Of a stretch of DNA of 64,000 nucleotides, positions 1 through 64,000 are shown in pieces (within the stretch, counting starts at the first letter, position 1; the number at the start of each line of letters is the position of its first letter). The notes under the pieces are model-generated. The model worked only from the letters and a program-made list of their open reading frames with translations. It did no database searches and was not told the origin of the DNA. The stretch is from Sphaerolaimus hirsutus (taxonomy: Eukaryota; Nematoda; Chromadorea; Monhysterida; Sphaerolaimidae). The stretch lies in contig OZ038459.1 of NCBI GenBank assembly GCA_964036195.1, positions 23,929,206 to 23,993,205 of the forward strand, written 5' to 3'. Position numbers and translations under genes: made by a program.

Positions 1-3000
1 GTGTACCAACGTCGACGACAGCATGACGCCATCCTCGAAGTCGCCAGGCGCGGGCAACATGGTGGCGCCGTGCGCTGCGGTGTCGTTGTAGGCGCGTAGC
101 AGTCCGTTGTACGCCGCCACTGAGTTGGCCTGAATGAGCTGGCGATGCCCGCGGAACACTGTTTCCAAGTGAACCACGGGACATAGTTGGTATTGTGTGA
201 GCCTATCAATGAGGGTGGGGTCGGGTTTCAGGACAGGCTCCACCCAGTCTTGCACGCGAATCATACGCGTCAATTGTTTACTGTCTCCAAATAGAAGTAG
301 CATGCCGTTCACTGGGAGCTGAGCCGCCTGAACCACGCTAATTACTGCAGCGTCAGACGCCAAAGACGCTTCGTCAATAATTACCGCACACGCAGTCACA
401 CTTTTTATACGGGCGTCGTGGGCGGAGTCTAAAGTGACATGGATTTGACCGGGCTGCACCACCTCCAAGAACACCCGGTGCAGCCTGACCGTAGCCCTGA
501 CATATTTAGACAGCGCCCTACGCAGCACCTTACCCCAAAATCCCTGATCAGCTAAACTAGCCTCACCAGCCCGGGCGCCCGCCACGCCTGCCTCGAAGTC
601 GTCGAATGGCTGCTCGTCTCCATCGTCGGCGGTGAGAAAGGGCACCTGTTCGGTCAGCTGCGCGCGTATGACGGCGTCGTCCGTGCAGTTGTTGATGATT
701 TCGTCCACCAGTTCGTAGTCCTTCTTGGCGCCGTCGTACTTTTCCAGCGCTGCCGTCCATTCGGGGCTGAGGCGGACGATGTTGTGGCCGGTTCGCTGTG
801 CTAGGGTGTGCAGGGTTGGCAATTGGGTCGCGGGGGTGGTGTTATAAGTGGGGTCAGTTTCCCACATGGGGCTCAAAACGCGCACCGGAAATGCCGCTCT
901 TAATTTCAAAAATTCTTCAAAACCCTCCAGTTTTTGCATTTCAGAAAATGGCGTATCAGCCATAGCGGTCCATTTCGCGCGTTCCCGCAACAAAACTTCT
1001 AAAGCCCCAAAAATATCCCGCTGCCCTAATTTATTCAGATTGGTCAGGGCCCTGCGCGCGCCTTCGTCGGCCGCCGAGTTGACCGTGCACGTGATGAGCG
1101 TCGAATGGTATTTGGCGTTCGGCTGCTTGTCCGATGGCAAGTCGGAGCCCGCGCGCACCCTGGGTCTCGAGTTATAATAATTATAGCCGCGTGAACACAC
1201 ATACGCCAGTTGATTTTGTGTGGTCGTCTTCCCGGACCCGAAAGGCAAGTCACACATAATCAAAAGGAATTTGCGCATTCGCACGGCTGTGATCACAGCT
1301 CCTAAAACTTCTACCTGCCCCTGCTGCGGCAAAAACTCACCTAATTTGGCCTGAATCATTTGTTCATTTTTTCCTCTGAACAATGATTCGTACAACTCAT
1401 TAGCCTCGCGGCTAATGAGCGCCCAGTCAGTTTCGTCATCCAGCAGACGCAAATTCAATATCACAGCTAATTGGATTTGCGCCTCCAGGGTGAGTACTTT
1501 TGACCCCTGAACCACTTTTGGCACCCAGCCGACCGGCGCTTTGTTCAGGGCGGCTTGCAGTGACCGCATGGTTCGGTCGTAATTGGGCGAGTCGTTTGAG
1601 CCGCGCACCATGTATCTTCCACTCTCCAGGGTTCGGGGCAGTGCTGATTGCGACGCCGCCATGTCCAACTTCGCACGCAGCATTGTAGTGGTTGGCTCTG
1701 ATTCCACGCTGGTAATTCTGACTGATAGATTGGGGCTGCCCGCCGCTGGTTTGTCTTCGTCCGGTCTGGCCAGCACCAAGCTCAACACCGACATGGGCGT
1801 CGCCTGGTTCAACAGCTGTGTCTGCGTGTTCACCTGCTCCAGCAAACGCACGCGCTGCTCTTCTGGTCCTTCGAAAGTGTCAGCTTGCAATTCTTCTGGG
1901 TCCGGGCGGCGCACCATAATATCGCATGCAGTGCCCTGCGGCGTGTGCTCCCAGGACACATGTGCGCACACATCCGTTGCGCGTTTCGCACGAAACCGCA
2001 AAAATGACTCGTTATAGCAATGGGCCGCTGCTAAAATGCCCAATTTATACCTGAGAAACGCGTCCATGTTGTCTCGGTTTTCTGTGTCTGGCTGGATGCC
2101 CGATGTGCTGATATCCTCGGCCGTGGCGACCTGCAGCCCGTACGCATGGCCGTAGAATTCGTCGCCAAACACGTCCAGATCATTCAAGTCGTGATACTCG
2201 ACGTGGGCCAGCCCCAACTGTCCCGCACTCAAATTTTCCACTCTACTGTCACTTACATATTCTCTGTGTAAGATGACCAACTTTTCCGGCCCGGCATCGC
2301 CCCGCTCCGCCGCGCCCAGCGGTTCCAGATTTTTGTAATTCGACGGCGTGAAGGCCGCTCGCAGCCGCGCCGTTTTCCAGTCGCCCGTGTAGGGCTGGTA
2401 GCCGGAAGTGTCGCCGCGCGTCAATGTACGTGCCTCTTGAGTGACGCGCCGCGTGCCCTGCGTACTCACGACCACGGGGGCGGCAACGTTTAAGGGGCAC
2501 TTTGTCTGATTACCCCATATCGCGACGCCGGTAAACTCCCAGAACCGGGGATTTTCTATTTTTTGTGCGATTGCGGTCGCCGAGAAACGCATCCCGTGGC
2601 GCACCAGGGGCAGGAACATCGAGGGGTGTTGTTTCTGAATTCTCGCGCACAAATCCACCAGCTGGGTGGTCCGTTTGTCCCTAGCCGCCTTGGCCCGCTT
2701 ATTCGAATAATAAAAATACGGATAGGCTTCATCCGCATTCACCCACTGCTTGTTTTCGCTGAGTATCGCCATCGTCTGCTCAGAAATTCTCACATGGCAC
2801 TGATACTCAACATGCCCGTCGGCGCCCGAGTCAATATACACCCTATCTACCCAACCTTCGAATTTCCCTCTGCTGGGGTAGATTTCCGGTCCATTTTGCA
2901 TCTGCTGCGCGCGGTAAAGTTGTCGCGGGGGAATGGTTCCGCCGCCGCAGGCACCATGTGTATTTGTCTCCTTGGATTTAATGGGCGGGGCGTCTGCACC

Positions 3001-3033
3001 TTCAAATGGGCGTTTGCGGGAGGCCGAAGCCAT
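1..3033 (-). CDS. ORF3: superfamily 1 helicase-like protein (C-terminus off window)
   Basis: This minus-strand frame is open for 1011 codons without a stop and leaves the window. The ATG at 3033 is the first after an in-frame stop at 3061-3063. About 590 N-terminal residues are unrecognised. A P-loop follows (GSGKTT, residues 599-604), then a Walker B motif with DEAS (D887, E888), a motif III-like GDSKQL (916-921), and about 50 residues later an ET-FRG block followed by YNGLLR. That order fits SF1 helicases, closest in pattern to the Upf1-like/AAA_12 group; a viral-type SF1 helicase is the alternative. The expected role is NTP-driven movement on RNA or DNA. The N-terminus has a short basic stretch (SRKRP). 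It lies 225 bp past the stop of ORF2, same strand, with similar GC-rich codon use, which supports membership of the retroelement. Helicases are not standard LTR-element genes. Confidence 0.85.
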   Translation of the reverse strand, partial: MASASRKRPFEGADAPPIKSKETNTHGACGGGTIPPRQLYRAQQMQNGPEIYPSRGKFEGWVDRVYIDSGADGHVEYQCHVRISEQTMAILSENKQWVNADEAYPYFYYSNKRAKAARDKRTTQLVDLCARIQKQHPSMFLPLVRHGMRFSATAIAQKIENPRFWEFTGVAIWGNQTKCPLNVAAPVVVSTQGTRRVTQEARTLTRGDTSGYQPYTGDWKTARLRAAFTPSNYKNLEPLGAAERGDAGPEKLVILHREYVSDSRVENLSAGQLGLAHVEYHDLNDLDVFGDEFYGHAYGLQVATAEDISTSGIQPDTENRDNMDAFLRYKLGILAAAHCYNESFLRFRAKRATDVCAHVSWEHTPQGTACDIMVRRPDPEELQADTFEGPEEQRVRLLEQVNTQTQLLNQATPMSVLSLVLARPDEDKPAAGSPNLSVRITSVESEPTTTMLRAKLDMAASQSALPRTLESGRYMVRGSNDSPNYDRTMRSLQAALNKAPVGWVPKVVQGSKVLTLEAQIQLAVILNLRLLDDETDWALISREANELYESLFRGKNEQMIQAKLGEFLPQQGQVEVLGAVITAVRMRKFLLIMCDLPFGSGKTTTQNQLAYVCSRGYNYYNSRPRVRAGSDLPSDKQPNAKYHSTLITCTVNSAADEGARRALTNLNKLGQRDIFGALEVLLRERAKWTAMADTPFSEMQKLEGFEEFLKLRAAFPVRVLSPMWETDPTYNTTPATQLPTLHTLAQRTGHNIVRLSPEWTAALEKYDGAKKDYELVDEIINNCTDDAVIRAQLTEQVPFLTADDGDEQPFDDFEAGVAGARAGEASLADQGFWGKVLRRALSKYVRATVRLHRVFLEVVQPGQIHVTLDSAHDARIKSVTACAVIIDEASLASDAAVISVVQAAQLPVNGMLLLFGDSKQLTRMIRVQDWVEPVLKPDPTLIDRLTQYQLCPVVHLETVFRGHRQLIQANSVAAYNGLLRAYNDTAAHGATMLPAPGDFEDGVMLSSTLVH

Positions 3034-3258
3034 TATAATTATAATAATGTGATAAAATAATTAGTTGCGAAGTTTTATGAACGGGGAAAGTAACAAGAAC
3101 TCGTGCGGTCCAGTTGCCCGTGGGCAAAAGGGGTGCACGAGCTTCCTAAAAAACACACACACTTTCACACACACTTCATACCTGTTGTTCCTGGTTTCGT
3201 GTTGTTTGACGCGACGGCGATGATCGTAACGGCTAATTAATCAGCTAATTAATCAATT
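3034..3258 (-). other. Spacer between pol ORF2 and helicase ORF3
   Basis: A 225-bp non-coding gap separates the ORF2 stop from the ORF3 ATG. It contains CA-rich runs near 3155-3175 and a short TAATTAATCAGC-type direct repeat near 3231-3255. I see no clear splice acceptor or promoter. How ORF3 is expressed (spliced RNA, internal promoter or reinitiation) is not shown by the sequence. Confidence 0.5.
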
Positions 3259-6018
3259 TTAGTCGTCGCCGTATAATTCACTGTAAGAAGGGGGAATTAA
3301 ATATTCACTGGTTGCCTTGCAACGATCTGCATGAACTACATAAATTTTCTTATTAATATTGTTGAATAAAGTCACTAATGGGTGGGCATAATCAATGCAC
3401 TCATACGGGCCGATAAAGCGAGGCGCGAATTTCTTACTAGGGCCCGTCAACTGAGTAATACGCGGCGTGTATACGCGTACCGCTTGCCCGCGTTGCACAT
3501 TCAATCGGCGCGCACGGCGATTGGCGTAAAATTGCTCCTTTTGCTGCGCCTTTGCTAAAGCGGTGTGCGCTGCTTCGCGTGCGGTGGTCAGACGCGCGCC
3601 TAATTCATTTATAAGAGCGCGCTTATGCGGCAATGAGGGCAATGCCTCGTTGTCAGGGGGAGGCTCGATCATACGCTCCCACATGGACGCAGCAGGCTTG
3701 CCAAATAGCAACGCATAGGGGGTGGTTTGCAAGGAAGGGTGTTTCGATGTATTGTACGCGTGTACAGCGGCGCCTAAATGTATGTCCCAATCGTCATGTG
3801 TACGATTTACGTAGTGTGATACTATTTCCATCAGAACACCATTCCTACGTTCCACCATTCCGTTGCTCTTGGGGGTGTACGCAAATGATGTATGTTGGGT
3901 CGCGTTCAAATATTGTAGAAGCTTGGCAAAAGTGCCCTCGGTAAAGCTAGGGGCGTTATCACTGAGTATAATGGCCGGCACACTAAATATAGGCAAAATG
4001 TGCAACAGAAATGCAAATGATACTGTGTCTTGTTTTATGTCGGGAACGGGCACAGCAATTCCAAAACGTGTGCACTGATCAACAAATACTAACACATGTC
4101 GGTTTCTGCGTTTCGTGGTTAGTAAAGGTCCTATTGCGTCTACCGCTATCACATCACCTGGCCTTTTGGCTACCTGGCGGCACACCATTTGAGTTCGCAT
4201 TGCCGCTCTGAGACCTTTCTTGGCGTTGCACGAAGGGCAGGTGGCAACCCAGCGCGCACTTTCTGGCCGCATTCCTGGAAACCACGCGAATTCCTGTAAT
4301 CTTTCAAATGTTTTTATTATTCCTAAATGGCCCGCCGTAGGGTGATTGTGAGCTAATTCTAACACGAATGGAACTAATTCCGACGGAATACATACAGGGT
4401 CGTATAATTGTATACCTGGTATTTGGGACGTTCCCGCCTGGCGACGTAACAAACCGTATTGGTCAATAAAATACGGCGCGGCGCTGTAAAAATTATCTGC
4501 GCGACATACTTCTATAGTTGTGGCTATGTACGGTTCTTCTGCTTGTAGTCGCTTCAATTTGTCAACCGAAGTCATTGGAGGTAGTGCCATAATTGTACTG
4601 CACTTGCTTACACTCGTCAAACCCGGAACAACTTCATTTCCGGCTCCTGAACCACCAGCCATTGTTCCGGTTCCAGGCGCTTCCGCATTCCGCTGCCGCT
4701 CTCGCAGCCCGGGTGACTCCGCCTCTTTTCGCCCGCGCGTCCGGTCGCTGATTGGTCGCAGTAACTCCGCCTCCTCGTTTGCGCCACTTCGTTCGCTGAT
4801 TGGCTGGTACGCTGCCCTGCGCGCCGCAGCTACCGTAACCTGCTTATCGTGCGGGATAGCGATTTCACGGCACGTAACTTGTGCAAACTGCTCAAAAGCC
4901 TCATCCAGGTCCTTTTTCTCGTCAAATACCACTGGTGCGTCTTGTCTTCTAGACAATGCATCAGCTAGTTCATTGCTTTTTCCCCTCAAGTGTTTGAACG
5001 TGATTTGGTACGGCGTAATTGCTAACGCGAACTTGTGTAGCATGGCGTGCGGGGTAGTCTCTAAATTAGGATTTTTTACCCACGAAATACTCTTGGCGTC
5101 GGTCCAGACTTCAAAGGGCCGTCCCGCCAAATAACAATGCCAGTTACGTATACTTTCGTAGATTGCACATGCTTCTAGTGAAATTGCTGGCCATTTGCTT
5201 TGGGTTGCACCTAACTTCCGGCTGTAAAAGGCACATGCATGTAGTATTTTCTCGTCCTCTGCTCGTTGTGCCAGCACGCCTGCAACAGCAATTTTAGAGG
5301 CGTCCGTGATAATTATAAACATACGTTTAGGATCGGGAAATTGCAGACATGGGCTTCCTAACAATGCTTCCTTGAGCTTATGGAAAGCTTCCAGTGCCTT
5401 GGGTTTCGATGTCAAATCCACCGGGGTGTCGCTATTGTAATTTTCTCTTGGTCCCGTACGCGTGAGATTTGACAAGGGTACAGCTAGCTCTGCGCATCTG
5501 TGAATCATGCGTCTGAAAAAACCGATAGCTCCCAGAAATCCTTTTACCTCTTTTACGGTAGTGGGTACCGGCCAGTCCTGAATTATGTGCCGTTTATCAT
5601 CTGGTACGCACACGCCGTCACGGCCAATCATAAATCCTAGAAAGCGTACAGCTGTGACGCGTGCGAAAAAACACTTTTTCGGACTAATTTTGAAATTATT
5701 CCTAATTAGTCTTTCTAACACCTGTCCTATGTCATATAAATGGGTTTCCCAGGTTGCACTATAAATTAGTAAATCGTCGATGTATAGTAACACATTTCGA
5801 TGTATCAGACCGGCCATGGCTAATTCAAAACAGCGTTGCGCTAAGCTAGGTGAGCATTTTAATCCCATTGGTAAACGTTTCAGCTGAAATTGTCCAAAAA
5901 CATTTCTAAATGACGTGATGTGTCGATCGTCTGGATGCAAAGCAATGTTATAGAAAGCTTGATTTATATCGGCACTGCTAAAAATACTTGCAGCTACATA
6001 AAGATTCAACTGTTTCAT
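3259..6018 (-). CDS. pol: ORF2: reverse transcriptase (main part), RNase H, integrase
   Basis: The frame has 919 codons from an ATG at 6018, but the true N-terminus is probably supplied by ORF1, because RT homology starts upstream in the other frame. RT palm: ADIN near 16-19 and YIDD at 79-82. RNase H: D239 (TDAS), E282, D307 (WTDAK) and D353 (LADALSRR). Integrase zinc finger: an H pair at 559/564 with C594 and C597. Integrase catalytic triad: D627, D687 and E723, with exactly 35 residues between the last two. A GPY-like module follows (IGPY near 869). All catalytic residues are present, so this half looks functional. Residues 400-470 between RNase H and integrase are R/E/G-rich and low in complexity. 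It overlaps ORF1 by 41 bp in the +1 frame. Confidence 0.93.
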   Translation of the reverse strand: MKQLNLYVAASIFSSADINQAFYNIALHPDDRHITSFRNVFGQFQLKRLPMGLKCSPSLAQRCFELAMAGLIHRNVLLYIDDLLIYSATWETHLYDIGQVLERLIRNNFKISPKKCFFARVTAVRFLGFMIGRDGVCVPDDKRHIIQDWPVPTTVKEVKGFLGAIGFFRRMIHRCAELAVPLSNLTRTGPRENYNSDTPVDLTSKPKALEAFHKLKEALLGSPCLQFPDPKRMFIIITDASKIAVAGVLAQRAEDEKILHACAFYSRKLGATQSKWPAISLEACAIYESIRNWHCYLAGRPFEVWTDAKSISWVKNPNLETTPHAMLHKFALAITPYQITFKHLRGKSNELADALSRRQDAPVVFDEKKDLDEAFEQFAQVTCREIAIPHDKQVTVAAARRAAYQPISERSGANEEAELLRPISDRTRGRKEAESPGLRERQRNAEAPGTGTMAGGSGAGNEVVPGLTSVSKCSTIMALPPMTSVDKLKRLQAEEPYIATTIEVCRADNFYSAAPYFIDQYGLLRRQAGTSQIPGIQLYDPVCIPSELVPFVLELAHNHPTAGHLGIIKTFERLQEFAWFPGMRPESARWVATCPSCNAKKGLRAAMRTQMVCRQVAKRPGDVIAVDAIGPLLTTKRRNRHVLVFVDQCTRFGIAVPVPDIKQDTVSFAFLLHILPIFSVPAIILSDNAPSFTEGTFAKLLQYLNATQHTSFAYTPKSNGMVERRNGVLMEIVSHYVNRTHDDWDIHLGAAVHAYNTSKHPSLQTTPYALLFGKPAASMWERMIEPPPDNEALPSLPHKRALINELGARLTTAREAAHTALAKAQQKEQFYANRRARRLNVQRGQAVRVYTPRITQLTGPSKKFAPRFIGPYECIDYAHPLVTLFNNINKKIYVVHADRCKATSEYLIPPSYSELYGDD
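5975..5992 (-). other. ORF1/ORF2 junction: +1 frame change inside RT
   Basis: Reading on the minus strand, ORF1 ends with a Phe codon and a TAG inside a run of five T. RT homology continues without loss in the +1 frame immediately after it. A P-site tRNA-Phe on UUU could re-pair with UUU one base on, with a stop codon in the A site, which is the usual logic of programmed +1 frameshifting. A one-base indel in the T run would look the same. Confidence 0.5.
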
Positions 6019-9000
6019 CTAAGCGGGGTAACGGGAATTGGGGAGCGTGCAAAACAGCGTTCAGGCGTCTGTAATCAATTACCATCCGCTTTGATCCATC
6101 CGGTTTGGATACCACCAGCGTGGGGGCACAATACGGGCTCGTACTGGGTTCCACGATGTCGTGCTCAATGAGGCATCTCAAATGATTTTCTAAATATTGC
6201 TGATCATCCAGACTCAACCGGTACATTCTGCATGCAATTGGTTTTTTGTCCACTAATTGCAACCGGTAGTCCACTAATTCGCTGTAGCCGATGTCATACT
6301 TATGTCGGGCAAAAGCTTCTTTGTATTGCAGAATCACCTTTTTCAGTTCCTCTCTGCGTTCGTCCGTCAATGTTTCTGGCACGGTAAATTCCATCACGTG
6401 TCCATCTGGACATGCAACTTGCAGTGGAGGTCCTAATTTGTCTTCGGCTACTTTGGGGGGGGGTTCAGTCGCTTGAACCTGTCGACACACATCTCTGTCA
6501 TAGCACTGCTTCACCCATTCAGCGGGGGGGCCTCCAGGTTTCACCTTCAGCACGCAGTCCACTGGTTCGACCACTGCAATGCGCTGTCCTACCTGTAGCA
6601 CTACGGGCTGGTTTCGTACATTTGCACATCTCACCTGAAACACGGGGGCACTGGTTTCATACGCCGCTGAAGCAGCCATAACTCCACAGCGTTCGCCTAC
6701 CGTATCCAATCCCATGACTGTGAATAACTTTTCATCCATGGGGGCAGATAATTTCGCCGTCACTAGCGCTTCATGTCTAGCCAGAATTTCTATTTTTTCG
6801 TTCACAATGGCGTAAATTCTGCGTTGCTGCACTTCCGGGTCGGGGTTGTCAAAAGGAATTATCGCGTTAGCCGTAGGGATTCGTAGTTCTCTTGCAGGTA
6901 GGTCTACTACCATGTGCCGCAGGACGTCTGCGCCAATTAAAATTTCACCTGCTAATCCGTTCACTGCCTGAAACACAATTCCGAAGGTGTGGTTTCCCAT
7001 GGTTACCGGTACTTCCATTTGTCCCAATACCAAAAGTTTCGAGTCTGCTGCACACCTAAGGGCTCCAATAGGTGAAACTTCATCATGCTTAGTAGCCTTT
7101 TCCTTGTGTCGCATCAGCACGTCTCTGTTGCATAATGAACGCATGGCGCCTGTGTCCAGTAGACATCTTCGATATTCTCTCCCATCAATGGTTATGGTAA
7201 TGGATGGGCTGTAGTACACATGCACAATCTCTTCACGTCGATTGGCTACTTGATGGATGTTGTCTCTTTCTTCCGTCGAGAAAGTGATCATGCACACCGA
7301 TTCTTCTTCCAGATCGCATTTTCTGTTGATACTGTATTGTATAGCGGGAAAACGACGCGCGCCCGTGAGTGCGGGTATGCCACTTGGCATTCCCACGCAC
7401 GGGTTAATTACCGTTCTTACCTTTACCTGTTCGCTAGGGCGGTCCTCAGCCAATTCGACAATGATATTGGACTTTTCTTCTGTCTTTGGTCGCCTTTTGA
7501 TTTTTTCCTTTGCCCTGTTCACCAAAGTCACGGCCGTTTCCGGCGCTGCAGCCATGAGCGCGGCTAGTAAATACTGCATGGTGACCAGTGCACATATCAG
7601 ATAGATCCATACTTGTAGCCAGGTGCGCCAGGTGTCAAAATCCCACCATCCCAGCGCTAGGACCGATTTTGCCAAGGTTCGATGCCTTTGCATGTGTGAT
7701 TCCACCCTCGGCTCCGCCCCCTGCGTAATTTGCCGCACGATTGAATATGCATGCCATACGTCATTCAGGGTGGTCGTCGGCAATAATTCGGACAAGTTGT
7801 ACATAGTCGTGGCGGCAAAAATCTGATGATGCACATCCCTGACCTTTTCCTGTTGCCATTTCTGCGGGAAACTGTGTGTGTTATACATAGGTAAATGTTC
7901 CAGGCCGCCGACTTCCGGCAGATATTTGTACCACTGTCCATTTAACATTACCACACGATTGTGCGCATTGGTGCATGAGCCCGGGATCGCTTGAAAATGC
8001 AAAATGTTTGTCAACCTATTCATGTGCAACGTCACATTCTGCCCGTGTACACTAACTTGCACAGGTACTGTTTCGTAGCATTCTGGAGACTTCTTCTCTT
8101 TCATGATCTCGTATGTTTTTACCGCAAAACATTTGTGAACCAAAAATCCGTCCGGCGCGGGTTTGGCAATTATTTCGTTATCATTCATGTACCATCGGGC
8201 TGTTGTAGTTGCGTGTTCGCTCATAGCCAGGCGCACAAATTCTTGGAAGTGTTGCACATTCTTGCAGGTGGCTACGGCCTGTGCGCGCATGGTTTGTTCT
8301 GCTGTTTCGTATACCGCCTGCATGCTGGCTGCTAATTGGCCTGCGCTCACTATTCCCAGCGTGGGTCGACCTTGCGCTCGTTTTTGTCTGACGCTTCGAA
8401 TCACTGCCTTCTCAAATGGCGCCACTACAATATCCTGGTCCGATTTCCATAATTTAATGCCGCATGACTCAACCTCTTCATGGGCTCTGAAAGACAATGA
8501 TAGCGTATGATCATCGGCTAGCCAGATATCCTGTCTAATGCGTCCATGCATTTCACGCCATTTTTCATAGGGGCATTCCGCCTTCGGGTTCGGTTTCCAT
8601 GTTAATTGGCTGCCGTCTTCTAGTGTGCATGCACCCATTTCATAATTGCACTTACTAACATCACCCAGCGTGCTTTGCATGGTGTTGGCTCCATATCTCA
8701 TTCGTACTTCCCCTCGAAACAGCCCACAGTGTGGCGTCGTTTCACTCACCCATTTGCAGCAGTACAGTCCATGTCCTGAGTAACTAACATTGGTGGGGTA
8801 TTGAGTGTCCCATGCGTTGTCCAAATCACTCACAGGGGTCATGGGCCCATTGTTGCACTTGTGATATTTAATCATGCCTTCGCACTCGGCGGCGCCCACA
8901 GATCGGGGATTAGAATCAAACTTTTCCATCGTGACGTCGCCCCAGAAGTTCTGATACGTCTTTGCCGTTCTGATAGAGGCCACACACCTGTGTGCTGCCG

Positions 9001-12000
9001 CACGATATTCTACCATATTTCGCTTGTAGATTGTCAGTGTCAATTTTCGTGGCCGTTCTAATGACGCCGTAGTGTCAACAATAGCCGTGCAATTGGGTAG
9101 GGGGGGGTACGTGTATAAATCGTAGTGATCCGTCAAGTCACTGCAGAGCAGTGGAAACGAGGGCATGGTAGTCGCGCCCGCGCCCGGCAAAAAGGCTAAT
9201 CCCATTATAATTAATCCAACTGCCAATACGAAAAACAGCGACTGTGCGACCTGAGGCATGTAGGGGGGTTCTGAATATGCGCGCGGCGCGGGGCGCACCC
9301 CTTCCTCAGTAGACAGAAAACCCATATACCTGTCTACCTGGTTGCTGGAGCCAGTACGTGGCGGCAGGGCGGCCGGCGTGGCGTACAAAAACGGGTCCAG
9401 ACTGATGTTCATGAGCACGTCCAAGGGCACCTCAGTCAGCGTGTCCGAGTGGTCGTCTGCAGGGCAATTAGGCCACAGCGTACAGTCCGTTTCCCTCAAA
9501 TCATGCATTCCGATCCTGCGTAAGAAGGCCAGCCAAGTAGTTCGAAACAAGTAACCTTTTTCAGTTCGCATGTATGCCCACGGTTTGATCCAGAATTCCC
9601 GCTCCTGCGCGAGCACATGCATTCCAGTAGTGCGCTGCTGCTCTTCGGGTGACTCTGGAACCAGTTCGTCAGGTTCCTCATCCTCTAATTCCAAGCCTTG
9701 CATCACAGGGATTAATTTATTAACGGGACGTATCATCATGCAGCGATCATCTTCGCGCACATGCATGGTCATTCCAGTCGTACTGGACACTCGCGTGGGG
9801 TTCAGCGACTCTACGTGGGGGTTACTTACCTGTACCGGTTGCATGTTATATTGTTGCATGCGCCCATCCGGTCCCATAGCCATCCAGTTAGCTGGCGGCG
9901 TTTGATAAGCCATCATTTGCGGTTGCATGTTCATATCGCCAGCCCTCTGTACCGTCTGCGCTGGTTGTACAGGCATCGGCTGCGCTGGTTGCCACTGCGG
10001 ATATGCGTATTGCATGGGCACCATACCTGGCTGCATCGCTTGGGCTTGATTATTTCCCTGATAGCCACCACGTTGTCCTCCGCCGCGCCCACGTCCATTT
10101 CCTCTGGATGCTCCGCCGCCGCGGCTCCTTTTGAAATACTGTTCCCTTTGTTCTGGGGTTAGTTTGGGGCACTCATATCTGATATGCTCTTCAGAGCCAC
10201 ATTCCCAACATCCTTTGTCAAATTTTCGTGGGGGCAATTTAGGGGGGTCCCTATTCAATCCCAAAAGTTTACCTTCCAACGCGCCCAGTTGCGCTAATTT
10301 CTTCGCTATCTCTTGGTGCACAGAGTCGAATTTGGCAACACTCTCAGTCATTTTCTGTTCCATTGTCTCTAACGTCTTGTCGGCCTGGGACGGCAGTCCA
10401 GCCATGGCGGGCATGTTTAACGCCATCAACCTGTCCATTACCTTGTCTGTAGCGCTGGCAACCACATCCTGTTTGGATTTTTCTCCCTTATTCTGGCTCT
10501 GTTCTGCTTCCAGAAAGCTTTCTTGTGCGCGTGCATTGTCAACCATCTCTTTCCAAGTGATAGACGCCGTGACAGGTACATTGCGCCGAATTTCATTTCT
10601 CAGCCCTCCATGAAATTTTATCATGCATGTGTCACCTCGTTTTTCATGACCCATGCCGGGATAGGCGCGTTTTATCAACTTTTCCAAACGCACCGCCCAT
10701 TCCAGTACCGACTCATCTGCGCCCTGTCGCGTCTCAAAAATCTCTCTCTGTGCATGATGTTTGTCATTCGGATGTTCATAGAACTTTTCCAGTGCTTGCA
10801 TCATGTCCTTGTAGTTCAGGTCGCGCAATTCTCTGCATCGAGTGTTGAAAATGGCTCTGGCACTGCCTTTCAAAAACAATTTTACCAGCGGCTTCCGCTC
10901 CTGTAATTTTATGCGCAGCGCATCACATACCGTATCCCAGCTCCTTCTCCAGTCCCTGAAACCCTCATTTGGTTTGCCGCGAAAATATCCACATTGCTGT
11001 GCTAGGGCTGTAATGACCGCCGCATTGCTTTGTTCTAATTGCCAATTTTGTCCCGGATCTGTAGGCCGCGCCACTTCAGATGTAGCCGACGAGCTCCTGG
11101 AGGATGCTGGCGAACGGGATCGAGCGCGCCGCTGCGTAACAGTTCTCACCTGGTTCGTTCCAGCTGCCGACGGGGGCGCCGCTGGTGCCGTTGATGACTG
11201 TAAGGGCGCTGCTTGACCATTGGTCAGCACTATCGGCTGCTGGCCACTGGCCGGTGAGTTTCCTCCCAGCGTCGCATTCTGATTTTGTAAGGCTTGATTA
11301 TGCTGCTGGTACGCAGTCGTCAGGTCAACTATATCGTCACCATGTACGCTGTGGTGCGCTTCGAATTCCTGCAAAAAATGTTCCACCCTAGGTACCTCGG
11401 CGACTGGGTCACTTCCCCATAAATTCATAGCAATTTTAATTAGTGTCACCATACGCAAGTCCCCTGGTTCACCACCATTCTGTGAGAAAGCACCAACCGG
11501 TCTCGCCTGACTCATCATGTTTGCCCATTTCTTCGCAGCTGCACATGCCTTTTTAGGTGTCCATTGTGCACAGGTTGGCGTTGTTTGCACCGGGTCCAGA
11601 TCCATTATGGTAGCTTGGTAAATTAAGTCCGCATTAGTGACCTTTGCGTACCTGTCTTCCAGCGCCGGAGCCGCCGTCTGGTTTGCGCCATTGTTTGTCA
11701 TTCTGCTAGCGGGACTGCTAATAATTATCACGGGGGGATTACTTGAAATTTCAGTCTTAATTAACTGGCGTCTAGCCTTTGCAGTTGCACTCTGCGATCT
11801 CGACTGGTCGCTCGATAAATTCCGACTGCTGTTACCTGACACGTCTCTCGGCGTCGAAGTGCTCTTTGGTGGGCTTAACTGCAGCGCCGGGGAAGTGTAT
11901 CCGCTCTGCGCCGCTGTCTCCAGTAATTCCGCTACGGTATTTTCAATCACGGGAAATTGATCTGCAGTAGCTCCAAGCTCAGCTGCAATCACAGGGTAAT

Positions 12001-12577
12001 CACGTTGAATCGACGGCTGCCCTAGAGGCTCGCTGTCACCAACGTATCCGTCTGAACCGACTTCAGAACCCGATCGCACTCCAGGCGATATGGATGAGCT
12101 GCCCGCGCTCCAACCCAGTGTCCTCCGAAGCTTAGACCACTTACCTGTCTTTCCTGCTTCCTTTCCTGCAGCTTGTCTGCTTGTCCCAGGCGCTTCTTCA
12201 GTTTCTGCGCTGGACGTTAGCTGCCGTGCCGCTGCCGGTACAGCTGGCGTCTTCCACTGACTAAAACTGTCTGGCGCAGGCCCTGCGCCTTCAACCGTTG
12301 ATAATCTGATTACCGGGGTGTCCTCAGCTGTCTGTCCAGACCAGCGTTGACTTTCACTCTCCTCTAGCGCTTCCGGCGCTTCTGTTTCAGGGTTAACCGA
12401 ATCGTTCGACTCACTGTCTCCTGCTTGACTCTCAGCTGCAGCAAGTTGTGCGTCCACTTCTTGCCCAGCCTTCTGTTGTCGCGCGCGCCTTCGTGCTTGT
12501 TTTTGCTTCTCCAATGCAGCGTGCCAAACTTGTTCTATGGTGTCCCCTTGTAAGCTTGCTGGCCCCCTCGATCTCAA
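5978..12577 (-). CDS. gag-pro: ORF1: Gag / glycoprotein-like / aspartic protease / RT N-terminus polyprotein
   Basis: This is a single 2199-codon frame. Residues 1-290 are S/E/A-rich and predicted disordered. A Gag core lies at about 515-690. A coiled-coil-like stretch (700-770) and a CCHC knuckle follow (C790, C793, H798, C803). Residues 815-925 are G/R- then Q/P/M-rich. A hydrophobic segment (1112-1132) opens a Cys-rich, N-glycosylation-bearing block with a furin-like RQKR at 1397-1400 and a transmembrane segment near 1655-1677. A retropepsin with DTGA (1808-1811) and the first RT motifs (2130-2199) complete it. No in-frame ATG exists before residue 293 (genome 11701), yet the frame is open back to a stop at 12632. 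So either translation starts at a non-AUG codon (TTG at 12577 is used here) or at 11701. The stop falls inside the RT palm, where ORF2 takes over. Glycoprotein before protease is an unusual order. Confidence 0.9.
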   Translation of the reverse strand: MRSRGPASLQGDTIEQVWHAALEKQKQARRRARQQKAGQEVDAQLAAAESQAGDSESNDSVNPETEAPEALEESESQRWSGQTAEDTPVIRLSTVEGAGPAPDSFSQWKTPAVPAAARQLTSSAETEEAPGTSRQAAGKEAGKTGKWSKLRRTLGWSAGSSSISPGVRSGSEVGSDGYVGDSEPLGQPSIQRDYPVIAAELGATADQFPVIENTVAELLETAAQSGYTSPALQLSPPKSTSTPRDVSGNSSRNLSSDQSRSQSATAKARRQLIKTEISSNPPVIIISSPASRMTNNGANQTAAPALEDRYAKVTNADLIYQATIMDLDPVQTTPTCAQWTPKKACAAAKKWANMMSQARPVGAFSQNGGEPGDLRMVTLIKIAMNLWGSDPVAEVPRVEHFLQEFEAHHSVHGDDIVDLTTAYQQHNQALQNQNATLGGNSPASGQQPIVLTNGQAAPLQSSTAPAAPPSAAGTNQVRTVTQRRARSRSPASSRSSSATSEVARPTDPGQNWQLEQSNAAVITALAQQCGYFRGKPNEGFRDWRRSWDTVCDALRIKLQERKPLVKLFLKGSARAIFNTRCRELRDLNYKDMMQALEKFYEHPNDKHHAQREIFETRQGADESVLEWAVRLEKLIKRAYPGMGHEKRGDTCMIKFHGGLRNEIRRNVPVTASITWKEMVDNARAQESFLEAEQSQNKGEKSKQDVVASATDKVMDRLMALNMPAMAGLPSQADKTLETMEQKMTESVAKFDSVHQEIAKKLAQLGALEGKLLGLNRDPPKLPPRKFDKGCWECGSEEHIRYECPKLTPEQREQYFKRSRGGGASRGNGRGRGGGQRGGYQGNNQAQAMQPGMVPMQYAYPQWQPAQPMPVQPAQTVQRAGDMNMQPQMMAYQTPPANWMAMGPDGRMQQYNMQPVQVSNPHVESLNPTRVSSTTGMTMHVREDDRCMMIRPVNKLIPVMQGLELEDEEPDELVPESPEEQQRTTGMHVLAQEREFWIKPWAYMRTEKGYLFRTTWLAFLRRIGMHDLRETDCTLWPNCPADDHSDTLTEVPLDVLMNISLDPFLYATPAALPPRTGSSNQVDRYMGFLSTEEGVRPAPRAYSEPPYMPQVAQSLFFVLAVGLIIMGLAFLPGAGATTMPSFPLLCSDLTDHYDLYTYPPLPNCTAIVDTTASLERPRKLTLTIYKRNMVEYRAAAHRCVASIRTAKTYQNFWGDVTMEKFDSNPRSVGAAECEGMIKYHKCNNGPMTPVSDLDNAWDTQYPTNVSYSGHGLYCCKWVSETTPHCGLFRGEVRMRYGANTMQSTLGDVSKCNYEMGACTLEDGSQLTWKPNPKAECPYEKWREMHGRIRQDIWLADDHTLSLSFRAHEEVESCGIKLWKSDQDIVVAPFEKAVIRSVRQKRAQGRPTLGIVSAGQLAASMQAVYETAEQTMRAQAVATCKNVQHFQEFVRLAMSEHATTTARWYMNDNEIIAKPAPDGFLVHKCFAVKTYEIMKEKKSPECYETVPVQVSVHGQNVTLHMNRLTNILHFQAIPGSCTNAHNRVVMLNGQWYKYLPEVGGLEHLPMYNTHSFPQKWQQEKVRDVHHQIFAATTMYNLSELLPTTTLNDVWHAYSIVRQITQGAEPRVESHMQRHRTLAKSVLALGWWDFDTWRTWLQVWIYLICALVTMQYLLAALMAAAPETAVTLVNRAKEKIKRRPKTEEKSNIIVELAEDRPSEQVKVRTVINPCVGMPSGIPALTGARRFPAIQYSINRKCDLEEESVCMITFSTEERDNIHQVANRREEIVHVYYSPSITITIDGREYRRCLLDTGAMRSLCNRDVLMRHKEKATKHDEVSPIGALRCAADSKLLVLGQMEVPVTMGNHTFGIVFQAVNGLAGEILIGADVLRHMVVDLPARELRIPTANAIIPFDNPDPEVQQRRIYAIVNEKIEILARHEALVTAKLSAPMDEKLFTVMGLDTVGERCGVMAASAAYETSAPVFQVRCANVRNQPVVLQVGQRIAVVEPVDCVLKVKPGGPPAEWVKQCYDRDVCRQVQATEPPPKVAEDKLGPPLQVACPDGHVMEFTVPETLTDERREELKKVILQYKEAFARHKYDIGYSELVDYRLQLVDKKPIACRMYRLSLDDQQYLENHLRCLIEHDIVEPSTSPYCAPTLVVSKPDGSKRMVIDYRRLNAVLHAPQFPLPRLDETVESLCSCKYF
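7480..9250 (-). other. Envelope-glycoprotein-like block inside ORF1
   Basis: Residues about 1110-1700 of ORF1 look like a type I membrane glycoprotein. There is a hydrophobic leader (1112-1132), then about 20 cysteines. Sequons are visible at N1162, N1263, N1514 and N1594. A dibasic RQKR site at 1397-1400 is followed by a mildly hydrophobic Gly/Ala stretch. A tryptophan-rich membrane-proximal region (1644-1656), a 23-residue transmembrane segment and a basic cytoplasmic tail end the block. It could mediate budding or membrane fusion. The Cys and Tyr pattern of the first 130 residues reminded me of glycoproteins that insect and crustacean retroelements have taken from negative-strand RNA viruses (chuvirus type), but I could not test this. 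The class of fusion protein is unassigned. The frame is intact with no stop. Confidence 0.7.
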
Positions 12578-12672
12578 TTCCCTTTGGGGTGACTCGTTAT
12601 CCGTGAAGCCGTTTTTTGTAGAGGCGTTGATCAGGCGCCCCAGACAGAAAACTTTATGGCTTGCTTAGGAAA

Positions 12673-12690
12673 CCACTCGCTACGCTACCA
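12673..12690 (-). other. Primer-binding site of the large element
   Basis: Two bases inside the LTR end (minus strand) the sequence TGGTAGCGTAGCGAGTGG begins, in the position and with the TGG start expected for a match to a tRNA 3' CCA end. I cannot name the tRNA. The open frame of ORF1 begins only about 40 bp further in. Confidence 0.65.
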
Positions 12691-12692
12691 GT

Positions 12693-14374
12693 TGTCAGAT
12701 ATTTTACGTTTTTACTAATTTTACTATTTTCCGTTTTTACCACAAAAATACGCCACTCGTCGAATTTTGCCGCGGCAGAGAATTGCAAATTCCGGTCCCT
12801 TTGCGCTTCCACTTGCGTGCTTAATTAAATAAATAATTGGTTTTATGGTACGGGGATGTTTACACGCAAATCAGGAACGGCGCCAGTACCCCTTGGGGTC
12901 CTGACAGTTCCTGAGGACGGACACGGCAACTTACCAATCCCTTTCGTAACTGCTGCCAGCGGTTTACTTCGATTAATTGTTAAAAAGCCGTAATTAATGA
13001 AAAGCCGAAATTAATAAAATTCAAATTAAAATTCAAGCAGTTAGTATGCTTCAGGGGGACCAAGTTGGTTTTCACGGGAACTTTATTTAGCGATATAGTC
13101 AGAGTCAATTTCACAATAGCTCAAGTGAGTCGTATAGCCTCTAGTGGGTGAAAAAATGTAAAATCAGCGCGTTTTATAATCACTAAAATCTACCATAAAC
13201 GAAATGAATACTAAATCAAAGACACAACAATTAACCATAATAAGCGAATCAATAAGGCAATTTCAATGATCACTGGAAAACCGTAAACATAATGTACAAG
13301 GCACAAGTAAATTAATTAAATGCGGGAAAATTATCTAATTAAATAAAGCGGGTAAAATATGGGTCAAACCAAGCGTAAAGTAACTGTAATTACCAATGAC
13401 GTAATTAAAACACAATTTATCTCATAGGTGAGTGTCGGGAACTGGGTTTCTATTCAGAGGTTACGGTACAGTCGAGAGCAGGTGGTGTGACACGTGTTAT
13501 CAACCTGCGCCCCTTTAGGTGGAAAATATTTTTATAGCGCGCCCGACCAAGGCCGCAGAAAGAACGCTCATTTGCGGGGGTTTGTTCAAGGTTATTGCAT
13601 TGCCGGGTAAGGGTTGGAACTTTGGGACTAAACACACGCCACAAAACACTAGCACTTGTGAGTTCACCAATCACCCTGGGTGATGGGAATAATTAATTGG
13701 CACTACTGTGCTCTTCACTGTAAACTGTGCTCTGCATGTGTCTTGCAGTCGCATGCCGACAATAATTGCCGTTTGCCACTTTTCCACCCATTACCTAGTC
13801 CTAAGTAAAAAGCACTTGGTCGGGGAATTTTCTGAATGTTATCTATCGGGGCGACTAAGCATTTAACAGAGTTAACACCTGTTAGCTTAACTAGAAACAT
13901 AAAAACCTTTCTAAATCATTCCCAGACACTGCCCCCTTTTAACTAAAATGTAAACTTGATAAAAACCTAATAATTATGACGTTCGACAGTACATATTGGG
14001 AAAATGCAAAAAGAAAAACGAGAGTAATCACTTAATTAACTCAAAATGCGGGTAACCTAATTAGTTTAATTAATGAATCACTAAAATAAAAATTAAAAAT
14101 TAGCGTCACACGGGAAGTAATTAAATAATTAACGGAAAAGAAACAATTAATAAATTCATGGCCGCAGTAGTGTCCATTCGGGCGTACCGTCCTGGGGCTG
14201 CGGCTTCGTTGGCGGATTTGCAGTGCACAGCGAACCGCACGTTCACTGTGACTTCCCTGTGCACCGCGGGTCGTCATTCGGTCGCACATGGTCGTTCTCG
14301 AGTCGTCGGAGTGTCTGCACAAAAATTGTCGTTACGTTTTTACGCATGATTAGTTAGCCATATTTCTACCTACA
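12693..14374 (-). repeat. 5' LTR of the large element (1682 bp)
   Basis: On the minus strand it starts TGTAGGTAGAAATATGG and ends ATCTGACA, giving TG...CA termini. The boundaries come from comparison with the solo copy at 26380-28014, which carries a 4-bp duplication. It is long for a gypsy-class LTR. It has no coding frame of its own; the open frames near 14041-14349 have no recognisable product and are just sequence shared with the solo LTR. Confidence 0.85.
13531..13536 (-). promoter_or_regulatory. LTR TATA box
   Basis: A TATAAA on the minus strand in a GC-rich setting (GCGCTATAAA) is conserved in the solo LTR at 27197-27202, where a polyadenylation AATAAA follows 75 bp later. This is the probable U3/R region. 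Confidence 0.55.
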
Positions 14375-14690
14375 AATCTGCATGTTGTGCTGATCATTTT
14401 AAGTGTTGAACGATTGAAATCGGCCCAGAAATGTTCAAGTTATTAAGCTTCAAAGTCAACGTGCAGATCGACCACACAAAATGACCACCTATTTATAGAC
14501 CCCCCTTATCTCGGGACTGGGGATTATTCGAGCAAACCAAAACAATTTGTCATAGCCCAGACCCCAAAACCCTACATACTAGAAGGGCATCAAAATAGGC
14601 CGATGTACAGCAGAATGGGACGCAGGAATGTGCATTTCTATGAAATCACAAAAAAACATACACTAATTAGTTACACCCTAATATTTATTT
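14375..14690 (+). repeat. Dispersed repeat, copy 1 (target of the large element)
   Basis: This stretch matches 25090-25390 in the same orientation. Shared landmarks include ATCTCGGGACTGGG and GGGACGCAGGAATGTGCATT. The large element begins exactly where the match begins here, so it inserted into this older repeat. There is no coding content. Confidence 0.75.
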
Positions 14691-15208
14691 ACATGCCAGA
14701 GGATAGATGAAGGCGTGCCGCAAAATACTCGAGAAAAAATACTCGCAAATCTAATAAATGTATTGCACCCACTTTTTCATTTTTGGAACAAACCGTTTTT
14801 TACTCTGTATGACGCTCTCATGCAGGATATTTATGCTATTTGCGTCTGCTATCCATCTCTTTGTTCACACCGAAGTTCTCCATGATACACTACATCGAGC
14901 CAAACAGAAATTGGCCACACGTGTCCATTCAAAAGCGGATTACCCCAAAAATGCCTGTGAACTTACCGCCACATGTATTGAAATACTATACATCAATTTT
15001 GTATGTGTATCGTTAAGTATTTCCCTGTATTGCGGCTTGCGAGTCGACATATTGGCTTTAATAATGACACACAATGGCTTTAATAATGACACATTTTTCT
15101 ATGACCGTTTTGGCTTTAATGTCGCTATACTTTGGCTTACCTAGCGAGGTAATTTGGCTTTACAGTCGATGGGTTAAATATCGTGTAGCTTTAATCTCGC
15201 TATACTCT
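14691..15208. other. Non-coding AT-rich stretch
   Basis: No gene is seen. At 15050-15140 the phrase TGGCTTTAAT recurs about four times with ATGACA-like spacers, a short degenerate direct repeat. Confidence 0.5.
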
Positions 15209-15673
15209 CGTGTGGATCATGCAACGGGTCTACAACTTTCTAAGGATAATGTATGAATCAATACCTTAATCGTGTCCAATACTGAGTGTTATCAGCCACA
15301 ACTAGAGCGAATTGAAAAATTCAATTTTTATCATTTCACGTCATCATCATTTCACGTCACAGTGTCAGGGAACAACTTGACATTTCACGTCAGACTATTG
15401 CAAGCAGCAGTCTGACGTGAAATGTCAAGTTGTTCCCTGACACTGTGACGTGAAATGATGATGACGTGAAATGATAAAAATTGAATTTTTCAATTCGCTC
15501 TAGTTGTGGCTGATAACACTCAGTATTGGACACGATTAAGGTATTGATTCATATATTATCCTTAGAAAATTGTAGACCCGTAGCATGATCCACACTCGTG
15601 TAATTAATTTCACGACGACATTTCACGTCATCATTTCACGTCGAATAGACGCTGAGCTCTAATTCCCGCTTAA
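15209..15673. mobile_element. TTAA-type short element rearranged into a large palindrome
   Basis: Two arms, 15209-15396 and 15409-15598, are near-perfect inverted copies around a spacer of about 12 bp. The right arm continues into the terminal sequence of the family seen intact at 44675-45036 (ending CGCTGAGCTCTAATTCCCGC followed by TTAA at 15670-15673). The left terminus is missing. The GACGTGAAATG motif recurs in both orientations. It codes for nothing. Confidence 0.8.
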
Positions 15674-15788
15674 CGTAGACCTAAAATTTGACTTTAGTCC
15701 GACCACCCAGTGACAAGTTATTCGAAATCTAGAGCGTTGGTCTAAATTGCCGCACCCTGTATTTCTAGACTAAAAAAATACCTAGGTA

Positions 15789-16740
15789 TAGTGATGGAAA
15801 AGCGCCATGGCGCTGGCGCCTGGCGCTAGCGCCAAAGCAAAAAGCGCCATGGCGCTTTTGGCGCTTGGCGCTAAAACGCTCTGGCGCCATTGGCGCTTGG
15901 CGCCGGGATCTGAGAAAGCGCCATGGCGCTTATGGCGCTTGGCGCCATTTTCTGGTGACGCTATTGGCGCCTGGCGCCAGCTTTTTGAATGGCGCCAAAA
16001 AAGCGCCAACCATGATTATAAAAATTGTGATAATAAAGTGAAATTCGACAATCCAGTTGATCAATTTTGAGAACAACTTAATAAATATTGAGAAATATAA
16101 GGGTGTTAGGGGACATTAATAGTACATTATATTTGGGGACAAATGTATTTACCATATTCCCTCAAATTATCCCTCCCTTGAATGAATAAAGTAGTTTGTA
16201 TATGTATATAGGTATGCATATGCGTCCAAAGATATCCGGTGTTATCACATAAATTACCAGTTTTGGGTATGTAAAAGTCTGTTGTATACTATATTTGTTC
16301 ACGAAAATTTCTGATGTGATAATAAAGCCCCACCCCCTCGAATAAGTCCCTCCCTCTAATTAACACCCTCAAAGTTTGCTGACGAAATAATAAACCCCAT
16401 TCATTTTAAGCCTCAATTGATAAACGTTGATAACTAAAAGTTTATTGTACGAAAACGGGATTTTATGTCTTCTACTACGGTGCGGCACAGTTATGAATTC
16501 ATCATATTTACTTCAAACGAATTGCAGAGAAAAATTTGGCGCTGGCGCTATTGGCGCTTGGCGCCATTACCCTCTGGCGCCATTGGCGCTTGGCGCTGGG
16601 GTTCAGAAAAGCGCCATGGCGCTTTTGGCGCTTGGCGCTATTTTGCTCTGGCGCCATTGGCGCTTGGCGCTGGGGGTCCGAAAAGCGCCATGGCGCTTTT
16701 GGCGCTTGGCGCCAAAAGTCTGGCGCTTTTTCCATCACTA
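15789..16740. mobile_element. hAT-like non-autonomous element with subterminal GCGCCA arrays
   Basis: The element is flanked by an exact 8-bp direct repeat CCTAGGTA (15781-15788 and 16741-16748). It has terminal inverted repeats beginning TAGTGATGGAAAAGCGCCA on both sides. The 8-bp duplication and the TAGTG start fit the hAT superfamily. Next to each end lie arrays of the palindromic words GCGCCATGGCGC and TTGGCGCTTGGCGC (about 15800-16010 and 16535-16730). The middle is AT-rich and carries a decayed G/C-tract element near 16140-16400. Open frames through the arrays are by-products of the repeat. No transposase is present. Confidence 0.85.
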
Positions 16741-16748
16741 CCTAGGTA

Positions 16749-17439
16749 TTATACGTATAAATATCATCTAGGTACCTTTTATTTCTTCGATTGTGGCCAC
16801 CGACGTGGGCTTGGCACTTATGTTTTCAGCTTTCCGGAAATGCGACACTCGTACCACGTCACTTCGTTGCGTTTCTGCGTATTGGAATTTCAGTGAGAAA
16901 TACCTAATAGTGATTGCCAACTTTGCGGAAAAAAGCGTGTAAACTTTTAATTGTTCTTGTCGACGATAAGTTTTTAAATGTTGACATCTTTATATGAATT
17001 TTTCCGAATTTTCAAGATTTTCGTACGCTTTCCCGCTGAACTTTTCAAATTTTTTAAACCATTTTTGTCAAGTTTTGTTATTAAACTTGGAAAAAATCGT
17101 GAAAATTTTCCAATTTCTTTTTTTGCTTTGAAAAATGAAATTTAGGCGCACAATTTCACAAAAAAGTTAAATTCAAAGCGTACCAATTTCCACTTGACAG
17201 AGGCCAACGCTACCGACATCATTTGTCACAGCGCTCAAATTGCCAGACGCAAAATCAATGTTGCCATATATTTTGGACCCACATGTGGGCGGGTCTCCTG
17301 GTGCCAAATTCAATTTGCCCGACTTATTTTTTTGGGCAGCCCAATTTTTTTACTCAATTTCATTTTTCTTCAATCTTTTTGCCATACACGGTCACTTTTT
17401 TGTTTTGTGTATGCGTGCGTGGTACTTTGAATTTTCTGA
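16749..17439. other. Non-coding AT-rich stretch
   Basis: I find no gene, RNA gene or clear repeat boundary here. Short open frames have no recognisable content. Confidence 0.5.
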
Positions 17440-17890
17440 CATAAAGTGGCGTTTACACTGCATTTTGTGCCGACAAAAAAAGAAGACAAAAAGTTTCATA
17501 ATTCCACAATAAAGTTCCATATCTGCAAGACAAAGCAGTGAAGTATACTCACTAGTTAAGTGCACACACATGCCAATTTGCAGATAATTCGGGCATGTGG
17601 TTCACGACTTGAAAACAAATTACATTTGTCGGTTCGGTTTTCGTTTTGAAACCGAACCGACAAGTGTAATTTGCTTTTAACTCTTGAACGACACACGCAT
17701 ATTATCTGCAAATTGGCATGTGTGTACACTTAACTAATGAGTATACTTCAGTGCCTTACCTTGCAGATATGGAACTTTATTCCGGAATTATGGAACTTTT
17801 TCACTCGTTTTTTTGTCGGCACACAAAACCGTGTAAACGCCGTTTTAGGCAGTGTTTACACGGATTCTTTGTGACGACAAAAATTACGAT
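17440..17890. mobile_element. Foldback element 1
   Basis: The halves 17440-17650 and 17655-17890 are inverted copies meeting at the short palindrome GGTTCGGTTTTCG...GAAACCGAACC. The inner arms share GCAGATAAT, CATGCCAATTTGCAG and GTATACT phrases in opposite orientation. The ends carry GTTTACAC motifs shared with the neighbouring foldback. Confidence 0.75.
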
Positions 17891-18195
17891 TTTTGTCAAC
17901 CATATTTTGGGATGAAAACCAATTAGTAGATAGATCGAATGCCTCAACGGTCCTGCTAGCGAGGCCGCGTAGAACAAACCCTCCGACAAACCTACGACAA
18001 CATGCAAAAAGTGTGATCTAGTGGCGTGATAAGGGAAATTATGGAATTTGATGTATGCCCCAGGCAGTGAAGCTGGCACAATCACGATCAATTGAGGTAT
18101 CACACGTGTAATATATTTCACGTTGATTCCACAAGAACAGTTGCAAAATTGCATTTTTTTGTCATCACAGAAAATCCGTGTAAACGCCGCCTAAA
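17848..18195. mobile_element. Foldback element 2, sharing an end with element 1
   Basis: The inverted ends AGGCAGTGTTTACACGGATT (17848) and AATCCGTGTAAACGCCG (about 18172-18190) enclose about 300 bp of unrelated DNA. Its left terminus overlaps the right end of foldback 1, so the two families share a terminal sequence or one inserted at the end of the other. Confidence 0.65.
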
Positions 18196-18999
18196 GTTAA
18201 AGTAGTACACAGTATTCATGAAAAAGTATTGTACCCATTTATGTATTGTATTGATGATGTACACAGTTTTATACCGTTTCAGAGTATAATGTAAATACGC
18301 GCTTTCAGCTCAGATTTACAGCAGATATTGCTGACCAAAAAATCTGGTGGGCTAATCAAATTGAGCACCTGGCATCCACAAGTCGTTGATACTCTCCCCG
18401 ATGGGCCAATCCCTCACTCTGCCTGGGGGCAGTCCCAGACCCTGTAAAATTCCCTGTAAAATATCTAATGGCATGTAAAATGACCTTACGTGAAAACGTA
18501 CGTTTGCCATTTTGCAGGGCATTTTCAATGATTTTTGACACTTTGCATGACATTTGACATTTTACAGCTCATTTTACAGGGTCTGGGATTGGCACCAGAG
18601 CGGCCTTCGTTGAACCACCTGCCTGAAGCGGGGTTCATTTGCAAACCCACAGCTATATTTTGATAGGCGGGGATTAGTTCGGAAATCTGCGGTATTGCAT
18701 TTGAATTTGAATTGTTAAACTAGGGTTGGGATGATATATCGTAGGGAATATCGCATATCGACCATTTTTTCATATTGAATATCGAATATCGATATCGCAA
18801 ATTTTGAAAAAATATCGAATATCGACCATTTTTTTGATATTTTTCGATATTCTGATAATCATTTTGACCTACCTGGTATTTGTGATCCCCCCAAAAATGT
18901 CTGAAGCCAACAAAAAGTGGTAGCTAAACATGTGTATTTGTAACAAAAACAAGTGTGGATTTTATGTGTCAGGTGCCTGTTCCGCAAGTGGAAAAGTTA
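18196..18999. other. Non-coding; short inverted repeat and ATATCG-rich tract
   Basis: At 18505-18570 a sequence built from TTTTGCAGGGCATTTTC and TGCATGACATTTGACATTTT appears, shared with 43640-43760. At 18730-18860 the words AATATCGAATATCGA recur, a simple satellite-like tract. No gene is seen. Confidence 0.5.
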
Positions 19000-19700
19000 A
19001 GAGTTAAAACTAAAGAGTTGAGTAAAATGACAAATGAAAAGTTATGAGTAAAGTTAAGAGTTAAGAGTTGAGTAAAACGACAAATGATTTTACTCAACTC
19101 TTAACTTATAACTTTACTCTTAACTTATCATTTACCTGGTCATTCAGGTATTTATATTTATGTTTACATTTACGTTTTTCATAAATACCATTACCGACAC
19201 TTTGTTACGTTTTCCTGACTGAAATACACGGGTACAAACAGAGAGAACATAAACAAACCAACTATGGGGTGACATGTTGTACTAACATTATATAAGTTTT
19301 TATAGATCAATATGAGGTTTTCGTTGTAGGCAAAGTTTTTGCTTTTTAGAATTGCTACCATTTATAAATTTCGTAATGCATTTTTCTTGGTATAATCACT
19401 GAACTGTCTAAGCAAAGCACTTTAGTCATATACACTCCCAGAAACTTAAGCAGATAATGTGCATGGAGATCATGGGAATATGCATAATATTGCAAAAAGC
19501 ATATTGTTTTTTAAATGCTCTGGGAGCCTGAAATTTTTTTTACATTTTACGTTTTATTTTACGCTTTTCCAGGTATTTCAAAAATACCATACATTTGATT
19601 ATTAATACTCTGAAATTGGAAAACGTATTTATGTTTACGTTTTCATTTTCCAAAAATACCAGCATTTAAACAACACTGGGAAAAACTGAAAACTTGACTC
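19000..19700. repeat. Inverted repeat followed by relative of the ACGTTTACG hAT-like element
   Basis: At 19000-19130 a GAGTTGAGTAAAA-type sequence is followed by its inverted copy, as in 31286-31910. At 19130-19690 the words GTATTTATATTTA, TTTACGTTTT and CCAAAAATACC appear in the order seen in the intact 30226-31029 element, but diverged and without a readable target duplication. Confidence 0.55.
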
Positions 19701-20223
19701 AGTGGGGTGAGTGAAAAGAAAAAAAAATTACATTTAAATGATCATATCTCGTCAAAAATTCAAGTACATAGACTCACAAATGCACCAAATGTGTGTGCAG
19801 CAACATCAATTAGCCACTTGCCAGTCACATGGCTCAGATGCCCATACCAGCCATCTGGAGTTGGCCATTCCTGTGGATTTTTGCTGAGCAATCATTGAAT
19901 TTAAATTGAGAGGACCTTATTCTCATGAAAATAGTACCCACTTTTACATACTCGCTTTTACATTTTCTGTGGAAAAAGTACTTGATTTTACATTAACATG
20001 GAAAATAAGTATTTTACGCACATGAATTCATGGGTACAGGTCAAAAAGTATTTTACATTTTCTGTACTCAGGGTGAGTAAAGAAAAAGCAATTTACATAT
20101 AAAGAGAAATGTTAGGGCTACATTTTGATGTGGGTTGCCGCTGCAAATTTATTCCATGGCTTAGAAAAAACAGCTGGAAAATTTTGAAAAATAAATCCCA
20201 TTATTTTTGTCTGGCTCATTACA
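19701..20223. other. Non-coding stretch
   Basis: I see no gene and no repeat boundary. TTTTACATT-type words recur at 19940-20065. Confidence 0.4.
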
Positions 20224-20925
20224 AATCACAGCAAAAAATGGGTGTGTGGATGCGTGGTGAAGCGTCATGAAGTGTCTTCATGCCAACGCTTCCCGACGCC
20301 TCACAAAGCACGCTAGCACTTCCGCACACATCATGAAAATCTGAAGACACTTCACGCTTTTTAATATGGCACTGGCATGCAAATGTATGTGTTAGTGAAG
20401 CGTGTGGAAGCGCTAGCACCGTGAAGTGTCTTCCACGTGTTTGGATGCGCTTGAAGCGCGCGGTGAAGCTAGGTGAAGCGTGTGGAAGACACTTCACCCA
20501 GAATCTGTTGGTGGAAGCGTGTGGAAGCGCCAGCACCGTGAAGTGTCTTCCATGTGTTTCGATGCGCGTGAAGCGTGCGGTGAAGCTAGGTGAAGCGTGT
20601 GGAAGACACTTCACCCAGAATCTGTTGGTGGAAGCGTGTGGAAGCGCCAGCACCGTGAAGTGTCTTCCATGTGTTTCGATGCGCGTGAAGCGTGCGGTGA
20701 AGCTAGGTGAAGCGTGTGGAAGACACTTCACCCAGAATCTGTTGGTGGAAGCGTGTGGAAGCGCCAGCACCGTGAAGTGTCTTCCATGTGTTTCGATGCG
20801 CGTGAAGCGTGCGGTGAAGCTAGGTGAAGCGTGTGGAAGACACTTCACCCGGAATCTGTTGGTGGAAGCGTGTGGAAGCGGGACGCTTCCATGCGCTTCA
20901 AAAGCCCATTTTTTGCTGTGAATGC
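20224..20925. mobile_element. Short element with 16-bp terminal inverted repeats and internal minisatellite
   Basis: The ends CACAGCAAAAAATGGG (20229-20245 area) and CCCATTTTTTGCTGTG (about 20906-20921) are exact inverted copies. The interior is a GTGGAAG/CTTCCAC-rich region whose core is the 117-bp tandem repeat listed separately. I could not read a target-site duplication. Confidence 0.65.
20395..20880. repeat. 117-bp minisatellite, about four copies
   Basis: Units start at about 20395, 20511, 20628, 20745 and (partial) 20862, spaced exactly 117 bp, with very few differences between the inner copies. Each unit holds GTGAAGTGTCTTCCA and its inverse. Because 117 is 39 codons, frames stay open across all units on both strands. 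I take this as a by-product of the period, not as a protein. Confidence 0.9.
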
Positions 20926-21296
20926 TTTTGAGAATGTTCAGCAATTATACCTTACTCTGCCTCGCCCAGCCCACCACTCACCTCACAGTACAGTATCCAA
21001 GTAAGTGGTAAGCGTGCCATTACGGCGCTGTTCCTACGTATTAGCATGAAGCAAGAATTCATCCACACGCGGGCATCTTCTATAATATTTAGAGAAACAA
21101 CTTTGCCAATTTGCGCCTCACACCACTGCTCCATTTCGGACTTTTTCAACGATGACGCTCTTTCGAACTGTAATCCTGCTGCAATGTGGATTTTTGTAAA
21201 TAAATTTGCAAATCACATTTGGCACCCAAATTTTTTTTCATTTGGGGTGCTCCATTGTGTGGGTGGGGTTTGAAAGTCGAAACTTGGTGGGTATAT

Positions 21297-21720
21297 ACCG
21301 TATTTTCTCGAAATACCCTCAGGGGGTTTATTTTTTCAGAGTGAGATATTTGAGGGGGGTTATTTCGTGGAGAAGGGTAATTCGAGGGGGGTTATTATTT
21401 TGCCAGAAATTTTTTAAAAACCCAGTACTAATTTGTTGTTTGTAACATACGCAGACGTAGAAAAATGCGACAAAAACCACCATAAATCTACAGACTTGAA
21501 CAAATATGTCGATGGTATAAACAATGTTATAACGTAACACATTCATTGTTTTTAACGTGTGTTATGCATTGACAGTCCACAAAATGTACCTTTTGTTCTG
21601 CACATTCTATTTACACTCAATTGGAGGGGGGGGGGGTATTTCAAGGTTTTTTAAAATTCATAGTGCCCATTTTAAGGGGGTATTTCGACAGGGGGAGGGG
21701 GTATTGTTATGAATCCGTGT
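21297..21720. repeat. Decayed G/C-tract TIR element (CCGTATTT family)
   Basis: It starts ACCGTATTTTCTCGAAATACC and has GAGGGGGGTTATTTCG-type runs inside. The right end (GGGGGTATTTCGACAGGGGG) is degraded. It belongs to the family best seen at 32551-33006. Confidence 0.6.
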
Positions 21721-23050
21721 ATTCTGCTGGATTTTGACTATACAAATCAAGAGAAGTTTGCTGTGCACTGCTTTTCCCTATTGCACTGCTTTTCCCTATT
21801 GCACTGCTTTTCCCTATTGCACTGCTTTATCACCTGCTTGTCTCTGGTGTGCACTGCACAGGGCCCGGAGATGCCAGGGTCCAAATGATGCCATTAAGTT
21901 TAAGGGAATGTGTCCAAAGACAAGTTTTTTGCAGAGCGTGCAGTGATCCACTCGGGGATCACGGTGCCCTGTTTCCCGCGGCACACACAGCGCTTACACT
22001 TAGCACAAGCAGCACAGTAATTAAGAGCAATTGTTAATCAGCAACTAAAAGAGTACAGTTAGTATCAATACTCAAGGGGGGTCCAAGTTGGTTGAGAAGA
22101 GCGCTTTAATTGGGCGATGGAAATATACAAGAGCAGTAGTGTCAAAGCGAATCGTTTTTCGAAGTCGAAGTGAAGTAAAAACACAAAAATTAGCTACTTA
22201 TAAGGCATAGATAAATACCATAATTGAAATGAATAAAAAGACCAAAAATACAACATCGTGAAAGGCACGTAATCACTCAATCAGGCAATCAAATCATAAA
22301 TGAAAAGCACAACTAATTGAAAGGCACAGGTAGTGAAAACAATTACTTAATGTAATTATGACAGGTAATAATGCGGTAACTAATAAACACACGAAAAGCA
22401 TCAAAACATTAGCTTCATGTGACATGGGGGTTAATTTAAGAAATCATAAAATGTACAAAAACATGTAAATACTTCCATAACTACCTACAATTTCCTACTT
22501 AATTAATACAACCTAAAATACATGTCGAAGCAGTGCAATGCTTGCTTATACAAAAGGGGAGCAAATGACATGGAACTAGTTCGATACAAAATCAGAAAAA
22601 GCATATGAAATCTACCTGAGCGATAATCAAACAATTAAAATACAAACTTACAATTATCATTAATTAATAATCTACTAATTGCTGAGGATTAAGCTCATGA
22701 AAATTAGAGATCAGCGCAAAATGATATTTACAGAATTTCTACATGTCATGTAAAAGCTTTTTACGGGGGTTTGTATTCAATGTTTACAGTAGCTCGCAGA
22801 ATTCTCACAAGCGCAGGTGCTTATCACCTTCAACGCCGCGACACATTATTGTGACTATCCAGCCAGCTCGCGCCTGTGAGAAATGTTTCAGCCCGCTGGC
22901 TTCGCCCTTCCGAGTGTGATGGAATATTTGTGCTGGGGTGGCGGAAAATGTATTTTTTTTGGACTGTGACTTGTCACTTTGGGCGTGATCAGGAGCTGTT
23001 AATACCACCCACCAATACTAGATGACACTGCCGACAATCTAGTCAACATG
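21721..23050 (-). repeat. Diverged LTR-like remnant related to the large element
   Basis: In minus orientation it keeps phrases of the 12693-14374 LTR in the same order. These are ACAGTTAGTAT followed by a G run and CCAAGTTGGTT near 22050-22095, ATGAATAAAAAGAC-type text near 22225, and CGGGGGTTTGT near 22763. The edges are approximate. An 18-bp tandem repeat (TGCACTGCTTTTCCCTAT, about 3.6 copies) lies at 21764-21830. Confidence 0.45.
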
Positions 23051-24055
23051 GGGAGAAACTTGGAACAGCTTGTATTTTGATAAGTTTCAGTAAAATTCAT
23101 TGTTCCAGGCTTCCTGGTTGCCACCTACCTATCAGTCACAGTCTCCGCCTATGCCCAAAAATACTGAAATGTGAAATGTGCATTCAGCAGCCCACTGTGC
23201 CGGCGACTCCAAAAGCATCCGCACGCCGCACCACGGCATTTTTATCTGAAATGTGAAATTCCCCTCTCACCTTGTGACACGTGAAATGTAGCTTATGTGA
23301 GAACTGATAAGGACTTAGCTAATCTTAATTAAAGGGAACACATTGAGAAAATTAATTGGGTAGATGGAAACAAAAGACATGCAGAGCACTACAACCACAA
23401 AAACGTGGTAAACTCTGTCTGCCAGTGTAGAGGGGGTGATCTTGTTGTGCAGTCCTCTGTTGGGGCACTGCGCAGCTCACTGCATGGCAGCGCATGCCGC
23501 CAGACCCCTGTAGACTACGAATAGCTGACACGATATCTGCAGGGGTTTATTTGAAGTGTAAGTTTACAGAACTACCTTGCAATTTACGTTACGTGAACTG
23601 TTATTGCATTTGGCTGTTTAAAAATTTGTGGGGTGGTGTTTTCCCATCGTAAAAAGTGGTCTTATAGTATTTCAAGGGGGGGAAGGGGGTATTTCGAGGA
23701 AATACGTTATAACGTATTTGATTGAATAATCCCCCTGGGGTTTTATTATTTCGTCAAACATTTTTGAGGGGGGAACTATTTGAGGGGGGAATTATTCAAG
23801 AGGGGGAATTATTGTTTTGTCAAAATTTTCAAGCCTGTTTCTAATTTTCTATCAACTTATTAAATGAAATATGGTTAATAAACACAATAACGTGCCATTT
23901 TTGTTTAAAGTTAGGTACAACATATTGATCAAATCTTTAAAGGAGGGAATTATTCAAGGGGGGGATTTTTGTTTCCTCACTCATCTTACAGAGGGGGATT
24001 TTTCGAGGGGGGGAATTATTCAATGGGGGAACTATTCAAGCAAATACGGTAGTTA
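23051..24055. other. Non-coding; decayed G/C-tract element at its right part
   Basis: 23051-23640 shows nothing recognisable. 23640-24052 contains repeated GAGGGGGGAATTATTC-type runs and ends GCAAATACGGTA, so it is a worn copy, perhaps two fused, of the CCGTATTT family. Confidence 0.5.
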
Positions 24056-25089
24056 TAACCCCTCCCCTCCTCTGCATCATCAGGTGTGGCGACTCACTAG
24101 AGCTTGAGACTCACTAGAGCACGTGTGAGTATAATGCGACCCCCTTCGATAGTGTGACCCCCAGAGAAACACACAAAACAAAAAAAACGAAAGCTGACGT
24201 AAAATTTCAACGTAAAATCGAATTTTTTTAATTTTCGCAATCAAATAGAAGTGACCATGGACGATGACCCTTGGTCACAATGAAGATAATGATAAACATA
24301 TTGTCCATGAAAAATTGCAGACCCGTATGCATTCCATCATACACTTTCATGTTATTAATTTTGCGATGGAATTTTACGCTGGAATTTTACGTCCAGCTGT
24401 AATCGCAGCATTACCGACTGACCTGCTGCTACTGCTAGAAACAAGAGACATAGTGATATCGGCATCCCCGATAATAACATTCTGTTCATGATCATGTGCA
24501 TGGGGCAAGTCGTATTAATGTACCATCACTCCTCAATTAATCCATCAAAATACCCCGGATAGCCAAGCGTGACAAAAATGATTAACTCCTTGAATACTGC
24601 CCACTGTGATATAAATAGTCGGGAAAGTTGCTGCAGTGCACATCACTTTTTTACAATCGATTGAAGGAAATAAAAAGAAACGCCAGGGGCCAGTTCCGCA
24701 AGTGGTAGAGTAAGTCTTCTACCTTCGTATTACCGATCATATAAATTACCGCATGAAGAACAAAGCATGCAAATTCAAAACTCTACATCTCGGCCATTTC
24801 TCTGCCGATTTTCACCTATGAATGCTTAAAATGATCATAATGATCTGTAGATTTCATTTTCATGTTCTGATTATCTGTATGCACTGTTCTTCATGCGGTT
24901 ATTTTATGAGCAGTAGATGGAAGTTCAAAGTGCTATAACTTTTGATTGGAAAGAGATATTGAACACATTTTTGTTTTAGATGAATTCTCGTTGCCTAAAG
25001 TATATGGTAGCTTGTTAAAACAATTATTTGTTTCATGTTCAAAAACTGGGTCAAATCGGCATACGGAATTTAGACATCACTAATCCGAC
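24056..25089. other. Non-coding stretch
   Basis: No gene is seen. GCCAGTTCCGCAAGTGG at about 24689 is a motif shared with the inverted-repeat family at 18975 and 31299, so part of this stretch may be another diverged copy. Confidence 0.4.
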
Positions 25090-25390
25090 TGCAACAATGG
25101 AATCTTCATGTTGTCCCGATAATTTTAAGAGTCAAATGATCCAAATCGGCCCTGAAATGGGCACGTTATTAAGCTTGAAAGTCAATGTGCAGATCATCCG
25201 TGCAAATTGACCACCGTTTTATAGACCCCCTTTATCTCGGGACTGGGGGATTATTCGAGCAAACCAAAACAATTCGGCATAGCCCAGACCCCAAACCCCA
25301 ACATACTCGAATGGCATCAAAATCGGCCAATGTACAACAAAATGGGACGCAGGAATGTGCATTTCTATGAGATTTCAAAAAATATAAGAA
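25090..25390 (+). repeat. Dispersed repeat, copy 2
   Basis: This is the same-orientation match to 14375-14690, including ATTATTCGAGCAAACCAAAA. It serves as the uninterrupted reference for the insertion point of the large element. Confidence 0.75.
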
Positions 25391-26375
25391 ACTTAGTTTA
25401 CAGCCTGATACACTCTGAAAACCCTATATATTGAATATCACTATGCCTCTGGAGCCTCTGGAGGAGCGATTTCTATCTAACCAGCCAGAGGGTCAAAATA
25501 AGATATAATCCTGGATTACATAACTTACTGAGTGACTTATTTTTAGATTACCTGGATTCTTATTTACTATTTGCACCCATCAGCAAAATTGTTGGTTCTT
25601 GTGTCAATGAAACTGTAATTATTGGGTAACAGAGTTGATTCAAAACAGTGTAAATGAGATGATATTAGGTGTTCTTACAGTAAGTATTATGCACACTTAA
25701 TGGCATGCAAATTTACATTTTACGCCCCTGTTTTTTGTGTCATTTTATGCTGTGAATTGTTAACTTTGTGGCGCTTTTCAAAAGTTTTCCGCAAAAGTGG
25801 TGAAGTGAGTTTTCAATTACTGTAGATCATTTTTGATGACATCAAACAGGTATTTTTGATTCAATGTTATGTTTTATTTCAGAAAAGTATGTTATAAGAT
25901 AGAGAGATGCTATTGTCACACACATAATGAAGACTAAGTGATTGTGATATCACCATTTGTCATCATTTGAGTTTTCACATACACACAGTGGCAAACTAGG
26001 TAAACACAGTTAGGTAAACACAGTGGCAAACTAGTGACTTGCCAAAACAACCCCACTGAAATTCACGCTATTTGTGAAAACTGAACATCTACAGCATTCT
26101 ATTGTGGAAAACTGGATGGTGACATGTCACCATTTTTGGCCATCTCAGTTTTCAAAAAAGTCATGGTGAAAACTAGTGAGTGTAGGCACAATATTTACCT
26201 GCTTCAAACACAATTTTAACTCAATAATGCTCTACATGAGCAGATGAGAGATTTTCAGGAGAGAATTCTCTTGACCAAATTACATGTGTTTAGTCATAAA
26301 GCCCAATACTCGCACCACAATGTATCTAATATGAGTGATTTTCTCAGTGATTTTTTTTCGAATTTGAAAAATATA
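25391..26375. other. Non-coding stretch
   Basis: I see no gene or bounded repeat. A short duplication of AGGTAAACACAGT occurs near 25998-26025. Confidence 0.4.
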
Positions 26376-26379
26376 TATA

Positions 26380-28014
26380 AGTAGGTGGAAATATGGCTAG
26401 TCAGTCATGCATAAAAATGTAACGATAACTTTGTGCAGGCAGTCAGACGACTCGAAAACGACCATGCGTGACCGAATGAAGACCCGCGGTGCACAGGGAA
26501 GTCACAGTGTACGCGAGGTTTGCTGTGCACTGCAATTCGCCAATGAGGCTGCAGCCCCAGGACGGTACGCCCGAATGGAAACTACTGCGGCCATGAAATT
26601 AATTAGTAACTTTTCCGTTAATTACGTTACTATCCCCATGCATTTTTTAATTGTTTTGAATCTTTTTGCTCATTTAAATTTGTTTCCCACCTGTATTTAA
26701 GTTAAGTGATTATTTCCATTTTTCTTGAATGTGCTTTTGGACAGATTTATCCTTATTTTTCATTTTTGATTAGTTTACATATTTTGTTCAAAAAGGCGTA
26801 GTGTCTGAAAATGGGCTAGAAAGGCTTTGAAATTTCTCGCTAAGTTAAAGGTGTGAACTTTGTTAAAACACTCTTTAGCGTCCCAATAGATAACATTCGG
26901 AAATTTCCCCGACCAGGTGCATTTTACTTAGGATTAGGTAATGGGCGGGAAAGCGGCAAAAATCAATTATAGTCAACATGCGCCAACAAGACACATGCAG
27001 AGCACATCATGAAGTGAAGAGCACAGCCGTGCCAATTAATTATTCCCATCACCTAGGGTGATTGGTGAACTCAAAAGTGCTAGTGTCTTTGTAGCGTGTG
27101 CTCATGCCCGAAGTTCCCACCCCTTACCCGGCAATGAAATAACCTTGAATAAACCCCCGCAATGAGCATTCTTTCAGTGGCCTTGGTCGGGTGCGCTATA
27201 AAATATTTTACCTAAAGCGGCGCGAGGTGATAACATAGTGTCACACCACCTGTTCTGAATTGTACCGTAACTGTTGAATAAAAGCCCAGTTTATGACACT
27301 CACCGCTGAGATATTTTAATTATATTTAATTACATTAGATTAATTACATTTACGTTTCATTCATTAGTTCATTTTATTTTTGCATTTTGTCATTTTCCCG
27401 CACTTACCTATTTCTTGCGCCTTATATGTTATACTGTTCATTTTCCAGTGATCAAAGTTTTGCCTTATAATTTTTAATTACGGTCATTTTGTTGTGTCTC
27501 AAAATTAGTATTCAGTTATGATATGGTAGACTTTTGATGATTATAAAACACATTGATTTTGCATTTTTAACACCCACTAGAGGTTTTACGACTTACTTGT
27601 GCTACTGTGAATTGACTCTGACTAAATCACTAAATAAAGTTCCCATGAAAATCAACTTGGTCCCCCTGAAGCATACTAACTGCTTTGAATTTTGATTTAA
27701 CTTTATTAATTGCTTAAATTAGATTTTATTAACGACTAATTGAAGTAAAACGCTGGCTGCAATTACGAAAGGGATTGGTAAGTTGCCGTGTCCGTCCTCG
27801 GGAACTTGCCAGGACCCCAAGGGGTACTGGTGCTGTTCCTGATTTGCGTGTAAAATCCCCGTACCATTAAAACAACCATTTATTGAATTACGCACACATT
27901 TAGCGCAAAGGGACCGGAAACTACCATTCTCCGCCGCAGCAATTCGACGAGTGGCGTATTTTGTGGTAAAAAACGGAAACTAGTAAACTTAGTAAAAATG
28001 TAAAATATCTGACA
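26380..28014 (+). repeat. Solo LTR of the large-element family
   Basis: This 1635-bp copy is in plus orientation, opposite to the LTR at 12693-14374. It is flanked by TATA at 26376-26379 and 28015-28018, a 4-bp target duplication. It ends CTGACA; the first T of the TGTAGG start is mutated to A. A TATAAA at 27197-27202 and an AATAAA at 27277-27282 mark U3 and R. No internal element sequence is attached, so it is a recombination product. Confidence 0.85.
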
Positions 28015-28129
28015 TATAAACATATCACTAAGAATTTGAAAAAAATATAAATATATATAAATCACGGTTTTTTTATATTTATTGTGATTTTCGAAAATAT
28101 AAATCACGGGTTATTTTTCGAATGCTAGT

Positions 28130-29550
28130 AGTGATGTAAGAAGTGGACTTTGGGGACATTGGTTACGGTTTAGATGATATGATTGGTGATGTAAAAAGTG
28201 CCAGGACTAGTGATGGAAAAGCGCCATGGCGCTGGCGCCTGGCGCTAGCGCCAAAGCAAAAAGCGCCATGGCGCTTTTGGCGCTTGGCGCCTGTTTGCTG
28301 TGGCGCCATTGGCGCTTGGCGCCTGTTTGCTGTGGCGCCATTGGCGCTTGGCGCTGGGGTTGGGAAAAGCGCCATGGCGCTTTTGGCGCTTGGCGCTATG
28401 ACGCCGTGGCGCCATTGGCGCTTGGCGCTAGTGTTTTGAAAAGCGCCAAAAAAGCGCCAAGAAGTTTACTCAAAATTCATCATTATTTTATGCAGAACGA
28501 CCTGTTAAGTATAATTTACATAAGTATATGTGCTACGGAAGGGTGTGTTCCCGGATCAATATAGCCTATTCTTGATTACTTTATAAACAATTTCCTTGTG
28601 ATTGCATGGGTATTCAACATTTGTCCCATCTAATCAGAATTATGTAAGACTTTATGTGACTATTCATTGGACTCGTAACACTCTTCACATAGGTTTTATC
28701 TCAATCGCTATACTTAGCTCGTTCTTTGTAGTTTTGTTTGAGCAGGACCCTGTAAACTGTAAAGTTGATCAATAAACATCATCCAATATTTCATAAATAC
28801 AACTTTGTTAAGTGTAATGAAAAAGTGTCAAAAGTTCAATCAAAAGTTTTTCTTTTTTATTTTGATTGACAATTTACATCACATTTACTTCTTGACATTT
28901 GACACTTGATTTTACAGGGTGTGGAATCACTTTCTGAAGCCATTCCAACAATGGCAATCCAAAATTTGAAACCTCAAAATCCTATGTTCAAAAGTGACTA
29001 GCAAAACTCGAAACTGCAATATTCTAGTAGAAAAATCGAAAGTATTCCAAAAAAAATTGAAAACATCATTTGAAAATTATTTTTGGGGAAAAACAACTAA
29101 ATTCCAAAAGTAATTTTAAAAAACACCTAAAAAATCTTAGCACTTTTTACAGATGGTGTGCTATACTCAAGCCAAAACACCCAGCTGCAAAATATCAAGA
29201 CAAAAAGAACAAAAGTGACTGCAATTGACTTGTATCTTGCGCCAAAAACAAATTAATAGCAGCAATATTAATCAGCACGGCTGCATATATGAGAAGCAAA
29301 AAATTTTTGGCGCACGCGCTATTGGCGCTTGGCGCCTATATCCTCTGGCGCCATTGGCGCTTGGCGCCGTGGTCTAGAAAAGCGCCATGGCGCTTTTCCT
29401 AACCCTTACGTCAGGCGCCAATGGCGCCAGAGTAAAATGTCGCCAAGCGCCAGAAGTGCCATGACGCATGTTGCTCTGGTGCTAGCGCCAAGCGCCATTG
29501 CCAGACATTTTGTTCCTGACGCCAGCGCCATGGCGCTTTAACATCACTAA
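28130..29550. mobile_element. Composite of GCGCCA-array elements
   Basis: The outer unit (28138-28208 and about 29460-29549 onward) matches 45953-46280. Inside it lies a second copy of the 15789-16740 family, beginning TAGTGATGGAAAAGCGCCA at 28209, with its arrays at 28210-28465 and 29305-29400. GCGCCATGGCGC and TTGGCGCTTGGCGC words dominate both arrays. I could not read a clean 8-bp duplication for the inner copy. The middle (28470-29300) is AT-rich and non-coding. Confidence 0.6.
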
Positions 29551-29991
29551 GTGCAAGTGCAGGTGCTGATTTGTTTGATTGATTTAGATGCGTTTTTGTA
29601 TCACTTGCAAAGTCAGTTGCAATTTGCGACGCTTTCATTGGATTATAAATATCCTGGCAACCATGATGGCTTTTAGCTTACAAAACTAAATACAATTCAA
29701 AGTTGAGTGATTATGGGCGCCCTAAATCATGTACCATAAATATATTCGGTTTTGGCTTGAATTTACCCTTTGGGAATTTTTTTTAGCAAGACGCTTTGAG
29801 GGGAATATTGAAAGGGGAAGAATTATGGAAGGGGGACTTATTCTTTCATCAAAATTATCATGCATGTTTTATCAACTCATTTCATGCTATTGATATCATA
29901 CGCTACAACATATCAAAATAAGATGCTATTTTTGTTCAAATTGGACACAACAATGTTTAAAGGGGGGATTATTCGAGCAAATATGGTAGTA
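29551..29991 (+). repeat. Right part of a dispersed repeat shared with 46270-47028
   Basis: It is colinear with 46270-46680 and, after a 256-bp insertion there, with 46937-47028. Shared text includes AAGTGCAAGTGCAGGTGCT and GTTGAGTGA. It ends in a decayed G-tract element (GCAAATATGGTA). Confidence 0.65.
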
Positions 29992-31258
29992 TACCGTATT
30001 TCCTCGAAATACCCCCCCCCTCGATATACCCCGCCCCCCCTCGTTTGACCCCCCCCCCTCTCGAGACCACTATGAAACAATCACCCCCCCCCCCCTCGAA
30101 ATACCCCCCCCCCACATTGAGTGTAAAGGGAACGTACATGACAATGACTGTAGTTTGTGTTCTGCGTACTGCAGAACACACGTTAAAACAATGTCGGTGT
30201 CACGTTAGAACAGTGTACATACCACCAGAGTTGGAAAAACGTATTTACGTTTACCCGAAATACCCGGTTATTCGGGTATTTATATTTACGTTTACGTTTA
30301 CGTTTTCCAAAAATACCATTACGTTTTGTTACGTTTTCCTGACCGAAATACCCGGGTACTTGGGAAAACGTAAAAATTCAGATATTTTATAGTTTCTTGG
30401 TGACCGCGCCCTTGGACGGAACTGCATATGCCCATGAATTCTCTACCAATTATGATGCTTGAGCACTTAAAAGGATCAGAATGATGTGGCGATCGCTTTA
30501 GTGCAGCGATTAGAATGATTACAAACGATACAATACCTCAAATATTTAATAGAGTCTAATAGATAGCCACCATTGTTTACTGACTGCAGTCGCTTTTGAA
30601 ATTTGGTATAATAAAAGGATCCATTTGGGATATGGAAACATTTGAGCAAGTTATTCATCAGATTGAATTACAAAAATGTGTAACTTTTGCTCAATTTTAA
30701 CGTTTATATCATCATCGTTTGTGTTAGATTATCATTTGTTATAGTTGTCTGACTCGATGTAGTTCATTATGGTGAGTATATGTAGTGCTAAAAACATAAA
30801 AATATTGTATGGAAATCAGCGATTGACCCGTATAAAACTGAAAATAATGGTATTTACCAAAGCATAATGACAAATACTACACATAAAAATTTTACGTTTA
30901 CGTTTTTTTTTACGTATTCCTTGGTATTTTAAAAATACCTTACGTTTTAGTATTTATACTTTTGATTTGGAAAAGGTATTTACGTTTACGTTTACGTTTT
31001 CCAAAAATACCAGTATTTGTACAACTCTGCATACCACCTACATACTAATATTAGTCTACAGAACCTTATAAATGGCGGTTTTTGTTGCATTTTTCGACGT
31101 CTGCGTACGTTTCAGACGACAATTTTGTACATGGTTTTGAAAAATTTTCTTGTGAAATAATAACCCACCCCCTCGAAATACCCCCCCTCGTTTAACCCCC
31201 CCTCTCGGGACCACTATGAAACAATCACCCCCGGGGGGTATTTCGAGGAAATACGGTA
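29992..31258. mobile_element. TA-flanked G/C-tract element interrupted by a hAT-like insertion
   Basis: The ends read TACCGTATTTCCTCGAAATA and its inverse. Without the 804-bp insertion and one 8-bp duplication, 455 bp remain, matching the 456-bp uninterrupted copy at 32551-33006 throughout. Long C and G runs line both ends. No coding capacity. Confidence 0.85.
30226..31029. mobile_element. hAT-like non-autonomous element with clean 8-bp duplication
   Basis: The 804-bp insertion starts CAGAGTTGG and ends CAACTCTG, and is flanked by CATACCAC at 30218-30225 and 31030-31037. The uninterrupted sibling at about 32775 has the target only once, proving the boundaries. CAGAG termini and an 8-bp duplication fit hAT. 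Both ends are full of TTTACGTTTACG words, and the interior holds no transposase. Confidence 0.9.
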
Positions 31259-31285
31259 GTATTTTATTTGTTTATTCACGGAAAT

Positions 31286-31910
31286 TCTTCTCTTATTCTG
31301 GTGCCGGTTCCGAAAGTGGAAAAGTAAAAAGTAAAGAGTTACGAGTTGAGTAAAATGACAAATGATTTTACTCAACTCTCAACGTTTTACTTTACTCTTA
31401 CCGTATTACCTCGAATTATCCCCCCCTTGAATTAACCCCCCCCCCCCTCGAATTAACCCCCCCTCAAAATGGGCTGGGGAAATAATAACCCCCCCCCCCC
31501 TCGAAATACCCCCCCTCCAGAATGATGTAAATCATGTATGCAATGTACATGATGTATTTATTTCTACTTATTTGCATCGCAGCTACACTTATACGCTTAT
31601 TTGTGTACAGATGTACATCTAACGCCCAAATATAACCTTTTTTCTCACATTAATTACCGTTTTTGTGTAAAAAAACCGTATTCTTTACTATGAATTTCAC
31701 GAAAATTTCTGGCGAAATAATAAAACCCCCCCCTCGAATAAACCCCCCCTCGAATTAACCCCCCCCCTCAAATTTTGCTGGCGAAATAATAAACCCCCAT
31801 GGGGGTATTTCGAGGTAATACGGTAACTTCATCATCTTATCATTTATCATTTTACTCAACTCGTAACTCTTTACTTTTTACTTTTCCACTTTCGGAACCG
31901 GCACCAGAAT
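31286..31910. mobile_element. Inverted-repeat element interrupted by a TA-type element
   Basis: The arms at about 31286-31398 and 31826-31910 are inverted copies (GGTGCCGGTTCCGAAAGTGG and its inverse; GAGTTGAGTAAAATGA within). The centre is occupied by the element at 31399-31825. Confidence 0.7.
31399..31825. mobile_element. TA-flanked G/C-tract element nested in the previous one
   Basis: It begins TACCGTATTACCTCGAATTA and ends with an inverted CGAGGTAATACGGTA, for 427 bp. Long poly-C runs with CTCGAATTAACC spacers lie inside. It contains no coding sequence. Confidence 0.7.
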
Positions 31911-31966
31911 AATAGAAGAACTCTTAACTTTACTGATAACTTGTAATTTGTCATTTTACTCAACTC

Positions 31967-32149
31967 TAGTGACGGAAAAGCGCCAGGAAAAATGGCGCCA
32001 TTCAAAATAATGGCGCTGGGCGCCAAAGGGCGCCAGAGAAAATGGCGCTAGGCGCCAATGGCGCCATCTGAAAAAATGGCGCCGGGCGCCAAAGGGCGCC
32101 AGAAAAACGGCGCCGGGCGCCAAAATGGCGCCAACGATAAAACTCACTA
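31967..32149. mobile_element. Short GCGCCA-array element
   Basis: This 183-bp copy runs from TAGTGACGGAAAAGCGCC to AACTCACTA. It consists of TGGCGCC/GGGCGCC words. The termini resemble the hAT-like family at 15789-16740, but there is no 8-bp duplication. Confidence 0.55.
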
Positions 32150-32189
32150 TTTAAGCATGTATATCGTAACAGAAGCTTGTTTAAAAGAG

Positions 32190-32550
32190 CAATATGTTAC
32201 CGTATTTCCTCTAAATACCCCTTGAATTAAACCCCTTCGAAATACCCCCAGGTCTGAGCGAGCTAGGGAAAAAATTACCACCACTCAACACCCCCCATCT
32301 GTAATAAGGTACATACGTCATGTTTGCAATGAACATGATGTTTTAATGGCGGCCAATTTACATCGCAGCTATACCGTATTACCTCGAAATACCCACAGTT
32401 CATTTATTGTTCAAAATCGTTTATTTTTCAGAGTGCAAATTTCGAGGGGCAGTTATTTGAGGAATGGTTGTATTATTTCCCCCAAAAATAGTAAAGATGG
32501 ACTTTTACATATCCAAAACTGGTAATAAAAGTGACAAAACAGGATATATT
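32190..32550. repeat. Fragments of the G/C-tract family
   Basis: Partial ends appear at about 32196 (ACCGTATTTCCTCTAAATA) and 32374 (ACCGTATTACCTCGAAATA). They are not paired with intact right ends. Confidence 0.5.
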
Positions 32551-33006
32551 TACCGTATTTCCTCGAAATACCCCCCCCCCCTCGAAATACCCCCCCCCCC
32601 CCCTCGTTTGACCCCCCCCTCTCGAGACCACTATGAAACAATCACCCCCCCCCTCGAAATACCCCCCCCCAAATTGAGTGTAAAGGGAACGTACATGACA
32701 ATAACTGTAGTTTGTGTTCTGTGTACTGCAGAACACACGTCAAAACAATGTCGGTGTCACGTTAGAACAGTGTACATACCACCTACATACTAATATTAGT
32801 CTACAGAACCTTATAAATGGCGGTTTTTGTTGCATTTTTCAACGTCTTCGTACGTTTCAGACGACAATTTCGTACTTGGTTTTCAAAAATTTTCTTGTGA
32901 AACAATAACCCCCCCCCTCGAAATACCCCCCCCTCGTTTAACCACCCCCTCTCGGGACCACTATGAAACAATCACCCCCCGGGGGGTATTTCGAGGAAAT
33001 ACGGTA
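32551..33006. mobile_element. TA-flanked G/C-tract element, uninterrupted copy
   Basis: This 456-bp copy has CCGTATTTCCTCGAAATACC termini in inverted orientation, each preceded by TA. It is the reference for the filled copy at 29992-31258. The TA target hints at a Tc1/mariner-like or other TA-specific transposase, none of which is encoded here. Confidence 0.8.
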
Positions 33007-33196
33007 GATGTATGAACGTAGATGGCTACACGAACTAGTCGTGTGGCTGTGATCAGGCTGTCCGTGAAAATGTAGCATTTTCTATACCACGCATAACCAG
33101 CAAATGCTACATTATTAAAAAAAGTTGTAACATGTACCACGTTTCTAATGATCCCCAATGTGAGAGCATAATTGGGTAACACGATGCAGTGTGTGT

Positions 33197-33352
33197 TGTT
33201 AGATCCGTTGATTCGAGCATGTTCTGTGATGCAAGCCATTAGGGCTTTTCCTTTTGAATTCAATTTATTGCCCACTTGGGGCACTCACGGGTACTCGCTA
33301 CACCGCTTCACTCCTGAATAAATCCTTCACCAAATATCGAGCTTCATTTTCA
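33197..33352 (+). repeat. 5' LTR (156 bp)
   Basis: It starts TGTTAGATCCGTTG and ends GCTTCATTTTCA, TG...CA. It is very short for an LTR. GAATAAA near 33317 could serve as polyadenylation signal. No clear TATA box is seen. Confidence 0.95.
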
Positions 33353-33369
33353 TGGTGGACGACCTGGGG
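33353..33369 (+). other. Primer-binding site
   Basis: TGGTGGACGACCTGGGG begins directly at the LTR end, as expected for priming by a tRNA 3' end. The tRNA species is not identified. Confidence 0.65.
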
Positions 33370-33830
33370 ACAGATCAACAACAATTGATGCCCAGGCTGT
33401 GAAGGTAGTACGTCAGGTACGGTGTTGTCTCCGGAGTGGTATGTGGTGTGAAAAGAATGTCGCAAACTTCGGCGACTGCGCGTAGACCGCACACACGTGC
33501 CCATCCAAACCACTGTGTGCCACAGTTTTCACCTCATACTGCCGCCTTGAGATTTGTTGAAAATCTTCAATTGAAAATGGCTTGGCGGCACAAACAACCG
33601 TTTCCGGGTGCAGATTTGTCAGTGCACACCGCGGTTCATTGTGCCCCAAATTTGGAACGGCAAGAGTTCCGATCAGAATCTACTGCTATCCCAATTACGG
33701 TAGCATCGCCGGGGTTGAATAGCTGGCGGGGTGTGGGGATTGATAATTGGGGAATCGACGTAGCACCGAAGTACAGAATTCATCTTCGGTGCGTTACCAG
33801 TTAGCATCGGAACCGGTATCATCGCGGTAC

Positions 33831-35315
33831 ATGTTGAACACTTCTGTTGGAGGTCCGAATGCTGGGGGTTTGTCTGGGGGGGCAATTTTGCATAGACGGG
33901 GGAATCCCGACCCTCGAGAATATGTCGGAATCACTGGGGGTCCACAAATTTGCCATAATTCGCATTTTTCACCGAATTCACAACGCGTATCCGGGCAGTG
34001 GGTGCCACAGCGACAGGAGGATCGTTCACACGCTGCATCGCGTCTTCATTCGGACATTCCGCGAAATAGAACGGTTAGATATGACCCTCACCACATGTTG
34101 ATTGGCGAGGGGACAGAAGGTGACGGTTTGGGGGCACAGCGCTCCTATGATATTTTTGACCGGTTGAGCCGGTACGCACATTCTGCCACGCCGTTCCGAC
34201 GCGAGATGTCGGAACGAATAGATTTGAATGTTTTTTCCGCTCCAATTCAGCCGTGTTGTGTTGTAAACACGGCCACTTATTTTGCTCAAGCGGCTCTTCT
34301 CAACCCCTTGTCAGAGCCGCAAATGGCGCCACAATTGGCGCAGCAATTGGCGCCACAATTGGCACCGCAAATGGCGCAAATGGCGCCACAGTTGGCGCAG
34401 CAATTGGCGCCACAATTGGCGCCGCAAATGGTGCAATTGGCGCCACAATTGGCGCCACAAATGGCGCACCAAAACGTGCCACAAACGGCACCACAAATGG
34501 CACTGCAGCCTACAGCACAAGGCGTACCGCAACCGGCACAGGAAAAGCAGGTATCCACACCAGAAAATTTGGTGCTTTCAGACATGTGTGCGTGTCTCAT
34601 CTCGTTAAGTGACAAAATCGAAAATTTAACTTCCAAAAGCGTTGCGATTAACAAAGACCAGTTGTCAGTGAATACAGCTGAGGCGCCCCCTATGGCGCCA
34701 GATAAGTCCGACACAAAACCTTGGCACGCACGCACTTTTTCAACTTTGCCGGGCGCGTTTGCGTCACAAACTTCTGCGGAATTTTTGCAATATTGGATGC
34801 TGCTCAAACTGCATATTCTCGACAAAATCGCAATTTTTAGAGGTCAAAATGACTCCTTGACATTTTCGGAATGGCATCGTTCCTTGAAAACTGCCGTTTT
34901 GTCAGTGCCAAATGCGGAATTAATTCCACAATTTTGGCAGGAGGTATTTTCCACCAAGTTGGGTGGAGATGCGTTTAAGACAATGGTGGCACTTTTCCAG
35001 CCGCAAGAATTATCAAATCACGACAAAGTACTAAAATCCTTGGGGGAAATTTTCAAAGATCCCGCGAAACAATATACATATATCGAGTGGGAAAACGCTG
35101 CGATGTCACGCGATGAGACATTTGTAGCTTTTTATTTGCGACTGTTGTCAAAAATGCCATCATTGTTGAAATCTCGGGTAAATTTCGATCGAGTGCTGAT
35201 TGACAATTTGGTTGGCATTCAAATATGGTCGAGATTCGATGACACTCGATTTGACAGGTTTGTGGTGGCAAATTTTCAGGGGAAGTACCAATCAGCAGAA
35301 AAAACCCATGAGTGA
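33831..35315 (+). CDS. gag: Gag with APQ tandem repeats
   Basis: The first ATG in this frame is at 33831; the frame is open from further upstream without ATG. About 160 residues in, a block of APQL/APQM tripeptide-type repeats spans about 34320-34545, coded by TTGGCGCCACAA-like words. A capsid-like region follows (about 34720-35290) with a conserved-looking SEWHRSLKTAV stretch and helical character. The frame stops at 35315. Homology-like text continues in the +1 frame from an A6 run at 35299-35304, so the Gag C-terminus is encoded in the next segment. Confidence 0.75.
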   Translation: MLNTSVGGPNAGGLSGGAILHRRGNPDPREYVGITGGPQICHNSHFSPNSQRVSGQWVPQRQEDRSHAASRLHSDIPRNRTVRYDPHHMLIGEGTEGDGLGAQRSYDIFDRLSRYAHSATPFRREMSERIDLNVFSAPIQPCCVVNTATYFAQAALLNPLSEPQMAPQLAQQLAPQLAPQMAQMAPQLAQQLAPQLAPQMVQLAPQLAPQMAHQNVPQTAPQMALQPTAQGVPQPAQEKQVSTPENLVLSDMCACLISLSDKIENLTSKSVAINKDQLSVNTAEAPPMAPDKSDTKPWHARTFSTLPGAFASQTSAEFLQYWMLLKLHILDKIAIFRGQNDSLTFSEWHRSLKTAVLSVPNAELIPQFWQEVFSTKLGGDAFKTMVALFQPQELSNHDKVLKSLGEIFKDPAKQYTYIEWENAAMSRDETFVAFYLRLLSKMPSLLKSRVNFDRVLIDNLVGIQIWSRFDDTRFDRFVVANFQGKYQSAEKTHE

Positions 35316-36138
35316 AATAGTCCAAAAATTAGATGAATTTTTCCGTAATGTCAAAAAGCCTAATAACACGGCTGCTAAAATTCCGTCGGCCGCCACAAAC
35401 AGGGCGCCACCATATCGCATTACCATGCGTTCAATGCTTCGTGAGTCTATAAATGATCCTTGGTGTCCACGCTTGGGACACACTATACATCGGACAAGTC
35501 AGTGTCGATTAACCCAGCGTGAAAATTTTCCTAACTCGGGCATATCAACCAACCGAGTTATACCAGGTTTGTCAGACAAATCTGATGGTTACGGTCAGGT
35601 TCGTAAATTTGGTCCAGCCACCACTCACGATGCCACTCTTGGAAAGAAGGTAGTGGCAAGAGCAGCGATGGAACAGCATGTAGATACAGACCAAGAAATC
35701 AAGTTCGAAGAAACTGAGACTTCTGACACGCCAGAAGACGTCGATCCTGAGGCGGAATCAGAGGGGAGTGACAAATACAATGCATATTGTGTCGAGTTCA
35801 AGCATCGGTTGGCCAAGATGTTTGAAGAGAGTCCTGGTCAGTTACGGTCATGGGAAAAATCTGCCAATGTCAGAAAACATTTTGCAAATTTACAGAAACA
35901 GTCGACCACCGCGTTGGAAGCTTTTTCCACGAGGTGTTCGAACAGCAGAGTGATTTTGAATGATTCAAAGAAAAACGATGCAGAACAGTGTCTTGGAAAT
36001 ACTGATATCACTGATGTAAAAGTAATGTTTTCTGATATCTCTGATTCATCCCTTTGTGCATGTTCTCTCGTTGGGAAAGATCAAAGATTATGCATAAAGT
36101 TGCACCGTCTAATGGACCTCAAGTACACGCCACAGTGA
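35308..36138 (+). CDS. Gag C-terminal / spacer segment, separate frame
   Basis: This segment sits in the +1 frame relative to gag and carries on from it. A degenerate zinc-knuckle-like stretch (WCPRLGHTIHRTSQC) near 35460-35505 lacks the second cysteine of CCHC. The rest is acidic and polar (E/D/T-rich near 35690-35790). It ends in TGA at 36136-36138 while protease reads in another frame that overlaps it. Confidence 0.55.
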   Translation: MSEIVQKLDEFFRNVKKPNNTAAKIPSAATNRAPPYRITMRSMLRESINDPWCPRLGHTIHRTSQCRLTQRENFPNSGISTNRVIPGLSDKSDGYGQVRKFGPATTHDATLGKKVVARAAMEQHVDTDQEIKFEETETSDTPEDVDPEAESEGSDKYNAYCVEFKHRLAKMFEESPGQLRSWEKSANVRKHFANLQKQSTTALEAFSTRCSNSRVILNDSKKNDAEQCLGNTDITDVKVMFSDISDSSLCACSLVGKDQRLCIKLHRLMDLKYTPQ

Positions 36139-37199
36139 GAATTGAAAATATACCATGTCGGGCATTGTTAGATTCAGGGTGCACAAGATCTCTTATTCCT
36201 CTTAAATTTCTTGTGCAACTATGGAAACAATTAAACGTTGATCTGACATCGCACTTGAAGCCATCCAATGTCACTTTGCACATGGTTAGTGGCGAGACAA
36301 GGTCAGGGGCTCTGAAAACAATACAATTGCGGTTAGAACACGTCTCTCCAATTGATTCTGTTTTGAGGAAAGTTTCTGCTACATTTTTGGTGAACACTGT
36401 TGAGGGGGCGCTGGATGAAATTTTATTGGGGACAGATGTCATGCATTTTCTAAAATTGTCATGGCTTATACCACTCTCTTTAGAAAAAGACGTACAAACA
36501 GTGTTACCTCCAGATGCCGACCATGCGCAAGCAATTTTAGATAATGAAAAAATTTTCCAAGCATTATTTTCCGACAAATTGAAAGCATCAAAACCCATTT
36601 ATGTGAAACCAAATTTGATGTATACCATGAAGTTAGACAAACTCAAGTGTCCACAGGGGTTTTCTGACATTCAATGGAAGAATACGTTTGCTGTGTACTC
36701 GAACACGGACATAGAAACAAACTTTGAGATGTACAACACTGCTGTCTCCACCCTAGAATCCAAAGATGCGTACTTGCACCTTTTCAATCCAGCCAATTCA
36801 CCCTTGAAAATACCAGTAGGCACAACTGTGGCACACTACAGTGTGTACCCGAACACATCTTTATTTCAAAGTGGGAAGATGTTCCACAAGTTGTTTTCGG
36901 ACGAGAAATCAATGTCAATGTTCGGAATTTTTTCTCTAGAGAGTTATGAGACGCGTGCGGTATCGGCAAAAGCCATTACATTGCCTGAACCGCCTAAATC
37001 GAGTCATGACCAAAAAATTGAGAGTGAGGAAGAAGTCCCATCGACTCAAGACCAACGTTATCAGTTTATTTTGAAAAATTTGGCGTCCAAAAATCGCATG
37101 ACATTGTCGCCACACATTCAGCAGCAATTTGAGAAGTTGTTGTTTGATTTTCATGACGTTTTCGCGTGTCATGAATATGATGTGTCGTGCATAAAATAA
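36054..37199 (+). CDS. pro: Aspartic protease and linker
   Basis: The retropepsin active site LLDSGCTRS lies at about 36165-36191 (DSG rather than the commoner DTG) with the conserved LLGTDVM flap-distal region near 36424. About 300 residues of linker follow and end FHDVFACHEYDVS, the stretch that normally precedes RT. The frame ends at a TAA at 37197-37199; RT continues in the -1 frame. The meaningful part starts near 36115; upstream codons are overlap with the previous segment. Confidence 0.75.
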   Translation: MCMFSRWERSKIMHKVAPSNGPQVHATVRIENIPCRALLDSGCTRSLIPLKFLVQLWKQLNVDLTSHLKPSNVTLHMVSGETRSGALKTIQLRLEHVSPIDSVLRKVSATFLVNTVEGALDEILLGTDVMHFLKLSWLIPLSLEKDVQTVLPPDADHAQAILDNEKIFQALFSDKLKASKPIYVKPNLMYTMKLDKLKCPQGFSDIQWKNTFAVYSNTDIETNFEMYNTAVSTLESKDAYLHLFNPANSPLKIPVGTTVAHYSVYPNTSLFQSGKMFHKLFSDEKSMSMFGIFSLESYETRAVSAKAITLPEPPKSSHDQKIESEEEVPSTQDQRYQFILKNLASKNRMTLSPHIQQQFEKLLFDFHDVFACHEYDVSCIK

Positions 37200-37666
37200 C
37201 CACTGATCCGAATCATCCACCGATTAAACAATCTGTGAGATATGAGCCCATGCGCAAACGTGAATTTATTCATAAGTCAATAGCTTCCATGCTCAAAGAA
37301 GGTATCATTGAGCCCTCGGACGGCCCTTGGGCAAGCCCGATCACCATAGCTCCGAAGGGCACTGATAATTTTAGATTTTGTGTCGATTTTAAATTAGTTA
37401 ACTTGATCACAAAAATTGATTCCTACCCTTTACCACGCATAGGTGAGTTGCTTGCAGAATTGTCAGGGAACACGATTTTTTCGGCTATTGATATCCGACA
37501 CGGGTATTACAATGTTACATTGGCGGATGAGGAATCACGCAAACGAACTTCGTTTGTGTGCAGTTTAGGACAATACAGGTATTTATACCAGAATGGTGTT
37601 CGGTACCTGCAACGCTGGTGCGTCTTTCCAGCGTCTCATCAATATAATAACAAACGGATTAAATGA
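37187..37666 (+). pseudogene. Reverse transcriptase, N-terminal fragment
   Basis: It contains the RT fingers and first palm motif: IIEPSDGPWASPI, FRFCVDFKLVN and FSAIDIRHGYY. Homology leaves this frame near 37585, a few bases before the FGTCNAGASFQ motif, which is found in another frame. So there is a small indel inside RT. Residues after that point are out of frame. Confidence 0.8.
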
Positions 37667-38894
37667 GAATCCCACCAGAGCATGGTGTAAAACTTATATT
37701 GATGACATTCTTTGTTGCAGTAAAACTGTAGAAGAACATTTGATACACTTGACAAGGTTATTTGAGCAGTTACGATGGGCTAATTTGAAAATGCAACCAG
37801 CGAAATGTAACCTATTCACCACGGAATTGAAATATCTCGGTCATCAAATTTCTGCAGATGGAATTTCACCCACACCGTCAAGGGTCGCTGCAATGACAGA
37901 CCAACCTAAAGTCCACACCAAACAAGATTTAAGGTGTTTTCTAGGAAAATGTGTCTACTACAGCCATTTCATTCCAAACTTCAGCACGGTGGTGGCGCCG
38001 TTATACTCGGCATTGTCGGGATTTTTCCCGAAACATGGAAATACTGGGTTTGAATGGACAGATGAGATGCTTACCTCATGGGATATGTTGAAACATTTAG
38101 TTACAAATCCACCTGTACTTAGACATCCAACTTATCACGATGACCGTGGATTTATTTTGGAATGTGACGCCAGTTCAATAGGTTTGGGTGCTGTACTGTC
38201 ACAACTTGGTGAAGACGGAAAGGTTCACCCTGTGTCATTTATTTCTAAACGTCTGTCGCACCCGCATACAAAATTTTCTGCAGCGGAACTCGAAAGTTTG
38301 TGTATTTGTTGGGCGGTTCGACGCCTAGCGGATTATGTTGAGGGACAAAAGTTGACGGTTTATACCGATAATTCGGGTATACAACAGGTGTTAAAATCAT
38401 CCGCGCACAGTAAATTAGAACGTTGGGCAATATACCTACAGGGGAAGGTAACCAATTTTATCCATAAACCTGGCACCCTGAATAGGGTTGCTGATGCTCT
38501 TTCTCGTAACCCAATCGATGAACCTGTTTTTGAGGGCGAGTTAGACACCCCCACTGAAATTGTTAAGGGCATGGCAGCAATGCCTTTGGGACACGATTCT
38601 GATGAATTTTCAGTAAACTGGAAGAAAATTCAACGCGAGGATCCGGAGTTGTCACATGTCATTACTTCCCTTGAAAACGGTTCCTTGTACATGACAGACA
38701 CAATGTTGATTGAAGGTGTTTTATATTTTAAAGCACCTATATCTGTCTCACATTTTGCAATCTGGCCACCTAAATCGTGGCAACTTGCATGTTTGAACCA
38801 AGCACACATGGGAGTGTACGCCAGTCATGGAGGTCAAGAACGCACACTCCATTTGCTCTGTGAGTATTTTGCTTGGCCAAACATGAAACATTGA
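37593..38894 (+). pseudogene. RT C-terminal part, RNase H and first half of integrase zinc finger
   Basis: RT continues with FGTCNAGASFQR and YIDDILCC. RNase H residues are visible: D in LECDASS, E in ELESLC, D in VYTDNS and D in VADALSRNP. The integrase HH half (GVYASHGG region, near 38810-38835) is present and the frame stops at 38892-38894 right after WPNMKH. The cysteine half of the HHCC finger is absent, indicating a deletion of roughly 90 bp compared with relatives. Confidence 0.82.
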
Positions 38895-38904
38895 GCCTTT
38901 TGAG

Positions 38905-39684
38905 GTGATACATGTTGACACAATGCAGGTAAATTCTTCTGACCGAAAATCAAAAATTTTGGTTGTTGTTGACGCTTTGACGCGATACACAATTTCGATA
39001 CCTATAAGTTCTCTTCATGCCACGGCTATTTCAAAGTCATTATTGAAAAATGTGTTTTTGGTTTACGGGGCACCGCGAATTATGGTTTCAGATCGTGGTA
39101 CTGAGTTTTGCAATTCAGAAGTTCGGGCATTGTGCCAAAATTTCGGTGTGCAACAGAAACCAATTTTGGCTCGTAATCCACAAGCCAATGGGCTTGTTGA
39201 GCGAACAAACCGTCAAATTCGTGCTATGATGGTAGCGTGCAAAACCGATTATCCGCATTTCTCATGGAAAGAATTACTTCCCATGGCGATTCTCAAACAT
39301 AATATGGCCATGAATAAAGTGACAAGTTGTTGTCCATTTTTCCTTGTCTTTGGGCATTTGCCGCATTGGAATTTGTTCCACGCGGCAGCAAAGACATTGG
39401 AACCACAATTTGCGAGGTTGTTAGCTAAAAATCAAAGTGATTCAAACAGATTGAAATACAAAAGGTATTTTGATGAGCATCATGCTGTCATTGTTCACGA
39501 AGGTGATCTAGTGATGTTAAAAAATCATACATCAGACAAAATGGCCCCACGATTTTCTGGGCCATTTGTTGTTCAAGAAGTAAATTCACCGAACTTATTG
39601 TTAAAAAGTGCCTCGGATGACACAATCATTTCTGTGCCACAACGACATACCTGGAAACTGGCAAAGTTTTCAACTTCCAATTAA
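38905..39684 (+). pseudogene. Integrase catalytic core and C-terminal domain
   Basis: The catalytic triad is visible as HVDTM, SDRGTEF and NGLVERTNRQ, and an SGPFVV module marks the GPY/F domain near the end. The frame lacks a plausible start of its own and follows the deletion at 38890. The catalytic core is intact but would need a zinc finger in trans. Confidence 0.82.
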
Positions 39685-39751
39685 CTCTCATAAATTAGAG
39701 CCACTTACTAGTCTGACAGCATAGCTGCACCAAAAGTTTTCACAAAAAGAA

Positions 39752-40883
39752 ATGTCGCGCCTCAACCTCAGTGGTCCGTACCGGAGCGGGCAGCAGCCAC
39801 CGCGCTTTGTCAACCCCAACGCGGTAGCTTATATTTGAGATTAGATGTCCAGGGGACTCTAATTTATGTCACTGTATTTGTAGCTACCCCTCGGACAACG
39901 CGGTCAGCCAACTGTAACCCGCAAAGCCGAGACCGGAAAAAATGACGCATGTCCGTCACTGCCTACACCGGTACGGTCCACGTAATAAAGTTGACGTTTT
40001 GACAAATTTACAAATCAAATTTACGTATCAAATTTACAAATCTCCGAACTTATACAAATTTACAAATCATATTCTACAAATTTTTGCAACTTTAAACTGT
40101 GATTTCAATTGAAAATTGAATACTTTTGATAAAATTTTTATAAAATTTTTTTTTCAAGCCGACGCCGGTCGTGTCCAGCGTCGAGCGTTTCGACCCGGCA
40201 ACCTTGCACGTCACTGTGGGTCAGGGGCCGGTACCCCCACCTCAGCGTGCGGTTTTCAAACTTACTCCGCAAACTATGGCGGCCATAAAACCGTCGACTC
40301 ACGTTGTCCTTCAAGAGGGGGAAATAGTGGTGAAAGAGTCGGATTGGAAAGCTAAAAATGAGGTTGATAATTTTTTGCCAAAATTTAAATTTTTTCGATA
40401 AAACTTATTTTCAATTAGACCACGGGTTGTCTTGCCTATTGCAGCGGATCGACTACTTGACAGATAGAGTCGAAACACTTTCACGCCACATCAAGTGGAC
40501 TCATACTTTTCAATTTAAGGCCAGGGCGGCTGCTTTGATTGCAAAGGGCAAGACAACTGTGGTCATGAAATTATTTACAGTCCGACTTAGAGACTGTTGT
40601 CAAACAGCAGTCGGATTCCGAAGCGGCAATGGTGGCTTTGGCCAAGGGCCAATCTGAAATGCGCCTGAAGCTTGGCGTCGTTGGCGAGCACGTGTCCAAT
40701 GTGTTCGACAACGTCGACGAGTTATCGGCCAGGGTTTCGGTTCTCGAGTCGGACTCGAGTAGTGATTCTGACCCGGAAACCGACCCCACCCAAGTCTCAC
40801 AGGGTGAGTCGCCAGCGTCTGCGGAATCGAGCAAGCATATGGAATGTGATCTTGATCCGGAGGGTTTCTTGGATTTTGAGTAA
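39752..40883 (+). CDS. Accessory ORF apparently split into phase-0 exons
   Basis: Between integrase and PPT four blocks stay open and join in phase 0 at GT-AG boundaries. Exon A is 39752-39823 (ATG start, 72 nt), B is 39884-39970 (87), C is 40159-40362 (204) and E is 40581-40883 (303, stop TAA). All lengths are multiples of three. Acceptors read TTTGTAG, TTTTCAAG and TTTACAG; a further small exon near 40445-40468 is possible. The joined protein would have about 221 residues. It has a P-rich middle, a coiled-coil-like part (NVFDNVDELSARVSVLES) and a Ser/Asp/Glu-rich tail. I do not recognise it. It sits where env or accessory genes lie in retroviruses; the introns would survive because the packaged genome RNA is unspliced. 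Splicing is inferred, not shown. Confidence 0.45.
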
Positions 40884-40900
40884 ATTATCTTAATTGTGTT

Positions 40901-40912
40901 GGAGGGGGAATT
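40901..40912 (+). other. Polypurine tract
   Basis: GGAGGGGGAA followed by TT stands directly before the 3' LTR, the normal place and composition for plus-strand priming. Confidence 0.85.
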
Positions 40913-41068
40913 TGTTAGATCCGTTGATTCGAGCATGTTCTGTGATGCGAGCCATTAGGGCTTTTCCTTTTGAATTCAATTTATTGCCCACTTGGGGCAC
41001 TCACGGGTACTCGCTACACCGCTTCACTCCTGAATAAATCCTTCACCAAATATCGAGCTTCATTTTCA
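40913..41068 (+). repeat. 3' LTR (156 bp)
   Basis: It is identical to the 5' LTR except for one A/G difference. It is followed by GTGT, the right copy of the target duplication. Confidence 0.95.
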
Positions 41069-41072
41069 GTGT

Positions 41073-42239
41073 TATATAAGACAGGCACACACGCAGCAGA
41101 AGGTCATCTTTTGAGTGAGCTCTGCACTTACCATGCTTCAACCCGGCCAAACTCTGTACAGTGTGGGGCAGAAAAAAAACCTTTTTTGAAAATCAGATTT
41201 TCAATTTGCAATAACATAATTTTGTATATCAAAATGCTGATTTGCCTATAAAAATCGATCATTTTCAAATTTGACATTAGATTGGTGTGTGTGTAAATAC
41301 ATTTTTAATACAGGTGCAAAGGTAAGTTTTGACATGCAAATCAAAATTACCTTTTTAAAAATCATATATTTATCATAAGAAGTAACTTATAAATAACTGG
41401 CTAGGTAAACATAGGTAGTAAAAAGATTGATGCATGACATTTATGGTGAAAACTTATTGACTAGCCAGTGTGAGACACCTGGCATTTTAGTTTACCTCTG
41501 GCTACGTGTGGAACAGATGCCATATCATGTTGCACAGTGGTATGCAATTTATGTTGCACACACTCAAGAAGTGACCACGTGTTTGCACAATGCATTCAAC
41601 ACGTGCAATTTTTCTGGTGCGCGTTAAGAAAAAAGGTGTTTGCACCTTGTTATACCACACTTGTATACCACAGGGTATACTCTCACGGACAGCCTGGCTG
41701 TGATGCATATAGGCATCGATTAAATGTGTAAAAAGAGAATAAATTTGAAAATTATCATAATTGACTCTAACATGAATAATTAAGTGTCACAATATCAAAT
41801 TAATTTTGCTTAATAACATAGCAACATATAAATCATACAGTCATCTCATTTCTGCAAATGTTTTTTTCCCATTTGACAATATCATTTTACAATTAGGCCT
41901 GACTACACAAAAAGAACAAAAAACAGGTTCACACATATGCAATCACTTTTTTGTCAACTGATGAGACATAGATTGCATCAACTAAACTGAGGACGCATCC
42001 AGGGGGGGGCTGCAGCCTCCCCCCCTTCCTGGGGTGAGACCAAAAAAGTCCCGGAAAATGCAACTTTTCCTATCTATTTTTCGATGTTTCTTAAAAATTT
42101 GCATGCAAGCGCGCAATTTCTTCCCCATGCAATTTATTTTCAGCGGATCGGCCCCTTTAAGCCAAAATCCTTGGAAATGAACACATTTTTGCGAATTTTG
42201 CTATATTTATATGTATTCATATTTACATGCATATAAAGC
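41073..42239. other. Non-coding stretch
   Basis: I see no gene or bounded repeat. Runs of C at about 42018-42035 resemble the G/C-tract family. The fragment TGCATCCAGGGGGGGGC-like text also recurs near 53935. Confidence 0.4.
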
Positions 42240-42330
42240 GGTTCCTGGGGCTGGCGCCAACGCCAATAGCGCCATGGCGTGGCGCTTTTGTATGGTGCTA
42301 GCGCCTAAACGCCTTTCCATCTCTATGTAG
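42240..42330. repeat. GCGCCA-array fragment
   Basis: About 90 bp of GGCGCCAACGCC/GCGCCATGGCG words ends with TTTCCATCTCTA, a worn right terminus of the hAT-like GCGCCA family. Confidence 0.55.
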
Positions 42331-43371
42331 GAAAAAAATTTCGCCGGCCCCCGTAAACAAGCAGCCCCCCCCCCTCCAAAATCCTGGATACGTCCCGCCT
42401 GAACTAAACACTAGTTAGCTCTCAATTGACTCTGAGATGCTATGTCAACTAGTGCGTGCAGCGTCTTTAAACAGCTGCCAGCACATTTTTGTGCACACAC
42501 TTTTTGACAGAAATTGTTGTGTGAAATTATTTCCTTTTGCGAATTTAGCTAATTGAGATTGGTATATACTACGAGATTCAGCTGGCAACGCAAAACGGGC
42601 CAGGTGACAAATGACAATCATACACTGTACAATTCTGATTCTGACGCTTTACAGATTGGCTAAAAACGCTCACCACAAGCTCACACTAATTAATAATAGG
42701 TATATACGCTTATATTAGCTCTCCACATAACTCATTTATGTCACTTTGGTTGAACTTATTTGTCACTCACTTTTTGTCACTCATTTTTTGTCTCTACTGT
42801 CATTTTTTGTTTCTACATGGAACTAGACTCCTCACATATATTTACATCATTGTCACTGTCTGAATTCTATACACGTCTTTGATGCGGAATTTCATAATTG
42901 CTAGCGAAAAAATATACACCCCCCCCTCTTGCAAAATTTGATGGCGAAAAAATAAACCTCCTGGGGGTATTTCGGGAAAATATGGTAAATATGTACCGTA
43001 TTACCTCGGAATAGCCCCAGGGGGTTAATGATGCCGCTAGGAAGTTTTTAGGTGATTTGATTTGAGGGAGTTGTTAAGTCTAGTAAAATGCACATTTAGG
43101 ATGCAAACGTTTTTGTCACATTCATTGAATGATGTTCGTGCAACGAGAGGTTTCGCTTCGACTAATAAACTTACAACAAAAATAACTGCACTGCACTGCT
43201 CATCCATAAATAACAATTGAGACCTTGCATTACTTTACAACTTTGACAGTTGACAACTAGATAAAACATGACAGTTCACAACTTAAAATATGCAACTTCA
43301 CAAGTGCTGATGCCCCACTTGACAACTAGATCCAACCAAATATTTGACACTTGCTCACGTGACAGGTACTG
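42331..43371. other. Non-coding; degraded G/C-tract element
   Basis: Around 42905-43025 back-to-back worn ends of the CCGTATTT family appear (GGGGGTATTTCGGG, ACCGTATTACCTCGG). There is no gene. Confidence 0.45.
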
Positions 43372-44101
43372 TAAATTCTTGAGGGTGCACTGTTTCGCAC
43401 ATACGCCTGTTTCGCACAAATGCCCGTTTCGCACACGCATGAAACCCGTGTCGCACAAATGCCCATTTCGCACAAAAATGATGCCTGTGCGAAACGGGCC
43501 TATGGGAGAAACAGGCGTTTGTGCGACACAGGGGTCTGTGCGAAACAGGCCTATGTGTGTGTGACTGTGCGTGCACCCCAGTGTACCCCCCTTCTCCCAG
43601 CACAATGAGTTCCAGACGTTGCCGTCTGGCTGAGGTTTCATTTTGCAGGGCATTTTCCATGACTTTTGACACATTGCATGACATTTGACATTTTACACGG
43701 TCAAAAGTCATGGAAAATTCCCTGCAAAATGGCAACCGAGTTTCCATTTTGCAGGGTATTTTCCATGACTTTTGAGACTGAAACCCTATCCCATTGCGTC
43801 ATTCAAGATGTTGCATTGTCTGCACAATATACAGCCAGCTTGCGCTGCCTGGAACCAATTGTGCTGGGGGGGGGGGGGTAAAGTTGGGGTGCCCGGTCAC
43901 ACGCTCGACTCACACGCACAGACACCTGTTTCGCACAGACGCCTGTGTCGCACATACGCCTGTTTCGCACATAGGCCCATTTCGCACAGGCATCATTTTT
44001 GTGCAACACAGGCGTTTGTGCGACACGGGTTTCATGCGTATGCGAAACGGGCATTTGTGCAAAACAGGCGTATGTGCGAAATAGACCTGGCCCTAAATTC
44101 T
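43372..44101. mobile_element. Foldback element with TTTCGCACA arrays
   Basis: Two arrays of about 20-bp units (core GTTTCGCACAAATGCCC), at 43390-43565 and 43915-44090, are inverted copies of each other. Inside them lie a poly-C/poly-G pair (CCCCCCTTCTCCCAGCACAA and its inverse) and, at 43640-43760, another inverted repeat with TTTTGCAGGG. TAAATTCT occurs at both outer edges (43372-43379 and 44094-44101), a possible 8-bp duplication. Open frames through the arrays are by-products. Confidence 0.7.
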
Positions 44102-44670
44102 CTAATAATGTGACTGTCGTACTATTGTTTTCAGCACATTTTTGGGGGTCGCACTATTGGAGATGTCACATCATATTTTTCCTTGATTCATAAACTTCAC
44201 TGTCCACGTCACTCAAATGTGAGCGTGACATTGTAATGCGATAAACATCGATGCGAACTGCCCGCTGACCCTTGCGAACTGCCCGTCGCCTTGTTCGGAA
44301 TCAGCGGCTTCCGCCAATAGCGACATTGTTACGTGTTTTTTTTGGGGTGTTTCAGGGGTCGCATTTTTGGAGGGTGTCGCATTATTGTAGAGTGTCACAT
44401 TATAATCATGTTATATTCATGCTCACTTCACAACTAACACACTCTTCATATTCCAATGTTCACAAGTGACAATATGATATCCAAGCTCACTTGACAAGTT
44501 CATATTTATGTTATTCCAACTTTCACAAGTAAATGAACTCCACCACTATGTAAATAACAGATGCCACATGCACATGTCTGTTTTCATTAATTGTGCAAAC
44601 ATTGTAGCAGTAATCAAAGACAAATTCCAATATGTACAATCTCTAATGCAAACAGTGTTATGTGTCATGG
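44102..44670. other. Non-coding stretch
   Basis: GGGGTCGCA(C/T)TATTGGAG phrases repeat near 44140 and 44355. No gene is found. Confidence 0.4.
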
Positions 44671-45040
44671 TTAAGCCGGAATTAGAGCTCAGCGTCGATT
44701 CGACGTGAAATGACGACGTAAAATGACATCGTGAAATTAATTACACAAGTGTGGATCATGCTACAGGTCTAAATTTTTCTAAGGATAATATATGAATCAA
44801 TACCTTAATCGTGTCCAATACTGAGTGTTATCAGCCACAACTAGAGCGAAATGAAAAATTCAATTTTTATCATTTCACGTCATCATTTTACGTCAGGGAA
44901 CTAACTTTACATTTCACGTCAACGGTTGCTTGCAATCGCACACTCGTGTAATTAATTCGCACTTGTGTAATTAATTTCACAATGTCATTTTACGTCGTCA
45001 TTTCACGTCGAATCGACGCTGAGCTCTAATTCCAGCTTAA
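44671..45040. mobile_element. TTAA-flanked short element with long terminal inverted repeats
   Basis: TTAA stands at 44671-44674 and 45037-45040. Between them 362 bp begin GCCGGAATTAGAGCTCAGCG and end with the inverse, with about 80 bp of inverted ends. A TTAA target fits piggyBac-type transposition. The centre matches the arms of the palindrome at 15209-15598. It carries no coding sequence. Confidence 0.82.
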
Positions 45041-45952
45041 GGTGTGATGCAAGATCATTACTTGTCCTGTCAATTTGGTGTCAATCAATCAGGCAACAAA
45101 AAATGCATCAAGATTTCAGAATTTCTAACATGGTATAATGTGCACTATTTGGTGGTATTGATGAGCTTTTGCAAGGCTTGTTGACTAAGCACAACTACAA
45201 GCCAGTGCTTTTCCTCTAAAGTAACAGTCATGTCTATCACTACAGTTTGTGTTAGCCACTGACAAAGGAACTTTTTTTAACTTGTGGTGACTGTGGCAGA
45301 ATGATCAAAAACCAGCTGTGTCCCTGTGTAAATGTGAAGTTTGTGCATCTTTTCATCATATTTTTATATTTGTATTTTTGGCATCTGCTACATGTGGCAT
45401 CTGTTACACAGTTGTAGAGTTCATTTACTTCTGAAAGTTGGGATCAGAGTTGTATAAGTACTGAACTTTTTCAAAAAGCTTAAGATCGACTATTAAGGCG
45501 ATGTCCGTGGAGCTAGTTGTCTCCATTGAACTTTCAGGAGCGTCAAATTCATCAGCTTCATCCTTACTTGTTTCAACTTTGACGGCTCCGCCATCATTTT
45601 CAGGAATGAACCCGCGGCGGGAATATTATATGAACTTGTCAAGTGAGCACAAATATTTGGTTTGGATCTAGTTGTCAAGTGAGACATTAGCACTTGTGAA
45701 GTTTCATATTTTTAGTTGTGAACTGTCTTTTTTTCCTTAGTTGTCAACTGTCTTGTTTTCCTTAGTTGTCAACTGTCAAATTTGCGAAGTGAGCATGGCC
45801 CATTTCGAGCAGCATAATTCGAGTCTAGCTAATATGGTAAAAATATACTGCGGACTTTGGTTGCATCACAACCAAAAATCAATTGCACCCTTTCGTCTGC
45901 AAAAACGTTGAATTTGTTTTGATTGATAGCTAACTTGTAGTGCAAGTACCTA
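45041..45952. other. Non-coding stretch
   Basis: No gene is seen. TAGTTGTCAACTGTC is repeated near 45741-45775 (two copies), and the ACTTGACAA/TTGTCAAGTGAG phrases echo 43230-43350. Confidence 0.4.
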
Positions 45953-47028
45953 GTGATGTAAGAAGTGGACTTTGGGGACATTGGTTACGGTTTAGATGAT
46001 ATGATTGGTGATGTAAAAAGCGCCAGGACTTTGGCGCCAAGCGCCAAAAGCGATCTGACGCTTTTTGCTCTGGTGCTAGCGCCAAGCGCGAACGCCAGAC
46101 ATTTTGTTCCTGGGGCTGGGTAAAAATAGCGCCAAGCGCCAAAGCGCCATGGCGCTTTTCGTGGGCATGGCGCCAAGCGCCAATGGCGTCACAGCAAAGT
46201 GAGCGCCAAGCGTCAAAAGCACCATGGCGCTTTTTGCTTTGGCGCTGGCGCCAGGCGGCTTTTACATCACTAAGTGCAAGTGCAGGTGCTAATTTGTTTG
46301 ATTGATTTAGATGCGTATCTATTTTGTATCACTTGCAAAGTCAGTTGCAATTTGCGACGCTTTCATTGATGGATTATAAATATTTCTCCCCTGGCAATAA
46401 CAATAGCTTTTAGCTCACAAAACTAAATACAATTCAAAGTTGAGTGAATATGAGCGCCCTAAATTATGTATCATAAATTGTCCATATTATGTATCATATT
46501 ATGATCCAATTATGTAAATATCATAAATTGTTCATATTTGGTTTTGGCTTGAATTATTTTTGGCCCTTTGGGAATTATTTTTCGTCAGACTTTTTGAGGG
46601 GGCTATTGAAAGGGGAACAATTATGGAAGGGGAATTTATTATTTCATCAAAATAGTCATGCATGTTTTATCAACTCATTTCTTGGTATACTCGGCGGACA
46701 TGATACTCTGCCCTCGCACTGATTTATGTCTCGTGTTGGAAGCGTGCCAATGATTATAAAATCATGCGATTTCCATAAAAACGTGAAAAAATTCATCGAT
46801 GTGAATATGTTAATTAACAACATTATAACAACAATCAATTTTGTCATCTTTTTATGAAACTGGCACGCGTGACCCATTGTTGGCACACTTCCAGCGGGAA
46901 CCACGCGTGCAAGGTGTAAAGTAACCGGAGTATACATTCATGCTTTATTACCGAAATAACAAGCCATTTTTGTTCAAATTGACACTTTCATGTCTCAAGG
47001 GGAAATTGGACACAGCAATAAAAGCAAA
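45953..47028. mobile_element. Dispersed repeat with GCGCCA array and a foldback insertion
   Basis: The left part (TAGTGATGTAAGAAGTGG at 45953) and the array at 46015-46275 match the outer unit at 28138-29549. The right part matches 29551-29991. At 46681-46936 about 256 bp are extra; this insert has inverted ends (TATACTCGG / CCGGAGTATA) and an inner inverted pair (TTGGAAGCGTGCCAATG / CATTGTTGGCACACTTCCA). No protein-coding gene is seen. Confidence 0.65.
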
Positions 47029-47500
47029 TACCGTATATCCTTGAATAAGACCCCAGGGGCGTTATTATTTCGTCAGAGGTTTTGGAGGGGGAGTTATTCA
47101 AGGGGGCTACTATTCAAGGGGGGAGTTATTTTTTCATCAGAACTTCCAGGAAAACTTTCGCTTTATTCATTGTTTGTATGCATCCCGCCAACACATCTAA
47201 TGCAGAAAATGACCAGTTCAACACTAACAAAACAACGTATCCATCCTAAAATTCGTGTTCAATCATCTAAACCTAAAAAATATCATAGGCTAACATTCTT
47301 TTGTATTTTTCGTTTCACACACCAAACCCCATTTGATGAATCAGCCCAGACATAGCTTTATTTTTCTGTTTGTCTCGTTTTCATTTTCGTGTGTCGCTCA
47401 TCGATCGTTTTACCCAGAGGGGGAGACTTATTCAAGAGGGGGGAGTTATTCAAGGGGGGGTATTATTCAATGGAGGGGTCTTATTCAAGGATATACGGTA
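47029..47500. mobile_element. TA-flanked element, CCGTATATCC subfamily
   Basis: The 472-bp element has 26-bp exact inverted termini starting TACCGTATATCCTTGAATAA. G-rich GGGGGAGTTATTCAAG words lie inside each end. TA at both edges is the likely target. A detached end of the same subfamily lies at 47587-47645. Confidence 0.85.
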
Positions 47501-47765
47501 GTGGTAGTATAGTATTTTATCTTATATGTTTATTTACGACTAGCGTTCCAAAAAATGGAAGATTAAAAAATATATATAATTAGCGCAAATCCTTGAATAA
47601 GACCCCCCTCGAATAACTCCCCCCTCTTAAATAACTCCCCCCGTTGGATGACAACGATACAATACAAAGATACAAAAGAATATTAGTCTACAGCAGCGAC
47701 AGCTGATACATGATGTGTATGCAGTATTGTGGCCACACAAGCTGGTTTTCAATGTTCCTTTTTGA
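47501..47765. other. Non-coding; family fragment
   Basis: Apart from the TIR fragment at 47587-47645 nothing is recognised. Confidence 0.4.
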
Positions 47766-48200
47766 AAACTCTTCTGGGCGACGCGTCGCTGTACGGTTTT
47801 CGAAACTGTGCAATTTTCACTTTTATTATTCAAAAAGTGCAAGCATATGTGAATATTGGTTTCGGCAAGTCACAAACGTCACATTTGCTGAACATTTTGG
47901 AAAAGTGTAAGGCGACGCGTCGCCTCTGTAGCGGCGACGCGTCGCCTTTGTAGCGGCGACGCGTCGCCAACGTCGCCCTACGCGTCGCCGACGTCACTTT
48001 ACGCGTCGCCAGCGTCGCCGTACGCGTCGCCAGCGTCGCCGTACGCTTTGCCATGAGCAAAAAGGCAACGTCGCTGTACGCGTTGCCATGAACAAAAAGG
48101 AAACGTCGCCGTACGCGTTGCCATGAGCAAAAAGGAAACGTCGCCATGAGCAGAAAAATTTGGAAATGTAGTCGCCAGCGTTGCCGTACGGGTCGCCATG
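47766..48200. repeat. GCGACGCGTCGC palindromic array
   Basis: GGCGACGCGTCGCC and its variants (ACGTCGCC, TACGCGTCGCC) recur about ten times between 47776 and 48030. A second array follows at 48030-48200, in which GTACGCGTTGCCATGAGCAA units of about 40-45 bp repeat about four times. The word is a perfect 12-bp palindrome. The architecture recalls the GCGCCATGGCGC arrays but the sequence differs. Confidence 0.75.
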
Positions 48201-48893
48201 AGGACAAAAAAATTGAAATGTAGTTTATTTCCGTTGTAAAAATTTGAAAGAACTGTTATTTATTGAAAAAACCCTAAGTTGTTATAGCATTTTTTTTCGT
48301 TTTTAAACGTAAAACATGATGTCATTTCAATTTTATGCCTATTTATAAATTTTTTGATCATTTTTCTTTGAAACATAAGTTTGATACAATTTTCCTTGTT
48401 ACTTTTCATGTAAACACATTTTTTTGTAACCTCAAGTTTACGAAGTTAGTTTTTTATTATTTGACAATATTTCAATTGTTTTTTTTTGTTATTTCTTTAT
48501 TGTATGCACTACTGCAGATACCGTAAAAGCATTACAAGAGCGAATAGTATTTTTTTCTCATATGGAATTTAATAAGAAGTTTTACATGCATTAAAAAAAA
48601 GAGTAAATTTAAAAAAAAGAAAAATCGCACTGTATGAATACGCTGAAAATGCAGAAAGGTAAAAAAAGTAAATTCACGAAATTCCATCATATCAATCACT
48701 CTCTTTCTCACAAAGGAACATCTAGAGACAACAAAAACGGAAATAACAAAAACATGACTATTTTGGAAAAATGACAAGATTTTTAGAGCATTTGGAAACG
48801 GTGAATGAATGAGAAACATAGACATTTATATTTTCTAATTTGTTGAATATAAAAAAATCCTTAATCTACATTTTTTTTTCAAATTACATTCCA
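48201..48893. other. AT-rich non-coding stretch downstream of the multi-exon gene
   Basis: Poly-T and poly-A rich DNA. It holds the 3' side of the minus-strand gene; I see no convincing AATAAA near its stop. Confidence 0.45.
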
Positions 48894-51800
48894 TTAATCG
48901 GAGAAGTCTTCCAGCTCGCCCTCCTCGAGGTGCTTAGCAATCTGCGTTGTTATACCTTTGTATTCAAGATTAAACAACAGTTTAATACAATAAGTATACC
49001 CATTAGAAATTGTCACCCATTTTTTAAACAAATGTTTTTTTTCAATTTGTGTACGTTTTCCTCGCTTTAAGTCTACACATTTTACCACAGTGTAAACCCG
49101 TACCAAGAAACAATTTGAGCTATCTATCCAACCCCCCCCCACGCGATAATAAATGTATAATAGTGCTGAAGCTGTTACTGCCAACTGTACCGTACTAACC
49201 GTCAGCACGGGGTCATCAGAGCTGACGTCGCAACGGTTCGGCAGTCCGCTGTAGCTTTGGCGACGGGCTCCGCTTTTCGATGTGCGCTTTTTTTCCTGTT
49301 TGGTAAACAAAGTTTTATTACATAAATTTATATACAAAAGAAAGATCATTTATGAACTGTTCTTATACATATATAGATGCATACAGCAAGGAAATGTTGT
49401 TCTCGTTCTCGTTCTCGTTCTCGTGTTGAAATTGTCAAAGACGTTTTTTTATTATTTAAAATAGCAAAGCTCAAAAAAAGACCTTCAAAAAACAATAAAA
49501 CCAATAACAGCTCACCTTTTTAGCGCTCCTAGTACTCTTTTTTCGGCTGCTGTCACTTTTCTTTTTTCCGCTGCGGTCACTTTTCTTCTCCACCATGTCG
49601 CACTCTTTCTGTGTTTCAATCTCCTGTGTGTGTGTAACAAATTTACGTTTTCAAAATTGTTTATCATTGTGAAAAACTTCAAATGTTTAAAAATTTCAAA
49701 TGTTGAACAGACCATCTCCGCACTGATGTCGACTTCGTTGTCGAACACGTCGTCCATGTCGTTGCCGCAATTCGGTTCAGCCACAAAAGCGTACTGTAAA
49801 TTATTGGACATAAACATTCTAGCCACACAATGGAACACATTTCCTTTTTATGTAAAGCTGTCACATTTTAAATGCTGATTTACCATTTTGCAAAAAAAAA
49901 ACTAGAAAAGTATCTTTTGTGTGCACTATAAAAACAAGTACAATAAGAGAATAATCATTTAACATACTGCTGCACCGACATGGAGCTCTTTTCCCGGCGT
50001 GGCATCGCCTTCGATGGTGTACTTCACTTTTGTGGAATTTGCGCCAGCTTTTTTGCAGCCGTGTTTGTCGATGATCTGAAAGAGAAAAAACATTGCACCA
50101 TTCATTGAACTAAGTGAAAAGTAATATTTTAGGTTCTAAAATATGTACCTTGTCCGTGTCCATGTCGCCCAGCAGCTGTCCGACGCTGTCATCGTAATCG
50201 ATGGGGATGTGGTGAGCAGCGGGCGCGGTTTTCTGAATTAGTGCATACACATGTATGTTTACCAAAGAAGTTTACACTTGTGAAAACTCACTTCCTCGTG
50301 GGCATTTTCCGGCTTGATCGTCAACTTCACCCCGAGCGACAGTGGCGATGGCACCTGCACACCGCGGCGAGTAGCCACGTTTCCGTATTGAAAAGCCGGC
50401 GCAGCCGCGTTTGTCGCAGCGGCTGGGGTCGTGCACGCAGCCGGGGTCGTGCACGCAGCCGCGTTTGTCGCCGCAGCTGCGTTTTTTGCCTCAGTCTCTT
50501 TCTTCAGAAGCGCTTTCGCCCCTGCGGTTAGCCACTGCGGCAACGACATCATCTGCATTTTCATTGAAATAAGTCTTGTATATTTTTACACCGGGCAGGG
50601 TTGTTCAGATAGTTATTAAATCGCCCCCCTCTCTCTGTACAGAGCTACCAGAAATTTGTGGGGTGTGGTTGGTTGGTTGGTTCAAAATCTATCACACTTT
50701 TTCAGTTTTACAAAATAAAAGTATAAAAAAGTAACCTTGGTATGCACAAAGTCTTCTAACGTGTCGATCACTTTATTTAAGTCCTTGTTGGACAAGCGAT
50801 TGATTTTGTCCACTTCATCCAGCAGTGCGCCGAGGATGCGCGGGTTGCTGATGAAGGTGCACATGCACCTCAGCGTGGCCAGTGCTTCCGTTTTGGGTTC
50901 GGTCGGCTGTAAATGTAGGTACTGTTTATCTTATGTATGTCTAAGAATTCAGTTTTGTAATGTGTTTACACTTTTAACTTTCATTTTTTCAACTGTTAAC
51001 AGTTTAAACTTCATTTACTTATGCTTCATGAAATGTATATTTTATAAAATATTATTTTTAAAATGTGTTTACAGTTGTCAAATAGTACTCATAGATACAT
51101 TTTGGAAAAGTGAACTCACTAAACACACAGTTATTACAACTAACGTTCGGCAAGCTGTCCAAAGTGGTCTGCATCTCATCCACAAACTCCCTTACTAGCG
51201 GCCGCTCCATGCTTGACAGACGTTCACCGTGTGCTTGCAGTATAAAATGCAGCGAAAAACGGCCGAGCTTAGGGTGGTCGCATGTATGCTGCGGGTACTC
51301 TGCTGGGACATTTTCAGGAGCGGGAATATTTCTGGGAACGGCATTTTGCTGCGCCAAGTCTTTCTTTGGCGTCAGATTGGCCTTTGTCAAAATTTTGCGC
51401 AGCGTGGTGTTCACGGTGTTGTAAACCATGATCTGGGCTTGTGTTTTCCAATAAAACTCCACGTGCATGTACCACCGCTTCGCTGCAAGAAAGGGAATTA
51501 TGTGTTGACACGTATTTAATTGTGTGTAAACATTATTGAATTTTGAAATAATTATCTATAATTTAATTTGCACATAATTCTTAAACAACAACTACAAAAA
51601 GAACAAAAAATCGAACTCACATCTGCTCACATTGCCATCGCGAACGACGATCAAACTCAGAAGGGACTTTTGAATGATTTTTTCCATGACGGCGCTGGCC
51701 TCCGCCTCATCTATACCGAACTCTGACATCAGATGTTCCTTTGCATCTTTGCGCAGTTTCTCTTTCTCCAGCAACACCTGCTTTTCCAGCGCCGCTTCTT

Positions 51801-54800
51801 TCAGCTCCTGTCTCGTCAGCTGAAATTATTGTAACGTTTTGTTATGTCAAAAAAGGTGAAAAATTTGATAATGTGTAACCTTTCTTTTCTCGGCCTTCCT
51901 CCTTTTTTTCTGCGCACTGCCTCGTTCGGCCGCTTTCCCGTCACTTGAATTGTCGCTGCTCTTTTTCTTCTGCCATCCGGCCTCGACGTTCGGATCGTCG
52001 CTGTGCAGTCGGGGAGCCTTATCCGGGTACTCTGCGTGTGTAGTTTGATTAAACATACAACTTGTTATTACTGTTCAAACGTCATAAACTTTTCTGGATT
52101 GGGATTGCTTTTTTTACATGCGGAACGGGATTTGCGGTTTCAGGGTACTTATACGGATTTCAGTTTTGGTATTGGTACTGGTACATACCTTTCTTTAACG
52201 GCATCATGGATCGGGATACAGTTTTCACCGTAGCATGTAATACAATTTTCAGCAAAGTTTTCAGTGTATGAAAACTAACCCGCTTCGGTGTAATACCACT
52301 GCATGCCCTGGATGCTTTTGTGGTTCGACTCGTTGATCCGTTCCATGTGTTCAACAGCCACGCTGTCTGCGGATGCGCCACTGAGCTTGTGCACCTTGGC
52401 CGCCGTGTATGTGGACTGAAAAGAACATTGAGTTTTATGCTTGTACTAGGATCAGGTACAACGATAAAACCAGATATTGTAACCTTGTAAAGTCGTTTGC
52501 GCGCGTACCACAGCCCCTTCAGAATCGTCAAACGCGCTTGCAGCACGTCATTGTCATTGGCTGCAGGTCTGTTGGCGGCCGCGCTGGAGGGAAACATGAC
52601 GCCATCCGTAAAGTCTGGGTACGGGGGTTCGAAGTACTTCTCCAACGCGAACTGCCGCCAGGCGGCATTCACGTGGTCCTTGTTCAATCTCTGCAAATAG
52701 TGACAAGCCAATTTAACCATGTATACCAGTTGTTAACAGCAACATCAGATGGTGACTTACACTGGTCTGCATCTCGGCGCCATCGACAGAAAGCTGAACG
52801 ATGTGGTCCGTGCTCCAAATCCTACATAGAAACATTATATTGTAGTTTCACATTTACGAACACATCTTAGAAAACATAAATATGTGATAGATAACTAACA
52901 GCTTGTATTTTTCCAATAACTTGTTGAAGTTCAAGTTGAACTCGTCCACGTTGTCGGCCTGTATGTTCTTGCTCGGCCGCCCGCCAACGTTTGTTCCCAA
53001 GCGCCTTTTCCTGCCGCCCGGCACAATCGATTGAGCAATCGCCTGCGACTTGCCATCGTCATCTTGTGGCGTCTGCGGCATCTGTTGCTGAAAAAATGTA
53101 TTTCTATGCGTAACACCGGTTCAATAGCGTCGCAGTTTTCAGTAACTGTAAACACTTTTGCTTACTCACCACTTTGCTCTCTTGGCTTTCTTCTGGCACA
53201 ATCTCTTGGACGCTGCTGTCTGAGTCTGAAATTCTGCGAACGGCCTTCGAGCGCACAGCACGGCGGCGTTTGCTAGCGCTTTTGGCCACAGGCTCGTCAT
53301 CGCTGTCAGACTTCTGAAATGTGTATTACATATGAAGTGTTTGAACTATGTGTACACACACAAATTAAAAAGAAAAATAGAAAAGTACACTAACGGTGAC
53401 TGCGTCGATGCGATCCCATTTCTCCCTCTTTTGGCTCAATTCTTCTTCGGCGCGCTCGTTTTGCGCCGTTCTTTTCGAAAAAAGTGTCAAAAACAAACTT
53501 TTTCGGCAGAGGTCAGCGTTTCCTCGATTGCGATAACCAACACACCCGGCTGTAAAAAAGTATACAGTAAATGCGCTAAGTGAAAAATGGACATTCAATG
53601 GAATAAAAGAAAGCAAAAGAGAGCAATGTGAACCACTACAGCAGCAAGGGCCAGAACTACTTCACCTACGACATCACCATGAGCCACCACGACCAGAATG
53701 CCAGACCGAGCTCCGCAGCTGCACCACCTACTTTTGCAAGCACATTAGCGTCCAGTGACTGGCGCCATTTTCGCTTTCCAGCACCAGGCAGCTCATCGAC
53801 AGTACTACCTACGCAACAGAATAGCACCCTGCGCAGTGCTGTGTCAACTGCTTCACCGATGAGTGTGGATGAAAGTTCAAGAGATGATATGTCCAGCTCG
53901 ATGACACCTTTGCATGCGGTCAGTTTAAAGCAGGGCCGTATCCAGGGGGGGGGGGGAGACGCAATAAGTGTGAAATAGCTGAAAAATTTTAGTTCATAGC
54001 ATGTACTACTAAACATAGCTGAAAATAGGCAAGTAGTACCCACAAATATGATTTTTAAAGTGAATGAACATGTATAATATATTACATTTCCATGTATTAA
54101 CGTGAATCTTTTATGTTTACACAGATGGAAGAACTGCGCCACTTCTGCCGTACAGCAGAGGCTGAAATTGCTCGGACAGTGAAGCAGTTTCATGAAGCGA
54201 AGAACACTCTCACACAGCTGGAGAGCAAGGTTCACATGGTCACACGGGCGGGGCAGGTAGTTTTGGCCCATGCTGCCACGCTGGAGAAGAAAACTAAAGC
54301 ATATGATGCCATGCTCCATGATCTTGTCCCCCACGATGTTTTGGTAACGCGCAATGTGAATCAGTACATGGCCCCGTAGGTAAAGAAGGAGCAAACACAC
54401 TGTAGTTTTCGTAAAAATTAAATTTCAGTATTTTCAAATTATGAAAACATAGTTGAAAAGTACAGTGTGTACACCACTGATTTGTGCTATCAGTACAACT
54501 AAGAAACTCTGTGAAACCTTCAAACGAAATGTGATGAATGGCATCTACTGTGGCCCGTACACCCCCTAATCTTGCCGCCCAAATAAACGCGAGACGTTAC
54601 CTGTGAACCAACCGATTTATCGCTGCTCTCAGTCGCCACGCTTTCAACTGAATCGGCAGAATGGGCGTTGGCACCACTGTTGTTGTCGCGCTGCGAAAGC
54701 GAAGTTAAAAATAATTAACAGAAAATACAGTGAGAACAGTGTCTATTAAAAAATGAAAGCACCAGTTTAGTGAATGTTAAGGGTGTTAATATGAAAACTG

Positions 54801-55418
54801 TTACAACAAGTGTCCAATCTATCAGTAAATATAAGCCACTACATCACCAAACAATAAAAAATAAGAATTTACCAGAAATAAACAACAGCTAATTAACTTA
54901 CACTTTTCGGCACGATCCCTGACATATATATGAATGATTATCATGTGAAACAGTAACTTTGACGAGAAAAGTTAACTCACGGAAACGTCAGACTTGGATT
55001 GTGGCAGTACCAGGCTTCGTTTCGCTTTCAAAACTGGGACAGACGACTGTGACTCGTCGTCTGTGGGCACGGGCATTTCGGGATGGCGCGGCGGATCGCT
55101 GTCCACAATGACCGTTTTCGGTTCCTGTGACATGGAAAGCACTGTAAATTACTTTTCAAAAATGTAAAAAAATAAATGAAAACTGGTAACCTTTCTCTTT
55201 TTGTCCTTTTCCACTTGTGCCTCACGTTGCGCCTGCTTGTCGGCCAAACGCTGCACCGCCTCGCCGAACAGATGCGACGCTGTTTCCTGCACCAAACGCT
55301 GTGCCTCCTGCTCGGCCAAACGCTGCGCGGCTTCCTCAGCCACACGCTTGTCAACGTTGCGCCGCAGACGTGTGCCATCTGGCCATCCATACAGTTCTTG
55401 ATACCGCGACGGCATCAT
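48894..55418 (-). CDS. Unrecognised multi-exon gene (about 20 exons, about 1000 codons)
   Basis: Exons from the ATG at 55418 down: 55191-55418, 54981-55124, (54902-54918 optional), 54601-54690, 53395-53549, 53170-53313, 52900-53087, 52761-52821, 52484-52690, 52280-52415, 51880-52031, 51621-51819, 51145-51482, 50736-50906, 50292-50552, 50149-50232, 49968-50075, 49713-49793, 49516-49623, 49200-49295, 48894-48941 (stop TAA). Every listed junction is GT-AG and phases agree across all joins except around the 53395-53549 exon, where an undetected exon or a different boundary is likely. Exon 1 and 51621-51819 are coiled-coil-like. Basic clusters (SKRRRAVRSK, GGRKRRLG, KKRRKAEKRK) and acidic Ser-rich parts suggest a nuclear protein. 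A GGRPSK stretch resembles an AT-hook core. The end is EGELEDFSD. I do not recognise the family. Confidence 0.75.
53679..54379 (+). CDS. Small two-exon gene nested in an intron of the minus-strand gene
   Basis: Exon 1 (53679-53919, ATG start) encodes an S/T/P-rich segment and ends at a GT donor. Exon 2 (54125-54379) follows a TTTACACAG acceptor and ends in TAG. Both are in phase 0, giving about 164 residues. Exon 2 is helical and coiled-coil-like (ARTVKQFHEAKNTLTQLESK). The intron holds a poly-G tract shared with other repeats. It lies entirely within the 1.05 kb gap between two exons of the opposite gene. The family is not recognised. The alternative is that one or both frames are chance. 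Confidence 0.5.
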
Positions 55419-56061
55419 TGTGCTGACCGTAGCAAAATGGATGGATAAAGAAATACAAAGAATTGATAATTAGGCTCATATTTGCACATTTACTTATTTG
55501 CACTATTTTACATTTTATGCACTATATTAATTTACCACGCAAATTGTATTTCCTGCACTATATTATTTACCCATGGAGAATATTCGATTAGGAAAGTGTT
55601 CTATAAGATATTGATAGGTTTATGTGGAATGTTTAGGTTAAAAGGTCAAATAAGTTATTATTAGGTGTATTGATATGAAATTAGGCTCATTCAACTCGCC
55701 GCAATTTTCTGATCATTATTATATATACATTTACATGGTTTACTTGCAATTTGGAAAAGTCAAAAGTTGTAAATATTTATGTGCCACGTATTTATTTAGG
55801 CCAGCGTCCTAATAGAGAAATAGTGCCCTGTGTGTAACTAGCATTTCTGTATGAATCTACGAAGCCCTTCGCGTAGGCATAATTATTATAACCCTGCTCA
55901 CAAGTTATATTATTTTTACTTTGACATTATGATAAATACCCTGCTCAGATTATACCATAATATCATACAAACCCTGCTCAGTTATTATACTCATTTACTT
56001 GAATAAGTCCCAATTTACCCATTATTCAACATACGTTTCCAGGAAGTGATTATTATTATTA
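55419..56061. other. Intergenic AT-rich DNA
   Basis: This is the upstream flank of the minus-strand gene and left flank of the BEL/Pao element. CCCTGCTCA recurs near 55892, 55940 and 55972. There is no gene. Confidence 0.45.
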
Positions 56062-56580
56062 TGTTGGATATACCTTATTCTAGTTACGTCATTAGGAACA
56101 TTTACACCACTATTTACAATTTCCAAACCCTATTTTATTAGTTCCAATGTGTGTCAGTGTTTTCTGACAAATTGAAGCAAATTAGTAAATCGGCCGAGTT
56201 TGCCGACTTCGCGCCTCTCAAGATTAATAGTTTTTCTATTAGCCCAATTTGTACCTGGTATTTCTTTACCATAATTGTTTGAATGTATGCACACGCAGTA
56301 TAAGGCAACTGTTTCGGCTAGATGTGTTTATTTGTTGCATTTGTGAATTATCTGTGTATTTGTATTAGGAAATTACTGTAGCTGTTTTTCTATACATGAT
56401 TTCCGTGTCTTAGCTACTTTGGAAGTTTTTACTTCAGTCTGCGGACCCCAAGCTACTGAACGAAAATAAGCTAGCGATAGAAACTTCGAATAGGAAGCTC
56501 GCTAGGCTTTGCGCTTTTGTAACACGCTGTATCTGATCGAAATAAAGTACCTGAAACAATTCGAACCCCCTTTTTCAACA
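56062..56580 (+). repeat. Candidate 5' LTR of the BEL/Pao element
   Basis: A 519-bp segment starts TGTTGGATATACC and ends TTTTTCAACA, giving inverted TGTTG/CAACA ends, and has an AATAAA near 56540. It stands 1.4 kb before the gag start. The matching 3' LTR is outside the window, so the boundaries rest on the termini alone. Confidence 0.4.
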
Positions 56581-57961
56581 CACTACTACGAAATAAACTC
56601 AACTTGGCTGTCGACAAGTGGACGTTCGGCTACAACGGGAAATCAACCACTCTAAAGGCCGTTTCTCACTACGGTCTTGGAGCAGCCGGATTCGGTGGAA
56701 GAAGACGCTGACTTCGGTGGCTTCATCACATGGCGCAGCGAGCAGGGTGATTGCATGACATTGTGTTATCACCAAGCCGGAACGAACATTGTGCGGCAGT
56801 TGGCAGAACTTCAAAAGTCCTGCTGAACATCAATTTGGCCTTGGCTGAGCGTTGGCTGTTGATTTGCAGACAGCACTGTGCCAAAGTCACGGCACTCCTG
56901 TTTACATCCTGGGAGCGGTTCTACGCTCACGCGAGGAGGACACTGAAGTCCTGACAAGCCTGTCAGGATTTCAGGCAGCTTTCACCAGTGTTCTGGCAAG
57001 GTGCTAGACGCTGGGCGGCACCGGCATTTGACAAGGAGTCATTGTCGAACGGTGGTCAAACTTTCGCTGGACGCTCTTAGACATCTGGACACCAGTGACC
57101 GCTCGCACGTCCTTCCTATGCCAAGGGAGGGTGACCTGACGGAGACAGGATCGCCACAGAGCCACGCTAGTCAAAGGGCTGTTTTTTGGGCATTCGCGGA
57201 GGTCCCTCGCTCCACTGGGTAAGAGTGGACTCATACCTCGGAAGTGCAAAAGTAGGGGTATCAGTGTACAAAGGGCTGTAGCTGACAGAGGGCTGTAGCT
57301 GACAGAGAGTGGATTTGAAAACCAAGTATTAGGATACTTGGTAGCGTGTAGGGGCTTTGCGGAGCTCCCATCAAATATACACGCTGTGCCTGCTCGGTAC
57401 CATCAGATCAGACAGCACAAAAGTGCCAGAAATTCTGCATTGCACAAGCGCAATTGCAGAGCAGTGAACAGAAACACTGCCCAGAATCAGAAAGTGCACC
57501 AGAGTGCACAGAAACGTGTCACAGGCGACACGGCAAGCGCAGCACTGCGCACAGCGGCACAGGAGCCGCTCAGGAAAGCAAGTGGCCGGCGTGGTCACAA
57601 GGCACACAGGCGTGCCAGAAAGAGCACCAGAGCGCTCAGAAAGAGTGTGTACGGACCCTCTTTGGGCGCACACTGCTGGGCAAATAAATTGTTTATTGTC
57701 CAGGTGGATTTGACCGGTGTGTTGAAGTCAACGCGTGTAAACAATCACGTCAGGGGCTTTAGGAATACACCTGGTGCCAGTGCAGTAAAGGTCAACGCGT
57801 GAAAAACACGTCAGGGGCCTGTAGGACTGCATTGGTATTGTGCGTGGCACAACAAATCCGTGGTGCACAGAGCACTACACAGAAAGACGCAGAGAAGCGT
57901 CCCAAGCGTCACAGGCGACGCACTATAAAGAGAAACAGTGAAGGAAAATTCATCAGCAAAA
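56581..57961 (+). other. Leader of the BEL/Pao element
   Basis: About 1.4 kb without a recognisable gene. A TGGCTGTCGACAAG stretch at 56606 might be the primer site but is 25 bp from the proposed LTR end. GGGCTGTAGCTGACAGA is repeated in tandem at 57272-57308. A second pair (GTCAACGCGTG ... CACGTCAGGGGC) lies at 57728 and 57791. A 154-codon basic open frame at 57338-57802 has no recognisable content. Confidence 0.5.
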
Positions 57962-60900
57962 ATGGTTTCGCCAACGGGTCACATCAGAAAAACCCTGGGG
58001 CCGGCAAAGCACAGGGTGGAAAGTAGATTGGCAAGAGAATTTGCCAAATATGACCTGGAACTATTTGCGGAAGCATCAAAGGATGATAAGAGAACAGAGA
58101 TGAGAAGAGTGATTGCATCTGTCAAACAGGAGGGTGCAAAATTGGAAAGTGCAATGACTGCAGTGAGAACTCAATTTGACGCATGGAGGGATGTCGTCAA
58201 GGACATTGATGAACCCGACCAGATGGAACAAGAACAGAAGATATACCAAGACTCGTATGAGGAATATGCAAACATGTCAGACTTGGTGACACAGAAAATT
58301 GCAGCCATGAATGTGTACATTGAAGAGTTGCAAGACATGATCCAACAACTGAGCGGAAGTACTATGTATGAAGTCAACACAGCATTCATACAGCAGATGG
58401 CTGCACAGATGGCTTTGACAGCTCAGGGAGCTGCTCCGGGGGCCAGTTCAACTAATGCGACCACAGCAAAGAGCGTCAAATTGCAGAAACTGGAAGTGGA
58501 ACAGTTTACTGGGGAAATTGTCAAATTTCGATCATGGTGGCAAATGTTCGAATCCCACATTCACAATCGGACAGATTTGGAGGACATTTCCAAGTTCTCA
58601 TACTTGAGGAGCTTGCTGAAAGGTTCAGCATTTGGCATGATCAGTGGATTGAGTGTGACCGCAGAGAATTATGCACCCGCAATTGCAATGCTCAAGAAAA
58701 GATATGACCAGCCAGTTGTGGTCAGAAACACGCTGATGAGTAATATCATGAAGCTGCGACAGGCCAGGAATACCTGTCAGGATATGAGAATTTTGTTTGA
58801 TGCAATTGAAAGGCTGCTCCAGCAGTTGGAGTCACTGGGCGAATCAGTGGAACATCCAATGCTGTTGAGCCAGCTGCAACAGAAAGTGCCACCCGAGGTT
58901 CTCAGAGAAATCCAGAAGGAACAGGGAACTGAGGAAGCCTTGACGGTGGAGATATTCAGAAAGCTGTTTGGCAAGCAGCTAGCGCTCAGTGAGGCTGTAC
59001 AGCACGCACAGCAAACTGAGGCTCCAGTTCAGCAATCGCGCCAGGGATTCGGGAATAATCCACGCGCACAGCAATTCAATAATCGATTCCAAGGCAATGG
59101 GAATCGATTCAGAGGGCCAGAGAACCCAAGGACCAGCACAGGGAGCATGTCTGTGATCCAGAATGGTCAGAGTGCACCACAGGCTGGATTCATGAATCCT
59201 GGGAGGCCGTGTGTGTTCTGCAATGACACACAGCAATTACACTTTAATGATAAGTGTCCAAAGTTCAAAACTGCCAGAGAAAGGAGAGTGATTTTGTCAA
59301 AGGCAGAGCGATGCCTGAGATGCCTGCAGAAAGGGCATTACATGAATCAATGTCAATTTACAAGAAGTTGCTTCTATTGCAAGTCCAATAGGCACCACAC
59401 TGCGGTGTGCCCAGAGAAATTTGGAGACAATAGCAATGGAAACGCTGGACGGCAAATTCCAGCATTCAAAGCAAATGGTCAACAGAGTGGCCAGCAATCA
59501 GTAAACAATGGCAGAAAGTCTGTGCCGACGGCCGGTCAACCAGCACAGAGCCAACAAAGAAAGGCCACAGTGAATTGTGTCACTGTGGAAGAAGCTGGAC
59601 CAGAAATGGTAGAGACAGAAACCATATCCAGCACAGTGGTCACAGAACCAAATACAAAGCAACAGAATACGTCAGTGAACCTGTCAGTAAACAGGAATAT
59701 GTCAATGCTGATGACAGCCAGAACCGTGATTGAGGCTTCAGAAATGGATACAGAGATGGAGCCTGAACAGCCACCACTACAGATTCAAGCGTTCCTGGAC
59801 ACAGGATCCCAGGGAACGTACATGTCAGAGAAAGTGGCCAAGAAACTCAATTTGAAGAGTACAGGTGAACACCACATCCAGGTGTACACATTTGGAAATG
59901 AAAAGCCGCACTATAAAGTAGTACAGCAAGTGGAATTTAGAATGCGGCTCAGAAATGGCCAGAAAGTTGATATGGTGGCTGATGTGGTCCCGACGTTGAC
60001 CACAGAACAAGTCAAAGTGCCTGTGTCAGAACAGGACGAAAAGTACCTGCAGAAGTACTTCCCGGATGAGAGTTATTTTGCAGACAGAATTCCCAAAGAA
60101 AAAGGGACAGAGTGCAAGTTCAAGCCAGACATTATAGTGGGCTTGAATTATTTCTGGGACTTGATGTCCAGAAACACCAGCACCACCAGACTTCCGTCAG
60201 GATTGTATGTCATTCCATCAGAATTGGGATTGCTGATGGGAGGTGGGCAGCTGACGAGCAACAGAAATCAATGGACCACGGATGGCGCATATCCGGTGGT
60301 GGTCAACACAATTGTGCATCAAATTCAGAGAGAAAAGTGGTACGAGGAAGCACCGTTGTCAATTGCTCCTGTACCAAATGTCAAAGATATGGACAGACTG
60401 GATACCATTGGCATAATGGACCAGCCAGACCTCGTCGAGGATGATGAGGCCATCAAGCAATTCAATGAGAGTGTACAGAGAAACCCAGATGGACGGTACT
60501 CTGTAAAGTTCATGTACAAACCAAATTTGCATGAACTCCCAGATAACAAAGCAATGGCGTTCAAGAGGTTCAGATACCTCACCAACAGGCTCAAGAGAGA
60601 CCCAGAATTACTGGAGAAAATTCAGGCAATCATGAAAGCACAAGAGGAGCAAGGAGTAATTGAGAAAGTCCAAGAGGATATTATGGATGGCAGAAAGTTC
60701 CATATATTGCCTCATCAACCAGTGATAACGCCAGAGAAAACTACCACAAAGGTCAGAGAGGTATATGATGCCTCAGCGAAACCGCCAGGCATGCCAAGCT
60801 TGAATGAGTGCATGTACCGCGGTCCAGTTATACTACCACAGCTGGTAGGGATGCTGATGCGATTCCGATTGCATGGAATTGCACTGGTCGCAGACATAGA

Positions 60901-63900
60901 GAAAGCATTTCTGCAAATTAGTCTGCAGGACAGTGACAGAGATGTGACAAGATTTCTGTGGTACAAGGATCCCACGAAACCATCCATGGAGGACAACATT
61001 CAGATTTACAGATTTGCCAGAGTACCATTTGGTATAATCTGCAGCCCAGCGCTGCTGGCGCTGACAGTCAGATACCATCTGAATCAAACTGGCACAGAAA
61101 ATGCAAAATTGATCGATGAAAATCTGTATGTGGATAATTTGATCCTCAGTGTGGACACAGAGCAGAAAGCAATCGAATTGTACCAGGAATCCAAAGTGCT
61201 GTTCACAGAGGCACAGATGAATCTGAGAGAATGGAACAGCAACAATAAGAACTTTACTTGGCAATTGGCAGAGTCAGATGTGGCCAAGGAAATTGTCACA
61301 ACAGTTCTAGGAATGAAATGGGACACAGAAAGCGACCAGATGTGGCTGAAAACGCCAAAGACAGTTCAGCAATCACAATTATCAGAAACTGACCAGAAAA
61401 TCAAACTTCCCACGAAAAGGACAGTTGCAAAAGTGACTGCGGGATGTTTTGATCCAATGGGACTCGTCAGTCCTGTCCTACTGCCAGCAAAGAGATTTTT
61501 GCAAACGTTATGGCATTCAGGACCAAGTGCCAAAGAGTGGGATACCCCCCTGTCTGAGGAACAGACAGCAATTTGGCAGCAATTGGAGACAGAGTTGCTC
61601 AAAGTTGGACAGATCAAGTTCAACAGAAATTTGAATTATCAGAGTGGTGCAGATGCACAACTGCACATTTTCGTTGATGCCTCAGCAATGGCATACAGCG
61701 CAGCGGCATACATATGCCAGAAAACAGAAAATGACAGCGGCACGTCAAGCCTGCTGTACTCCAGATTGAGACTCGCTCCAAAGAAACCAGAAGTGACAAT
61801 TCCACGGCTGGAGTTGTTAGCAATGTTGATCGGCAGCAGAATGTCAAAGTTTATTCACAAAGAGCTCAAGGACGTCAAATTCAGTCAAACAGTTGTATGG
61901 TCAGATTCAACCTGTTGTTTGAAGTGGCTAACAACAGCGAAGCCACTGGCATGTTTTGTCAAGAACAGATTGGATGAAATCAAGAAAATTCAGAGCGAGA
62001 CAGAGAACATGCACATCAGACACATCGCAGGACTGGAGAACCCAGCTGACATGGCCACAAGAGGCATGAATATGTCAGAGTTGGAAGGCAGTAACCTGTG
62101 GTGGAAGGGGCCAGAATGGCTAATGACTGGAGAATGGCCAGAGCCGAAAGTGGAGCCAGTTACGCCAGAAGTAATGGCAGAAATCAAGAAAGAAGAGCTC
62201 AAGTTCCCAAAGGCCAGTCCAATTTACCTGGGCGCCACACAGCAAGTGGTCAGTGACCCAGATGCCAGCAATGTGCAAGCTGATGAAAGCAAGCAAAGCA
62301 ACCCATTGGGAATTGAGATTCAGAGATTCTCATCACTGACAAAGTTACTGGATGCAACAGTATACGTGATGAGATTTGTGCGACAGATGCACAAAAGGCG
62401 CAGCAAAAATGACAGTCAGAATGGATTGTCAGAAATCATGAAAAGTATCTGTGGTACAATGAAACCACAGGGAATTATCAGCATTGAAGAAAGAGAGATT
62501 GCGTTGAAATATTGGATCAAAGTGACGCAACAAAATCATTACAAAGGAGTGGTAGAGATTCTGGCAACAGGCCATAGCAAAGGCAGCCAGAATGGCAAGA
62601 AAACAGCTGCAGACCAGCAGTTGATCAAATGGCTCAATGTGCAAATGCATCAGGATGGAATCCTGAAGTGCCACGGCAGAATGGAGCATACAGACCCACA
62701 GGAGGTCACAGTACCACTCATACTGTTGCCAGCAACGGCTACAGTGACTCAGCTGATCGTCAGAGACCAGCATGAGAAGTTGATGCACGCAGGAGTGCAA
62801 CACACATTGGCAGCGATCAGACAAAAGTACTGGATTACACAGGGCAGACGGGTGATCTATAATGTGACCAGAACCTGCCCAACCTGTAAGAAATTGGGAG
62901 CGAAGCCGTACCAGCTTCCACCAATGCCAGATTTACCAGAAACCAGAGTTCAGAGAGCCAGACCGTTCCAGTACACGGGCTTGGATTATTTGGGACCAGT
63001 TTGGTACAAAGTGGACAAGGATCACAGGAAAATGTGGATCTGTTTGTTCACATGTATGGTGACACGTGCAGTTCACCTGGAAAGTGTGCTGGACATGACA
63101 GCACAGGAATTCCTGAATGCAGTCAGGAGATTCATCGCCAGGCGCGGAAAGCCTGAGGCAGTGATTTCAGACAATGCGACGCAATTCAAATTGACAAAGA
63201 AAGTGCTCAGCACAAGCACTGACAAGGCCATCAATACTGGAAAGGAATGGTCAGAAATGGTCAAAAGTGGAGCAGTACAGACTTACTGCTCACAGCAACA
63301 AATCCAGTGGAACATGACTACACCTATGGCACCATGGCAGGGAGGAGTCTATGAGAGAATGGTAGGCATCACCAAGAAACATTTCAAGGCAGCTGTGGGG
63401 CACAGAATGTTAACCCTGCAAGAATTGATGACACTTCTGCCAGAAGTCGAGGCAGTGATCAACAGCAGGCCAATCTCTTACATCTATGGTGATGTAAAGA
63501 GCCTCAGAGTGCTGACGCCAAAAGACTTCCTGACAGGGGAAGGTCAGATTGGAACACCACAATTTGATACAGACAAAGATGGAGAATTCGTGCCCAGAAT
63601 GGATAACACAGCGAAACTGCAGAAATATTGGGAGACAACCCAGCAAACTTTGGATAAGTTCTGGGACTTGTGGCATCAAGAGTATATCCCAAGCTTGAGG
63701 GAAAGAACTCAAGTGACGCACAAACATGGCAGATTGACAGCGACTCAAGAACCCAAAGTAAATGAAGTTGTGCTCATTTATGAAGAGAACATGCCCAGAG
63801 GTGCATGGAGGATGGGTCGCATCGAGCAGTTAGAGCCCAGCAAAGATGGACAGATTCGCTCAGCAAAAGTCAGAGCTGCCAACAGAAATGTGGTCAGCAG

Positions 63901-64000
63901 ACCACTCACTCAATTGTATCCGCTGGAAATCAATTCAAAGACAATGGATATCCCAGAGACAGCAGTGACAGTCAAAGTGGATTTACTGGACCCAGCAATT
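57962..64000 (+). CDS. gag-pol: BEL/Pao Gag-Pol polyprotein (C-terminus off window)
   Basis: The frame is open for 2013 codons from the ATG at 57962 (preceding in-frame stop 57926-57928) and continues past the window. Order: DUF1759-type Gag (about 170-265); a Cys-rich region with several zinc knuckles (416-486); A17-type protease with LDTGSQ (D613); and the Pao-type GLNYFWDL...SGLYVIPSELG stretch (about 735-765). RT follows with ADIEKAFLQI and YVDN (1056-1059). RNase H has FVDAS (D1239), LELLAM and WSDST. Integrase has HHCC (CPTC near 1640) and D1675, D1737, E1798. A DUF5641-like end (VVLIYEEN to LYPLE) completes it. The second Asp of YVDD is Asn, a variant I believe occurs in parts of BEL/Pao. 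No frame break is seen. The coding strand is notably A/C/G-rich and T-poor, with frequent CAG and ACA. Confidence 0.95.
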   Translation, partial: MVSPTGHIRKTLGPAKHRVESRLAREFAKYDLELFAEASKDDKRTEMRRVIASVKQEGAKLESAMTAVRTQFDAWRDVVKDIDEPDQMEQEQKIYQDSYEEYANMSDLVTQKIAAMNVYIEELQDMIQQLSGSTMYEVNTAFIQQMAAQMALTAQGAAPGASSTNATTAKSVKLQKLEVEQFTGEIVKFRSWWQMFESHIHNRTDLEDISKFSYLRSLLKGSAFGMISGLSVTAENYAPAIAMLKKRYDQPVVVRNTLMSNIMKLRQARNTCQDMRILFDAIERLLQQLESLGESVEHPMLLSQLQQKVPPEVLREIQKEQGTEEALTVEIFRKLFGKQLALSEAVQHAQQTEAPVQQSRQGFGNNPRAQQFNNRFQGNGNRFRGPENPRTSTGSMSVIQNGQSAPQAGFMNPGRPCVFCNDTQQLHFNDKCPKFKTARERRVILSKAERCLRCLQKGHYMNQCQFTRSCFYCKSNRHHTAVCPEKFGDNSNGNAGRQIPAFKANGQQSGQQSVNNGRKSVPTAGQPAQSQQRKATVNCVTVEEAGPEMVETETISSTVVTEPNTKQQNTSVNLSVNRNMSMLMTARTVIEASEMDTEMEPEQPPLQIQAFLDTGSQGTYMSEKVAKKLNLKSTGEHHIQVYTFGNEKPHYKVVQQVEFRMRLRNGQKVDMVADVVPTLTTEQVKVPVSEQDEKYLQKYFPDESYFADRIPKEKGTECKFKPDIIVGLNYFWDLMSRNTSTTRLPSGLYVIPSELGLLMGGGQLTSNRNQWTTDGAYPVVVNTIVHQIQREKWYEEAPLSIAPVPNVKDMDRLDTIGIMDQPDLVEDDEAIKQFNESVQRNPDGRYSVKFMYKPNLHELPDNKAMAFKRFRYLTNRLKRDPELLEKIQAIMKAQEEQGVIEKVQEDIMDGRKFHILPHQPVITPEKTTTKVREVYDASAKPPGMPSLNECMYRGPVILPQLVGMLMRFRLHGIALVADIEKAFLQISLQDSDRDVTRFLWYKDPTKPSMEDNIQIYRFARVPFGIICSPALLALTVRYHLNQTGTENAKLIDENLYVDNLILSVDTEQKAIELYQESKVLFTEAQMNLREWNSNNKNFTWQLAESDVAKEIVTTVLGMKWDTESDQMWLKTPKTVQQSQLSETDQKIKLPTKRTVAKVTAGCFDPMGLVSPVLLPAKRFLQTLWHSGPSAKEWDTPLSEEQTAIWQQLETELLKVGQIKFNRNLNYQSGADAQLHIFVDASAMAYSAAAYICQKTENDSGTSSLLYSRLRLAPKKPEVTIPRLELLAMLIGSRMSKFIHKELKDVKFSQTVVWSDSTCCLKWLTTAKPLACFVKNRLDEIKKIQSETENMHIRHIAGLENPADMATRGMNMSELEGSNLWWKGPEWLMTGEWPEPKVEPVTPEVMAEIKKEELKFPKASPIYLGATQQVVSDPDASNVQADESKQSNPLGIEIQRFSSLTKLLDATVYVMRFVRQMHKRRSKNDSQNGLSEIMKSICGTMKPQGIISIEEREIALKYWIKVTQQNHYKGVVEILATGHSKGSQNGKKTAADQQLIKWLNVQMHQDGILKCHGRMEHTDPQEVTVPLILLPATATVTQLIVRDQHEKLMHAGVQHTLAAIRQKYWITQGRRVIYNVTRTCPTCKKLGAKPYQLPPMPDLPETRVQRARPFQYTGLDYLGPVWYKVDKDHRKMWICLFTCMVTRAVHLESVLDMTAQEFLNAVRRFIARRGKPEAVISDNATQFKLTKKVLSTSTDKAINTGKEWSEMVKSGAVQTYCSQQQIQWNMTTPMAPWQGGVYERMVGITKKHFKAAVGHRMLTLQELMTLLPEVEAVINSRPISYIYGDVKSLRVLTPKDFLTGEGQIGTPQFDTDKDGEFVPRMDNTAKLQKYWETTQQTLDKFWDLWHQEYIPSLRERTQVTHKHGRLTATQEPKVNEVVLIYEENMPRGAWRMGRIEQLEPSKDGQIRSAKVRAANRNVVSRPLTQLYPLEINSKTMDIPETAVTVKVDLLDPAI

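What the first reader, a model, noticed from the sequence alone, without database searches (positions are those of the whole stretch)
1..3033. SF1 helicase ORF downstream of integrase in an LTR retrotransposon
P-loop GSGKTT, DEAS and GDSKQL motifs occur in a frame open for over 1000 codons, same strand, 225 bp after the pol stop. LTR elements are not known to me to carry a helicase; rotifer LTR elements do capture extra 3' ORFs with enzymatic domains, which is a precedent for capture but not for this gene. Roles in unwinding RNA or evading RNA surveillance are possible.
Basis: partly seen in the sequence, partly recalled or inferred. Interest (0 to 1): 0.88.

Follow-up and report, generated by a model that had tools for sequence, protein, structure and literature searches.

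The report
Retroelement carrying its own RNA helicase
A retrovirus-like mobile element in an unnamed eukaryotic genome carries, between its integrase and its end repeat, a full-length gene for a putative RNA-unwinding enzyme related to Upf1, and in the copies examined that gene is held constant by selection about as strictly as the integrase next to it.

Summary
Confirmed and extended. Window 1-3033(-) is the first 1011 codons of a 1323-codon ORF3 that ends left of the window, still inside the element: the second LTR lies 582 bp beyond its stop. The element is about 17.6 kb, Ty3/gypsy type, LTRs 1683 bp with 3 differences, 4-bp TSD. ORF3 is a Upf1-like SF1 helicase (AAA_12 88.4 bits, cut-off 27; Viral_helicase1 13.6, cut-off 21). 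Of 35 copies listed 30 were fetched: 30 of 30 follow pol, 29 of 30 precede an LTR. Their dN/dS is 0.047, against 0.042 for the integrase end of pol in the same copies. Closest precedents seen: insect retroelements with viral SF1 helicases, and planarian Burro elements, for which the section read names no helicase. What the helicase does is inferred: most likely it acts on the element's own long RNA.

The parts
1..3033 (-). ORF3, codons 1-1011 of 1323 (the rest lies left of the window, stop at C15:23928267); Upf1-like SF1 helicase
1219..1245 (-). P-loop PFGSGKTTT (residues 597-605)
   Evidence: same in 30 of 30 fetched copies
364..375 (-). DEAS (residues 887-890), Walker B
   Evidence: same in 29 of 30 fetched copies (L023 has DKAS)
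274..288 (-). GDSKQ (residues 916-920), motif III by recall
   Evidence: same in 30 of 30 fetched copies
3034..3258 (-). 225-bp spacer between pol stop and ORF3 start; donor-like CAGGTATG in 29 of 30 copies, T-run AGG in 22 of 30
   Evidence: splicing not tested
3259..6018 (-). ORF2: RT (from the middle), RNase H, integrase H2C2 and rve core
   Evidence: Ty3 Gag-Pol is the best PDB match, E 2.3e-56
5978..12577 (-). ORF1: Gag, Env, protease and the start of RT in one frame; 2199 codons from the first start codon (TTG)
10646..10885 (-). Retrotrans_gag match in ORF1
   Evidence: 27.5 bits, cut-off 24.1
10169..10210 (-). CCHC zinc knuckle
   Evidence: motif; Pfam below cut-off (16.2 vs 20.8 bits)
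7538..9262 (-). Env-like glycoprotein: N-terminal hydrophobic stretch, RQKR site, C-terminal hydrophobic stretch; Monjiviricetes_fusion match at 7910-8683
   Evidence: 29.6 bits, cut-off 27
6914..7201 (-). retropepsin-like protease, DTGA at about 7156
   Evidence: 15.7 bits, below cut-off 28.2; motif
12693..14375 (-). 5' LTR (element sense); its partner is C15:23926002-23927684, left of the window; 1683 bp, 3 differences; TSD GATT

Best explanation
A Ty3/gypsy-type, envelope-bearing LTR retroelement has made a Upf1-like SF1 helicase one of its own genes. Shown: ORF3 lies between pol and the 3' LTR in a multi-copy family whose window copy is young (3 LTR differences); it keeps the helicase motifs; its amino-acid sequence is constrained about as strongly as the integrase end of pol. 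Inferred: ORF3 is made from the element's RNA (perhaps a spliced mRNA) as a separate protein, and its ATP-driven RNA unwinding or RNP remodelling acts on the element's own long RNA: helping translation and export of a polycistronic RNA, clearing structure and proteins ahead of reverse transcriptase, or shielding the RNA from decay. The analogy is the Upf1-like helicase of large-genome nidoviruses (recalled). Identity and selection about 0.95; RNA-level helper role about 0.45.
For: LTR pair enclosing ORF3, 3 differences in 1683 bp, TSD GATT. 30 of 30 fetched copies have pol directly upstream and 29 of 30 an LTR downstream. AAA_12 88.4 bits; best solved match 8ftm_A, deposited as 5'-3' RNA helicase-like protein (Sen1 by recall), E 2.9e-6. 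dN/dS 0.047 for ORF3 (helicase part 0.035, N part 0.054, C part 0.082), pol end 0.042, wrong frames 2.1 and 3.3. A second Gag-helicase-Env family, with 23 synonymous changes to 4 changed codons between its two copies seen.
Against: No expression or biochemical data. The 30 copies are the best of 35 listed by protein score, which favours low dN; the pol and wrong-frame controls only partly answer that. AAA_11 is below its cut-off in ORF3 (18.7 vs 27 bits); UPF1 itself is only E 0.097 by single-sequence search. The structure prediction failed (pLDDT 34), so the fold rests on sequence. No relative turned up in the protein database (word-limited searches) or in viral contigs. Pol and LTRs of the second family were not seen. 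The splice-like signals are incomplete (T-run AGG missing in 8 of 30).
Confidence: 0.55

Rival explanations
1. ORF3 protects the element's RNA from nonsense-mediated decay by competing with host UPF1: in a polycistronic RNA the pol stop is followed by more than 4 kb, which would mark it for decay.
For: Upf1-like relatedness; about 4.8 kb lie between the pol stop and the 3' LTR.
Against: The helicase part is the most constrained (0.035), so more than a passive decoy; no UPF1 zinc-binding domain among the Pfam matches; in the second family the helicase lies between Gag and Env.
Confidence: 0.2
2. ORF3 is a suppressor of RNA silencing (siRNA/piRNA), as proposed by others for SF1 helicases in insect LINEs.
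For: Hypothesis in PMC6338049 and PMC5563155 (passages) for other helicases.
Against: Those helicases are described as of positive-strand RNA virus origin; ORF3 is below the Viral_helicase1 cut-off (13.6 vs 21 bits). No test here.
Confidence: 0.15
3. Capture of a host mRNA as a passenger without use to the element.
For: Intron-free, Upf1-like; rotifer LTR elements show that extra ORFs are captured (PMC5408684, passages).
Against: dN/dS 0.047 over copies with mean dS 0.072; in 7 fetched host loci the two significant tblastn stretches are 26-28% identical over about 100 residues; a second diverged family also has one.
Confidence: 0.04
4. Host gene next to, not in, the element (assembly or boundary mistake).
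For: None beyond the window edge cutting the ORF.
Against: ORF3 lies inside matched LTRs with a TSD, and 30 of 30 fetched copies have pol beside it.
Confidence: 0.01

Closest known systems
Burro giant gypsy elements of planarians (PMC6431247, section 7 read)
   Same: gypsy-type pol; Env related to mononegavirus fusion glycoproteins, in frame between Gag and Pol; high copy number
   Different: No helicase named in that section (the paper's three uses of the word concern other elements); Burro has BIR, BCL2, ankyrin and other domains and an internal region up to 25 kb; here the internal part is about 14.2 kb and no such domain was listed for ORF1-ORF3
Insect retroelements with viral SF1 helicase (TRAS/Jockey LINEs; two Ty1/Copia fusions; PMC5563155 and PMC6338049, passages)
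   Same: SF1 helicase domain in a retroelement
   Different: There a domain fused into LINE ORFs or to Copia RNase H or integrase and of positive-strand RNA virus type; here a separate 1323-aa Upf1-like ORF in a gypsy-type element with both LTRs
Bdelloid rotifer LTR elements with enzymatic ORF3 (PMC5408684, passages)
   Same: Extra ORF3 after pol
   Different: DEDDy exonuclease or GDSL esterase, not helicase; the authors report no significant departure from neutrality within the genome, whereas ORF3 here is strongly constrained
Chuvirus-Env retroelements (Anakin in a passage of PMC12440569; PMC7642597 and PMC10084718 by listing and abstract start)
   Same: Env of the chuvirus kind captured by an LTR element
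   Different: Nothing seen of a helicase in them (PMC7642597 and PMC10084718 do not hold the word); Env sits between Gag and protease here
Cellular Upf1-like helicases (UPF1, Sen1, IGHMBP2)
   Same: AAA_12; best solved match 8ftm_A (Sen1 by recall), E 2.9e-6; IGHMBP2-family model 9e-15 but far below its cut-off
   Different: Distant: UPF1 E 0.097 by single-sequence search; intron-free ORF in an element; no UPF1 zinc-binding domain listed

Membership tests
Ty3/gypsy LTR retrotransposon | Pair of LTRs with TG...CA ends and short TSD | tested here: met
   1683 bp, 3 differences, TGT...ACA, TSD GATT
Ty3/gypsy LTR retrotransposon | PR-RT-RH-IN order with a gypsy-type RT/IN | tested here: met
   (protease below cut-off, by motif); Ty3 best PDB match 2.3e-56
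Ty3/gypsy LTR retrotransposon | tRNA primer binding site | not tested
   a TGG... stretch follows the 5' LTR by eye; no tRNA compared
Upf1-like SF1 helicase | AAA_12 (C-terminal RecA-like domain) | tested here: met
   88.4 bits, cut-off 27
Upf1-like SF1 helicase | AAA_11 (N-terminal RecA-like domain) | tested here: inconclusive
   18.7 bits, cut-off 27, in ORF3; second family 47.5 bits, met
Upf1-like SF1 helicase | Walker A, Walker B, GDxxQ and motif V/VI residues (motif names recalled) | tested here: met
   for ORF3, by eye; the second family has GSGKN instead of GSGKT/S, and its P-loop does not line up with ORF3's in the two-sequence alignment
Upf1-like SF1 helicase | ATPase and 5'-3' unwinding | not testable with these tools
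   needs purified protein
UPF1 proper | N-terminal UPF1 zinc-binding domain | tested here: not met
   no such Pfam match at E up to 1
Viral_helicase1 (RNA-virus SF1), as in insect LINEs | Pfam PF01443 over cut-off | tested here: not met
   13.6 bits, cut-off 21
Burro elements | Env in frame between Gag and Pol | tested here: met
Burro elements | BIR/BCL2/ankyrin domains and internal region above 20 kb | tested here: not met
Errantivirus-type gypsy | env as third gene after pol (recalled) | tested here: not met
   Env before protease; third gene is the helicase
Chuvirus-type Env | PF24664 over cut-off | tested here: met
   29.6 and 35.9 bits, cut-off 27

The most novel reading that the evidence does not exclude
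A lineage of envelope-bearing gypsy-type retroelements in which a Upf1-like helicase is a regular, mobile gene module. It sits after pol in one family and between Gag and Env in another, was acquired more than once or has diverged past recognition, and serves RNA genomes well above the usual size of LTR elements: the retroelement counterpart of the helicase of large nidoviruses.
Probability: 0.4. Interest if true: 0.9.

Novelty: new variant of a known kind. Interest (0 to 1): 0.82.

Why it matters
LTR retroelements are generally thought to borrow unwinding and RNP-remodelling activities from the cell (recalled). One that carries its own Upf1-like helicase, under constraint like that of its integrase, makes testable whether reverse-transcribing elements need a helicase as their RNA grows long, and whether Upf1-type enzymes are a target or a tool in the contest over transposon RNA. 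Two families with the helicase in different places suggest that the activity, not the gene position, is what is kept.

Tried and rejected
Host gene beside the element: rejected, ORF3 lies inside matched LTRs. Passenger gene: rejected by dN/dS. RNA-virus helicase: below cut-off. Troyka lineage: the word helicase does not occur in its paper's main text and it is said to encode no envelope protein. Cafeteria paper: the helicase ORFs in the passages belong to virophages. Structure prediction from the single ORF3 sequence (residues 500-1200): pLDDT 34, discarded, no fold search made. Homologue searches with ORF3 residues 550-1200, the second helicase and viral contigs: nothing at E 0.001. ORF2 search: 30 proteins, best 33% identical over 38% of the query, no close relative. 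BLASTP between the two helicases: best E 3.5. The host species was not identified.

Not finished for want of the genome tools: the AAA_12 scan of the genome, pol and LTRs of the second family, the contexts of the other AAA_11 places, and whether the ORF1/ORF2 frame break inside RT is peculiar to this copy.

Full report
What is there. The window is C15:23929206-23993205 of an unnamed 348-Mb genome in 762 contigs. On the minus strand ORF1 (5978-12577), ORF2 (3259-6018) and ORF3 (from 3033 leftwards) follow one another. ORF1 holds a Gag (Retrotrans_gag 27.5 bits, cut-off 24.1), a CCHC knuckle by motif, an Env-like glycoprotein (Monjiviricetes_fusion 29.6 bits, cut-off 27), a retropepsin-like DTGA site (Pfam below cut-off) and the start of RT; ORF2 holds the rest of RT, RNase H and integrase. 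The best solved match of ORF2 is Ty3 Gag-Pol, E 2.3e-56. In this copy RT is split between ORF1 and ORF2; whether that is peculiar to this copy was not tested.

A repeat of window 12693-14375 lies at L009:6003-7685 (C15:23926002-23927684), 1683 bp with 3 differences. The ends read TGT...ACA and are flanked by GATT on both sides (by eye). ORF3 stops at C15:23928267, 582 bp before that second LTR. So ORF3 is inside the element, after pol and before the 3' LTR. The element spans about 17.6 kb, of which about 14.2 kb is internal (from these coordinates).

What ORF3 encodes. It is 1323 aa. Pfam: AAA_12 88.4 bits (cut-off 27), AAA_11 18.7 bits (below 27), Viral_helicase1 13.6 bits (below 21). NCBIfam: IGHMBP2-family helicase 9e-15, but far below that model's cut-off (54.1 vs 348.9 bits). 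Solved structures at E up to 1: nine sequences; three deposited as 5'-3' RNA helicase-like protein (Sen1 by recall) at 2.9e-6 to 1.4e-5, then five of UPF1 and one of NAM7 at 0.097-0.44. A profile of the two families' helicases ranks UPF1 first, 1e-6. About the first 560 residues have no listed domain. Against seven fetched host loci with AAA_11 matches, ORF3 has two significant stretches, 26% over 114 and 28% over 96 residues, on C65 and C14 (UPF1-like by eye). So ORF3 is Upf1-like, but neither UPF1 itself nor a recent copy of these host genes.

Copies. The genome search listed 35 full-length matches at 99-100% identity; of 613 first-look candidates only 35 were scored, so 35 is a lower bound. 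I examined the 30 fetched (L012-L041, the window's own among them): the integrase end of pol lies directly upstream in 30 of 30 (97-100% identity over 1242 bp); an LTR lies directly downstream in 29 of 30. In L017 similarity to the window copy stops 447 bp after ORF3. ORF3 is open in 29 of 30; L033 has one TGA. L023 has DKAS for DEAS; L026 and L027, on short contigs, have identical ORF3s.

Selection. Pooled pairwise Nei-Gojobori proportions (uncorrected) over 30 copies, 435 pairs: ORF3 dN 0.0034, dS 0.072, ratio 0.047; helicase part (561-1190) 0.035; N part 0.054; C part 0.082; last 414 codons of pol in the same copies 0.042. Reading ORF3 in the two wrong frames gives 2.1 and 3.3. Ten random subsets of ten copies gave 0.039-0.057. 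Over the roughly 0.92 kb of LTR fetched, the 28 other copies with an LTR match are 91.5-97.4% identical to the window's, while their ORF3 proteins are 99%. Caveat: copies were chosen by protein score, which lowers dN. The pol end was not chosen so and agrees, but the bias is not removed.

A second family. The AAA_11 scan gave 28 matches; 13 distinct places have open frames of 944 aa or more, and none is among the 35 ORF3 places listed. I read one of the 13 in context (L042, C2:19284700-19292699): Gag (Retrotrans_gag 29.8 bits), then a 1149-aa helicase (AAA_11 47.5, AAA_12 44.0 bits, both over cut-off), then an Env (Monjiviricetes_fusion 35.9 bits) still open at the end of the piece. L008 on C7 carries the same helicase, with 23 synonymous changes and 4 changed codons over 1028 codons. 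The two families' Envs are related (29% over 385 aa, E 7e-39). The two helicases show no significant BLASTP match (best E 3.5); a forced alignment lines up DEAS with DEST, the GDxxQL motifs and motifs V and VI, but not the P-loops. So their relatedness rests on shared Pfam domains. Pol and LTRs of this family could not be fetched; that it is an LTR element is likely, not shown. Its P-loop reads GSGKN in both copies; whether it binds nucleotide is open. The contexts of the other 11 places were not seen.

How it may work. Selection on the helicase part says the activity is probably used, and the different gene position says that the activity matters rather than the place. The simplest role is on the element's own RNA, about 16 kb by inference (element less one LTR), long for LTR elements, for which a review gives a traditional limit of around 10 kb (PMC6431247, passage): unwinding and clearing for translation, packaging or reverse transcription. 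This is inference, by analogy with the helicase of large nidoviruses (recalled). Interference with NMD and suppression of silencing are the main rivals.

Compared with what is known. Nine literature searches were made in a library of open PubMed Central papers. I saw their listings: 25 of 171, 4 of 4, 20 of 96, 15 of 22, 4 of 4, 10 of 77, 12 of 53, 5 of 5 and 4 of 4 papers. No title or abstract start listed described a Upf1-like helicase ORF in an LTR element; that library lacks bioRxiv and most subscription journals. Precedents: PMC5563155 (passages), PMC6338049 (passages), PMC5408684 (passages), PMC6431247 (section 7 in full, passages elsewhere), PMC12440569 (abstract and passages), PMC8547959 (passages). 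Hence new variant of a known kind: an LTR element with a captured ORF, but with a gene and degree of constraint not seen in those.

Noticed in passing
window 26381-28014 (+): An LTR-like stretch 79.8% identical to the element's LTR: probably an old solo LTR of a related family. Its neighbourhood was not examined in detail.
   Followed up: partly
window 7538-9262 (-): Chuvirus-type Env in frame between Gag and protease, with an RQKR site and hydrophobic ends; the order reported for planarian Burro elements.
   Followed up: partly
window 5978-6018 (-): RT is split between two overlapping frames in this copy; whether other copies share this was not tested.
   Followed up: no
window 3034-3258 (-): Donor-like CAGGTATG in 29 of 30 copies and a T-run AGG in 22 of 30: possible splice signals before ORF3.
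   Followed up: partly
L042:2110-5559 and L008: Second-family helicase has GSGKN in place of GSGKT/S in both copies seen.
   Followed up: partly
window 33747-39684 (+): Another gypsy-type element in several frames: RT, RNase H, integrase zinc domain; protease below cut-off.
   Followed up: no
window 57938-64000 (+): Open frame over 2000 codons with DUF1759 and DUF1758 in its first 1000, running off the window: a BEL/Pao-type element by recall.
   Followed up: no
window 15203-15602: Near-perfect palindrome: arms of 199 nt, 96% complementary, 2 nt apart; another at 17442-17847 (85%).
   Followed up: no
window 20219-20944 (-): Open frame made of repeated units, probably a tandem repeat rather than a gene.
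   Followed up: no
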